A stretch of DNA of 64,000 bases from Mya arenaria (Eukaryota > Mollusca > Bivalvia > Myida > Myidae), in the NCBI RefSeq assembly GCF_026914265.1, contig NC_069126.1, forward strand, positions 25,397,473 to 25,461,472, in the 5' to 3' direction. The notes under the pieces were generated by a model. The model made no database searches, had not been told where the DNA came from, and saw nothing but the letters and a program-made list of their open reading frames with translations. The translations under genes were made by a program, and so were the position numbers. Shown here in pieces: positions 1 through 64,000 of this stretch; position 1 is the first letter of the stretch; every line of letters begins with the position of its first letter.

Positions 1-520
1 ACCATGGACTAAATGCAATGACCATGGACTAAATGCTATGACCATGGACTAAATGCAATGACCATGGACAAAATGCAATGGTCATGGACAAAATGCAATG
101 ACCATGGACAAAATACTATGGTCATGGACAAAATGCAATGACCATGGACAAAATGCAATGGTCATGGACAAAATGCAATGACCATGGACAAAATGCAATG
201 ACCATGGACAAAATACTATGGTCATGGACAAAATGCAATGACCATGGACAAAATGCAATGGTCATGGACAAAATGCAATGACCATGGACAAAATACTATG
301 GTCATGGACAAAATGCAATGACCATGGACAAAATGCAATGGTCATGGACAAAATGCAATGACCATGGACAAAATACTATGGTCATGGACAAAATGCAATG
401 ACCATGGACAAAATGCAATGGTCATGGACAAAATGCAATGACCATGGACAAAATACTATGGTCATGGACAAAATGCAATGACCATGGACAAAATGCAATG
501 GTCATGGACAAAATGCAATG
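1..520. repeat. 20-bp minisatellite, block 1 (80-bp higher-order repeat)
   Basis: Exact 20-bp monomers run from the window edge to 520, each built around CATGGAC(A/T)AAAT. Monomers differ at the first bases (acc or gtc) and near the end (gcaatg or actatg). From about 101 to 520 they alternate in a four-monomer order, giving an 80-bp higher-order repeat with one extra monomer near 181. The array may extend left of the window. Reading frames through it give a 20-residue periodic peptide and are not genes. Confidence 0.95.
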
Positions 521-523
521 AAG

Positions 524-870
524 CCATGGAAGTTTTATATAAGCGACTGAATGAGGTGTTGTCGCACCATGCGCCACTGAAAGAAAAACGAATAAAATTT
601 GAAACACAACCAACCTGGTTTACTGACGAAATAAGGTTGGCTATAAAAGAAAGAAATCGATTGAAAAAACGTCAACATTGGTCGGAATATAGACTTTCAA
701 GAAATAAAGTTACTTGATTAGTACGGCAAACCAAGAAAGATTATTACAATAAAGCTGTTAAAAACTGTAAAGATTCTAGGGTGTTATGGAAGAACCTCAG
801 AGAGTTGAATGATAATCATAATGACACTACAAACAATAATAGTATAATATTACCACAATACCTTCATTCA
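524..870 (+). pseudogene. LINE ORF2 fragment between endonuclease and RT, broken
   Basis: This is the linker that precedes the reverse transcriptase in ORF2, recognisable from HAPLKEKRIKF and the basic stretch that follows. The frame is broken by an in-frame TGA at 715-717; a CGA-to-TGA change would explain it. Coding resemblance continues in the same frame to a TAA at 876-878. The RT frame downstream is open only from 843, one register away, so an indel lies at about 843-865. The upstream ATG at 478 belongs to the minisatellite and is not a real start. With the missing 5' part, the element cannot be autonomous. Confidence 0.75.
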
Positions 871-2588
871 ACAGAATAAATGTTGTTGGCGATGCACAAA
901 TATTAGACGTGTTCAATAAGCATTTTACTGACATATCCGATTGTATCAGTAAATTAGTGTTCGATGAAACACATTTTTCAAAACTTGGTACTAAATTAAA
1001 TAGTTTGCTAAAGGGTCAGTACTTTGATATATCTTACATCACCCCATTAGAGGTAAAAATGTATATTGATAAGCTTAATACGGCGAAAGCTACAGGATTA
1101 GATGGAATAGGGCCTAATATCCTAAAACAATGTGGTGATTGTATTGTTATACCACTAACGTCCATTATAAATAATAGCATACGGCTAGGAATATTCCCAG
1201 ACTCATTTAAAGAGGCTAAGGTTTTGCCTATATATAAATCTTCTGGTAGCAATGATCCAAATAATTATAGACCAATTTCTATCCTTCCAACACTGTCAAA
1301 GGTGTTTGAACGGCACATGGCAGATCAAATCAAAACATTTTTAAAAAATACGAATATCATACATGAATTTCAATCTGGGTTTCGAGAAAATCATTCTTGT
1401 CACACAGCGTTGATAAGAATAATTGATGATTGGATTGATGGAATTGACAATGGAAACTATGTAGGTGCTCTCTTCCTTGATTTACGAAAGGCTTTTGATC
1501 TAGTAGATCACCAAATACTTTTACATAAATTGAAATTATACAATTTCAGTGATAATACCGTTCAACTGATAACTTCGTATTTGAAAGATAGACACCAAAT
1601 TGTAAAGTTTGGGGGTTTCCAATCTTCACGAAGATGTATAAGGTCTGGAGTTCCTCAAGGATCCATTCTTGGACCTATTCTTTTTCTTATATATATTAAT
1701 GACATTACCTTTGAAATAGAAAATTCCTTGATTGACTTATATGCTGATGATACTACACTATATGCAAAAAGTTCAAATACGCAGGAAATTGAACGTACGT
1801 TGCAAATAAATTTAGATATAATATCGGAGTGGTGCAAAATAAACAACATGGCAATACATCCATTGAAAACGAATTGCATGTTGCTGGGTTCAAATGCAAA
1901 GTTAAGAAATGCATGTGCACTCAAATTATTCGTAGACAATGTACTTATTGAAAATGTAACTTCGAAGAAATTGCTTGGAATTGTTATTGATTCATCATTG
2001 TCATGGAACCTGCAAGTTGACTTTGTCTGCAAGAAAGTAACTGCAAAGATAGTTCTTTTAAAAAGACTTAATTACTTTTTAACGGATCAAATGAGACATT
2101 TGTTTTATAAATCGTATATACTTCCTATGTTTGACTATTGTTGTAGTGTTTGGGGGAAAAGCAAGCAAACGCATACGAAACGAATAACCATGCTTCAAAA
2201 AAGAGCTGCTAAAATTATTCTCTTTAAGCCTATAAGAACGCCATCGCATGAATTATTTAAAAAATTAGAATGGCTTCAATTTGAATACCGTTGCAAATAT
2301 CAAACGGCTGTTATGGTATATAAATCTATTAACAATCTTACACCGAGTTATATAAGAGACATTATAAAGTTATCAAACAATACAAGATATGGATTACGAT
2401 CTTCTACGCGACAAGACATTGCCCACATTCGACATAAAACTCAATACAAGAAACACTCGTTTGCATGCTACAGCGGGACAGTTTGGAACTCTTTACCAGA
2501 ACGAATACGTAAATCGAACACGGAAAATACATTTAAAGCCTGCTGCAAGAAGTTCTTTTTACATCATCAATTGCAAAAACCGTTGTAA
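843..2588 (+). CDS. LINE reverse transcriptase (partial ORF2, no own start)
   Basis: An open frame of about 580 codons encodes the RT and C-terminal part of a LINE ORF2. Counting from 909, visible motifs are ATGLDGIGPNILK (finger), NYRPISILPT, FQSGFRENHSC, LFLDLRKAFD with the first catalytic Asp (about 195), SGVPQGSILGPILF (about 248) and the catalytic YADD box (about 277). A thumb and C-terminal region containing KKLLGI and a RAAKIILF stretch follow. The nearest in-frame start is a GTG at 909; coding similarity extends upstream to 843, so this is a remnant of a longer frame and not a gene with its own start. The RT core itself is open. Confidence 0.85.
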   Translation, partial: YNITTIPSFNRINVVGDAQILDVFNKHFTDISDCISKLVFDETHFSKLGTKLNSLLKGQYFDISYITPLEVKMYIDKLNTAKATGLDGIGPNILKQCGDCIVIPLTSIINNSIRLGIFPDSFKEAKVLPIYKSSGSNDPNNYRPISILPTLSKVFERHMADQIKTFLKNTNIIHEFQSGFRENHSCHTALIRIIDDWIDGIDNGNYVGALFLDLRKAFDLVDHQILLHKLKLYNFSDNTVQLITSYLKDRHQIVKFGGFQSSRRCIRSGVPQGSILGPILFLIYINDITFEIENSLIDLYADDTTLYAKSSNTQEIERTLQINLDIISEWCKINNMAIHPLKTNCMLLGSNAKLRNACALKLFVDNVLIENVTSKKLLGIVIDSSLSWNLQVDFVCKKVTAKIVLLKRLNYFLTDQMRHLFYKSYILPMFDYCCSVWGKSKQTHTKRITMLQKRAAKIILFKPIRTPSHELFKKLEWLQFEYRCKYQTAVMVYKSINNLTPSYIRDIIKLSNNTRYGLRSSTRQDIAHIRHKTQYKKHSFACYSGTVWNSLPERIRKSNTENTFKACCKKFFLHHQLQKPL

Positions 2589-2990
2589 GAATTGTACGCA
2601 TAATTCCATGACTATTGTTTTTACATTATATATATCTCGATTAAGGTGTTAAATACATGTGTGACTGTCCTACTTACTCAGTTAATAAATTTTAATGATA
2701 CGATTTGTTAACCTTTAGGTACAAATTGATGTATTGTTCGGCATTGATCTTATAATTAATGTATTATATTCATGTTTCTTTATGTTTTCGTATAACATTT
2801 TAATACGTACCCTTTTGAAATAACATAAATTTATGCTTGCGTTTTCATTCTAAGCATTTATGTGTGTGTGCATGTGTATGTTCTTTCAGAAGGCCACATT
2901 GTAAATAAGTCGTGTGTTATGTTTGTTTATAATATGATGCCTATGTCTTAATGTGTTACCTTCTTTAAATAAAGTTATTATTATTATTAT

Positions 2991-4195
2991 GGACAAAATA
3001 CTATGGTCATGGACTAAATGCTATGACCATGGACAAAATACTATGGTCATGGACAAAATGCAATGACCATGGACAAAATGCTATGACCATGGACAAAATG
3101 CTATGACCATGGACAAAATGCAATGACAAAATTCTATGACCATGGACAAAATACAATAACCAAGGACAAAATGCTATGACAAAATGCTATGACCATGGAC
3201 AAAATGCTATGACCATGGACTAAATGCAATGACCATGGACTAAATGCTATGACCATGGACTAAATGCTATGACTAAATGCTATGACCATGGACAAAATAC
3301 TATGGTCATGGACAAAATACTAATGTCATGGACAAAATTATATGACCATGGACAAAATACAATAACCAAGGACAAAATGCTATGACAAAATGCTATGACC
3401 ATGGACAAAATGCTATGACCATGGACAAAATGCAATGACCATGGACTAAATGCTATGACCATGGACTAAATGCTATGACTAAATGCTATGACCATGGACT
3501 AAATGCTATGACTAAATGCAATGACCATGGACTAAATGCTATGACCATGGACTAAATGCTATGACCATGGACACAATTCTATGACCATGGACAAAATACT
3601 ATAACCAAGGACAAAATGCTATGACAAAATGCTATGACCATGAACTAAATGCTATGACCATGGACTAAATGCTATGACCATGGACAAAATGCTATGACCA
3701 TGGACTAAATGCTATGACCATGGACAAAATGCTATGACCATGGACTAAATGCTATGACCATGGACAAAATGCTATGACCATGGACTAAATGCTATGACCA
3801 TGGACTAAATGCTATGACCATGGACAAAATACTATGACCATGGACAAAATGCTATGACCATGGACTAAATGCTATGACCATGGACTAAATGCTATGACCA
3901 TGGACTAAATGCTATGACCATGGACTAAATGATATGACCATGGACAAAATGCTATGACCATGGACAAAATGCTATGACAAAATGCTAAGACCATGGACTA
4001 AATGCTATGACCATGGACAAAATGCTATTACCATGGACCAAATGCTAAGACCATGGACAAAATGCTATGATCATGGACAAAATGCTATGACCATGGACAA
4101 AATGCTATGACCATGGACTAAATGCTAAGACCATGGACAAAATGCTATGATCATGGACAAAATGACCATGGACAAAATGCAATGACCTTGGAAGG
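2991..4195. repeat. 20-bp minisatellite, block 2
   Basis: The array resumes after the LINE tail and continues for about 1.2 kb. Monomers are mostly of the gaccatggac(t/a)aaatgctat type, with several shorter units (around 3125, 3180, 3270, 3480, 3980). The 80-bp order of block 1 is not kept. It ends at about 4195 in ordinary sequence. Confidence 0.93.
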
Positions 4196-5390
4196 TATAC
4201 TTTGACCCCTGCATGTTTACAAAAATTATTGCATATTCAGTATATATGTGACAAACACCGACACAGTAAGTTTTTGTGCAGCTTTGATGTATGTGAGCTG
4301 TAAGTCCATTTTGTGGATAACACTTGTTGCTCCTAGTTTCCACTGGAAAGTTTAGCTCCTGGATCAAAACAATGAATAAAATCGAAAAAAAACTAAATCT
4401 AAAAAGTCTTTTTAACAATTTCGTTGTAAAATTTAGCTAGAAATGGAATGCGGAGAAAGGCCTTTCAATATCATGTCTTCACTCAACAGTTTCATTTACC
4501 TTTTTAAAAAATATATGACTAAATCCAGTGTCTAGACCAAATTCAAATCCTGATCACGACTACATAGAAGTCACATTTTAGCTTTATGATGAAGGGGAAG
4601 CTATAACAAAATGATGCAAGTCTGGATTTCAAGACAAGCCTAAAAGAGTAGCTTCCCTTTCCAATTAAAGCAATCAACCATTCCATTGTTTCATTCATGT
4701 ATTAGTTCATGTATCTAATGCTCATACAAAATTAATTATGATATCATGTTATCTGATAATAAATAGCAACAAAATGTTGCTGTTTCACATTGTGACATCA
4801 GCATTTGAAAGTACATGTAATTATTTAGAAGAAGATAGACAATAAAAAATTCAATTAACCAAAAAAAAATATTAAAGTTTTTCCGGAAATTGTACCCTTC
4901 ATTTGATTTAAAGTCTTCAGACAACATTTGTCAAGCTAAACATAGATTGAAGAAGGGCTTTCATCTAGATCTTGATTATTTTGTTCCGTTTATTAGTCTG
5001 AATTTGCGTTTTAATTATTAGCTTCAAGTCTAGACTGTTTAATCAAATAATTATATATAGAAGTTTGTATTGTATCAAATCTGAGATTTGTTGATGTACT
5101 TGCTGTACTGACCTTACTGAACTGAGTTCAAATCCACATAAACAAATTGTTTCTTTGATAAAAATATTCACCGAGACATTTAGCTCTTTTTATAAATATA
5201 AATCCAATGATCCTTTGTACATTATTAATTTCACTATTATATCCTGCTTGTAAAAAATATCACCTTTATGTACTTTGGCATTGAAAATAACATGTTTTTG
5301 GTTGAGCAATACACCATTTATTCTTAATTTTTACTAGAGCTATCACTGGATGTGATTGATACACCTACAACACCACCTTCTTGTAATAAG
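4196..5390. other. intergenic, no gene recognised
   Basis: AT-rich sequence with short chance frames only. I see no splice-consistent coding similarity and no clear repeat structure. Confidence 0.6.
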
Positions 5391-5882
5391 AAGTATGACG
5401 AGTGATGAATTCTCTCTTGAATCCCGATGTCGATGTCGATGAAAAGGCATCAATTAGGTAAATGGTCATGTTTCTTTTCTACAGCGCTTCTCTTCATCAC
5501 AGTAAGTTTGTGTATGAAGCTGAAGTCAATTCATCAAAAACATATGGAGTTATGAAGAGAAGTAAAAAATTAAGTATACAAATAATTAAAGGGCAATAAC
5601 TCTAAAAATACCATACAATTTTTTTTGTTTCTTATGCATATCACTTCGCCTCTACACAAACAGTTTGTGTATGAAGTTTGAAGTCATAAAAAAAAACCAT
5701 ACCATACACAAAATATGTTTCTTTTGCACTTATCCTCAACTGAGTCAATGCCCATATGAAGCTTGAAGTAAATAACTCAAAAACCTTTGGAGCGTTAGAA
5801 AAGTACACCACATATCCCAAGATGGATGGAGACAGACGGACATACGGACGGACGGACGGACAAGTGTTGGGGGTATAAATAT
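5391..5882. repeat. degenerate HINE-like non-autonomous element
   Basis: The segment holds two or three diverged copies of a phrase with tttgtgtatgaagc and gggcaataactc, then a GGACGGAC run (about 5835-5861) and a terminal gttgggggtataa. The same architecture (internal repeats, GGAC run, G-rich terminal stem) is seen in the better-preserved element at 32472-33476. The left end is not defined. Confidence 0.45.
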
Positions 5883-6756
5883 GATTCCATTATTTATTTA
5901 AGAGAAATGAGCTTACTATAACACTTTTACCATAGCTGACTAAAATAGTTCATGGAATACTAGGTGGATAGTTGCAAAAGTGGCCGAGTCCAACAGGCAT
6001 GTAAAATTTATGATTCCAGGCCTTTTAATATAAAATACAGCAATTTTATATACATGTTCAAATCTTAAATATAACATGCAACCCCAAATAAAATACCAGG
6101 ACAAGTCATTAAATATTTCAGCCCAATGCTTAGTCTTATCTCACACAAATAGGCAATCAATGGCTAAAGACTGAACTCTGGTAAAAAGCCTCCCCAGATG
6201 ACCAGGATTGCCAGACATAGAATATAAAGCAGTACATAACGAACGAAGAAAGCAAATTCTTTGTCTTGCGGACAAAAATGGAAAATGAATGTCTGGACGC
6301 TGGAAGTTATTTAGAGGATATTTTTCCTCCTGAGACAGATCAAATTGGATGTCTCCTCGCAATCTATTCTTGAGAAATTGACCAAACACCTACGTTAATC
6401 GGACACTCAGACAATTTATGGAATAATTTTGGACCTCGCGAAAATCGATGGTTCTTTTTTGTTTTGCAACAAAGATTGTCTACCATAATAATTGGTTTTA
6501 AAAGTCCATCAAGTGTACTTGCATTTTATGCAAAGTTCCTTGTGTCAAGTTTTTGCAAGGCTGCTAATTTTTGTAATACAAAAGTACATGTTGTCGTAGC
6601 CAAATAACATCCCCAACTTATTTTGTCATGAAAATATGGTTACACTCCAGCAGTTTCGGCTTATATCATATTGTTGCAATGAAAGTTCACATTATTGCCA
6701 AAGGATTGGTGCTTAAGATTTGATGAGAGGTCTGATGGCCTGGAACATATTGCAAA
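5883..6756. other. intergenic; one unassigned minus-strand open frame
   Basis: The minus strand holds an 82-codon frame (6141-6389) of normal amino-acid composition, with IHFPFLSARQRICFLRSLCTAL in its middle part. I do not recognise it and see no convincing flanking splice sites. It could be an exon remnant or chance. The rest shows nothing. Confidence 0.3.
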
Positions 6757-7118
6757 TGGTTATTGCAATTGGTAAATACACGTGATTATTGCAATTGGTT
6801 GCTGTTGGTTATTGCAACTGGTTGCTGTTGGTTATTGCAATTGGTTGTTGTTGGTTATTGCAATTGGTTGTTGTTGGTTATTGCAATTGGTTGCTGTTGG
6901 TTATTGCAATTGGTTGCTGTTTGTTATTGCAATTGGTTGCTGTGGGTTATTTCAATTGGTTGCTGTTGGTAATTGCAATCGGTTACTGTTAGTTATTGCA
7001 ATTGATTATTGCAATTGGTTGCTGTTGGTTATTGCAATTGGTTGCTGTTGGTTATTGCAATTGGTTGCTGTTGGTTATTGTAATTGGTTATTGCAATTGG
7101 TTGTTGCAATTGGTTGAT
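6757..7118. repeat. 23-bp minisatellite
   Basis: About fifteen copies of a 23-bp unit containing ttattgcaattggttg. It is continuous with the longer array downstream and probably its diverged edge. Confidence 0.9.
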
Positions 7119-9925
7119 GCACTTGATTATTGCACTTGATTGTTGTTGGTTGTTTAACTTGGTTGCTGTTGTTTGTTTCACTTGGTTGGTGTTGGTTGTT
7201 TTACTTTGTTCCTGTTGATTGTTTCACTTGGTTGGTGTTGGTTGTTTCACTTGGTTGCTGTTGGTTGTTTTACATTGTTGCTGTTGGTTGTTTCACTTGG
7301 TTGTTGTTGGTTGTTGCACTTGTTTGTTGTTGGTTGTTGCACTTGTTTGTTGTTGGTTGTTGCACTTGGTTGATGCACTTGGTTGTTGCAGGTTGTTGCA
7401 ATTGGTTGATGCACTTGATTATTGAACTTGGTTGTTGTCGGTTGTTTCATTTGGTTGTTGTTGGTTGTTTCACTTGGTTGATGCACTTGATTATTGCAAT
7501 TGGTTGTTGTTGGTTGTTTCACTTGGTTGTTGTTGGTTGTTCCACTTGGTTGTTTTTGGATGTTGCACTTGGTTGTTGTTATACTTGGTTGTTTTGGTTA
7601 GATGTTGTACTTGGTTGCTGTGGTTGGATGATGTACTTGGTTGGTTGTTGTATTTCGTTGTTATGGTTGGATGTTGCACTTGGATGTTGCACTCGATTGA
7701 TGTGGTTGGATGTTACACTTGGTTGGATGTGTTGCACTTGAATGTTGTTTGATGTATTTACTTGGTTGGTTGTTGTACTTGGTTGTTGTGGTTAGATGTT
7801 GTACTTGGTTGGTTTTTGTACTTGTTTGTTGTACTTGGTTGGTTTTTGTTCTTGGTTGTTGTTGTTGGATGTTGCATTTGGTTGGTTGTTGTATTTGGTT
7901 GTTGTGGATGATTGTTGCACTTGGTTGATGTGGTTTGATGTTGTACTTGGATAGTTGTTGCACTTGGTTGATGTGGTTGGATGTTGCACTTGGTTTTTTG
8001 TTGCACTTGGTTGTTGTGGTTGGATATTGCACTTGCTTGATTTTGTTTGATGTTGTTCTTGGTTGGTTGTTACACTTGGATGTTTCAATTGGTTGGATGT
8101 TGCACTTGGCTGTTGCACTAGGTTGTTATTGCACTTGGTAGCTGGTTGGTTGTTGCACTTGGTTGTTGCACATGGTTGGTTGTTGTTGGCTGTTTCACTT
8201 TGTTGATGCACTTTGTTTTTTACACTTGGTTTCTGTTGGTTGCTGTACTTTGTGATGCCTGTGGTTGGCTGTTGCACTTGGCTTCAATGTTGGTTGTTGA
8301 ACTTGGTGGTTGTTGCACTTGGTTTGATGTTGTACTTGGTTGGTTGTTGAACTTGGTTGTTTCAATTGGTTGGATGTTGAACTTGTTTGGATGTTGCACT
8401 TGGCTATTGCACTTGGTTGTTGTTGCACTTGTTTGCTGGTTGGTTGTTGCACTTGGTTGTTGCACATGGTTGGTTGTTGGCTGTTTCACTTTGTTGATGC
8501 ATTTATTTTCACACTTGGTTTCTGTTGGTTCTTGCACTTGGTTGGCTGTTGCACTTGGCTTCAATGTTGGTTGTTGAACTTGGTTGGTTGTTTTTGGTTG
8601 TTGTACTTGGTTGCTGCACTTGGTTGTTTCACTTGGTTGGGAGTTGTTGGTTGTTGCACTTGGTTGTTGTCAGCTGTTGCACTTCGTTGGTTGTTGTTGT
8701 TGAACTTGGTTGTTGTTGGTTGTTGAACTTGGTTCATTGTTGCTTTTGGTTGGTTGTTGCCGGCTGTTGCACTTCGTTGGTTGTTGCTGTTGTACTTGGT
8801 TGTTGTTGGTTGTTGAACTTGGTTGGTTGTTGCACTTGGTTGGTTGTTGTCAATTGTTGCACTTGGTTGAATGTTTTTGGTTGTTGTACTTGGTTGCTGC
8901 ACTTGGTTGGGCATTGTACTTGGTGGGTTGTTGGTTGTTGTACTTGGTTGTTGAGGTTGTTATCAGCTGTTGCACTTGGTTGCTGTTAGTTGTTGCACAT
9001 TGTTTTTGTCGGCTGTTGCACTTGGTTGGTTATTGTTTTGGTTATTGTACCTGGTTGCTGCACTTGGTTGTTGCACTTGGTTGGTTGTTGCACTTGGTTT
9101 TTTGTCCGCTGTTGTACTTGGTTGTTGTTGTTGGTTGTTGCACTTGGTTGGTTGTTGTTTTTGGTTGTTGTACTTGGTTGTTGTTGGTTGTTGTACTTTG
9201 TTGTTGTACTTGGTTGCTGCACTTGGTTGATGCCCTTGGTTGTTGCAAAATGTTGGTTGTCGTTGGCTGTTGCACTTGGTTAGTTGTTGTACTTGGTTGA
9301 TGCCTGTGGTTGTTGCAATTGGTTGTTGGCTGTTGGACTTGGATGGTTGTTTCACTTGATTAATGCCCTTGGTTGTTGGCTGTTGCACTTGTTTGGTTGT
9401 TGCATTTGGTTGCTGTACTTGGTTGTTGCAATTGGTTCTTTCACTTGGTTGTTGGCTGTTGCACTTGGTTGGTTGTTGCAAGTAGGTGCTTGACATGGTT
9501 GATGCCTTTGGTTGTTTCAATTGGTTGTTGCACTTGGTTGGTTGTTGCATCTGGTTGGTTGTTGCACTTGGTTGTTGCTCTTGGTTGATTGTTGCACTTG
9601 GTTGTTGCTCTTGGTTGATAATTGGTTGTTGCACTTGGTTGATTGTTGGTTGTTGCACTTGGTTGTTGCTCTTGGTTGATTGTTGCACTTGGCTGTTGCT
9701 CTTGGTTGATTGTTGCTCTTTGTTGATTGTTGCTCTTGGTTGATTGTTGCTCTTGGTTGATTGTTGCTCTTGGTTGATTATTGCACTTGGTTGTTGCTCT
9801 TGGTTGATTGTTGCTCTTGGTTGATTGTTGCTCTTGGTTGATTGTTGCACTTGGTTGATTGTTGCACTTGGTTGTTGCTCTTGGTTGATTGTTGGACTTA
9901 GTTGTTGCTCTCGGTTGATTCATCT
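7119..9925. repeat. GT-rich minisatellite, 2.8 kb
   Basis: Degenerate tandem units of about 15-40 bp built from ttggttgttgcactt and ttgctcttggttgattg. The plus strand is almost all T and G, with few A or C. Since the units lack stop codons in several frames, long spurious frames occur on both strands (Leu/Val/Cys/Trp-rich on plus, Gln/Asn/Thr-rich on minus). I see no gene signal. Confidence 0.93.
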
Positions 9926-10418
9926 TATTGACTGTGACCTTGGCAAAGGATCATTTATAATTCAAAGGTTAATTTAGCGTTTAAGATGTGAACAGCGTTT
10001 TGCCCAACCAATACTTCCAAAGCCATAATAGTATGCTAAGGGCATTAAAGGTACCATGTTACCAGGTAAGAGTTGATTGTTTTCAGTATATGTCTTTCCA
10101 GGAAACATGAGTTATGATAACCAGATCAACCATATTTCGGAATAGAGAAACGACAAAAAACAAAACATGAAAAACATCTTTATTATGATAAAAATATGTC
10201 ATTTGTGAGACATCATTGACAACATTTTATGTATAATAAAATAATGACTATTATCATTACAGTTATTTTCATTTAACACACAAAATGTAAGCTTACTTTT
10301 AAAGCTAATAAATGTTTTAACAAAATTGTAACAATACTTATTTGTCAAGAAATAGTGTATCTTTTGTACAGTAATCATCTTATGCTTCAAGAAATTAAAA
10401 CCAATTATCTAGGCTGGT
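9926..10418. other. flank or 5' part of LINE 2
   Basis: AT-rich sequence without a recognised gene. The 5' end of the downstream LINE cannot be placed. An in-frame TAG at 10410-10412 sits just upstream of the first ATG of its ORF1. Confidence 0.4.
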
Positions 10419-10895
10419 ATGATGTCAAAAATAGATGGCATCTGCCTGATACCTATTGTTGCTAGTCCCAATGATATTTGGATCGCTGATGATTTAAAAT
10501 ATGTCAAATGTATTGGCGATGTGAAAGATGGTAGACAGCCGTTAACCGTAGTTACATTTCGTTATGATGATGATAAGTATAGGATTTACAAAGGCAGAGA
10601 TGAATTACGTAAGCATAATGTACGCGTTGGTGATGATTTAACAGTAAAACAACGCCATCAGTTGAAAACTCTCAAGTCTAAAGGCAAGGTTGGATATTTC
10701 TTTCGTGGTGAATTGAGAACTATGGATAGTAAAACGGACCATGCTGGCAAAACAGAACGTGCAGTTAAACAAGCAAGAAGAATGCTAGATCAACCGGCCC
10801 AATCAACGACTGGAGATTATGCCTCGGACAATACTAATGTTGAAATGGGCGAAGCTGAAAGTATAACGGACACACATATGCCACCTATTATATAA
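10419..10895 (+). CDS. LINE 2 ORF1 C-terminal part (putative RNA-binding protein)
   Basis: The 158-codon frame encodes a basic protein. The middle portion (RKHNVRVGDDLTVKQRHQL, then KSKGKVGYFFRGELRTM) resembles the C-terminal part of LINE ORF1 proteins, where a DLT(x)RR/QR motif precedes a short aromatic stretch. The N-terminal coiled-coil or zinc-knuckle part is absent. The first ATG is at 10419 with an in-frame TAG seven bases upstream. The frame ends at TAA 10893-10895, and the same register then continues open into the endonuclease-RT frame. A nucleic-acid-binding role is inferred from the family. Confidence 0.65.
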   Translation: MMSKIDGICLIPIVASPNDIWIADDLKYVKCIGDVKDGRQPLTVVTFRYDDDKYRIYKGRDELRKHNVRVGDDLTVKQRHQLKTLKSKGKVGYFFRGELRTMDSKTDHAGKTERAVKQARRMLDQPAQSTTGDYASDNTNVEMGEAESITDTHMPPII

Positions 10896-13800
10896 GACGG
10901 CGGCCAAGGCCAGGGCAATAGTTATTCGGATTTGAAAATAATATCCTGGAACATTGATGGTCTTAAAAGCAAGTGTTATGATGAAGATTTTATCAGTTAC
11001 TTTAAAAACTTCGATATAGTATGTTTTATTGAAACGTGGATAGAAAGCGAATCTGAAATTCCAGTATTTGGAAGTGGTTTTAAATCATATTTTTGTCCAG
11101 CAATACGAAATAGTAAACGTGGCCGCGCAATGGCAGGTATAATTATATATTACAGAAATGAATATCAACGTTATATCTCGAGAATATATGAAGAATGTGA
11201 CTTTGCCATATTTCTTAAAGTTGACAAGACATCTGTAAGGCTGCTTGAAGATCTTATCATTTGCTTTGCATATATACCACCTATTAATTCTCCATTTTAT
11301 GAAGGTAAAGATAACTCTGGTGTTGACCTACTAGAGAGCACGTTACGTGAATATGATATTCAGACTAGTGAAAGCTTCTTACTTATGGGAGATCTTAATG
11401 CGCGTACTGGGGATCGAATGGACTATTTTACTTTTGATAGGAATTTACCAGAATTGCAAACAGTAGAGGATTTATTAGACGATTCACATATGTCCCCACG
11501 TGTATCAAATGATAAACATGTTAATAACTTTGGTGTAAAGCTTATTGACTTTTGTAAAGTGAATACACTCAGAATAGCAAATGGTAGACTATTTAAGGAT
11601 CAGAATGTCGGAGATTTTACATTCGTTAATCATAATGGTTGCAGTGTTATAGACTATTTGCTGTATACGGATAATATAGTTAAATCTATAAATGACTTCG
11701 GGATTGAAACTCGTTCTGAATCCAGTCATTTACCTATTCGAGTACATCTTAAATGTTATACATGTAACTCAGATCATCATACAACCGCCACTTCAAATAT
11801 AAAACAGAAATATGTATTCAATCAGAAGAATTGTAATGCGTTTGAAGAGAAACTGTCATATGTATTTACTGATGAACTTTATAATGAAATTGACTCTTTG
11901 CTTGAAAGCCAGTTAACTGATATAGATACGCTAGTGTCTACTGTAACTGATTTGATAAAGGAATGCAGTCAGACTTGTTTAAAGACATTTAAAAGTACAC
12001 AACAGAAAAGTAGTAATTGGTTTAATAATACATGTAAAACATTAAAGTATAAGACGCAGCGGGCACTGAGAATGTTTCGTCGTGATAGAACAAATGTCAA
12101 CTTATCAGCCTATTTAATAGCGAAAAACGAGTATAGGGAATATTGTAAAACTGAAAAGGACAATTTTAATAGTAATGTACTGATAAATCTTGAAAATAGC
12201 TGCTCTGATGGTCAGACATTTTGGCAAAAATTTAAACGTCTTGTTAATAAACAATCCAGAAGAGAAAATATATCTATCGATCAATGGAAAGATCATTTTG
12301 AAGGTCTCTTTCAGAGTTTGACTCTCGAAGATAGTGAATTACCATATCCAGATGATGTATATACAGGTGAATTAACGGATGCACTTTTTAATGACTCTAT
12401 CACGGACGATGAAATTATAGCCGTTATTAAAGATATGAAAAAGGGTAAAAGTGGAGGTAGCGATGAATTAGTACCAGAATGTTTTATATATAGCCTGAAT
12501 TACTTACTGCCTGTTTTGCGAAAATTATTCAATCGAATATTTTCTACTGGAACATACCCAAGTCAATGGCGTGAGACAATTATTATTCCATTATACAAAA
12601 AAGGTGATCCTGATGTAACTGACAATTATCGAGGCATCTCATTGTTGAATGTTATGGGCAAAATATACACTGGCATTATAAATAGGCGCCTTACATTTTT
12701 CATTAATATATTTAATAGGCTAAGTGAAAATCAATCAGGTTTCAGAGAAGGATACCGGACTGTCGACAATGCATTTATATTGCATTCTCTTGTTAATAAA
12801 CAATTATCTACACTTGGTAAAAAGTTATACGTGGCCTATGTGGACTTCCAAAAAGCATTTGATGTTGTAAACAGAGTCAAGTTATTTAATGTCATGTCGA
12901 CCAACGGTATACATGGAAAACTTTATTCCTCATTTCGAGCTATGTATTTGTCAGTGAAAGGGAGGGTTCGCGCAAATCATGGAACATTGTCTGAAAGTTT
13001 TAACTGCCCTCTTGGTTTGAGGCAAGGATGTATAGCGTCACCTGTTTTATTCATTCTCTTCATAAATGAATTTATCAAGCTTATTGAACCTCCGGCATTT
13101 AATGGTATACAGCTATTTCCAGACACTACCCAGATAAACTCTGTGTTCTTTGCAGATGACTTGGCTTTGCTTGCTGACACTCCGTGTGGTCTACAAAGCC
13201 TTTTAAATGCACTAAGTGAATTTTGTTATCAGTTTGGTTTAAATGTCAATATTAAGAAAACTAAAATTATGGTTTTTAAGAATGGAGGTACCTTGTCTAA
13301 ATTTGAGAAGTGGAACTATAGAGGGACGTTATTAGATGTTGTAAATGATTTTACATATGTCGGGGTACTACTTACAAGACAATTATCTTTAAATAGGATG
13401 GCGTCAGATCAAGCTTTAAAATCAAAACGAGTTTTGCTAACTGTTTTATCTAGACTATATGACTATGGACAAATGAATAAATCTACATTTTTCAAAATAT
13501 TTGATACTAAAGTTGTCCCAATCTTGTTATATGGTGCAGAAATTTGGGGTGCAGAAAGGATGGTACCAACAGAACAAGTACAACTATATGCCTGCAAACG
13601 TTATATGTGCATACCAAAACATACGATGAACTTTCCGGTGCTTGGTGATTGTGGACGTTTTCCCATGTTTATTATCGCTATAAAGCGTGTTTTGAAATAT
13701 TGGATGAGAATAATTAAACTTCCTAATTATAGATTTGTTAGGAAAGCATATGATTTATTATATTTGCAAGACCAAATTGGCAACAGAAATTGGGTAACCA

Positions 13801-14348
13801 ATGTAAGGAACATTTTATGTCAAAATGGTTATAACTATGTGTGGTTAGAGCAAAATGTGAACAATGAAAAACTGTTTATATCACGTATTATACAAACATT
13901 GAAAGACCAGTACTTGCAGGAATGGCGTTCTGCAGTTATTGACAGTCCTAAGTTAACTTATTACTCTTTGTTCAAAGATAATTTGTGTCATGAAAATTAT
14001 TTAGACATTGTAAAAATAAGAAAATTTAGAAATGCGATGGCATGTTTCCGTTGTTCTTCTCATGACTTAGAAATCGAAAGGGGTAGATATATAAGCACCC
14101 CAAGGGACAGACGCATATGCAAACTCTGCAATATAGAACCAGAAACTGAGTACCATTTTATGTTTAAGTGCCAACACTACAATGATTTAAGGTTGAAATA
14201 CCTGCCTAGTAAATATTATACTGATCCCACTGTTAACAAATTTACTGTACTGATGTCTTCAAGAAATGAACAAATTGTATTAAATGTATCTATGTTCATA
14301 TTTTATGCTATGAAATATAGGAAGTTGTATTTAACAGATAATAATTAA
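10896..14348 (+). CDS. LINE 2 ORF2: endonuclease and reverse transcriptase
   Basis: An open frame of about 1150 codons for target-primed retrotransposition. Counting from the TTG at 10932: an APE-type endonuclease (1-275) with SWNIDGL (catalytic Asn, 5-11), ETW (Glu, about 34), GDLNART (about 152) and a terminal SSHLPI (about 264) where SDH is usual. The RT (about 485-800) has KSGGSDELVPE, NYRGISLLN, YVDFQKAFD, GLRQGCIASPVLF and FADD (about 739). A C-terminal CCHC-like finger (CKLC ... YHFMFKC) lies at about 1062-1080. There is no ATG between the ORF1 stop and the endonuclease; the first internal ATG would remove the catalytic Asn and Glu. The frame is in register with ORF1, so readthrough, reinitiation or a recent stop mutation must be considered. 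Confidence 0.93.
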   Translation, partial: DGGQGQGNSYSDLKIISWNIDGLKSKCYDEDFISYFKNFDIVCFIETWIESESEIPVFGSGFKSYFCPAIRNSKRGRAMAGIIIYYRNEYQRYISRIYEECDFAIFLKVDKTSVRLLEDLIICFAYIPPINSPFYEGKDNSGVDLLESTLREYDIQTSESFLLMGDLNARTGDRMDYFTFDRNLPELQTVEDLLDDSHMSPRVSNDKHVNNFGVKLIDFCKVNTLRIANGRLFKDQNVGDFTFVNHNGCSVIDYLLYTDNIVKSINDFGIETRSESSHLPIRVHLKCYTCNSDHHTTATSNIKQKYVFNQKNCNAFEEKLSYVFTDELYNEIDSLLESQLTDIDTLVSTVTDLIKECSQTCLKTFKSTQQKSSNWFNNTCKTLKYKTQRALRMFRRDRTNVNLSAYLIAKNEYREYCKTEKDNFNSNVLINLENSCSDGQTFWQKFKRLVNKQSRRENISIDQWKDHFEGLFQSLTLEDSELPYPDDVYTGELTDALFNDSITDDEIIAVIKDMKKGKSGGSDELVPECFIYSLNYLLPVLRKLFNRIFSTGTYPSQWRETIIIPLYKKGDPDVTDNYRGISLLNVMGKIYTGIINRRLTFFINIFNRLSENQSGFREGYRTVDNAFILHSLVNKQLSTLGKKLYVAYVDFQKAFDVVNRVKLFNVMSTNGIHGKLYSSFRAMYLSVKGRVRANHGTLSESFNCPLGLRQGCIASPVLFILFINEFIKLIEPPAFNGIQLFPDTTQINSVFFADDLALLADTPCGLQSLLNALSEFCYQFGLNVNIKKTKIMVFKNGGTLSKFEKWNYRGTLLDVVNDFTYVGVLLTRQLSLNRMASDQALKSKRVLLTVLSRLYDYGQMNKSTFFKIFDTKVVPILLYGAEIWGAERMVPTEQVQLYACKRYMCIPKHTMNFPVLGDCGRFPMFIIAIKRVLKYWMRIIKLPNYRFVRKAYDLLYLQDQIGNRNWVTNVRNILCQNGYNYVWLEQNVNNEKLFISRIIQTLKDQYLQEWRSAVIDSPKLTYYSLFKDNLCHENYLDIVKIRKFRNAMACFRCSSHDLEIERGRYISTPRDRRICKLCNIEPETEYHFMFKCQHYNDLRLKYLPSKYYTDPTVNKFTVLMSSRNEQIVLNVSMFIFYAMKYRKLYLTDNN

Positions 14349-15645
14349 ATGCATAATGTTATATATGTGCCTTTATGTATACTTTTGTTGTGTATTAGAA
14401 AAAATGTTTTCTTAACAGTTGGAAATATACATGGTATATCACGAGCATTACAGTAGTAGTACTCTATATGTTGAAGCATTTTAGTCATGTATTTAGTTTC
14501 CCTCATTTCATGTATTATTAATGGCATTATTTTAGATTCATAATTGTGACCATAGTTTGAAAATTACCATACTATTTTAGTATCTAGTACTATCTACCAT
14601 CAGATTGTCTTGAATTTAATACCTAATATTATAATATTTCGACTCAGAGATCCACATAGTAATGCTACAAAGGTCATAAATATGATTTGATGCAATATAA
14701 TACACTTTTTATGTTGAAGTAAGCCGAATGTTTTATATATTAATATATATATATATATATGTCTTAAATATATATTGTTTCCTATTGACAATCTATTTTT
14801 TCGTTTCGAATAGGCTGTCGGGTAAAGGATATAATTCCATGCAGTAATGGTGTCTTACCGTTAGGTTATGTTGTCATAGTTGTTCTGTTAATCAGTTCAA
14901 ATATCAAATAAGTCTATCTGTGTGTGTTCTAGTAAAATAACAATAAGACAAGATAAGTCTTGTTTTCAACAATACCATTTACAAATTTTCATATTTATAA
15001 TCATGGAAAATCAATATGTGTATATGTCTGTAAATTTACTTAAACAACATTAAACAACCTAATTACAATTGTTATTATATTTGCGTTACAATGTCATGCA
15101 TTAGTGTCCGTTCTTTAATGTAAAAATCTTTTGTTTTTGTTTTAACAATTCCTCTTCACCATATCTATATAATTGCATTAAATTGAATGTTGTTTTATAT
15201 TGTTGAATGTATATTGTATGTATATCCAGACAAACAATTTGAGCATATTATACTAGTATTAAAATACAAACACCTTAGTTGTACAATTAAAATCTCTTAA
15301 GTATTGGTAAATGTATTATAATTATATTCCTGGCATCTAAATACGTAATTAACAGATATATAATAATTAATTATTGATAAGACTTGGTTGATTCACATAG
15401 TCAATTCTAATAACTTTTATTTGACAGTTCTAACATTATTTATTTATTTTTGAACCATGTTTATTATCAACTATTATTTGCTTGCATGTAATATTTGTGT
15501 AAAGCTGTATCTTAGAAGTTTGAATATTAACATTGTCATAACCCTTTTCCACTCATTGTGTACATATATGTATCTGTATAATATGTTGTCTTGGGCCGGA
15601 GGCCTTTATCAATTAAATAAATTGAATTGAATTGAATTGAATTGC
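14349..15645 (+). other. LINE 2 3' UTR and tail
   Basis: AT-rich untranslated tail with a (TA)n run at about 14744-14760, the GGCC-GGA-GGCC stem near 15595 and an (ATTGA)n end. No gene is seen. Confidence 0.7.
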
Positions 15646-17039
15646 AAAAGATGGTGGCTCCATTTATGTTCCTATTTATATATTACTAAACTCGTATATT
15701 AATCTTAGCTTGTATAAATCTGGCCTCATCATCAACAACCAATATGCACAGTAATGACTGCTATCATTACAAACTCATCAATCAATGACAGCAACAATAC
15801 AAGTAAAATGTATAGTCTAAAGTGTATTAGTAAAAGAACCACAAAATACATCAGTGAATAATACTCTTCTAAAAAATATTGTTAAGTTAAACAAAATGTA
15901 TATTTACTATGGACGGTCATAACAATATATAAAATTCAGATAATATAACAAATGATAATCATGAACAGAACTGGCTTCACATAACCAAAGTGGAGCTACT
16001 TTCTCTTAAGCCATCTAAAATACAAGTCTATTAACTAAGCATGTTTATTAACACATAAGCTTTTTTACTTCTTTTACTTCCATTCAATTTACGTAAAATG
16101 TATCAACATCTGAAATCAAGTATCTATTTATCTATTTAGCACAAAACAAAATCTGAAGGTCATGTCTTTTATTTAACGGTATTAGTTTAAAGTATGTAAC
16201 TATGGATATTTTTCTTGTTGTTAACAATCATAAAGCTCAACTCTCAACCCTAGTGTTGTCAATATTGATGTACAACCTGACTGTGTATGTATGAAATCAA
16301 TCTCAAGAAGGGCACTGTTAGTTTCACTGACCTGACCAGAATGACTCCCAAAAATAACCGTGACCTGGAAGATCTTTTACCCTCTTCAGTGGATATGATT
16401 ATTTTGCTTAATTTTCCTTGAAGGTCAGAATTAAGAAAACAAAAGCCTGTCTACCAGACCACCACCCCCCTCCAGTTGTGGGTCGGGTCAAGGTCAAACA
16501 TTGTAGTTCCTTAAATGTGACTCTAAAAAGGGATAAAGATAAGCAACAAAATGAAAGCTTATAACAATCTTGTGAAAGAGAATATGATGATGGATCAAAT
16601 ATATGATATAAGTTATCAAAAAAAGTGGAATGTAATAAGACAAAAAATAATGTCAAAACATCATGTCCTTAAACGAATATGAAGAAATGACACAAAAATA
16701 GTTAAATATTCTCTTATTTTCAAACCACAAATTCATCACGTTTCTTTTTGTTAAAGCTTCATTATTCACCTATTATTATTATTATTAGCATTTTCCTCTA
16801 GGTGAAGGGTTTGTTGCAATGGTGAGTGTAAAATGCTCCAAGACCAATCAATGCGCCAGTCTTGAAAAATTGCGACAAACTAGGCCTGATAGGCTTGTAC
16901 ATTTTGTGTGTTGATCTTTAAACTTCCCTTATGTTTATTGTTTAGTCTCCAGACTAAAATGGCCAGTGCTTCAAATATTGTTTTGTGCAGACTAAAATCA
17001 ATATTTATAGATTTCTTATTGGAAAAGACTACAAATAAA
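15646..17039. other. intergenic, no gene recognised
   Basis: AT-rich DNA with short chance frames. A C-rich patch near 16460-16475 stands out only in composition. No splice-supported coding was found. Confidence 0.55.
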
Positions 17040-18300
17040 TGTATGAAAGGGGATGTATATGTGTATGAAAGGGAATTTATATGTGTATGAAAGGGGATGT
17101 ATATGTGTAAAGATGGGGATGATGTATATGTGTATGAAAGGGAATGATGTATATGTGTAAAGATGGGGATGATGTACATGTGTATGAAAGGGAATGATGT
17201 ATATGTGTATGAAAGGGGATGTATATGTGTATAGAAGGAGATGATGTATATGTGTAGGATGTATACGTGTATAGAAGGGGATGATGTATACGTGTATAGA
17301 AGGGGATGATGTATATGTGTATAGAAGGGGATGATGTATACGTGTATAAAAGGAGATGATGTATATGTGTATAGAAGGGGATGATGTATATGTGTATAGA
17401 AGGGGATGATGTATACGTGTATAGAAGGGGATGATGTATATGTGTATAGAAGGGGATGTGTATAGAAGGGGATGATGTATATGTGTATAGAAGGGGATGA
17501 TGTATACGTGTATAGAAGGAGATGATGTATATGTGTATAGAAGGGGATGATGTATATGTGTATAGAAGGGGATGATGTATACGTGTATAGAAGGGGATGA
17601 TGTATACGTGTATAGAAGGGGATGATGTATACGTGTATAGAAGGAGATGATGTATATGTGTATAAAAGGGGATGATGTATATGTGTATAGAAGGGGATGA
17701 TGTATACATGTATAGAAGGGGATGATGTATATGTGTATAGAAGGGGATGATGTATACGTGTATAGAAGGAGATGATGTATATGTGTAGGATGTATACGTG
17801 TATAGAAGGGGATGATGTATATGTGTATGAAAGGGGATGATCTATACGTGTATAGAAGGTGATGATGTACATGTGTATAGAAGGGGATGATGTATACGTG
17901 TATAGAAGGGGATGATGTATACGTGTATAGAAGGGAATGATGTACATGTGTATGAAAGGGAATGATGTACATGTTTATGAAAGGGAATGATGTATATGTG
18001 TATGAAAGGGGATGTATATGTGTATAGAAGGAGATGATGTATATGTGTAGGATGTATACGTGTATAGAAGGGGATGATGTATACGTGTATAGAAGGGGAT
18101 GATGTATACGTGTATAGAAGGGGATGATGTATACGTGTATAGAAGGGGATGATGTATACGTGAATAGAAGGGGATGATGTATATGTGTATAGAAGGGGAT
18201 GATGTACATGTGTATGAAAGGGAATTATGTATTTGTGTATAAAAAGGGATGATATTTTTGCTTGTGAAAGAAGATGTATATGTGTTTGAAAGGGGATGTA
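17040..18300. repeat. 26-bp minisatellite
   Basis: About 45 copies of a 26-bp unit with gatgatgtata(c/t)gtgtatag followed by aagggg. The commonest variant is C or T at the base before G, that is CpG versus TpG. Some units are shortened (near 17255, 17455, 17785, 18040). The His/Tyr/Ser/Pro-rich minus-strand frames through it are repeat translations, not genes. Confidence 0.95.
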
Positions 18301-19856
18301 AACATAATACACCTAACAGCAAATAAGGAAAACAGAAAATGAATCTTTTAGAATGATGTTTTCAGCACTTAACAATAGAGGAAACTGTCAATGTAATCAT
18401 CCCCATAGACAGACAAGTGAATAAAGGAGCCACAGAGTGGCGCCAACGTTCATCTTACAAAGGGGAAATTCCTGACAATAAGTTCAGCCAGTTATGGCCT
18501 TCGCTAAACATATGCAAAATGTACCTGGTACCTTAACATCTATCTTCAAGTATAATGTCTTCAATTCATTGTCCAAAAAAATAAATAATAAAGAAATAAG
18601 CCATTATCAATGTTGTATGCTACCAATGTTCAATGTAGTACCATAATGAGTGAGTACTTAAACCAGAACACCCGTTATAAAAGCGTTTTTCTGATTTGGA
18701 TCGTTTATTTACGATTTTAATCAATATAGACGCTTGCCTTAGAGACAAGTTCCAAAGAACACGATACTCCGGTAAGTATTTCAAATGCTGCTATCATTCA
18801 AAGTTTTTCATGTTCTATTGTGAATATATGCCTCGCTGGGGAATGACTTCATGCTTGCCACAATCACAGCACACTGGTACAGTCTGTATTCTTGTACTTA
18901 AATTGTCAAATTTTACTGACAAAAATGACATAAAAACAAGCTGAAAATAAATAAATTATTAATTTACTAAAACAAAACATGCAGCAATGATTATACATAG
19001 GAAAGTTAAAATAAATAACTAGTTAAAACTGTTCCATATTTAGGCACTCCAAGGACAGAAATGGCAGTCCTTGTCTGTGCGGTTAATAAAGTACTTTTCA
19101 TGCAGATCGGAAGTATCTTGAGAAATACCATTTATATCAACCAATTGGTCTTGAATCCTAGTATGCTGATGGAAAATTTTGTAGTTGTGGTGCAAGTCTA
19201 ACTAAAAATATTTCAAAAATAGTACAGAAAGCGTTCAGATTTAGGTACTCACCCAGTAGACCAACTTCAGATAGATGAGCAAGCAGAACAATGTAGTAAT
19301 AAAATACTTATGTGTGGCTTGAATTCATACAAATAGAAATAGGGTTTTGAATTTGGCATATTAAATCACATTTGCATACAGTGACATCAACATATCTCTT
19401 AAAGTGAGCATTTTTTAAAACATTAATGTGTTATGTAGCATTTTAGCAGTAATTTCAATTCAATAATCGCCATAACATCGTCTAGAGTTTCAACAAGGAT
19501 CAATATTTCTATCACAGCCTACTATGGCATAGAAATAGAATCATATCTAACAACAAAATAGATCAATGTTTTCAAATTCATCAATAGCAAAATATAACAG
19601 ACAATTCAAATGTCTTCAAAGTACTGCCTGTTGCTAGGGTTTAAGTTTCCATAGCAACCCTGTTAAATTATTACTGCCATTGTTCCAATATCAAAATTAA
19701 TGATGACATGTTTCTATGACAACTTGCTAAAATTCTTTAGCAACCTTTATACTGTGTTGTTATTGTCCTTGTTCCACTGTTAACAGAAATCTCTAGTAAC
19801 CTTGATCACTTGTTTCCATAGCAACCACAAGCTATGGTAACCATGTTGACATGTTG
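18301..19856. other. 3' flank of TMEM145, probably including its 3' UTR
   Basis: No coding sequence is recognised. The 3' UTR should begin just below 19857 on the minus strand. Candidate minus-strand AATAAA (plus TTTATT) occurs at 18704-18709, but no site can be chosen from sequence alone. Confidence 0.45.
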
Positions 19857-19955
19857 CTATGAGGACATGCTCTGTCGGGCCGTGAACATGTCCTGGTACG
19901 AGGGAGGTGATTGGGACTGGTAGGCTGGTGGAGCAGACGGCGCTGCTGACGGGAA
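19857..19955 (-). CDS. TMEM145: TMEM145 exon 14 (C terminus, PPxY motifs)
   Basis: 32 codons and a TAG at 19859-19857. Encodes APPAYQSQSPPSYQDMF and a Ser-rich end. PPAY and PPSY, eight residues apart (start to start), are classic WW-domain ligands, so Nedd4-type ubiquitin ligase binding is plausible but inferred. Acceptor ATTGCAG. Confidence 0.88.
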   Translation of the reverse strand, partial: FPSAAPSAPPAYQSQSPPSYQDMFTARQSMSS

Positions 19956-22900
19956 CTGCAATAAATAGAAGTACACAATATAGAGACAATCTTGCTGAGC
20001 GTTGGCCCTATGTTAACTCAAAGGATCCTTACATCTATTTAAGGGTTGGCACTTCTAATGAGCACAAATGATTGTTAACAATGTGTGACATGTAACATAT
20101 TTTAGAAAAGGCAACTTTAATTTAAAAAAGTTCCCTAAAGTTGTAGTGACTTTAGACTAGGTATATACCAGTACATAGTTAAGTGGAACAGAGAAATATT
20201 TTAGTATAGTGAGCTTTTTGAATGGGTCTCATTTGTCTATAGTGGACTTAAATGCAATACATATGGAAGACATTTTCTACACTTTTCTACAAAGCACAAT
20301 AATGCAAAATCTTACTGCACTATGAAATGTTGAAAACTCACATTATTTTATTTGCATAACATTTTTTTAAGCTGGAGAAAAAAACAGTGATAAGACAGAT
20401 TTTTAACATAAAGATAATATTGATAAGAATCAAAAAAGTTAAAAACAAAATAATTATAAGAATCTTAAAAGGTAAAAAAAAAGGTATTGTTTAACAAAGT
20501 TAGCATCAATGTTGCAGGAGTTACCACTATGGGATGGAACATACTGTTTTAGGAAGACTTGTTATTACAACATGTGCAGGGGTAACAAATGAATATATTT
20601 ATTTAAATGCATCAATGTCACTTCAAACAATCTGAAAGGGAGGATAATTATGTAAAGTGATTTTTAAGATCAGCACAGGAGGGCGTTACATCGAGTTATC
20701 TGAAAAAGGAGATACTCATGGATTTTCTTGTTAATATTCGAATAGACACATTAAGATTAACCCTCAAGTGCTATTTAGACAGCCAGGATTCTCTCCTTAC
20801 GTCAGAGTAAGAATCGTCTACATCTTCAGCATTAGGAAGAAGTTGAGCCTGACTGTGAATTCGGCCTCGCGGCATCACAACCTGTGGATTGGGGCGATTG
20901 AACACCCCTCCCTATAATGTTGGAGTAAAAGTAACAAATAATCACAAACACTCCTTACATTTTGTTAAAAAAATCAAAATATAACATGAGCTGTCACAGA
21001 GATAGCGCACTGGACTATTAAACTGCTTTTAAGTTTAAGGTTTGATGGCTGGGAGCCCATGAATAAAGTTCCAATGCAATACATGATGCATTTGCTGAGA
21101 TATTGACTTAGAAGTGGTTACAGGCAAACCCCTGACCAGAAGTCAAATAATAAAGCGCCATTGTTTGCATTATATGCAAAACAGAGTTATCTAACTTGGT
21201 TATTTAAGTAGATTGGATGGGTGTGAACCATTGAATTAAGTGCTTACATGCAAAACCTTAACCAGAATAATTAAGTAAGATGGATAGTTGGGAACACATG
21301 TCTAAAGTATCAGTGCAATACTTGATGAATTTGCTGAGATACTGGCTTAAATGTGGTAACATGCCAAACTTTACCATGTTTTTCAAGCCAAATAATAAAG
21401 GCTCATAATTAGCATTATGCATATAATGAGTTATCTAATTTGGTTATTAAAGAAGGTTGGATGGTTGAGTACCATTTCATAAAGCCTCAATGCAATACAT
21501 CAAGTAGCCGCTGACATGCAAAACCAGAATTTCTAAGTTCAATAGTAAGATAGATAGTTTGAACACATGTCTCAAGTTTCAATGCAATACATGATATATT
21601 TACTTAGATATTGACTCAAATGTTGCTGCATGTAAAACCTGAACCAAGTTGTGACACGGACACAATGGTGAGTAGTATAGCTCTCCTTTTGAGCCAAAAA
21701 TATCTTCATGAAACCACAAATCTCTACAGATGCTGGCCTTCATACATTCAACAAGGGTATATAAAGCATTGTTTAACTTACCTGAGTATACTCTGGTTCC
21801 GGTTGAGAAAATCTGCTGGAGTTGTTGTTGAGCTGAGTTTCCCCACTTGGAACTGACTTTGTCTGCGAGGTCACAAACAAGTTGGTAAGGTCGGGGCCGC
21901 TGCTTGAGCCTTGCATCGGGTTGCTCATAGCATAGGCGTGGCCCCCGAAACTGCCGTCACCTATTGGCCCACCAGCACCTTCCACTTGATGTGGAACATT
22001 TTGCATAATACCAATCTGAAATTAACAAATGGTAGTCAGTTGCTTTAAACTTACAATTATTTTTTTCATTCAACAAATGTTTGTGTACTTGAAAAGAAAA
22101 TAAGCACAGTATTAATTTGTACATTTATATTGGAAATTATCATAAATGTTTAAACCTATTGGAAATAAGAACAACAGTCTTAAGATTGAGCTTATGGTTA
22201 AGTAAAACATACACTCTAAGCAAGCAATTATATTTAAACTTAAAAACTACTTGCAAATATATTATTAAAAATTACTCTTGTCATCATGAAAGAACTATGA
22301 ACTTTTAATAGTCTTCTACCTGCGTGGTCCGCACGTGGTATGGGAAGTTTTTGTTGGCGGCTTGTGGACGTGTTAAAACCTGCAAATGAAATCATGTAAG
22401 TTTTTTTTTTAAATTTGAATTCTATATATACCTATACATATACCGGTATATGTCAATCTTCACTAATGGAGCAAAACTAAGGTAAGTTTTTTATTCTGAA
22501 CACATTGTGCTTGACAGTTTAAAAATTATCATTACTTTCATAACTAAGTTTAAGAAATTACCAGTGAAACAAGCAAGCAAAAAAGGAAACTTAACTATAA
22601 TAGAGACATCTTTTTCATCTCTGTTAAGTGACCATGAAAATTGTTTTCTTGTTAACAAAATTATTATTATGTAATTGAAATGTTAATGTCACAATTAAGT
22701 CTATAAAGACAGTTACAGCATCATCAGAATTAGTGGATTTTAGATAAAAAGGTGGACACACTAAAGTCACAAGAGCTTCAAAGTAAGAGGGTGGAAAAAC
22801 ATCAACGATAACAAAGAAAGAAAATGAAGCATACAGTTAAATATTACAATCATAGAATACACACATTGTAGCCTATAGGTTATAATGACACGCCACAGCA

Positions 22901-25900
22901 AATCTACATAAAACAGTTCTGTACAGTAAATCTCAACAGTGATTGGATGGGTTCAGATTCAAATCAACCAATGGGATTTCAGCATACCAAAAAGAAGGCA
23001 TGTCCCACAGCACTCACACCTATTTCAAGACCATGCACTATTTTCTCGCGTTTATAGGCAGGGACAGCAAAAGATGCCACTAATATCATCACAGGGCCAG
23101 CCCAAAACCTGAATATCATAATGTTAATATCAATCAAAAATATATAAAATTTCCTTAGAAATAAAGATGGTTTTAATGGGCATAACACCCATACCAGTAG
23201 GGGAGAAGATACCGGATAGGAGTTGATCTCAAACAATCACGGCTTTTTTTTTTGTTTAAAAGAAATATATCAAATGCCTGTTAAAAATCAATCAATCAAT
23301 CAATCCGGTAATTGTGATGTTTCATTTGTTCAATATTCTATAATCAGTGTGTACATTCAACCCACAAAGTATGTCAGATGTCACAGAATGTCAAGTAAGA
23401 ACATGGTTCTAAAGGAGCCATATGATCTGCTGAAAAATATTTTTTAGGTGGCAATTGAAACCTTCAAACTATCAATTGTTTGAAATATTTAAAAATGAAA
23501 CAGAAACATAAGAAAAAACAAGAGTTGTCACAGTATGTGACGAATGCCCCCGAATGTGACATTGACCTTCGAACAAGGTCAGTACATGAAAAGTTGATCT
23601 TGCCTTTATGTGTCAAATACATATGGCAAGTTATTTTAATTTACTCTGAACATAAAATAAAAACACCCATACTTGACAACATACACTGTTATGTCCTTAT
23701 ATTCAGAATTCCCTTGTGAATAAACACTAAAGTGTATCTTTCACCTTAGAGGTAGGGACATGGGTCTTGCACAGGACACGTCGTCTTCGTATGTGGAACA
23801 CATGTAGCAAGTTATTTTAAAATCTGTCCTTACAAGGGAAAGTTACAGCCCGGACATGACAACCTATACCCTATGTCCTTGTATGCAGCACTCCATTGTG
23901 AATAAACACTAAGTGTGACCTTGACCTTTGAGGTAGGGACACGGGTCTTGCACGCGACAAGTCGTCTTGGTATGTGGAACACATGTGGCAAGTTATTTTA
24001 AAATCTGTCCATACAAGGGAAAGTTACAGCCCGGACACGACAACCTATACTCTATGTCCTTATATGCAGCACTCCATTGTGAATAAACACTATGTGTGAC
24101 CTTGACCTTTGAGGTAGGGACACGGATCTTGCACGCGACACGTCGTCTTGGTATGTGGAACACATGTGGCAAGTAATTTTAAAATCTGTCCATACCAGAG
24201 AAAGTTACAGCCCGGACATGACAACCTATACTTTATGTCCTTATACGCAACACTCCATTGTGAATAAACACTAAGTGTGACCTTGACCTTTGAGGCAGGG
24301 ACATGGGTCTTGCACCCGACATGTCTTGGTATGTGGAACACATGTGGCAAGTTATTTTAAAATCTGACTATACAAGAGAAAGTTACAGCCCGGACACGAC
24401 AACCTATACTCTATGTCCTTATATGCAGCACTCCATTGTGAATAAACACTAAGTGTGACCTTGACCTTTAAGGTAGGGACACGGGTCTTGCACGCGACAC
24501 GTCGTCTTGGTATGTGGAACACATGTGGCGAGTTATTTTAAAATCTGACCATACAAGAGAAAGTTACAGCCCGGACACGACAACCTATACTCTATGTCCT
24601 TATATGCAGCACTCCATTGTGAATAAACACTAAGTGTGACCTTGACCTTTGAGGTAGAGACAGGGGTCTTGCACGCGACACTTCGTCTTGGTATGTGGAA
24701 CACATGTGGCAAGTTATTTTAAAATCTGTCCATACAAGGGAAAGTTACAGCCCGGACACGACAACCTATACTCTATGTCCTTATATGCAACACTCCATTG
24801 TGAATAAAAACTATGTGTGACCTTGACCTTTGAGGTAGGGACACGGATCTTGCACACGACACGTCATCTTGGTATGTGGAACACATGTGGCAAGTTATTT
24901 TAAAATCTGTCCATACAAGGGAAAGTTACAGCCCGGACACGACAACCTATACTCTATGTCCTTATATGCAGCACTCCATTGTGAATAAACACTATGTGTG
25001 ACCTTGACCTTTGAGGTAGGGACACGGGTCTTGCACGCGACATGTCGTAATGGTATGTGGAACACATGTGGCAAGTTATTTTAAAATCTGACCATACAAG
25101 AGAAAGTTACAGCCCGGACACGACAACCTATACTCTATGTCCTTATATGCAGCACTCCATTGTGAATAAACACTAAGTGTGACCTTGACCTTTGAGGTAG
25201 AGACACGGGTCTTGCACGCCAAACGTCGTCTTGGTATGTGGAACACATGTGGCAAGTTATTTTAAAATCTGACCATACAAGAGAAAGTTACAGCCCGGAC
25301 ACGACAACCTATACTCTATGTCCTTATATGCAGCACTCCATTGTGAATAAACACTAAGTGTGACCTTGACCTTTGAGGTAGGGACACGGGTCTTGCACGC
25401 GACACGTCGTCTTGGTATGTGGAACACATTTGGCAAGTTATTTTAAAATCTGTCCATACAAGGGAAAGTTACAGCCGGATATGACAAACTATACTCTATG
25501 TCCTTATATGCAGCACTCCATTGTGAATAAACACTAAGTGTGACCTTGACCTTTGAGGTAGGGACACGGGTCTTGCAGGCGACACGTCGTCTTGGTATGT
25601 GGAACACATGTGGCAAGTTATTTTAAAATCTGACCATACAAGAGAAAGTTACAGCCCGGACACGACAACCTATACTCTATGTCCTTATATGCAGCACTCC
25701 ATTGTGAATAAACACTAAGTGTGACCTTGACCTTTGAGGTAGAGACACGGGTCTTGCACGCGACACGTCGTCTTGGTATGTGGAACACATGTGGCAAGTT
25801 ATTTTAAAATCTGTCCATACGAGGGAAAGTTACAGCCCGGACACGACAACCTATACTCTATGCTTATATGCAGCACTCTATTGTGAATAAACACTAAGTG

Positions 25901-28900
25901 TGACCTTGACCTTTGAGGTAGGGACACGGGTCTTGCACGCGACACGTCGTCTTGGTATGTGGTACACATGTGGCACGTTATTTTAAAATCTGTCCATACA
26001 AGAGAAAGTTACAGCCCGGACACGACAACCTATACTCTATGTCCTAATATGCAGCACTCCATTGTGAATAAACATTAAGTGTGACCTTGACCTTTGAGGT
26101 AGGGACACGGGTCTTGCACGCGACACGTCGTCTTGGTATGTGGAACACATGTGGCAAGTTATTTTAAAATCTGTCCATACGAGGGAAAGTTACAGCCCGG
26201 ACACGACAACCTATACTCTATGCTTATATGCAGCACTCCATTGTGAATAAACACTAAGTGTGACCTTGACCTTTGAGGTAGGGACACGGGTCTTGCACGC
26301 GACACGTCGTCTTGGTATGTGGTACACATGTGGCACGTTATTTTAAAATCTGTCCTTACAACAGAAAGTAACAGCCCGGACACGACACCCTATACTCTAT
26401 GTCCTTATATGCAGCACTCCATTGTGAATAAACACTAAGTGTGACCTTGACCTTTGAGGTAGAGACACGGGTCTTGCACGCCAAACGTCGTCTTGGTATG
26501 TGGAACACATGTGGCAAGTTATTTTAAAATCTGTCCATACAAGGTAAAGTTACAGACCCGGACGGACGGACGGACGGACGGTGCGATTTTAATATGCCCA
26601 CCTTCGGGGGCATAAAAATATTATGACATTTTCAGCAAACAAATCAGAACTACTACTTCCAAACTAGAAATATGCCCCATATTTACACTTACATCTTACA
26701 AAGATATGTTATTTAATTCCCATGTTTTTGTTTGTTTAAAACTAATTAAGAGCTGAAGTTAAGGAGATCTAATTCCCCGAAATATTTCCCTGAAAAGAAA
26801 GTCAAACACTATGTTTGCACACACCTCCTCCTTCTTACTATCTAAATGTCATTTTCTATGTGTTGGTACAAGCTATTATAAACTAAGAAATGCACGTACT
26901 CTTAATAGAATTATTAAAAGGATGGACACTTAGTTTCAATATTATAAAGTTGCTTTCTTATGTTTGTATATTAAAGACATTAATAATATCATGGGAAAAC
27001 ACATCTGTAATAGATACTTTATTTGTTTTCGTGTATGTCTAGTTTGCATTCTAAAAATGATATCTATCGGAAACAGTATGAGTTACTGGTCTGTTGTTTT
27101 CCAGCAGTGTCTGATCGGTTTCGTGTTCATTTACAAAAAAATAATGTTTTTCTTGGCCAGAAGCTATTAACCGCTCGCTTGGTATGTCTGTGTCTTGACA
27201 GGAAGCATACATTTTATAATCTGTTTGCCTGGATACTTCCAATAAACCAACTGACCAATCAACAAGGCAATCATTACCGCACCAATCTTAAGAAATACGC
27301 ACATAAAGGTCACAGACTACCTCAAGAGAACCATGCTATTTTTATTACTTTTTAATGCTCTTTTTGCAGGATAAGACGTCTAGACTTTAATAATAAATTG
27401 GATCTAACAGCTATAATTAATGGACATTTTCCTGGGAATTTCAACGAAACCATACACTGATGTTGAAGCCTGGCTATTGGAGACACTTATTTTATAAGAT
27501 TTATTGGTCATAACTAAAAATGTATTCACTTTATTCTGCAGACAGAAATTATTTGAGTCCAGATATGAATACAATGATTACCCAATTGTGTAATATTTCA
27601 AGTGATTCCTAATGCTGACATTTTATCAATGAAGAAACTATAATTTACGATAAGAGGCTATAATGATTGAGACTGAGATTAAAAGGTCACTTAAAACAGA
27701 AAATTTATATCATATTATTATTTGATTATTTTCTAATGAAATGAAGTATGAAGAATCCCAGTTATACATTGGCAATCATCGATAGGAGCAATGAAATGAA
27801 GTATGAAGAATCCCAGTTATACATTGGCAATCATCGATAGGAGCAATGAAATGAAGTATGAAGAATCCCAGTTATACATTGGCAATCATCGATAGGAGCA
27901 ATGAAATGAAGTATGAAGAATCCCAGTTATACATTGGCAATCATCGATAGGAGCAATGAAATGAAGTATGAAGAATCCCAGTTATACATTGGCAATCATC
28001 GATAGGAGCAATGAAATGAAGTATGAAGAATCCCAGTTATACATTGGCAATCATCGATAGGAGCAATGAAATGAAGTATGAAGAATACCAGTTATACATT
28101 GGAAATCATCGATAGGAGCAATGAAATGAAGTATGAAGAATCACAGTTATACATTGGCAATCATCGATAGGAGCAATGAAATGAAGTATGAAGAATCCCA
28201 GTTATACATTGGCAATCATCAATAGGAGCAATGAAATGAAGTATGAAGCCCAATCAAACCCAATTATGACAATACCTGGACGTGCAATAAACGATATAAA
28301 TTTAGTAAACAACAACATGTAGGCCTCATTTAGTAGCTGAATAATAGCTTTATTTGTTCATTGTAGTGTGTTTAATTATCGAAAGTTATACGTACTGTGA
28401 CTGATGTTCAACTTTTTTTTTCTTCTTGTTCATATATATATATAAATTTACCGTGCTTCTTTGTTGTGAATTATTTTTTAATTCTATCCATCTTTGTTTC
28501 AATTCAGGTTGCATTAAATGAATTATAAAAATATGTTGTTTATATAATATTTTGTGTTATGTTTGATAAATAAAAGTGTAATAAAAGTTAATTTTCATCA
28601 AATTTGACATATTTTTCTGTTTATTAATGAATATCATGCGGAAATAATTTAGATAAAGAAATAAGATTTATATGACTGGATTCGAAATTTAATTCTCTAT
28701 AAACTTTACATTGATGACTTATTGATTAAACCAAAAGAAATACTAAGAAAATAGGTTTGTAATACATGAGGGTAAAAATTACAATAATAACCAATAATCT
28801 CTATGAAGTAGGGGTACTGATATGAACTGATAAGCCATACACTGGCAGCCTGATATGGCTTAGGTTTACATGAAGTAAAGGGTTAATGTTGACAATATAA

Positions 28901-31204
28901 AAATCAAGAAAAAATAACCCTTTATAAAACAAAAAACAAAAAATATGGATTATACAACAGATAAACAAAAATTAATATGGAAAAAAATATTTTTAACATT
29001 AACTGAAATATTAATCCATCATGGCAATAAAACAATAGCATGGCAATGCTCATCTGTATTTGCCCAGTCTCTCAAAGGGCGCAACTCTACAATTATTAAA
29101 AGAGTTACGAGCTTTGCTTCACAAAATGTATAAATCACTGGTAACATGTACTCACTTTCATGTAAATATTACTGATGTTTTCTTATTGATAAATCAAGTT
29201 TAAAGTGTTTGCTGCCATGAATAACACCAATGCTGTGACAATACTTTGACTTTCTCCTTTTTACAAGCAAACAAAATGAAACCTTGTTCTCATCCTGGTT
29301 TACTACAATCAACAATCACCAACTGTTTTTGAAGATAGAAAGAAAGAAGGGAAATAATCCATGCAGAAAAACAAAACAAGCGAATACAAAAGTAAAGTCC
29401 CTCTACCAGACAACAATGAAAACAGCCTTATGACATGGTCTTAATATCAAGAAAAAATGATGTATTTCTAACGAGTAATTTCTTCCTCTTGGAAAATCAA
29501 CTAAACATAGCTTTAGGTTGATTAAAAATGCTGTGAAGTTTATATGATAATTTCAAATACAACAATTTAATGGGGCCATGAATATCATAAGACTGTTAAT
29601 ATTGTACATGTTATATTTTGTACATTAAGCAATTTTGGGCATAGCCAGTGTAGTGCATTTTATTCTGATTGAACTCTTTGGATACAATCTTAGTACGTAA
29701 CCTAAACACATGATATACATAACTGTCAATACATAATCATAATAATATATTTGCCATTTGCTAGCTATGCCCACTGTGTTACTACATGCATGCTTATGAA
29801 TACAAAACCACTACCACTAAGCACTACCATCTTAGACGGGTCACGTGCATATAACTCACCAAAAAAAACAAATGACCACATAGCGTCACAAAATTTTCAA
29901 CCCCGACCACAGTTTTTTCTCGGGACCATAAAGCTATAGCAAACATCGCTACAATGATAACAATGGGACCAGCCCAAAACCTGAAAGTCAACATGTACAC
30001 ATTACTTTTATCAAGAGCATAGTACATGTACTGATAACATGTATATAGTTCTCCTCATATACAATATTACAAAATTGAACAGACTCTTCTTTGCATAATC
30101 TTGCTTTTGAAAGTGCATTTTAAATCACTAAAAAACACTACAATAGTAAATATATATTTTTTGAAAAGAACAGAAAAGGTTAACTAAAATTTGTGTCACC
30201 TTTGTCAACATGTCAAAACTGATGTCAATCCAGAGCAAATATCATACAACAAAAAAGAAAATCGTTATTTGAAACTTATTTTCAAATATGGATCAAATCA
30301 TTGGGTTGGTTTTAAAAACTGGAATTTTCTTTGTTCATCTGAATGAATAAAAATGGCTCATTCACTACGCTCACTACATCCGTTCTTAATCATAAAGGTT
30401 TTACTTCATGTCATCTAATTATTGCTTAAAATCTTTAAAATTTAGAACTATATGTTTAATATACTTCCTCAAACTCTTTGTTTATTTATAGATGTTTTAA
30501 ATTTGTACCATAATGTAGACTAGTATTTTTGCTATAAAAATAGACATTTGTATTATTCCCTGATTGTGTATTTGAAACATGTTTTTAAAAGTGTCATGGT
30601 CAAACATTTGAATGTTTTCTAATACAGTCGAAACTTGCTATGTCAAACTCTGTTATCTCAATGTTCAGGTCATGTCAAACTGTCTTGGATTGTCTTGGAT
30701 TTAGTTATACACTTTTTTGTATTTTGGTTATATCGGATGTTTGTCAAAGTATTTCCCGAGGTCTCAACAAATTTGACATAGCAAGTTTTGACTGTACAGC
30801 AAGTTTGCATTGTAGATATTGTGAGCCCCATTTTGGATCAGCCTGCAATTCCCTACATTATTCTTATTAAAATGAAATAATTTATAAGCATTATTGAAGC
30901 ATTTTTTGCTGTATATAAACAATGTTCTAATAATTGGTGTCTTGGAAATGTTTTGTTTATGGTCATTGTCAGCAACTTTTTTTGCTTTAAAGCTGACTTT
31001 TAAGGCCCTCAACCTAGCAGTGAAGATTGGGATTATAGTGTTATACCAACTTATTGAAAGGAAATTTACCTTTAAAATAATGCCAATAGTAAATTGTTCT
31101 GGATTCAATTACTACATGGCTTGTTGTAAGATCAGTTTGATGGAATATATTACAATATATAAAAAATTTCTTGTTACTAAAAATATTATTGAAGTGAACA
31201 TCAA

Positions 31205-31291
<87 letters not shown>

Positions 31292-34200
31292 ACTGTTTTA
31301 AGGCAATGTAACTTGCATCAATAAGCCACATTGTTTGTTAATTTAGAGTAAATATTTAATATCAAATGAATAATATAATTCTGTGAATATCAATTTCAAT
31401 TTTTGATTAAACAATTATCTTCCGCTTAAAAGGCTGATGAACCCTGTGGACTGAATCCATTTATGTACAGGTCCTAAAGAAACATTCAGATTATTTATTT
31501 TCTTTCTGTAAGTTTTTACTATTAAGACAAAACAAAGTTAAAATACCCAAATAAAAATTTTTTACACTTGATATACAACTTATTTATGATGCATCAACAT
31601 TTTACATATATTATATATATACGTACCAGAGGGTAAAAAAGATAAAGAAGGGATGGTAGAAGGATCCCTTCTCTGGGTAGTGTTTCAGGGTGAAGAAGAT
31701 TGCATAACAGAACCACGCGTAGCCGATGATGCGCATCACGATCATCACGTAACCAGGCGGGCTCTCGTACAGGTACAGGACGAGACCAGGGTCAAATATC
31801 TGAATCAAAGTGTTACAGCATGTACAAGTGATTATCAAAATGATTATATCAGTATGCTTTTGACCTTTAACAATAAGATGGACATAATATGTGCTACGTC
31901 CAAATGACATACCACTGGTGCATTCTATTTTAATGCACATCAAAGTCAATATTGAGCAAAGAGGTTTTTCATTTGTTGGTAAAAAGACACTTTCAAAATG
32001 CTTTCATAGTCTTTCTGGATTAATATTGCAGATACTGTAGTTTAAACATTGTGAGCGTTTAATTAACCCCAAATGATCATATCCCTAATTAAAACAAGAA
32101 CAATTGGTTGCGTTTCGTAACTTTTAACATTGCAAAAAGAGCCCAAAACAAAGAAAATCTTAAATTAAAGCAATCGAGCCAGTTTATTTTTTTTTAGACA
32201 AAGGTTGAAAACACGGTTATCTGCTTGTCACAATGATGCTAAATAAGTGATAAGCTAACAGTGAATTTTTTATGGTTACCACTCACTATAGCTTCCCATA
32301 TGAAGACGACAATGTAGAGAATGGTATAAATCGTCATAAACACGGATATCTTGATTGTGGACATGCTGCTCAGCTTCCCGCGTGTTATCGTGTAACCCTT
32401 TCCCATCAGAATCAACATCAGTAGGAACACCAATGTACTAAGGGCCTCAAACGCTCGACCTGAAAATAACTAGAACTGTAAGCCAAAGGCTAACGAATAC
32501 CCCCCAACCCTTCCCTGTCTAGGTTGTTTGCCCTGGCCTTAGTTATGGTATCATTAGAAAGCACAAGGCAATAATACAGGTGCACAAAATCACATATACA
32601 AAGGTTCACATCATGGTGATGGATAGCTGAAAGTTTGAGAAAAATATATTGAAAAATGACAAAGGAGTAGGCCACCAAAGCGAATATTGTAACAAATTTA
32701 AGGCCTGTATGCACCTTCAGGACTTTTGATGGTCTTTTTAAGGACAAAATCAATTAAAGGTCTTTTTAAGGCCATGCAAACTTTCTGATTAATACAGGTG
32801 CACCAAATCACATATTCAACAGTTCATATCATGGTCATTGACATCTGAAAGTTTGAAAAAGATTTATAGAAAAAATGAGAAAAAATGACCAAGGATTAGG
32901 CTAGACAAAGCTGTATAATTTTTGCCTATTTTAACTTATTCAGGGGCCATAATTGGAGACATGATCATGTGATTCCAACCACAATCACAGGGGCAAATGT
33001 TCTCACCATAACTAAAAGTTTGAAAAAGATTCATTCAAAAATGACGAAGGAGTAGGACGAACAAAACTAATTTTACCCAATTTAACTCATTAAGGGGCCA
33101 CAACTCCACTCAGGATCATGTGACTCCCACCAAATTCATGGAGGCAAAGGTTTACATCATGGCCATTAATATTTGAAAGTTTGAAAAAGATTTGCTCAAT
33201 AGCTTCAAAGAAGAATCCTGGACAAAGCTAATTTTGCCCAATTTAACTCATTAAGGGGCCACAACTCCACTCAGGATCATGCGACTCTGACCAAATCCAG
33301 GGAGGCACAGGTTTACATCATGGTCACTAATATTTGAAAGTTTGAAAAAGATTTGTTTAATAACGACAAAGATGAATCCCGGACAAAAAAAAAAACGGAC
33401 GGACAGACGGACAGACAGACGGACAACCCGATTCCAGTATACCCCCCCAAACTTTGTTTTGGGGGGTATAATAATGTAAATAATGGCTAGGCTTATAAAA
33501 GTCTGGCCTACGAAAAGAAGTAAAATGTATCATGAATTATCTTTAATATTGATCACCATCAGTGGATCTTTATAAATGCTTTAGTGGGTGTCATATGAAA
33601 CCATTTTACTCAAATTTTGAGTTCACTATAGAATATGACATTTAATTGTACCCTTGTTGGTAAAAGGACCCGTACGAGTTGAAATAATTATGCCATGTTT
33701 TTGTATATACATATTGCTACTTTATGACCATCATGAAATAGTGAAGCAGCCCACTGACCAGCATATTTGGTAGCCTGAAGTTTCTCATAGTTGCCATCAT
33801 TGCCATACACGCCATATGCCATGGACATTAAGAAGAGATAAAACGTCCACAGGAACACCGACACCATGTACATCTTGTATGTTGTGTGCCACAACTGACG
33901 ATTACGTAGAAACACTGAAAAAACAACAGGACCATTTGCACAATCAGACATCGTGTACATCTTTGTTTGTTGTGCGTCACAACTGACGACTACACAGTAA
34001 TTCTGAAAGAAACAGGAAATTAAATTCATCTTGTACATGATGTGAAACATTTTAGGGTTATGCAGTCACACTTAAAACACCAAAAATATTGACCATTTTA
34101 AATCAGCCACTAAAATTGAACACAGCCTTTACAAGATCTGTGCATTATCCTCTCTTATAACAGTATCACCCCTCATAGAGTTCTTAGCACTATGTTTACC

Positions 34201-37200
34201 TAAAGTATATCATACATACCAGCACACACGATGACCAGGGCCGACAATAGCACATAGACAATCAGGAAGGCGACGTCAATCGGCATGATGTCTACATGAA
34301 ATACAAAAAAGATGTCCAATATGTAAATAGATTTAATATGTGAATACAAAAAAGTAACAAGTAATTTCCAACGGGCTAGATAATTTTTCAAAAGAAAGAA
34401 ATGATATGTAATTATCAAAATAATTAATGTTTGTTTACAATTTCACTGCAAAAAATAATACAGTTGGTAGGTCACTTTTGATTTTATGTAAAGCTGTGTC
34501 TGAAAGCCATTTTCACACTTCAAACCTTCACTATTTGTCAGGGTCAACATTCACTACAACGCTCCAAAACAGCATATGTTCATACATAATGCTTGTACAA
34601 AAAGCTACTGAAAATATCTTTGCCCATAAGCATATAAAATCAATGATCAGAAAAGAATTCTTTGGTGGCATTTAAAAAAAAAAATTATGGTCGGGTGAAA
34701 AAAGAGACAATGGAGAAAGAGCAAAAAAATGTTTTACTGTTATGGGTTTTAAGCTTGTACTTGAATTAGGCGAAGAAGAAATTGATAATTACATGAGTTG
34801 TAAACTCATAAGATGGTGCAATCAAAGTCCAAGAAAAATGACAAAAATGCAGATAACTCTTACAAAATTCATCGGCAGAATACTCCCGGTGTAAATAATC
34901 TCCAACCTCAGCATTTGTCATGTGAATTTTGTACTTCAGTTTTATACCAACAGGCTGTAATGGTAAAATAAACAAAATTTATGTCCCAATATCTCAGTGC
35001 TATCAGCCATCAAATAAAACACCAGCTGCCAGCTATTTCTAGTATTTGTTAAGTGATTATTTGGAGTCATTCAAAGTGCATTTATTTTACAGCTGTACTA
35101 GAACATAACTGAATTCTATCAACACAAACATCTTACTGATATAAGTGTTGATTGTTTTATCAGAGAAATACAAGCTGGCAAAATGATGTTTATTTACAAT
35201 GATTTACAAAAAACAATTAAATTACATTATCTATATAATATACTATGCTGACTTAATATTGACAAAAATAGTTTGTTTTCATGATATCAACTTTAATTAA
35301 TATTATAAACCATGTTAATATTTTTTTTAAATATTTACAAAATTTATGTGCTTCTATATATGTGATATATTAAAGCAAAGTTATTTATACACGCAGTGCC
35401 ATGTTAAATATAGCAACGAAATACAATGCAAGACAAATTTGCAAATACAAGCAAAGCAAACAAGCACACACATGTGTTACAACAAAACACATTAGTACAA
35501 AACATACATGACAAGAAAAGCATAACAATTTTTATTCGATACAAGGGTAGTTGAACAGCACATGCACATTAAGGAGGCAATTCAGATAGACAAACTTAAA
35601 ACTAAGATTCACAGTTCTTACTGATATCTGAAGTGAAAATCCAGTATTTTTTAGAAAAAAAGTGTGAGTCCAGCCTTTTTTATGCTTTTTAGATTTCTTT
35701 TATAAAACCTCCACATCCCTACCCATGATTTGAGAATACCTGATAACAAGAGCTGTCACAGAGACAGCGCGCTCGACTATTCCACCGCTTTTCAGTGTAA
35801 GGATTGAAAAGTTTTGGCGAAACATGCATGGATCACAGTGTTAGATTAGATTCCAATGCAATACATGATGTGCTGAGATATTAACATAAATGTGGTTACA
35901 TGCAAAACCTTAACCAGAATTTCTATGTCAAATAAAAAAGGGCCATTATTTGCAAAATACAGTTATCTAACTTGGTTATTCAATTAGGTTGGGTGGTTGA
36001 ATACCATAGTATAAAGTCTTAATGCAATACATCAAGTAATTGCTGAGATAATATCCTATGTGTGCTAACATGCAAGACCTTAACCAGAATTTCTAAGTCG
36101 CATACTTAAGGGGCAAAAATGATATAATATGAAAGATAGAGTTATCTAACTTGATTAAATAAGAAGGTTAAATGGTTGGGAGCATGTGTGTAAAGTTTCA
36201 ATGCAATACATGATGTATTCGCTGAGGTATTGACTTCAAAGTGGTTACATGCAAAACCTTAACAAGAATTTCTATATCGAATAAAAAAAGGGGCCATTAT
36301 TTGAAATTAATGCAAACTAGAGTTATCTTTCTTTGTTATTTAAGTAGATTGGATGGTTGAGTACCATTTTATAAAGTCTCAATGCAATACATCCAGTAGT
36401 TGCTGAGATATTAACTTAAATGTGGTTATATGCAAAACCTTAGCCAGAATTTCTAAGTCGAATAATAAAGGGCAATTATTTTGCATTAAATGCAAACTAG
36501 AGTTATGTAACTTGATTATTTTAGTAGGTTGGATGGTTGAGTACCATTGTATCAAGTCTCAATGCAATAACTCAAGCAGTTGCTGAGATATTAACCTATG
36601 TGTGCTTACACGCAAAACCTTAACCAGAATTTCTAAGTCAAATAATAAAGGGCAATTATTTGCATAAAATGCAAATTAGAGTTATCTTACTTGGTTAATT
36701 AAGTATGTTGGATGGTTGAGTACCATTGTATCGAGTCTCAATGCAATACCTCCCGTAGTTGCTGAGATATTAACCAATGTGTGCTTGCACGCAAAACCTT
36801 AACCAGAATTTCTAAGTCGAATAATAAAGGGCAATTATTTGCATTAAATGCAAACTAGAGTTATCTAACTTGGTTAATTAAGTAGGTTGGATGGTTGAGT
36901 ACCATTGTATCAAGTCTCAATGCAATACCTCAAGCAGTTGCTGAGATAATAACCTATGTGTGCTTGCATGCAAAACCTTAACCAGAATTTCTAAGTCAAA
37001 TAATAAAGGCCTATTATTGGCATTAAATGCAAACTTATAAGTATCTTCCATGGCCGAGAGTGTAAGATAGGTTCATCCCGACCCTCGCGTAGGGTGTTTT
37101 GCGGAAACGAGGTTAACCGAGTTTCTGCAAAACACACAGCGCGAGGGTCGGGATGAACCTATCTTACACGAGCGGCTATGGTAGATGCTTTTTCTCCCAT

Positions 37201-40200
37201 CTCAGTTAAACAAAATTAAGTAACAATGCATTTTTTTGCCGGAACTCTTTTATGCTTAGTGAAAATAATTGCGTACGAATATGCAATAATTCGTGGTTGT
37301 CATGAATATTCGCCCAGTGATTCAGAGTATGTAAATGGTCTGATCGGTCTTTAAATATTTCTAAGAAGAGTGAAGCATTATTTCTTGAAAGGTGCGTTAA
37401 AACTGTTTTCTGGTGACATTTGAAGCGAGAAATAATTAACTCGCGTTCTAAATATTGCCAACGGACAAGGTTTCCATGATGCGCTACAAACGACAGTCTT
37501 CAACAAGGGAGGTAATTACAATGTGGTGACCATTAAAAGAAGTTCCATCCGGGCATTTTATCTTCGCCCGTGGGCAAGATTATAAGTATCTTCCATGGCC
37601 GAGAGTGTAAGATAGGTTCATTCCGACCCGAGCGTAGGCTGTTTTGCGGAAAGGAGGTTTACCGAGTTTCCTCAAAACACCCTGCGCGAGGGTAGGGATG
37701 AACCTATCTTACACGAGCGGCTATGGTAGATGCTTTTTCTCCCACCTCAGTTAAACAAAATCAAGTAAAAATGTATTTGTTGCTGGAACTCTTTTGTGCT
37801 TAGTAAAAATAATTGCGTATGGATATGCGATAGCACATGGTTGTTATGGATATGCGCGCAATGATCCAGTTAATGTTAATAGTCAAATCGGTCTTTTTAA
37901 ATAGTTCTAAGGAGATTGAAGCATTATTTCTTGAATGGTGCTTGAAAACTGTTTTATGGTGACATTTGAAGCGAGAAATAATTAATTAGCTTTCTAAATA
38001 TTACCATAAGACAAGATTTCCTTGCTGCTACTGACGACAGTCTTCAACAAGGGAGGTAATTACAATGTTGTGACCATTAAAAAAGGAGTTCCATACGGGC
38101 ATTTTATCTTCGCCCGTGGGCAAGATAAGAATATCTAGCATGGTTAAATTATTGGATCTACTTATCTGAGGTGGGAGAAAAAGTGATCTTACTTGGTTAA
38201 TTAAGTATGTTGGATGGTTGAGTACCATTGTATAAAGTCTCAACGCAATACCTCAAGTAGTTGGTGAGATATTAACCTATGCGTGCTTGCATGCAAAACC
38301 TTAACCAAGGGGTGACGCCGACGCAGACGCTTGGGTGAGTAGTATAGCTCTCCTTATTCTTCGAATAGTCGAGCTAAAAATGTAATAAAATAACTGTATA
38401 TAAACTAGATGCTAATGGCGACATGTATGGCCCATTGAAAGAGCCTTTGACACAGACGGTTCTCTTCTATGCAAATGCAACATAGAAGAACATGGAGTTA
38501 AACAATATGTGTACCTGTGAAACTACGCATCATCATGGTGAACCTTCATGGCAAGTTGTTGTTTTTTTTAAATCCTATATTAAATGCATGGTAAAGATAT
38601 AGCCCACATAAGGCTGACAGTCCAGACAAGGCCTATACTCAGCACTCATTTTGACAAGTGTGACTTTGATCTTTGAGGTGCAGACCTGAGTCTTGTGCAC
38701 GACATTGCCATCTCATCTTGGTGAACCTTCATGGCAAGTCTTTTCAAAGTCCTATACTGCATGGTCAAGATACATCCTGGACAAGGATCATTTCAACCTT
38801 TGACCTCTAAGCGCAACCTTGTCCTTTGAGGTGCAGACCTGGGTCATGTGTGCGACACGCCATCTCATCATGGTAAACCTTCATGACAAGTTTTTTGAAA
38901 ATCCTTTACTGCATGGTCAAGATACAACCTAGACAAGGATAATTTCAACCCTTGGCCTTTAACCTTCACCTTTCTCTTTGAGGTACAGACCTGGGTCTTG
39001 TGGGCGACACGCCACCTCATCATGGTGACCTTTTTTTAAAAATCTATACTGCATGGTCAAGATACAGCTCATACAAAGTTTAGTCCAGATTGATGCGAGC
39101 ACGCAAATACTATGCCTCGCTCAGCGCAAGTGGGCTTGACAAAAATGTTAACTTGTTAAATTAAACCTAGACTCAGAAATGTAGTTAGAAAACATAATAG
39201 TAAACAAAAATTTGAAAACAAATTATGAGAATAAAAACAACACTATCAATAGAAACATTAAATATTGGGTTACAAAAGGTACAGAATAAGCTGTATTATC
39301 CATTCATATATTTAGCAGTACATTGTAAAACTAAAAAAAATATATTAGCAAATTAGAAAATAATCAGTCAGTTTCTGGGGTATACCATACAACCAAACAC
39401 AAAAAAGTTCCCAAACTTCACAAAATTGCAGAGGATTTTATTGTAACCATGAATACTAAGTAGCAGCGTGTATATATACATGCAATTGTTGCTAGCACTA
39501 AGCAAAGTGAGAATGAGTTACATTACAGTAGATCAAGCTTAGCCAACTTACACCAGTAGAATTTCTGTCATGGCAACGACTTATGGCCATGTACCACCAT
39601 CTCTCACGAGTTGATTGGAAATATCGGTCATCATTGCACTTTATACTGTCAACACCTCCGATAACTTTGTATTCACAATTGACATATGTGTACAGAAGTT
39701 GGATTGAAACTGACGTATTGTACGGGAATGGCATGATTCTTAATCTTTGTCCATTTTCAATTTTTGCCACATCAACTTTTTCTTGGCAGGACTGTTGAGG
39801 AGTAAATAACAAGAAATAAGTCTAACTTAAACAAATATTCTTTAGAGACCTCTGTAACATAAAATCCTTCACAATTCTGATAAGGCTTGGTAGAATTTTT
39901 GGCTGGATTCGATGAGGATATGCATAAACAGCAGAAAACACTTTGCCTGAGTTCTGATGTCATTGTATGCACTCTGTCTTACAATGATACCTAACCACAA
40001 ATATGAAATATCAGGCTATTTCAGACATAAAATTAAGCCAATTCAATGATCATTTCAGTCACATAGAGGATAATTGTTTGTTTCGGTGTAAGATAGCATT
40101 ATACTTTATCGAGTACCGGTAAGCACCAAAAGTTTTCAGTTATGCACCAAAAAGCATGAATTGAACTAAAATGACTACAGCATCTTATGATGTGTTATTT

Positions 40201-43200
40201 TTTGGCTTAAAATGTCTAGACGTGCTCTTCTGTATTCCACGATAACCTAATAGAGAGCACGCCGAGAACACCACCCACCCCCGACCCCTCCCCTGACAAG
40301 CCTACACGTCTGTTTTTGTGCAGCTTCGTCCCAAACTATATTGTATGTAATGGCAAAAGGCTCTCATATTGTAAAATGCAAAAACTGAACTAGGACACCC
40401 CTGCAAGCAAACCAGTTAATAGAGCAAGCAGGCAGGCAAGCAAAAGGCAATTAGTCTAAGCAATCATATACATAATCAAAAACACCACAGACAATCCACC
40501 ACTAAATAAACAATTGATATATCAAAATAGCATGTGGGCACAAAAACCATGTGGCATGATGACTGCAGTGTCGTTTCCTTGCACTTACTGTCTGTGGGTT
40601 ACAATGTGACACTGCTATGTACCACCAACGTTCTCGGGCTGATCGGAAAGATCTTTGTTCCGAACAATCATATTGCTCAACACCGTCAATGATAACCCTT
40701 GAGCACCCAGCACCATGTCCCTCCAAGAGGACTATTGCTTGGTTATTCTCTGGTTTCAGGACGGATTCTCGCTCTGTGCAATTCTGTTGTACATGAATTT
40801 AATGCAAAAAAGTGACAAAAATAAAGATAACAACCAAAAACGAGTGGCTACCTGTGAATATACAACAATCATAAACTTAACATAGCCTTGCTCAAACAGA
40901 GCTTTGTGCTCCATCAAACATCATTCACTTACATCGCCCTCACTCAGTTCACACCGGCTGACAGCAATATACCACCAGCGTTCCCTCGATGATCGAAACT
41001 TTCGCCCACCAGAACATTTATACATATTATTTTCAATAATGCAGCCTGAGAGAGCATTTTGGGTGGACAGGTAAATGACTTGGTTGTTGACAGGATTCAG
41101 GGCTGCAACTTTCTGGGCACAGGTCTGTATAAAGCAGAAAATACTAGCAATATCGAAAAACAAGACTAGTGTCACCCAAATAAAGCCATGTAAATGGGGC
41201 ATGAAAAAAAAATGTTGGCTGTTTATTGAACATCAGAGCCTCAACATTTGTAACACATCATACAAATAATTCAGTTCTTTCATATTTTCTGAAATAAAAA
41301 GTTGTGTTTAAGTGGTACAGGAATATTTCAAAAAGTTACAATCATACACAAAAAAAAGAATTAGTTATATTTTATGCTTTTTACAAATCAAACCATTTCT
41401 ACAAGAATTACAGAAAGCTTCTTATGTGGCTTTTTTTATTATTAACTGATTATGCATTTAACTAATTGATGTTTGCCAACTATTTATACATTGATTATCT
41501 CTGCACACACCCTGGACTTAAAACTCATACTTATTTTTATTTCTGATTTTTTTTTTCATTTATTTTTTCATTATTTAGAAATTAAAATTTGGTTAACTAA
41601 GATATCAGTCTGTGTTTTCACAATAATTTTAGAGTTAGACACTCTCAGTGAATTCAATCTGTGTGTAAAGTCTTATAAACGAAGGATTTTGAATATCAAT
41701 CTGTCCACAACAATATGTATGCCAAGTCTTGATGTCAAACTTGAAAGTCCGCTGCATTACTTGGCAATGGTGTATATTGTTCAAGTTTGGTTCATGAAAC
41801 ATGAAGTATAGGCATGAAAAAAAATAAACCTATGTTTAATCAATTCACTACATGGGCTGCGAAAGTGGTCAAGTGGTTAAGGTGTCCCACCTCACCCAAG
41901 AGGTTGTGGGTTTGATCCCTATCTGGGGTAAATTCCAATGGCATCTTAAAAAGGGCGCAGCACAGGTTTCTACCTAGGATACGGATTTGAATTATTCATA
42001 TCAGCTTTTAGCTGTTTTCACAATCAAGCTGAAATAACCAAGTATAAACTAAACAATAATTGAGCAAAACATGTAAATGTATGACTCAAATTGAACATGG
42101 AAGACTTGGCATAACTGTGATAGTTAGCTAAAAACCTTTGAAAATTATTGAGCTAAGGGGACAGTGTGAACTCACATCACTTGTTTCATTCTTGTAACAT
42201 CTACTTATTGCAAAGTACCACCAGCGCTCCCGAGATGACTTAAATATTCGTCCCCCGATACAATCAAACATTCCATCGTCGGTGATAATACACCCCGATA
42301 GACCATAATCTGTCGTTAAGTTTACCACCTGATTGTTGCTTACATCTAGAACAGCTTCTTTTTCCTCACAACTCTAGTGAAACAATAGTTTGTATTTGTA
42401 AAAAACACACACAAAAAACACACTAAAAAGTCAATATTAGATTATGCTTGTCCATGGTAAGTTTAAAGATTGCTAAAGATAAAAATTCAAGTCCATAAAC
42501 ATTTAATTGTCTGGACTTTTACTCACAACTCTTCATTGACTTAGTAGAACAAATGACTATTCAAATCAGGGTGGCTCATTATGAGAGGCACAGGAACATG
42601 TTTCAGCCCTTAATCTAACACTTTGGTTAGAGAAAAGTACACACATTCTTGAAATTTGTGGTCCTGCTATTAATTTAGAGGTAAATCAATAAAATTAAAA
42701 ACTCTTACCCCTTGAAGATATTGAATACATAGATTTCTTTAAGACAGTATTGTATTTTATGATAATGTGACTCTCAAATATGTGTTTACTTTATATCTGA
42801 TTGGAAGGAGTGTTTATCACGAAAATGTGCAGCATTTACATTAAATTACATACTTCCTTATACAAGCCATGTAATTCAGATTGGATTATATTTGGCAAAT
42901 TCTTTAAATGGCCAGCTGCCAAAATTTAAGTATTATGGTAATCTCTTAAACTTAATTTCGTGTCCTCAAATATTTACCATCATATTTTCGCACATAATAT
43001 AACAATTAAAACCAATCGAAATGGTCACTTGATATTTAAAAGCTCAATACGTGTAAAACTATGACCTGTTCTTAGCTTCACCCTAGGAAAGGAAATACAT
43101 AATATATCAATTCATGTGAAAACATGTGTACACAAAAAGCTGTTATTCTTAAGTCGAAACTTGATCACTTAGTAAAATAAGAATACAACCAACATTTTCA

Positions 43201-46200
43201 GACAAAAGCTTTGCATATAGGCAATCATTAAAGAACAAGGCTTAATTGTTCAGATTCCAACTTTCTGGGGTGTTTAAAGCTCCCCTACTGCTACTCCTGC
43301 TACTGATACTCCCGGCGTCAGATTTTGCATTGACAATGTGTCAGCCAATGAGGTTGTATCACGTGCATGGGCAAGTCAATTAGATGACCAGAAGTAATAT
43401 CTTAATTATTAAGAAGGACTTGTTTTTGATTTTAAGATTTTACTTTGTCATTTAACTATTACTTAAATTACAAACTACATTTTCAGCCAATAAAATTGCA
43501 GACAGGCAATCATTAAGCACTAGGCTTAATCATTAAGAATTTTCAACTTTCGCAGGCATTTAAAGGTCTGCCAATTGCCACTCATACAATACACACTCTT
43601 TGCTTCAGATTTTGCATTGACTATGTGTCTGCCAATTTGCTCATTTGCTACGCTCACTCAGCCCATTCTTAGTCATTAAAATGTTACTTCATGTCATCTA
43701 ACTATTACTTAATTCATCTGATTTTATGCACTGTGTTTACTAAGTCTACAAATTATGATATGTACATGTATGATATTATACAAATAAAATTTTGCAAAAC
43801 AGTGCCATTTACTTTTTTTATTTTGTTTTTTACATTTTATTAATAAATTAAATAGAGTGATGCTGAATTTATCTTACGAATGATATTACATCAGACATAG
43901 GGGTGATTTTAAACAGTAGTACTGCAGTATTTAAAATATCTCCTGAATTGAAAATTGCTTTAACATCTCTCTTGTGTACCTTTCCTGATTTGTAAACAGC
44001 AGCCCACTGGTCCTCTGTGTCAAAGTAGAGCAAGATATTCTGTGGACCATATTCCTGGAACAATGGAACATGAGGGATATATTACCAGGAATGGTAAAGA
44101 TTAAGAGATCGTAACATTGTTGGGTTGTTCTTTTTATACTGAGGTTGCCATACTCCATTACTTCATGAACTCTGTAAACTATTGTTCAAATATTATGGTT
44201 GTATTGTTAGTTGAGCTAAATGACAAATCTACCAACACTGGAAATTATGCTATATTACAAAGGTATTGGCAATGTTTAGTCCATGTCAAACAAAAGAACT
44301 TTTATAATGGAACATTCCTTGTCACGTAATGTTCTAAATAAAGATATATATTTGACATGTTACATATTATTTTCAAATACTCAATAAAGTAGTTGACTAT
44401 TTCTCAATACAGTTTATCATCTGATATGCCACTCATCATACATACAGCATATGGACATGCAGTTAGTGCCAAAATATATTTTTATCACAAAAAAGCAAAT
44501 TTTTTTTTACTTCATTTCATAAATATATCCAGAAATATTTTATTTTTTAAAAGAATCAAAACATTATGTATTCGTATAATTGCAATATAACCAGTGCATG
44601 CATGGAGGACTGCTAGCTTCATAGAGAATGCTTGATCAGCACTCAACTGAATGATTGTTTATTCAATTTATGCATGCAATCTATGCCCAGACACAAACAT
44701 TTTAAAACATGTATTTATGTATGCATGCACAGATCATTATTGATTTATCTGGAACAGATATTTTTTATTTGGTAGGATTGGCCAATACCCTAGTAAAACA
44801 TGAGCACCGTTTATATATATGTTTTCAAAATCCTTTAATCTATTTTTGAGGTCAGTGTTTTCCACAAGTCAGTTAAATTAAATTATGAAACTGTTTAATC
44901 TTTAACCATTTATAACCTTCTTAACACACTTAACACCTTTACATATAAAGACATTGAACTGAATGTGACCATTACATAAAGCTTTAAAAACCAATACTTA
45001 AAATGTAGCACTAAATGAAATATTGTCTGTAACATCATTAAACATTCTGAACTTATATATTTATGCCATTTAATTCAATTATTTCCCATATATATCTTTT
45101 ACTTTTTACACTAGACTTAGTTTTTTATATGTTCTACCTTGGCATAAAAAACAATAATTGGTTTTCATAATGAATAAGAAGTAGAAGATCCCAAATAGTT
45201 GTTCACTGCACGTTCATGAATAATGAAAACAAGGTGTATTTACAGTTCTAATCTTAACAACAGTTAACACCATTTATGTGAATGAACTTGCCATCTTCAT
45301 AATTGACAGACATGTATATTTCGGAAACATGACTGTCAATCCAGGGGCCACAGATTCGAGCCCTGTTGCTGTGGTTCTAGGTGCTATTCAAATGTGCATG
45401 TTAGAGAACCCGAGTAGCTCTAGGGTTATTGTGTACTAAGCCCCACAATCCTAAGCCTAACAAAACTGATTTTCTAGGTGGTGCTGACACCCCAGGAATT
45501 GTGAGGTGGAACTCAAGACTAAAAGCACCATCCCCCCACCCCCAGTGATTTTCTGTGTGGTGTCAATCTGTCAAAACACATGAATAATACATGGGCAACA
45601 AATTATTCAACAATAGCGCTGCAGAGCGATTGCTAATGCAGGTGTTGTTTTTTTTTAGTCAAATACATGCATGGGGCATTAATATTTCATTTGAACATCT
45701 TGAAAAGTTATTAAACCAGGGCCAAGTTTTTGCATTACTTTTTAAGTTAATTCATGTTTTAATTATAACAAGGCATAACTCCACAAATATTCAAGCATAG
45801 ATATGGGCCTTGCAACACATGTAGAAAGGCTATCACAATAACTAACCCTTTTTTTAAGAAGAGCTTAAAATGCATCTGATCAAAACTAATTAATTAAGGG
45901 ACAACTCACAACTGGGTACTGGAATTCGAACTGCAGTGTCCCCTTCTTTGAAAGGAAACAAAACCGTGTAATGAACAGCCAGTCCTGAAAAACATGTAAA
46001 AATGCATGCATATACCAAACAAAATGTTGAATTTGAAAATTATCCAAATAGTGAACAAAAACTGTGCACCCAAAAGGTCTTGTTGGGAAGATAGCTGGTC
46101 TAAAATAACAGATGTTCATTACAGGATTATGGACCGCTAATCCCTAACAATTGTGAAAGTGAAGAATCTGCCATATTTAAAATTGTAAAAAAAAATGTCC

Positions 46201-47131
46201 ACTGAATTATTTGGACTATTAAGATAGCCAGTATTTTTGCCTTTACATTGACGGATAGCCTTTTATTTAGAACATGTTTTCATAATGACCTTTCAAATCC
46301 AATGGATTTTGGAAACATTGATAGCTAACATTACATCATACGGGCTCATCTCATGACAAAGCTTTCAACAAATTTTGATGTCCCTAAGACAGAGAGTTCT
46401 ACAATTTGAGTTTTTAAACGGAAACAGTTTTAAGATCAAGGTCACCAGAATTCATTAAGATTCATCTACTGGTTATGAGTTGACCAACGATTGAACCTGT
46501 TTACATGTAATTTGAGGTCCAAGGGCCCCTGGGTTCTTCAGTCATTTATTCAAAATGGATTTTCAGTTCAAGGTCATCACAACTTTGCCCTACTGACCTC
46601 AAAATCGATAGGGTTCATTACTGGTCATTACCAGCCTATCTACCAAGTTGGAGGTCCCTGGGCCTTAGTGTTTCTAAATTATTCATAGAAAACCGATGGA
46701 AGGACAGGCAGAGGGTCAGAAAGGCAGTGCAATTATTGTTTACTGCAGTTAGTGGGCATCCAAATTACACAAATTCATGATAAAACTTCAGATACGACAG
46801 AATAACAAGCATTCACCATTTGTGGTTCATTTATTTGAAATAAAAAATGAAACATTTTAATAAATGAATTGTGTATAAATTGACACTTGTTCACTCCGTT
46901 GATTTACAGAAATGTGTAAATTTGGCGCTGTCTTTGACATGTATATTGTGGCTAATTAATTCAAAGTAAAGTAAGATCCTAATGGGGTACGAAAAGAATA
47001 GTGTACGAAACTTGTTTACACTGGATACGCCATACCTCTAGAGAATCAATTTCTCCTTCCGCCCATTTTCCGTTACAAGATGGAGTAAGTAAAAATAAAC
47101 AAATAACTGATGTCAAGAAAACGTTATTCAT
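19857..47131 (-). CDS. TMEM145: TMEM145 orthologue, 14 exon positions, two alternative-exon clusters
   Basis: The spliced protein (577 residues with exon 4D) has a signal peptide, a GOLD-like ectodomain, seven membrane helices and a cytoplasmic tail with two PPxY motifs. Conserved strings match TMEM145 of the GOST family (with GPR180, TMEM87, GPR107): LFITRFCFLS, QNILLYFD, RERWWY, YSADEF, LWHTTYKMYM, LMGKGYTITRG, FDPGLVLYLYESP, HYPEKGSFY and RPQAANKNFPYHVRT. All introns are GT-AG and phases match throughout. Exon 4 exists in four versions (42.3-39.6 kb) and exon 10 in two (29.9 and 23.0 kb). Vertebrate TMEM145 has been reported in stereociliary link structures of cochlear outer hair cells; the role here is unknown. 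Vertebrate TMEM145 is about 490 residues; the extra length is in the tail. Confidence 0.95.
20801..20911 (-). CDS. TMEM145: TMEM145 exon 13 (cytoplasmic tail)
   Basis: 111 nt, phase 0 to 0; encodes FNRPNPQVVMPRGR and an acidic end, NAEDVDDSYSD. Acceptor ATTATAG, donor GTAAGG. Its length is a multiple of three, so skipping would keep the frame. Confidence 0.85.
20987..21710. mobile_element. HINE-like non-autonomous element 1 (intron 12)
   Basis: Begins with gagctgtcacagagatagcg, contains about three diverged copies of a ~180-bp repeat (aatgcaatac, accttaaccagaat, gagttatctaact), and ends with gagtagtatagctctcctttt. It has the same ends and internal unit as the larger element at 35754-38382. 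Confidence 0.7.
21782..22015 (-). CDS. TMEM145: TMEM145 exon 12 (cytoplasmic tail)
   Basis: 234 nt, phase 0 to 0; a Gly/Ser/Asn-rich tail with GPDLTNLFVTS, which resembles the vertebrate (V)PNFTELF segment, and EPEYTQ at the end. Acceptor ATTTCAG, donor GTAAGT. Confidence 0.9.
22320..22379 (-). CDS. TMEM145: TMEM145 exon 11
   Basis: 60 nt, phase 0 to 0; encodes RPQAANKNFPYHVRTTQ, the conserved segment right after TM7. Acceptor TTTGCAG, donor GTAGAA. Confidence 0.93.
22988..23108 (-). CDS. TMEM145: TMEM145 exon 10, version 2
   Basis: 121 nt with the same phases as version 1; encodes FWAGPVMILVASFAVPAY, KREKIVHGLE and VGHAFFL. Acceptor ATTCAG, donor GTATGC. The REKIV(x)G string is nearer to vertebrate TMEM145 than version 1, so this may be the ancestral copy. 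Confidence 0.93.
23519..26622. mobile_element. HINE-like element 2 with ~15 internal 181-bp repeats (intron 10)
   Basis: The left end has gagttgtcacag followed by TGCCCCCGAA (23545-23554). The right end has a GGAC run (about 26560-26580) followed by TTCGGGGGCA (26603-26612), the exact inverse. Between them are about 15 copies of a ~181-bp unit with tgaccttgacctttgagg and gcaagttattttaaaatctg. Subterminal inverted repeats, long internal satellite and short GGAC run fit Helentron-associated (HINE, DINE-1/pearl-like) elements. It sits between the two exon 10 versions. Fragments of coding-like frames here are repeat artefacts. Confidence 0.8.
27736..28248. repeat. 55-bp tandem repeat, 9 near-identical copies
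   Basis: Nine full copies and one partial copy of a 55-bp unit containing gaagtatgaagaatcccag and ggcaatcatcgatag, with very few differences (28087, 28103, 28143, 28221). High identity implies recent expansion. It is intronic, between the two exon 10 versions. Confidence 0.97.
29860..29980 (-). CDS. TMEM145: TMEM145 exon 10, version 1
   Basis: 121 nt, phase 2 in and 0 out; encodes FWAGPIVIIVAMFAIALW, SREKTVVGVE and CGHLFFL, covering the end of TM6, the loop and the start of TM7. Acceptor TTTCAG, donor GTGAGT. It is a paralogue of the exon at 22988-23108. Confidence 0.93.
31207..31287. repeat. (TA)n microsatellite
   Basis: About 40 uninterrupted TA dinucleotides in the intron between exons 9 and 10. 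The Ile/Tyr frames through it are artefacts. Confidence 0.98.
31627..31799 (-). CDS. TMEM145: TMEM145 exon 9 (TM5, start of TM6)
   Basis: 173 nt, phase 0 in and 2 out; encodes FDPGLVLYLYESP, TM5 (IIGYAWFCYAIFF), KHYPEKGSFY and the first half of TM6. Acceptor GATTCAG, donor GTACGT. The phase-2 donor fits both copies of exon 10. Confidence 0.93.
32287..32459 (-). CDS. TMEM145: TMEM145 exon 8 (TM3, TM4)
   Basis: 173 nt, phase 1 in and 0 out; encodes TM3 (LVFLLMLILMG), the family string GKGYTITRG, and TM4 (ISVFMTIYTILYIVVFIW). Acceptor TTTTCAG, donor GTGAGT. Confidence 0.93.
32472..33476. mobile_element. HINE-like element 3 (intron 7)
   Basis: A left TACCCCCCAA (32498-32507) is matched by a right TTGGGGGGTA (33459-33468). 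Inside are about four diverged ~190-bp units with ttcatcatggtcat-type phrases, aagtttgaaaaagat and ttaaggggccacaac, then a (GGAC/GACA) run (about 33395-33425) and a hairpin of TATACCCCCCCAA with TTGGGGGGTATA. Same architecture as elements 1, 2 and 4. Confidence 0.75.
33759..33914 (-). CDS. TMEM145: TMEM145 exon 7 (TM2)
   Basis: 156 nt, phase 1 to 1; encodes RQLWHTTYKMYM, TM2 and a loop containing GVYGNDGNYEKL. Acceptor TTTTCAG, donor GTCAGT. Confidence 0.92.
34220..34291 (-). CDS. TMEM145: TMEM145 exon 6 (TM1)
   Basis: 72 nt, phase 1 to 1; encodes the first membrane helix (DVAFLIVYVLLSALVIVCA). Acceptor CATGTAG, donor GTATGT. Confidence 0.92.
34864..34954 (-). CDS. TMEM145: TMEM145 exon 5
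   Basis: 91 nt, phase 0 in and phase 1 out; encodes KLKYKIHMTNAEVG and the conserved YSADEF before the first membrane helix. Acceptor ATTACAG, donor GTAAGA. It lies 4.6 kb downstream of exon 4A. Confidence 0.92.
35754..38382. mobile_element. HINE-like element 4, interrupted by foldback copies (intron 4)
   Basis: Starts with gagctgtcacagagacagcg, followed by GCTCGACTATTC (about 35769-35780). Ends with gagtagtatagctctcctta and GAATAGTCGAGC (about 38364-38375), the exact inverse of the left stem. Seven or eight ~180-bp internal repeats lie between. The inner sequence breaks at about 37036 and resumes at about 38180 around two foldback units. Confidence 0.8.
37036..38140. mobile_element. two tandem 545-bp foldback elements nested in HINE 4
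   Basis: Two ~545-bp units begin with tataagtatcttccatggcc (37036 and 37581). Each opens with a ~110-bp perfect-to-near-perfect palindrome whose arms run gtgtaagataggttcat... and its inverse (about 37060-37169 and 37605-37716). Each ends near attttatcttcgcccgtggg. A further inverted match links ctttttctcccacctcag (about 37733) to ctgaggtgggagaaaaag (about 38166). No coding is present. Confidence 0.78.
38410..39130. repeat. degenerate tandem repeat related to bivalve satellite-type elements
   Basis: Three or four copies, about 150-190 bp apart, of phrases such as gaaccttcatggcaag, tactgcatggtcaagata and tgaggtgcagacctgggtc. They resemble the internal unit of element 2 at a distance. Ends are not defined. 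Confidence 0.6.
39552..39791 (-). CDS. TMEM145: TMEM145 exon 4, version A (last in transcript, most diverged)
   Basis: 80 codons, phase 0 to 0, acceptor CAACAG, donor GTAAGT. It keeps the first-Cys SCQEK and STRERWWYMAISRC ends but has a longer, unrelated-looking centre with an extra Cys and two sequons (NTS, NST). The added 14-16 residues change the size of the domain. Confidence 0.9.
40589..40783 (-). CDS. TMEM145: TMEM145 exon 4, version B
   Basis: 65 codons, phase 0 to 0, acceptor CAACAG, donor GTAAGT. Contains ESVLKPENNQAIVLL, a diverged centre, and SARERWWYIAVSHC. One sequon (NCT). The first third resembles vertebrate TMEM145, while the central part has diverged. Confidence 0.92.
40933..41124 (-). 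CDS. TMEM145: TMEM145 exon 4, version C
   Basis: 64 codons, phase 0 to 0, acceptor TATACAG, donor GTAAGT. Contains VNNQVIYLSTQNALSGC and SSRERWWYIAVSRC. It has no N-glycosylation sequon, unlike the other three versions. Only 149 nt of intron separate it from version B. Confidence 0.93.
41850..42040 (+). mobile_element. tRNA-derived SINE
   Basis: A tRNA-like head has an A box (TGGTCAAGTGG, 41866-41876) and a B box (GGTTTGATCCC, 41909-41919) at tRNA-like spacing, Leu/Ser-like. The acceptor arms do not pair, and a SINE body (cagcacaggtttctaccta) follows. It lies in intronic DNA between TMEM145 exons 4D and 4C. Confidence 0.7.
42176..42373 (-). CDS. TMEM145: TMEM145 exon 4, version D (first in transcript)
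   Basis: 66 codons, phase 0 to 0, acceptor CACTAG, donor GTGAGT. Contains SNNQVVNLTTDYGLSGC and SSRERWWYFAISRC. Two N-glycosylation sequons (NLT, NET). Versions D and C are the closest to vertebrate TMEM145, so one of them is probably the ancestral exon. Confidence 0.93.
43980..44054 (-). CDS. TMEM145: TMEM145 exon 3
   Basis: Encodes 25 residues, phase 0 to 0, with QNILLYFD and QWAAVYKSGK. Acceptor TTCCAG, donor GTACAC. It is the fixed exon that all four exon 4 versions would join. Confidence 0.93.
45910..45984 (-). CDS. TMEM145: TMEM145 exon 2
   Basis: Encodes 25 residues, phase 0 to 0, containing LFITRFCFLS and LQFEFQYP, the start of the GOLD-like domain. Acceptor TTTTTCAG, donor GTGAGT. 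This is among the best-conserved segments of the family. Confidence 0.93.
46290..46735. repeat. dispersed mollusc-type repeat in TMEM145 intron 1
   Basis: Two diverged ~145-bp copies of a unit with aaggtca(c/t)ca, attcat(c)tac and gaggtcc(a/c)(a)gggcc, ending near aaaaccgatggaaggacag. Probably a non-autonomous element remnant. Confidence 0.45.
47036..47131 (-). CDS. TMEM145: TMEM145 exon 1 (start, signal peptide)
   Basis: Encodes 32 residues from ATG 47131-47129: a hydrophobic signal peptide (VFLTSVICLFLLTPSC) then GKWAEGEIDSLE. The donor is GTATGG in phase 0. This ATG was chosen because it directly precedes the signal peptide and the frame joins exon 2 exactly. Confidence 0.9.
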
Positions 47132-47215
47132 CTTTTAAATCCTTGTTTTCCGTCCGAGAGCGCTAAACAGTCAATTTACACGTCCGCCATTTTCTCATCA
47201 CGTGACCAAAATCCC
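47132..47215 (-). promoter_or_regulatory. TMEM145: TMEM145 promoter / 5' UTR with YY1-like and E-box motifs
   Basis: On the minus strand a CACGTG E-box (about 47200) is followed by AAAATGGCGGAC (about 47183-47194), a YY1-type element common at animal start sites, 55-65 bp upstream of the coding ATG. If transcribed, the motif contains a four-codon upstream frame (ATG GCG GAC GTG TAA). No TATA box is evident. Confidence 0.5.
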
Positions 47216-49189
47216 AGCAACAACGTAAACAATCGGCTATTTTTAGGAACACATCAATGAGTTCGCGTGTTGGTTTAATTGCCAATTAAAATGCCAATTT
47301 CATGCGATTTGCTTATTTTTCCATAAATTCTGATATCTTTTCATTAGCTGATTGATTGAATTGTTGATTGAAAACTTTATTAATCTATCTACCTGTATCT
47401 CGATCTATCTTCCATTTTACTGCATGGGGACAGGCCTACAGGACTGTGTATCATGTCTGTGACACTTGATGCGAGTCCCATATCGAAGCCCTACCGTGGA
47501 CGGATTCGAGTATATGTGGTATCAGTTAAAGGGCGCCAAACTGTGGAAGGACAAGAACTTTGCAGGCAGAATATTTCAGTGGCTTGATTAATTAAACAAA
47601 CAATCAATCAACTATAATTATAACCAATCAAGCAATATCATTCATTTATCCACTCCTGTATATCATTACTTTAAGTCATGTTGAAATTGTTCAATAGGAT
47701 ATGCAAAACATATGTCATGTAAATTAATGTTCATGAATCCATTACCCTCTGTTTTGAAACTCATAAGGGGCCATAATTCCTAAACATCTTATTAAACCCT
47801 GGAAATGTTTCTTTTAAACCAGAATGTGAATGCAGAACTTAACAAAATGCAATACAAATCTATGTATTGAAATCTATTGTCTCTGATGGTCATAAGTATT
47901 ATGTTGGTGCAATTAAACAGACATTTCTATTTATGCATGAACATGCTTGTAATGTATAACAAATATGCGTCAGTGACCTTGACCCCAATTAAGGGAGGGG
48001 GTAGTGTTGTGGACGTCGGTATATGGATGCAGTAAGGAATTCAATAAAATGACAATATATTATCAAACTTTATTACATACATGTAGTATACGGTCCCTGT
48101 AGTATACACTATATTTTTCATCACCAAACAATATACAAGCAGCAACACCAACAGAAAATCGCACGAGGAATGTAAAAGATACACGAGTAAAATATAGGAA
48201 AATGCTGTCATGACTAGAAATGTTAAGTTCATTTCAGTTACATAAATAATTATGCACATAAGCTTTTATCGCTGGAATTAATAATAAATCTGGTCCTAAT
48301 ACACTTTATTCAGTATTAATTGGCCTAAATAGTAAATACTGATAACAAAATCAAAATGAGAAACACATTTGTTTTAATAGAGAAAAGAGTAATCAAATTA
48401 AATGTACAAATAATTTATTTATTAACAAATGAGAAGAAAATAAGAATATTTAAAACATGCTGTAAAAACTTAATATCAGAATTGTACTATACAATGTACC
48501 TGCTGTGATGCTTTGTGAAGAACATGGACTGATGGAATATTTGATATGATAAAAGAATTTTGAATACATTGTATATTTAATTCTTTTACAAAATCTGTAT
48601 TCAACATTTTGGCGGGAGAACATGAATATTTATCTAGTGTAATCTCTAAAACAATAACTGAATATTTATAAGTGTGATAATAATTTTCTCATTGCAAAGA
48701 TTACTTAAAATATTGTATATAGCATAATCACTGTTTATGCCACTAATTCACTTCAACATCTGACCTAATTCAACCCTCTTGTAACACTAATATATGCAAA
48801 CTATTAATGTAAAAGAGTACAACCCACTACAGAAAGGCACTTTGAAATTGGACAGTCTACCTTCTGACGTTTTTTTTATAATTTTTAAAGGAAAAAAAAT
48901 CTCCTATAAAACTTCAATATTTTGCCTTTCTGGGGAATTTTTAAAAGCCCCCAAAACAATACAAAGTAATCATCATACTGTAAAGAGTATTGCACAAAAA
49001 GACAATGAGTAAAGCTGTAAAATTAATAAACAGATCAAGCCCCAAATATGCAGTTGTAAAAATGTATACATGTAGAAAAATTATCAATGTCACAGACTTC
49101 ATTCAGTATCTCTTTTATATAAATCAATATAATGTATCATTATATCATACATCACATAAAAGAATATATTATAAAAAACAAAGGAAAGT
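47216..49189. other. gap between the two genes, including sulfatase 3' UTR
   Basis: No coding sequence is seen. The sulfatase 3' UTR must begin just below 49190 (minus strand). Possible minus-strand AATAAA sites (plus TTTATT) are at about 48415 and 48305. A short repeat-like patch with ataaggggccataattcc and cagtgaccttgacccc lies at 47760-48010. Confidence 0.5.
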
Positions 49190-50117
49190 CTACAATTTCA
49201 CCCAAGGCACCCAGGCACCGTCATGATATTTTGGATTTCCTGCGGGATCGACGGGCGTATTCAGTGGCGGCACCATCGTGTCCTCGTACTGCTGAAGTTG
49301 CAACAACAGCTGGATAACCATGTCCTTGTTGTCCACAGCAATGTTGTTGTACTCACATGGATCATTAGCGATGTTGAACAAACATGGAGAGACTCGTGGA
49401 TCGCAGTTTGTTGAGGCGTTGAATGGTTTTCGTCCGCACTCAACTTTGACTGGATGATTTTTATGATAGTAGGATTTCATTGTGTTTTTGAGTGGTTTCT
49501 TAAAGATTTTAGACTGCAGACCTTTAAAATCCATCCTGTAAGTTTCAAACTTTAGTTCACTTTCAATATTACTATCAATGTTAGATTCAAGTATTTCAAA
49601 ATCAAAATCGCCACCCATGCCCATATTTTCTGCCACTGCATGTTCAAAGTGCTTCAAATTTTGTTGAAGTCTTTTTTCAATGGGAGATTCATTTTCAGTA
49701 ATACCATTTTTACCTCCAAACATTTTAAATGCAGCAGAGTTATTTGCATGCAGCATTTCACTATCTGACGGCTTAGCCCATGGTGGATACCAATCACTCA
49801 AGGCCATCCCAATATCACCAACCACAATCTTATAATCCCCAACACGTAGTCCCATTTGACCTTTACCTGAGGGGTCAATATTATGGAGAATCTCCTGACG
49901 TTTCCCAGCTTTGTTATTGGTAAGAGAGTCCCACTCACTCTGCCCATCAAGATTCTTCATAACTGAGGCGTCCCCACCCGCAGCCGTGTACAATGTTGGT
50001 AACCAGTCACAAACGTGTAACATGTGGTTGGACACGTAACCAGACTGGTTTAGTAGTGGAGATGAGATGAAACCAGTCCCCCGAACTCCGCCTTCCCACT
50101 GTGTGACTTTCATACCT
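49190..50117 (-). CDS. sulfatase exon 8 (C-terminal domain)
   Basis: 928 nt ending in TAG (49192-49190). Encodes [16 protein letters not shown] with the active-site Lys, [15 protein letters not shown], and the C-terminal subdomain with [11 protein letters not shown] and [14 protein letters not shown]. Between them is an insertion of about 100 residues (about 49480-49780) with an acidic stretch ([18 protein letters not shown]) followed by a lysine-rich stretch, absent from ARSB as I know it. Acceptor TTTCACAG. Confidence 0.95.
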
Positions 50118-53100
50118 CTGTGAAATGAGAAAGAAGCAATGCTTGAATGAAGTTACTGACGTTATAATGTTTTTGCCTACTTAAAGTAATTCTATCAATG
50201 TATCCAATGTATGACTATACGACTCTTTGATGCCTGCTGACCGCTTATTTTGCATATAAGGGTTTCATGTGTAGACATAGAATATGCCAAAAATATTGAA
50301 TAATATTATTATAGTAAATACCTGACATTAAAAAATTGCAAAATAGGTAATTTCATGTCAAATTGCAGTTAAAATAAAGAACAAGAATGCAAACTGCCAT
50401 ATCTTTTACAATATCTGTTTTCAGGGTTCATTTGTCTTACATATTGTTAATCAGCAAGTAATGCCCTTTGAAATAATATCATAATTTAATACCCAGTATA
50501 TGAGGTTACCGTATAATAATTTTATGTGGTTACAATATCATGATTTGTTATATGAGGTTACCATAACATAAATATATGTGATAACCATATAACAATTTTA
50601 TTGGTTTTTTGTATCATAATTATATGTGGTTACCGTATCATTATCAAATGAGGTTATTGTATCATAATAAATTATATGGGGTTTCCATACCTCATTTATG
50701 TGGGATAACCGTATCAAAATTAAATGGGCTTTCCATATCATAGTTACATGGGTTTACCGTATCAGAATTGAATGAAGTTACCATATCATAATTATCAGTG
50801 GTTACCACATCATATTTTATTATATGAGGTTTCCATATCATAAATAAACGGATTACCATATCACAACTATATGGGTTTTTTTTCCATACTTTTATGGGGC
50901 AACCATATCACAATTATATGAGGTTACTGTAACATAATTATAAGTGGTTACCACATCATATTTTATTATATGAAGTTTCCATCTTATAATTAAATGGGAT
51001 TACCAAATAACAATCATATGGGGTTCCGTATCATAATTATATGAGGTAATCGTATCACAATTATGTGAGGTTCCCGTATCAAAATTATATGGGGTTATTG
51101 TATTATAATTATATGGGGTTTCCGTATAATAATTATATGGGTTTCAGTATCACAATTATATGGGGTTAATGTATCACAATTATATGAGGTTATAGTGATA
51201 TTATGATATGGGGTTTCCCTTTAATAATTATATGGGGTTATAGTGATATAATGATATAGGGTTTTCATATCACAATTATATGGGGTTATCGTATCATAAT
51301 TATATGGGGTTTCCCAATCGTAATTATACGTGATTACCATAACATAATTATTTCGGGTTTCCATATCATAATTGTATTGGGTCGCCAGGATTCAAAATTT
51401 CACATACCAGTAGTAATGGTAGGATGAAATGATAAGCATATTTGTACACAGGTTCTTAAGTGATTCATTGATCAACTCACTGCATGTACAACTTAGTGGA
51501 TGTTAACTAGAGCAAGAGCCTTGCAGGAGGGTGCCAAAGGTTATCCCTCTTTTTCTCAAGGCCTTACACCAGTAAGGTTTACCGGTATGCTAGTTTATAG
51601 TAGAGTTACATAAGAACTCATATGTACTAAGCTTGATGATGGTTTTTGGCTGACATTTAAGAGTTGGAATGACACAAAACCTGACTGTGACACTAAGAGT
51701 ATGACAGTACCTGGACTGTTTAAATGATTGCATGATCATAATTAAAGTACCTGAGAGGGAAATTGTTGGCTGCATTGGCATCAAACCCATTAGCCGGCCC
51801 CCCATTATCAGTGGTAAACATGATAACGGTGTTGTCGTACATCCCTTGATCTTTCAGTGTCTTCACCACCGCACCCACCGAGTCGTCCAGGGCAGCGACC
51901 ATACCTGCAATAGTTGTGAGTCAACTACACGAATCATTTATAGTGTTGCCCTTCAAGGTAGCCGGTGTTGTTTACAAGATTATCAATAAGGAAACATAAG
52001 TACGGGTCAATTATTTCCCCTGACTTTCTTATATTTAAGCCAGGCAGGTAATGGACAAATTGTAAAAATGTCTCCTTACCATGGACCAGTCAGGCCAAAG
52101 ACAACCAGAAGCCGCAATGTGACAAAACCAGGCTTTTCAAATAGGCAATTAAAAATTAAAGCCTTCACATAAATTACCTGCACAACACTGTCCATCAATC
52201 TTTACCCAAATTATTGGGCGAAAACCAATGATTGACGCCCAGCCCACCCGCCCATTCGCCCAATGGTCCAACAGCATCCCATTTTTCTAATGTAATGTAA
52301 ACCAATCTTTGACCTGGCCATCCATATGGCATTCTCATTCTTATTTCCCATTTTTCGTTCAAAACCTGGTTAAAATTGCTTCAATTATAGTATTAATTTT
52401 ATGTGGTTACAGTATCATAATTTGTTATATGAGGTTACCGTAACATAAATATATGTGATAACCATATAACAATTTTATTGGTTTTTTGTATCATAATTAT
52501 ATGTGGTTACCGTATCATTATCAAATGAGGTTATTGTATCATAATAAATTATATGGGGTTTCCATACCTCATTTATGTGGAATAACCGTATCAAAATTAA
52601 ATGGGCTTTCCATATCATAGTTACATGGGTTTACCGTATCAGAATTGAATGAAGTTACCATATCATAATTATCAGTGGTTACCACATCATATTTTATTAT
52701 ATGAGGTTTCCATATCATAAATAAACGGATTACCATATCACAACTATATGGGGTTTTTTTCATACTTTTATGGGGCAACCATATCACAATTATATGAGGT
52801 TACTGTAACATAATTATAAGTGGTTACCGCATAATATTTATTATATGAAGTTTCCATCTTATAATTAAATGGGATTACCAAATAACAATCATATGGGGTT
52901 CCGTATCATAATTATATGGGGTAATCGTATCACAATTATGTGAGGTTCCCGTATCAAAATTATATGGGGTTATTGTATTATAATTATATGGGTTTCAGTA
53001 TCACAATTATATGGATTTCAGTATCACAATTATATGGGGTTAATGTATCACAATTATATGAGGTTATGGTGACATTATGATATGGGGTTTCCCTTTAATA

Positions 53101-56100
53101 ATTATATGGGGTTATAGTGATATAATGATATGGGGTTTTCATATCACAATTATATGGGGTTATCGTATCATAATTATATGGGGTTTCCCAATCGTAATTA
53201 TACGTGATTACCATAACATAATTATTATAATAATAAGTTATATAGGGCAGGATTTTTTACATAAAGTTGTGTCTAAATGTCACTTTCACACTTAAAACCA
53301 TGCCATTATGTCAGGATCAACTGTAACTAGAGTGCTCTATAAATACAATATATTTACACGGCTTGCTGGTACATGAAACACATAATAAGATTATAAGTGA
53401 TTTGTACAAGTCCTAAAACTACCATAGTTACTGGTACACAGCAGTAAGAGATGTTGAGGTCTGAATTTTTATTGGTGGTTTCAGGGACTTAACCCATATT
53501 CATGTAAATCACAGAGACCAGTTTACACTAATTGCCTAATAAAAGCATTTCTTATTCATAATCCTAGATTTTACACAAATCATCACTTTTGAAAGGCTAA
53601 TGTATGAAGCAAACACATCAGATTAAAAAAAAAAATGCTGCATTCTCCTGATGTCAATATAATTGCTTATTTCAGAAATACAACTAAATGCAGATGCAAT
53701 CTTTTTGTAACAAAATAAATATAAAAGCATATAAAATAATCCAAATCGTATAAGAAATCACATAGTAATTAAGTGATTAAATCTATTTGAAGCATTTCTT
53801 GGATAAATAGGAATTCAAATGACTTTGATATTATATCAGAATTTTTAATCCAGAAATGTACCAGGTAACCAACACTTCAACAAGATGGTTATTTTCCTCA
53901 GTCTATTGACAGGCAATATTAAAGAACTATTTAAGTCTATCACACATCAGCATTTTTTCACTGGTAACAGGTGTATCAAGATTCATGTGAATATCTTTTA
54001 GAGTGTTCGAGTCATACAGGACCTGAAAGGTTGCCATTTCAAACAAAAAATTATTAAACAAGTTTAGCGGAAGAAATAAAGTAAGCCTTGTTGTATTAAA
54101 TAGCAACAAAAGGAGGAATCACATGACACACTTGTCGCCAAAAGGAAGACTATATTTACATAGCAACAAAAAGAGGAATCACATGACACACTTGTCGCCA
54201 AAAGGAGGAATCACATGACACACTTGTCGCCAAAAAGAAGACTATATTTACATTTTCTTTTAACAAAATTGACACTATACTATTACGTAATGATTGTATT
54301 ACACTGGAAACAAGCAACACCATGTGATTAAAGAGCGTATGGTAAGACGTTTTGCGTAACATTGCTTACGACAAGTTTAACAACACCAAGGCTATACAAT
54401 ACCTAGACTTCTTTCTTTAAAAAAAACTGACAGATCACTAGAACCTTGAAAATGTGTTAAGTTATAAGTATTTAATAATATTAAAATCTGACAACACCAC
54501 CATCGCCAGTTCTAGCAAAGCTTTACAATGGGTTTCCCTGTACATTTGGCAGAGGTGAATGGAGAGCAGCAATAAGGAAAGGGTCATGTTTGGTTCAAGA
54601 TGAATTAGCAAAAAATGGTTAAAAAGTGAAAGCAATCAAGTTAGTTGAATTTAAGTTATTTTACTAATGTAAGTAATTAACTAATTGAAAGTGTACATTA
54701 TTGCATTGCATTTCAAGAGATGAACAGGTGCATATCATATGTACATTATTGCATTGCATTTCAAGAGATGAACAGGTGCATATCATATTCCTGCTTCAAT
54801 ACAACTCTGTGACAATTAATTTCATCTAGCAGCTATGTTATTTACACAAGCATTTTGATAAAAAAAGTTTAACCGTTTTACCTGCAAACAACCTTCTGAG
54901 ATAATTATCAATGTGAGGAAACCGGTCTACATAATCTTGCGGGGCTTGTAAAGCATCAGGAAAATTTCCCCTATGAACAGCCTGCTCCGCAAAGTAGAGA
55001 TACAGGGGCTAAAAATAGAAACATGTTTTGGGTTTTTTAAAAATAACCCAGTAGACTGGTTACCTGCGAACAGTCTCCTGTGGTAGTTGTTGATGTGCGG
55101 AAATCGGTCTACATAGTGCTGGGGAGCCTGAAGTGGGTCGCCACCCGTATTTCCACTGTGTACAGCTTGGTGCGGGAGGTATAGATATAACGGCTAGAAT
55201 AAAACCTTGGTGATTAACATCAACACACAATAAAATATAGGAATCTAAACACCACCATTAAACATTCATATACATCTACCAAAATAAAAGAATGTTATAA
55301 AATGTTAAATGTTTAAAGAAAACAAAGTCCATATGAAATAAGAACAATATGCACTTGTTTTGAAATCCTGAAAAGTAAGCTTATCTTTTGCTTGTTTGCC
55401 CATGAGAAATTGCTTGGGTAACACTTCAAAACACATTGCCTAAGGAACAAGGCTAAAAACTGAGACCATATACAGGTACTGATTTTTTTATATTTTGATG
55501 TCAGTCTGCCAATCCATAAAGCAAGCCCCAAACCTCAGAAGTGTTGTGGTTGCGGATAATGTTGACAGCCTCGGCAGTGAAGAGATCAGTGGAATACAGA
55601 TTGGTCTCATTACGAAGTAGGTCCAAGTTCCGACGCCAATCTAAACCCCAATATGCCTGTAGTGAGGGTTAAATAAATATCACAACTGTTCAAAATATGC
55701 AAAAACATGTATTGAAAAAGCTGTTTTCCTACAATCTATCTTTTTTATTATTGACAATATCTCAAGTATTTAGTAAATGAAATATAAATGGCATATTCAT
55801 TTCAATTTTTATTTTTAAATTTTATGACTCAAACATCACTGGATATCCACATTCCATGCTGTTTCATGTTTTATTCAGTCATGAATTTCAAACCATGGAG
55901 GACAATAGTAGATTTCCCCACTGTTAAAAAAATGAAACTTTATTGAACATACGAGGTCAGCCTCGTAGGTGTGGTCATAGTAGTCCTCACAGCCTTGATA
56001 GTAGCCATAGTGGGACTCAAACCCACGGAACGTTGGCAGATACTCCTCCGCAAACATTCCCAGATGCCACTGAAATATGGATTTGCAAGAAAGGAACATG

Positions 56101-58872
56101 TTAAAAGCATAACCTATGGGCGCTGAAGCGTTTCCAACTTTGGCAATGATATAAAAGTGAAATGGAGACAAGCAACTATGGACAAGAGCTCCATAAAATG
56201 ACCAAAATTTAAGGAAAAGTAAAATTATAAGTATGGGTGATGTTTTGTATTAGACAAAGACATTGAGGCCTCTTGAATGAAGGTGTATTGTGATTGTTGT
56301 TTTCACATAAAGCAAACCCAACTTAGTTGTGACTACATTCATGTTCACACCAATGGATCAATCAACTTGAATTACAATGGAAGTGGCACCTGGGAAAGAG
56401 AAGGAGTCAGAGTGTTCTAATACCATTTGTGTTTTAATTTCTTTATTACTAAACCCATGCTCAGATTATTTCTGAAATAAATCTTTGAAGATCCCAAGCA
56501 TTATGTGATACCCCCAGCCCCCTGTACTTTTATTTCACAAAACAAACTTCAACACCCAAATGCAGCCCAGTGTTTCACCCACACATATCTTACTGGAGTG
56601 CATTCAGCCATATGGTCAAAGTAGTCTCCATGACCTAACAGATAGCCAAAGTGGCTCTCAAAACCCCGATATAAGGGTGTGAATTCTTCAGCATAAAAAC
56701 CCAGGTGCCACTGAAATGATAGGGAAGAGATGTTAAATCGTGCAATACTGACAAAAAAATAGAATCCATGAATTTTACGGTAAAATAACTATTAAAATTG
56801 ATATGCCATACCTTACCAATCATCTGTGTTATATCTACGATATGCCTTGATAACCATGTGTGTGCAATATCCAATATACCATACTTTGTTGGACAATGCA
56901 TATGTGTGATATCCAATATATACTGTACTACATATGCATGCTTTCCAAGATAAACCATACTTTGTTGACCAAGTGTGTGCGAAATCGAAGATCTACCATA
57001 CCTTGCCAACAATGTATATGCGATATGCAAGATATACTGTACCTTAGAAATTGACCATGTGTTCAGTATCTAAGATTTACCATACCTTGCCAACCATGTG
57101 TGTACAATATCAAAGATATACCATACCTTGCCTTAACTATTCGTACAATATCTGAGATCTAGCATACCTTGCCAACCATGTGTGTGCAATATCAAAGATA
57201 TACCATACCTTGCCTTAACTATTCGTACAATATCTTAGATCTAGCATACCTTGCAAACCATGTGTGTGCAATATCAAAGATATACCATACCTTGCCTTAA
57301 CTATTCGTACAATATCTTAGATCTAGCATACCTTGCAAACCATGTGTGTGCAATATCAAAGATATACCATACCTTGCCTTAACTATTCGTACAATATCTG
57401 AGATCTAGCATACCTTGCAAACCATGTGTGTGCAATATCAAAGATATACCATACCTTGCCAACCATGTGTGTGCAATATCAAAGATATACCATACCTTGC
57501 CAACCATGTGTGTGCAATATCAAAGATATACCATACCTTGCCTTAACTATTCGTACAATATCTGAGATCTAGCATACCTTGCAAACCATGTGTGTACAAT
57601 ATCAAAGATATACCATACCTTGCCAACCATGTGTGTGCAATATCAAAGATATACCATACCTTGCCTAAACCATTTGTACAATATCTTAGATTTAGCATAT
57701 CTTGCCAACCATGTGTGTGCAATATCAAAGATATATCATACCTTGCCTAAACCATTTGTACAATATCTTAGATCTAGCATACCTTGCCAACCATGTGAGT
57801 GCGATATCCAAGCTCCTGGAACCACTGAGGCATGATCTTCTCTTCCAGGGGGAGGCCATAACGCTGCGAGGCAAAGATCACACTATGTTGAAGACCTACA
57901 AACAACATACACTTACAACCTGCAGTTATCATGACATTTGTAGGTTTTAAAACATTATAAATGTCTTCCACTCTTGGTGCATTAATATTCTACTTAAACA
58001 GAAAAACAATGCTTTATAAGTGTGTCTGAAACCCCATTTAGTCCTCATCAAAGAATAGAACAGTTAAAACAGGTCACTTTCTGTGAAATCTATTTTCAAG
58101 TACATTCATCATAATGTTAATGTTTTCTTAAAAATTGCATCAACCATACGAGTGATGAACATTAATCAGCATTGTATGAAGTGTTTTTGTTTTTTCATTT
58201 TAATGGTGGTAACAAATATACCTTATCCCATTTGGCTTGTAAATCTTATCTACAACTATAGCAAAGGTAGCCACTGTTTACCCACCAGTATGTATGGGGT
58301 GCCTGCCAGACATGAGGGCCCCTCTAGTAGGGGTACAGATGGGGGACACATAGTAGTTGTTCAGAATGATCCCCTCATATGCCAGTTTGTCAATGTTCGG
58401 GGTCGGGATTTGGTTCGAGCCATGGAAGCTCACATCATTCCAACCCTAGAAATGAATCATAATAAAGCATTGTATTAATGATACCTAAGTTTCTGATTAT
58501 GAGCAAAATTAATTAATGGTTTGTGTTGTCATATGACAAAATGTTGTTTTACTTTCTGTTAATAACTGAACCTTTGAGTATTCAATATTCTTCTAGGCTC
58601 AAAACAAATCTCAGTTTTAAAGTTATTATTATCTTAAAATTTCATATTGCTGAAGTTACAATAATAACACTTTTTTACAATCAGATGTTTGTTCTACTTA
58701 TATTTTATCTCACAATCTTGTGTCATATGACTTAGTTTTGACCATACAAAAAGCATACCAGATCATCTGCTACAATGACGATGATGTTAGGTCTCTCAGC
58801 TGACCTTGCGAAGCCGCAACAGATCAGGAGCAACCACACACATGGGTTCATCATAACAGCTATTTGTGCATT
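49190..58872 (-). CDS. arylsulfatase B/I/J-type sulfatase, 8 exon positions, two duplicated
   Basis: The spliced protein is 606 residues (605 with exon 6a). It has a signal peptide (1-19) and all sulfatase landmarks: metal-binding ADDLGW (29-34), CTPTR (69-73), whose Cys becomes formylglycine, VGK-WHLG (121-127), the conserved His of QAVH in exon 6, TDNGG (about 278-282), [15 protein letters not shown] (about 297-311) with the active-site Lys, and a C-terminal domain. GLQHS and VGKWHLG point to the ARSB/ARSI/ARSJ branch, enzymes that hydrolyse sulfate esters (ARSB acts on N-acetylgalactosamine 4-sulfate in lysosomes). Exons 4 and 6 each exist in two phase-matched versions. It lies upstream of TMEM145 on the same strand with a 2-kb gap. 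Confidence 0.95.
50488..51380. repeat. ~22-24-bp minisatellite, block 1 (intron 7)
   Basis: About 38 degenerate units with the core attatatggggtttcc / gtatcata. Order and variants match block 2 at 52385-53225 almost base for base, so the whole block was duplicated. Confidence 0.92.
51751..51904 (-). CDS. sulfatase exon 7 (TDNGG metal-binding motif)
   Basis: 154 nt, phase 1 in and 2 out; encodes [26 protein letters not shown] (metal-binding Asp and Asn) and NFPLR. Acceptor TTGCAG, donor GTACTT. It is flanked on both sides by copies of the same ~830-bp minisatellite block. Confidence 0.95.
52385..53225. repeat. ~22-24-bp minisatellite, block 2 (intron 6)
   Basis: Same units in the same order as block 1, with only scattered substitutions and a few indels (for example around 52990-53010). 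The two blocks bracket exon 7 in direct orientation. Confidence 0.92.
54101..54257. repeat. 60-bp tandem repeat, about 2.5 copies
   Basis: Units share tagcaacaaaa(g/a)gaggaatc, acatgacacacttgtcgcc and aagactatatttaca. The third copy is partial. Intronic. Confidence 0.9.
54693..54788. repeat. 48-bp perfect tandem duplication
   Basis: Two identical 48-bp copies beginning gtacattattgcattgcat, about 90 bp downstream (in transcript order) of exon 6a. Confidence 0.95.
54882..55008 (-). CDS. sulfatase exon 6, version a
   Basis: 127 nt, same phases, one codon shorter; encodes [30 protein letters not shown] and RRLFAG. Acceptor TTTTTAG, donor GTAAAA. Only 55 nt separate it from version b. Both versions keep the conserved His. 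Confidence 0.93.
55064..55193 (-). CDS. sulfatase exon 6, version b (first in transcript)
   Basis: 130 nt, phase 0 in and 1 out; encodes [31 protein letters not shown] and RRLFAG. The His of QAVH is the conserved active-site His of the ARSB family. Acceptor TTCTAG, donor GTAACC. Confidence 0.93.
55534..55656 (-). CDS. sulfatase exon 5
   Basis: 123 nt, phase 0 to 0; encodes [11 protein letters not shown] and [18 protein letters not shown], the helix before the substrate loop. Acceptor CACTACAG; the donor GTTTGG is weak beyond GT. Two sequons (NET, NTS). Confidence 0.92.
55953..56069 (-). CDS. sulfatase exon 4, version a
   Basis: 117 nt, same phases and length as version b; encodes [32 protein letters not shown] and YEADL. 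Acceptor TTTCAG, donor GTATGT. It lies 524 nt downstream of version b. Confidence 0.93.
56594..56710 (-). CDS. sulfatase exon 4, version b (first in transcript)
   Basis: 117 nt, phase 0 to 0; encodes [32 protein letters not shown] and AECTP. Acceptor TTTCAG, donor GTAAGA. GYLLG is the form usual in ARSB, so this may be the ancestral copy. Confidence 0.93.
56800..57782. repeat. 41-bp (82-bp dimer) minisatellite carrying copies of the exon 3 donor (intron 3)
   Basis: About two dozen 41-bp monomers, arranged mostly as 82-bp A-B dimers, fill the intron right up to the exon 3 donor at 57783. Minus-strand A monomers read CACACATGGTTGGCAAGGTATG; exon 3 ends CTCACATGGTTGGCAAG and continues GTATG. 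Both A and B monomers contain GGCAAGGTATG, a good 5' splice site match. Copies become degenerate below about 57080. Confidence 0.92.
57783..57895 (-). CDS. sulfatase exon 3
   Basis: 113 nt, phase 1 in and 0 out; encodes [20 protein letters not shown] and GYRTHMVGK, with the catalytic Lys at the 3' end. Acceptor TTTGTAG, donor GTATGC. The last ~15 nt plus the donor are the apparent source of the intron 3 minisatellite. Confidence 0.95.
58286..58445 (-). CDS. sulfatase exon 2 (formylglycine site)
   Basis: 160 nt, phase 0 in and 1 out; encodes [18 protein letters not shown] and the active-site box [16 protein letters not shown]. The CxPxR core is intact, so the enzyme should be activatable. Acceptor TTTCTAG, donor GTGGGT. 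Confidence 0.95.
58759..58872 (-). CDS. sulfatase exon 1 (coding from 58854)
   Basis: Contains 18 nt of 5' UTR after an acceptor (TTGCAG), then ATG at 58854-58852 and 32 codons: [19 protein letters not shown] (signal peptide) and [10 protein letters not shown]. Donor GTATGC, phase 0. Since an acceptor precedes it, at least one non-coding exon lies upstream; I could not place it. Confidence 0.92.
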
Positions 58873-59493
58873 CTGCAATATTTGTATAAACTTAAAAATC
58901 ATGTTCATTGAAAACTGTATCACATAATTCATATATGTATGATATTTACACATTGTTCCAGTTGTAACATTACAAATTATGTGAAAGTTTATACATGATG
59001 TAGACCTTGTTAATATTTAGGCAGGAGTCTCAGAGTAGGAGTACAAGGTAAGACCTTGATAGGAATGTATGAGCTGGGGCTGCAGGGGTCTTCAGTTAAC
59101 CAGGTGAAAATACACATACATTCGCAAACGCCCGCACACACATGGGTGGTTACATTACCTTGCCTATCCCCCTAGGAAGCGAGATAATCAAAGCTATATT
59201 AAATTGTGCATTATAAGTTAAAAAAGTAAAACTCACAATTTTTTTTTCATTGTGCATAGTTATAAATAATAAATATTTGGCAATAAAAATTATTTAAATA
59301 TTAAATATACATTCTATCTATAATGTACCCCTCCTGAAATTTGTATTGAAATATGTTCACTATCACACATTCCTAAAATATTTAAAAATTAATGCCTGAA
59401 AAAGACCATTTACCGGAATTTTGCTAGCAGATGGCATAAAAACATTTCACAAAGAAACAAAGAAGATTAATCCTTCAAATTGCTTGAAATTGG

Positions 59494-59553
59494 GGCTTTA
59501 AAGTTTAATGTAACAGACTGTACGGCTTTAAAGTTTAATGTAACAGACTGTAC
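59494..59553. repeat. 30-bp perfect tandem duplication
   Basis: Two copies of a 30-bp unit containing ggctttaaagtttaatgtaa, ending just before the SINE-like segment at 59560. Confidence 0.93.
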
Positions 59554-59559
59554 AAGTGC

Positions 59560-59650
59560 AAGTGCACCTGTGAGGGTTCAAACCCACGACTTCTCCATCT
59601 GCAGGTGGACACTCTACTGAGTCCTTATAAAAGCCAGCTCAATCTATACT
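59560..59650 (-). mobile_element. tRNA-derived SINE head
   Basis: On the minus strand an A-box-like CTCAGTAGAGTG (about 59611-59622) precedes a B box GGTTTGAACCC (about 59574-59585) at tRNA-like spacing. No paired acceptor stem, so probably a SINE, not a tRNA gene. Confidence 0.5.
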
Positions 59651-62600
59651 GAGATGGTACAAGTGCCGCTGTAAAAATTTTCTACCCGGTTACACATTCC
59701 ATCTCCATTACGAAATTTGTGCCCGAATTTCGGAGGCAAAGCTCAATTTGCAATAATCTTGAGGCTCATCGTGCAACACGGGTTCTTCGTTGGGCACCAT
59801 TGTAATAGACGGCATTCATTTATAATTTTAATGTTCGTATTTTTGTTAAACTGAATTTATATACACATTTCAGCGACACCATGTGCGCGTAGTCCAAATA
59901 ATTGTACGTCGACAGATTTTTTTTACGAATTCTGATATGGCAAATCCTTCACGTACAAATTGTTTTATACCCAAAGTGGGTAGTTATTCCGATTGGGATT
60001 CTGGGTTAAAACATATTGCGTCTGTAAAATATCATAAAAACAAGAAATATTACCAGATAATGTTATTTTATATTAGTTCCGTAGACATAAAATAAATATC
60101 CAATGAATAATTTTGTTTGACGGGTTTTCTTCATTTCATTCTGTCAAAACATAACGCTATATATACATGAAAGGCACCTGCAAAGCTTCAGTTCACACTT
60201 AAAACAATCGGAACATTTCGGCCATGACCGAGTTGTGACGATTGTAATTACGAGGTCTATCTCGAAGCTTGTAGGAGGTGGCAGAGTTATTACGATTGGG
60301 TCGAGTTTCTCCACTTGACATAATTGTTGTCTGTGTTAGTCAAGTTTCGTTTTATTGGAAAGGTAAATAATGTGTGTTAATGCATTAAATGCTTGTTTTG
60401 TGCAAAATGACTTCTCACTTACATGGTAAAATATGAATATAAACCTTTATTATCAATTTCAAACATAAAATACTTCACTTAATACAATTTCAATATTTTT
60501 CAAACACCCCGGGTTTTTGTACAAACCCGTTTAGACGTTAGGGATTGGAAGGTCTATTATTTTAGACTATCTGAGTAATACCAATCATTGATAAATGCAA
60601 ACGCGCTTGCTTAAATTCATTCCATGCAACTTTAGTCTTAATTTGTTTTCAGGTTTGGTGATTTCATAAAAAGAAATAAGAATTAGATAATAATAAAATT
60701 ACCTAAAAACGTCAAAATAAACAAAACCAAATCATGTGATCAGTGGCAAAAATGAAACAAAGGGAAGCTACTTGTGATTTTGTCAATTATAACAAATAAG
60801 ACAAAACGTCTATCACATCACCACAACCGCAGTACAAAAACACGCAGCGCTAGTTCCCCTTTCTGTTATTAGAAATTATTCTGTCTGAGGTGAATTAACT
60901 CCGGCGGGACTAACTTTTTTTATAACTAAAATTGCAACACTTTTTTCATCTTGGAGTAGTCTCAATGTGACTTTGAATTTCCATTTGCATTTAAACGAAC
61001 TTAAGGCCGTGATGGGTCAAGATATTATGCAGCCATTGGGTTCTGACAGACCTTTATAAATTCTGAAACAACAAGCGTTCCTGTCTGTAGGAGATCACTC
61101 AAATATAAGAAACAATCTGAACACACTCTACTTTTATTTCAAGCGTATGCATTGGCATCGTCGGCATCGGTACCTACTTCCGTTATGCTTCATAAATTCC
61201 GCGGGACAATTGACAAAATCTCGCCAGAGTATTTTCCGAAGGGTTTGAGCAAGAAATGCGTGAGCTTATAAATAAGCAGATAACAAATACTTGGTTTAGT
61301 TTGTTTATATATGAATTGTAAATATCCGTTTATGGCTTTAATTATGTTCGTAATAAAAACATACATTTGAGTGTGTTATAGTCATATTTGACTGTGTGTT
61401 TGAACACGATTCAAGAGTGCGGCGGCCCCAGTTTTGGCAACAGCTCACTAGCCATACCAAAATGGTTCTATGTTTAGCGTCATGTTCCAGTTTCATAACC
61501 TGCCTACAGACAGGAAAACACAAACATGATAATGTCGAGCGAAAAAAAGCGCTCGGAAAAAGCAATCCAGCAAGGCTACTTGCAGGTTCATATTTTTTAA
61601 AGCAAAGTATGTTTACAGTATGATTAGTAAAATAAACATAAAACGGGCTTACGATTATAAAAGTGTTATAAATGCAGATTTTAAAGTTTTATTTTCATTT
61701 CATTAAAACATACCAGCCAGAGGACGCCAAAAGTTGTAACTCTAGACTAAAAGATCATTTTTGCAACTGGCAGAATAGTAAAAGTAACATAACGTAACAT
61801 AAAGTTGATTTCGATGTAAGCATGTACAGCTTATTACCAAAGATTTTAAATATTAAATAAGAGAAATTAAATAGGTGATTAACTAGCTATTTCTAAAACC
61901 CGGGCCGCCATAAACCGTACCGTACACTTGTCCATTTAAAGTTTTATGTCAGTAATGTTTTTTTGTTTTTTTTATTCATACACATACATTATTTTATTGA
62001 TGATTACATTTTTGCACACTTAATCATATTTTTAGTCTTAAAAATTGTGGGTTTTTTTGCTGAAAATTGTCTGGCATACATCTTCCCTATTTATTAACAA
62101 ATGGGTATACATAATCCTTTAAGCCTTGGTCATGTGACCTCCACTCCCCATTCCAGCCAAATACGGGGTTTTGCATAACTGTTTTTTAATTGGTCCGTAA
62201 ATTGTTTGTCCAATGGTGACTGTTGTCACAGATAATATAACATTCCATAACAAAACATAGCATAACAAAGCATACCTGTTTGCAATGGTTTCTCCTTCAA
62301 TAGTATTCAAATATGGTTTATTATTTTATTTTCGGACACTTTCTTTGCTGTATAAAAGCCTTCATGGTAAAATAACGATGGTTTAACCACCTGAATCTGC
62401 GGCTGATAACAGTTTATGCACCTTCGAGCATCTGAGATGGATCACTTCAATATATGTGAATATACATTTCTATTTATATAATTGCATATTTAAACTACAA
62501 AGTGTATCCATAACATAATATTAACATCAATAAAAAGCCTTCAGGCAGTTGGCAGAGGAAATCTTCTGGAAGAGCCCAGAGAGTTTCAAATAGTTGGAAC

Positions 62601-62775
62601 ATTTCAACCGACAGAGCTGTTGAAGAATATAGAGAAGAATATAGCGCTTAGATAACCTACTATGCTGGTTAAAAAAGTTCCAAAAGGGGAATTTTCCACG
62701 AAATATATTTTGACAAAAACCAGCACATTTAGTTGTTCGTGTGTATAGGTATCTTCATATAAGAAACAAAAGCAT

Positions 62776-62953
62776 ATATCACGCCTCCAACTTAAATGAC
62801 GCAACGTCATTGGTCTGGGACTGGTCACGTGGTGACCCTATATTTTCCCATATTGGGTCACCAAGTAAATATCGTACCAAAATGGCGTCAATTTTCCGGT
62901 TCCGATGTATATATGAAACATTTAAACACGTAAACAGGTTGTAGGCGTGATAT
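62776..62953. mobile_element. 178-bp MITE with 16-bp terminal inverted repeats
   Basis: ATATCACGCCTCCAAC (62776-62791) is matched by GTTGTAGGCGTGATAT (62938-62953), with one mismatch. Inside is a smaller palindrome, GGTGACCC ... GGGTCACC (about 62831-62861). No coding. Confidence 0.8.
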
Positions 62954-62959
62954 ATATAC

Positions 62960-63095
62960 GTTACGGGGTTAGTAGGTGACCCGATATGGGACATACGTGG
63001 CGTAGAAAACAATATTCCGGTTTGAGCTTTGCTCTCACCAGATATGGTTTCCTTTGCCCCGTATCCCATATCGGGTCACACATTAACCCCGTAAC
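62960..63095. mobile_element. 136-bp foldback element
   Basis: GTTACGGGGTTA (62960) with GTGACCCGATATGGGA is inverted at the other end, to TAACCCCGTAAC (63095). The ~32-bp arms pair almost fully. It abuts the 178-bp MITE and shares the GTGACCC/GGGTCAC core with it. Confidence 0.82.
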
Positions 63096-63518
63096 TTATA
63101 ATACATACATACACACACATATATATATATTAATCACTTTTTATCATCCGTTTTTGTGGTTATATGAATCTTAAAAATACTAACTGCAACAACGAAGTAT
63201 CTTGATGGTTTTGCAACAAACTACATCATTTAAAAATGTTGCCATGGTTATAATGCTTTTTATGGTTTAAGAAACTACAGCTACAGTTAGAGCTTTATTT
63301 CTAAGATTGCGTTTGTTACCTGAAATAAAATACTATATTTTTATTACTGCATTTGATATTCAATTAGGCTTTGGTCATGGCATAAAACATTAAATATATT
63401 TCAATAACGTTACCATGGCAACACAAATTAATTTCAATTCTAAAAATTAAATAAAACAAAACATTGTTTAAAAAGCTTCAAAATCATGCTGTATGTTTAA
63501 ATAGTATAAGTATGCTAG
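63096..63518. other. intergenic, nothing recognised
   Basis: AT-rich sequence with a short (CA)/(TA) run at about 63105-63130. No gene or repeat structure seen. Confidence 0.5.
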
Positions 63519-64000
63519 CAGGGGCGTAGCTTCCTATAGGCCGTGTAGGCCGCGGCCTACACATTTTTTAGAAAAACCGAAAAAATGAAAATGCCAAATC
63601 TGCAATTAAAACTGAAGGCATAGGAGGGTGAGGGGCTAAAAGATGAAATTCCGACAAATGCGCTTTAATATATAGGAAACCTGGTATTTCAAAATATATC
63701 GTTTTCCTTTGCCCTAAAGTACATTTTCACGCGACATTATCGAAAGTTGCATACCAGTAGTCTGCGCGTTGACGCCTTACATTAAACATTTCCAATCGGC
63801 TTGGTAAAAGTTTGCGGGCGCTTTATTATTTGAAATTGTAAACGGTCTGGCGCCAATATTGCCGAACATAGTCCTACGTATCATGATTTCGATAGTCTCA
63901 CTTTGACTTCAATAGATAGAAATACCAAACAACAACTGCTAGAAGGAACTTGGCAATTATGCCTCCAGTACCAGTTTCCACCCGAGTGTCCGAACTATGA
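63519..64000. mobile_element. possible hAT-type element end, cut by window edge
   Basis: CAGGGGCGTAGC at 63519-63530 resembles the terminal inverted repeat of many hAT elements, followed by a GC-rich short palindrome (taggccgcggccta). The other end and any transposase lie outside the window, so this is a suggestion only. Confidence 0.4.

Follow-up and report, generated by a model that had tools for sequence, protein, structure and literature searches.

We put at about 0.8 the probability that the TMEM145 gene of the clam Mya arenaria has exon 4 as a tandem cassette of four alternatives (4a to 4d) and exon 10 as an alternative pair (10a and 10b), and that one of each is used per mRNA. There is an ancient alternative-exon cassette in clam TMEM145 and, judging from the sequence comparisons described here, one clam gene can probably make several differently shaped proteins.

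The stretch of DNA that was analysed (64 kb of the M. arenaria genome, called the window here) contains a complete TMEM145 gene. All exons lie on the minus strand and coordinates are those of the window. The start codon and signal peptide region are in exon 1 (47036..47131), which is followed by exon 2 (45910..45984) and exon 3 (43980..44054). Downstream of the exon 4 versions are exon 5 (34864..34954), exon 6 (34220..34291), which is in TM1, exon 7 (33759..33914), exon 8 (32287..32459) and exon 9 (31627..31799), and the two versions of exon 10 are followed by exon 11 (22320..22379) and exon 12 (21782..22015). Exon 13 has a short form, which ends at an inner donor at 20801, and, in our own reading, a possible long form with a stop (20771..20911). 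With 4c, 10a, short exon 13 and exon 14 (19857..19955) as its final exon, the gene model agrees letter for letter with P0001, a database entry named 'transmembrane protein 145-like isoform X2 [Mya arenaria]'. Among Pfam profiles, the Mya protein matches TMEM145_N (PF21892) with 161.8 bits against a cut-off of 28.1 and GPR180-TMEM145_TM (PF10192) with 162.4 bits against a cut-off of 23.7, and all four forms of the ectodomain match PF21892 (141-165 bits). TMEM145 or TMEM145-like is the name of the majority of the named matches among the 120 listed of 615. With both profiles far over their cut-offs and the 4c form identical to Mya isoform X2, the earlier assignment of the gene to TMEM145 is supported. 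Two exon searches of the genome suggest that Mya has one TMEM145 gene, although a diverged paralogue may exist. The gene is present in two near-identical assembled copies, which may represent a true duplication or a second haplotype retained in the assembly. RNA reads from several tissues were made for the genome paper (PMC10663159). The 64-kb window contains no tRNA and no Rfam family reaching its gathering score.

The four versions of exon 4 are adjacent, homologous and in the same phase (0-0), with no constitutive exon between them: 4a (42176..42373; 198 nt, 66 codons; donor GTGAGT), 4b (40933..41124; 192 nt, 64 codons; donor GTAAGT), 4c (40589..40783; 195 nt, 65 codons; donor GTAAGT) and 4d (39552..39791; 240 nt, 80 codons; donor GTAAGT), the last with a longer loop. 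Each begins with X-C directly after a phase-0 AG (SC in 4a and 4d, TC in 4b and NC in 4c) and each contains RERWWY-x-A-x-S-x-C. These exons, their codon counts, both motifs and the GTRAGT donors are exact to the base as given in the preliminary description. It had also stated that every version joins exon 3, their common upstream partner, to exon 5, their common downstream partner, in frame, and all four joins do give an open reading frame. When the Mya 4c protein is used as a query against the window, it matches 4b (4e-12), 4a (1e-10) and 4d (1e-9), and these values exclude a chance likeness. Nine TMEM145 queries revealed no fifth exon 4, and no further duplicated exons, beyond chance in the window.

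In all six pairs of versions pS is 0.76-0.91 and pN is 0.29-0.51. Synonymous sites are saturated; the versions are old and under purifying selection. Four cysteines and R-x-R-W-W are invariant in 76 aligned TMEM145 proteins (the 76 of 120 used in the structure alignments) and are kept in all four Mya versions. We built a tree of exon 4 from the four Mya exons and 28 hand-picked segments (from 120 and 70 listed proteins), which were cut by hand and checked against the proteins, without the incomplete middle piece from Mactra P0002; the tree has 88 columns and its deep nodes are weak. Version 4a clusters with segment 1 of Mactra and with P0121 of Ruditapes (support 98), 4b with P0136 (support 87), whose frame continues into a second similar piece, 4c with Ruditapes X1, Mercenaria X1, P0006 and Mactra segment 3 (support 89) and 4d with Dreissena isoform X1 (support 100). 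An origin of the versions within Mya only is rejected (AU p 6e-6) and a sister relationship of the two Dreissena exons is rejected less firmly (AU 0.014, SH 0.206). A fragment search that used the four ectodomains as queries gave 70 matches, including P0121, the 4a form of Ruditapes. With the 4d region as sole query, two Mya proteins were among 12 candidates; this does not make 4d specific to Mya, since Dreissena X1 also carries the class. On this evidence at least three of the versions (4a, 4c and 4d) are old and common to other clams. Among the deposited Mya proteins, 4c is the sole version found alone (and 10a the sole version of exon 10), as would be expected if 4c alone were in use and the other versions were decaying duplicates. 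We consider this very unlikely. Reading frame, splice sites and invariant residues are intact in all four versions despite saturated synonymous sites, the 4a, 4c and 4d classes are present in other clam genera, and the deposited Dreissena X1 uses the 4d class. Relict status is rejected on the pS and pN constraint.

The clam protein has a GOLD beta-sandwich preceding a 7TM bundle, as a GOST protein does. Comparison of folds gives matches to TMEM87A and WLS; a search by sequence among solved structures found no GOST relative and only weak unrelated matches. Half of the GOLD domain comes from exon 4: of nine predicted strands it contributes four, along with the short helix. The versions vary most outside the strands, and also in charge. 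Judging from the fold, the variable parts may face a ligand or partner. The fold also bears on whether two or more versions could be spliced together to give a longer outer domain. Such joint inclusion would fit the lengths of the versions, each divisible by three, and two deposited models, P0009 of Mya, in which 4c is joined to 4d, and P0002 of Mactra, in which three pieces are joined. However, the exon 4 strands sit inside a single sandwich whose remainder is supplied by exons 1-3 and 5, and it is hard to see where the fold could accommodate a second copy. The model P0009 also shows signs of being a faulty gene model because exon 3 is skipped, exon 8 is misread and exon 10 is absent, and P0001, P0005, P0007, P0048 and P0096 each have one version. 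We consider joint inclusion very unlikely.

Deposited isoforms of other animals argue for the use of one version at a time. In database models, X1 and X2 of Dreissena (50% identical inside exon 4) and X3 and X6 of the nemertean Lineus differ only in this exon, with identities of 50-51% inside it and 100% outside; five control pairs from different species have 77-99% identity inside exon 4. An amphioxus pair is 66% identical inside and 95.5% identical outside, but each protein is from a different species, so the case for amphioxus is only suggestive. The preliminary description had inferred that the cassette is mutually exclusive. Alternative use of single versions is supported by the isoform pairs of other animals and by the tree of classes; strict exclusion of exon 4 versions is less certain, given the four lengths in multiples of three and the models P0009 and P0002. 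A looser form of the preferred reading, which overlaps with it, is a tissue-regulated choice with a minority of double or zero inclusion. Double inclusion or skipping of exon 4 keeps the frame, the introns between the versions (1051, 149 and 797 nt) are no obvious block to splicing, and the three regions scanned (8 shuffles each) gave no clear docking structure. Each Dreissena and Lineus isoform, on the other hand, has exactly one version, and we regard leaky use as rather unlikely.

Exclusion by steric hindrance requires an intron between versions that is too short for splicing. The three intron lengths given above do not fit this mechanism for exon 4, nor does the 6751-nt intron between 10a and 10b for exon 10. 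Mixed U2/U12 exclusion involves a U12-type donor on some versions, which the GTGAGT or GTAAGT donors of all four do not fit. The scan for a Dscam-type docking RNA structure covered three dock regions: intron 3-4a and, on either side of a central 2.7 kb, the first and last 900 nt of intron 4d-5. The best duplex in intron 3-4a scored -17.8, marginally beyond its eight shuffles (-15.7 to -17.6), that in the first 900 nt of intron 4d-5 scored -16.6, within the range of its eight shuffles (-15.6 to -20.0), and that in the last 900 nt scored -19.2, again marginally beyond its eight shuffles (-15.1 to -18.1).

Exon 10a (29860..29980), which is used in X2, and its alternative 10b (22988..23108) are each 121 nt long and encode the outer half of TM6, the extracellular turn and TM7. 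The duplication of exon 10 is absent from the preliminary description. The two versions are identical at 23 of 41 residues (pS 0.69, pN 0.34) and neither has a cysteine in the TM6-TM7 turn. A 9-10a-10b-11 join reads into stops and skipping removes 121 nt, which shifts the frame; 10a and 10b must therefore be mutually exclusive, because inclusion of both or of neither shifts the frame. The oyster-type proteins P0036 and P0047 are identical over 360 aa and then differ from exon 10 onward, and the oyster versions are closer to 10a than to 10b. Exon 10b shares 25 of 41 residues with Dreissena, 24 of 41 with Solemya and 23 of 41 with Mya 10a, and there is no clear match for it in the 22 proteins compared, a result that gives no sign of a shared age of the exon 10 versions.

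Taken together, the data suggest that each mRNA from the clam gene would combine a single exon 4 version with a single exon 10 version, giving up to eight receptor bodies, or more if both C-termini are used. Cysteines and core strand are conserved among the exon 4 versions, whereas loops, charge and glycosylation motifs change, and the choice of exon 10 would alter TM7, the turn that leads into it from TM6 and TM6 in its outer half. Single versions are presumably used in Mya RNA, the choice may be regulated by RNA-binding proteins or intronic elements, and the swapped loops may alter binding of a cargo or partner. It is possible, though doubtful, that TMEM145 of clams acts in combinatorial recognition, with the GOLD loops set by exon 4 and the outer end and wall of the 7TM cavity set by exon 10, two separate choices that tune one site for a cargo or partner, and that exon duplication has been favoured repeatedly (in clams, a nemertean and perhaps amphioxus). 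TMEM145 is listed with its ligand unknown in a passage of PMC12716839, and it has been tied to hair-cell stereociliary links (Roh et al., 2025, as cited in PMC12569810 and PMC12716839). If the conjecture were true, the GOLD loops of TMEM145 would be its recognition surface in all animals, including in the hair-cell stereociliary-link protein. The versions form a natural set of swapped segments, separate since before several clam genera split, that marks core residues and freely changing ones, and the question of what the GOLD domain of TMEM145 binds can now be tested by comparing the partners of the four versions.

The preliminary description knew of no account of such a cassette in TMEM145, and our search of the literature on TMEM145, mutually exclusive exons and molluscs, mostly by title and among the papers listed, found no published description of alternative exons in TMEM145 either; the listed papers included one on splicing in liver cancer and one on Toll-like receptor splicing, and the main text of two papers that deal with alternative and duplicated exons in humans makes no mention of TMEM145. 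The preliminary description had also stated that vertebrate TMEM145 has one segment of this kind, which agrees with the vertebrate proteins compared: each of these has a single segment, always of a closely similar type, whereas in Mya exon 4 has four versions and exon 10 two, and since the database was clustered at 90% identity, vertebrate isoforms differing only in exon 4 could be hidden. By both Pfam domains and by fold, the clam protein resembles TMEM145 of the GPR180-TMEM145 branch of GOST proteins. TMEM87A, a GOST protein of solved structure, is 13% identical to it over aligned residues. In TMEM87A the H6-H7 linker is described as disulfide-bonded to the outer domain (PMC9711517); in contrast to that linker, the turn encoded by clam exons 10a and 10b is cysteine-free. 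In the freshwater mussels Sinanodonta and Potamilus there are several diverged exon 4 sequences per genome, as in Mya, but their neighbouring locus tags suggest separate genes in tandem, whereas the Mya versions share one gene. The Dscam arrays of Drosophila, as described in PMC1397879, are similar in having tandem homologous exons and more than one cluster per gene, although clam TMEM145 has only four and two versions and belongs to another receptor family. A GOST protein joins the genes in which tandem alternative exons generate diversity, with a second, frame-locked pair alongside the first cassette.

The TMEM145 gene model comprises 14 positions on the minus strand, running from window position 47131 to 19857. 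Between exon 3 (44054-43980) and exon 5 (34954-34864) there are four tandem versions of exon 4, all on the same strand: 4a (42373-42176, 66 codons), 4b (41124-40933, 64 codons), 4c (40783-40589, 65 codons) and 4d (39791-39552, 80 codons). All four start in phase 0 with X-C, contain RERWWY-x-A-x-S-x-C, end in phase 0 and have a GTGAGT or GTAAGT donor, and in the gene model exons 3 and 5 are joined in an open frame by every one of them. A tblastn search of the window with the deposited Mya protein P0001, which itself carries 4c, found 4b (4e-12), 4a (1e-10) and 4d (1e-9). The four phase-matched versions claimed in the preliminary description, with these codon counts, are thus correct by coordinates, frame, splice sites and tblastn.

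The assignment of the gene to TMEM145, also made there, is borne out by two domain scores and by a deposited protein. For a full form with 4b and 10b, TMEM145_N gives 161.8 bits against a cut-off of 28.1 and GPR180-TMEM145_TM 162.4 bits against a cut-off of 23.7. The form 1-2-3-4c-5-6-7-8-9-10a-11-12-13s-14 (13s is a short form of exon 13) is letter for letter P0001, named 'transmembrane protein 145-like isoform X2 [Mya arenaria]'. Ectodomains with 4a, 4b, 4c and 4d give 161.8, 165.3, 160.8 and 141.1 bits, respectively, for TMEM145_N, and the score drops to 79.7 bits when exon 4 is left out.

Two exon searches of the genome (1,216,080,610 bases, 18 contigs) found one TMEM145 gene in two assembled copies; a diverged paralogue may also exist. 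The window (C5:25397473-25461472) lies in a region that has an inverted near-copy on the same contig at a distance of 25 Mb (C5:670001-780000 against C5:25372679-25476761), at least 100 kb long, with the match persisting at the ends fetched. Identity is mostly 99.3-99.8%, with some pieces at 97.6-98.4%; exons 4a-4d are identical in the two copies, which differ at one position in exon 8 and two in exon 10b. The near-copy could be either a true duplication or a leftover second haplotype. Upstream is a gene (58735-49193, minus strand) that by eye appears arylsulfatase-like; a Pfam scan of one C-terminal piece gave no match. Homologous exons stand in tandem at two places in it. One pair is FQWHLG...YFDH and FQWHLG...YYDH, at about 56,710-56,600 and 56,070-55,940 (24/39 residues identical); the other consists of two copies of PLYLY...RRLFAG, at about 55,190-55,060 and 55,010-54,890.

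The pattern of substitution, together with the residues kept, argues against decay of the exon 4 versions as relicts. Synonymous differences per site are saturated in all six pairs (0.76-0.91) while non-synonymous differences are lower (0.29-0.51), and four cysteines and the RERWWY stretch are retained in every Mya version. Across the four versions, identity is complete in 17 of 80 aligned columns. An alignment of 76 TMEM145 proteins, which range from molluscs to mammals, shows no change in the four cysteines or in R-x-R-W-W.

A tree was made of 32 exon 4 segments (88 columns), the four from Mya and 28 hand-picked from the proteins found. Exon 4a shares a clade (support 98) with Mactra segment 1 and with a partial protein from Ruditapes. 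The clade of 4c (89) contains the X1 forms of Ruditapes and Mercenaria, P0006 and Mactra segment 3. Exon 4d groups with Dreissena X1 (100) and 4b with P0136 (87), a database protein whose frame continues into a second similar piece. The deep nodes are weak. Forcing the Mya exons into one clade is 95 log-likelihood units worse (AU p 6e-6). Because the Mya exons group with those of other clams and a Mya-only clade is rejected, the tree indicates that the versions predate the split of these genera, or at any rate that 4a, 4c and 4d do. The pieces of a joined Mactra model lie in the Mya order (4a type, partial, 4c type).

Exon 10 is also duplicated on the minus strand, as 10a (29980-29860, used in P0001) and 10b (23108-22988), which have 23/41 residues in common and equal phases. 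Each is 121 nt, so including both or neither shifts the frame and the two are exclusive; joining 10a to 10b leads to stops. No 10b-bearing protein was present among the deposited proteins found in a database clustered at 90% identity. Two oyster-type proteins, P0036 and P0047, agree at every one of their first 360 residues and diverge at exon 10, after which P0047 leaves the reading of the family.

For exon 4, exclusivity is not imposed by the frame because the length of every version is divisible by three. Versions could therefore be included jointly with the frame kept, and two deposited models do join them, P0009 from Mya (4c-4d) and P0002 from Mactra. P0009 additionally leaves out exon 3, reads exon 8 wrongly and has no exon 10, and for these reasons we take it to be a faulty gene model. 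Most likely, one version of exon 4 and one of exon 10 are selected for each mRNA. RNA-binding proteins might govern the exon 4 choice, but this is a guess. The introns 4a-4b, 4b-4c and 4c-4d are 1051, 149 and 797 nt long and the donors are ordinary U2-type. Three intronic regions were scanned for a shared docking sequence, with eight shuffles each. The best duplex lay marginally beyond its shuffles in two of them (-17.8 against -17.6 and -19.2 against -18.1) and within its shuffles in the third. The intron between 4d and 5 contains two copies of a unit of about 545 nt (37029-38131), by eye with an inverted repeat in each, next to a 180-nt repeat present in six copies. Within intron 6 (about 33,990-33,945, minus strand) a 47-nt stretch, 85% identical to the start of exon 7 as measured in the second locus copy, looks like a small partial duplication of that exon.

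Isoforms of other animals were compared using database gene models or assembled frames. RefSeq-style isoforms are usually backed by RNA reads. Outside the exon 4 segment, X1 and X2 of Dreissena polymorpha are identical at 469/469 aligned positions and X3 and X6 of Lineus longissimus at 465/465; inside it the figures are 31/62 and 34/67. Ruditapes P0121 and P0003 match at 101/104 positions outside and 29/59 inside. Five cross-species control pairs gave 77-99% inside and 70-96% outside. The two Lineus exons cluster together (support 96), so a duplication of its own is the probable origin of this pair. In amphioxus the two proteins compared belong to different species, and their values (66% inside, 95.5% outside) are suggestive only. 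P0006 (a 527-residue frame on a contig of 1,898 bases) and P0013 (569 residues on 1,863 bases) have one exon 4 each, and are presumably transcripts because contigs of this length could not span a gene with such introns. Little can be read from the number of species showing a single version, since clustering at 90% identity can hide isoforms differing only in exon 4.

Other variation was seen in the family. Lingula anatina isoforms P0037 and P0041 differ in their C-termini and in the TM1 stretch (Mya exon 6), which we read as a third site of alternative exon use in TMEM145. In freshwater mussels (Sinanodonta P0010, P0029 and P0150; Potamilus P0011, P0033 and P0035) the locus tags are neighbouring, and it seems that whole TMEM145 genes, not exons of one cassette, stand in tandem. 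The TMEM145-like proteins P0133, P0137, P0138 and P0149 have a long insert in the exon 4 loop, which by eye exceeds 100 residues in each of the three complete sequences. A furin-like motif (RIRRS, RVRRS, RVRRH, RRKRE) closes the insert directly before the next strand.

In the titles and abstract openings listed by literature searches we found no description of such exons in TMEM145 or another GOST protein, and isoforms of this kind are already in the deposited annotation of Dreissena and Lineus. The authors of a TMEM87A structure propose that GOST proteins bind cargo via the GOLD domain in combination with the 7TM cavity (PMC9711517), and swapped exon 4 loops would fit this idea. Alternative exons in tandem are familiar from other genes; what is unusual here is that they occur in an orphan receptor family, in which the same exon has apparently been duplicated repeatedly in separate lineages.
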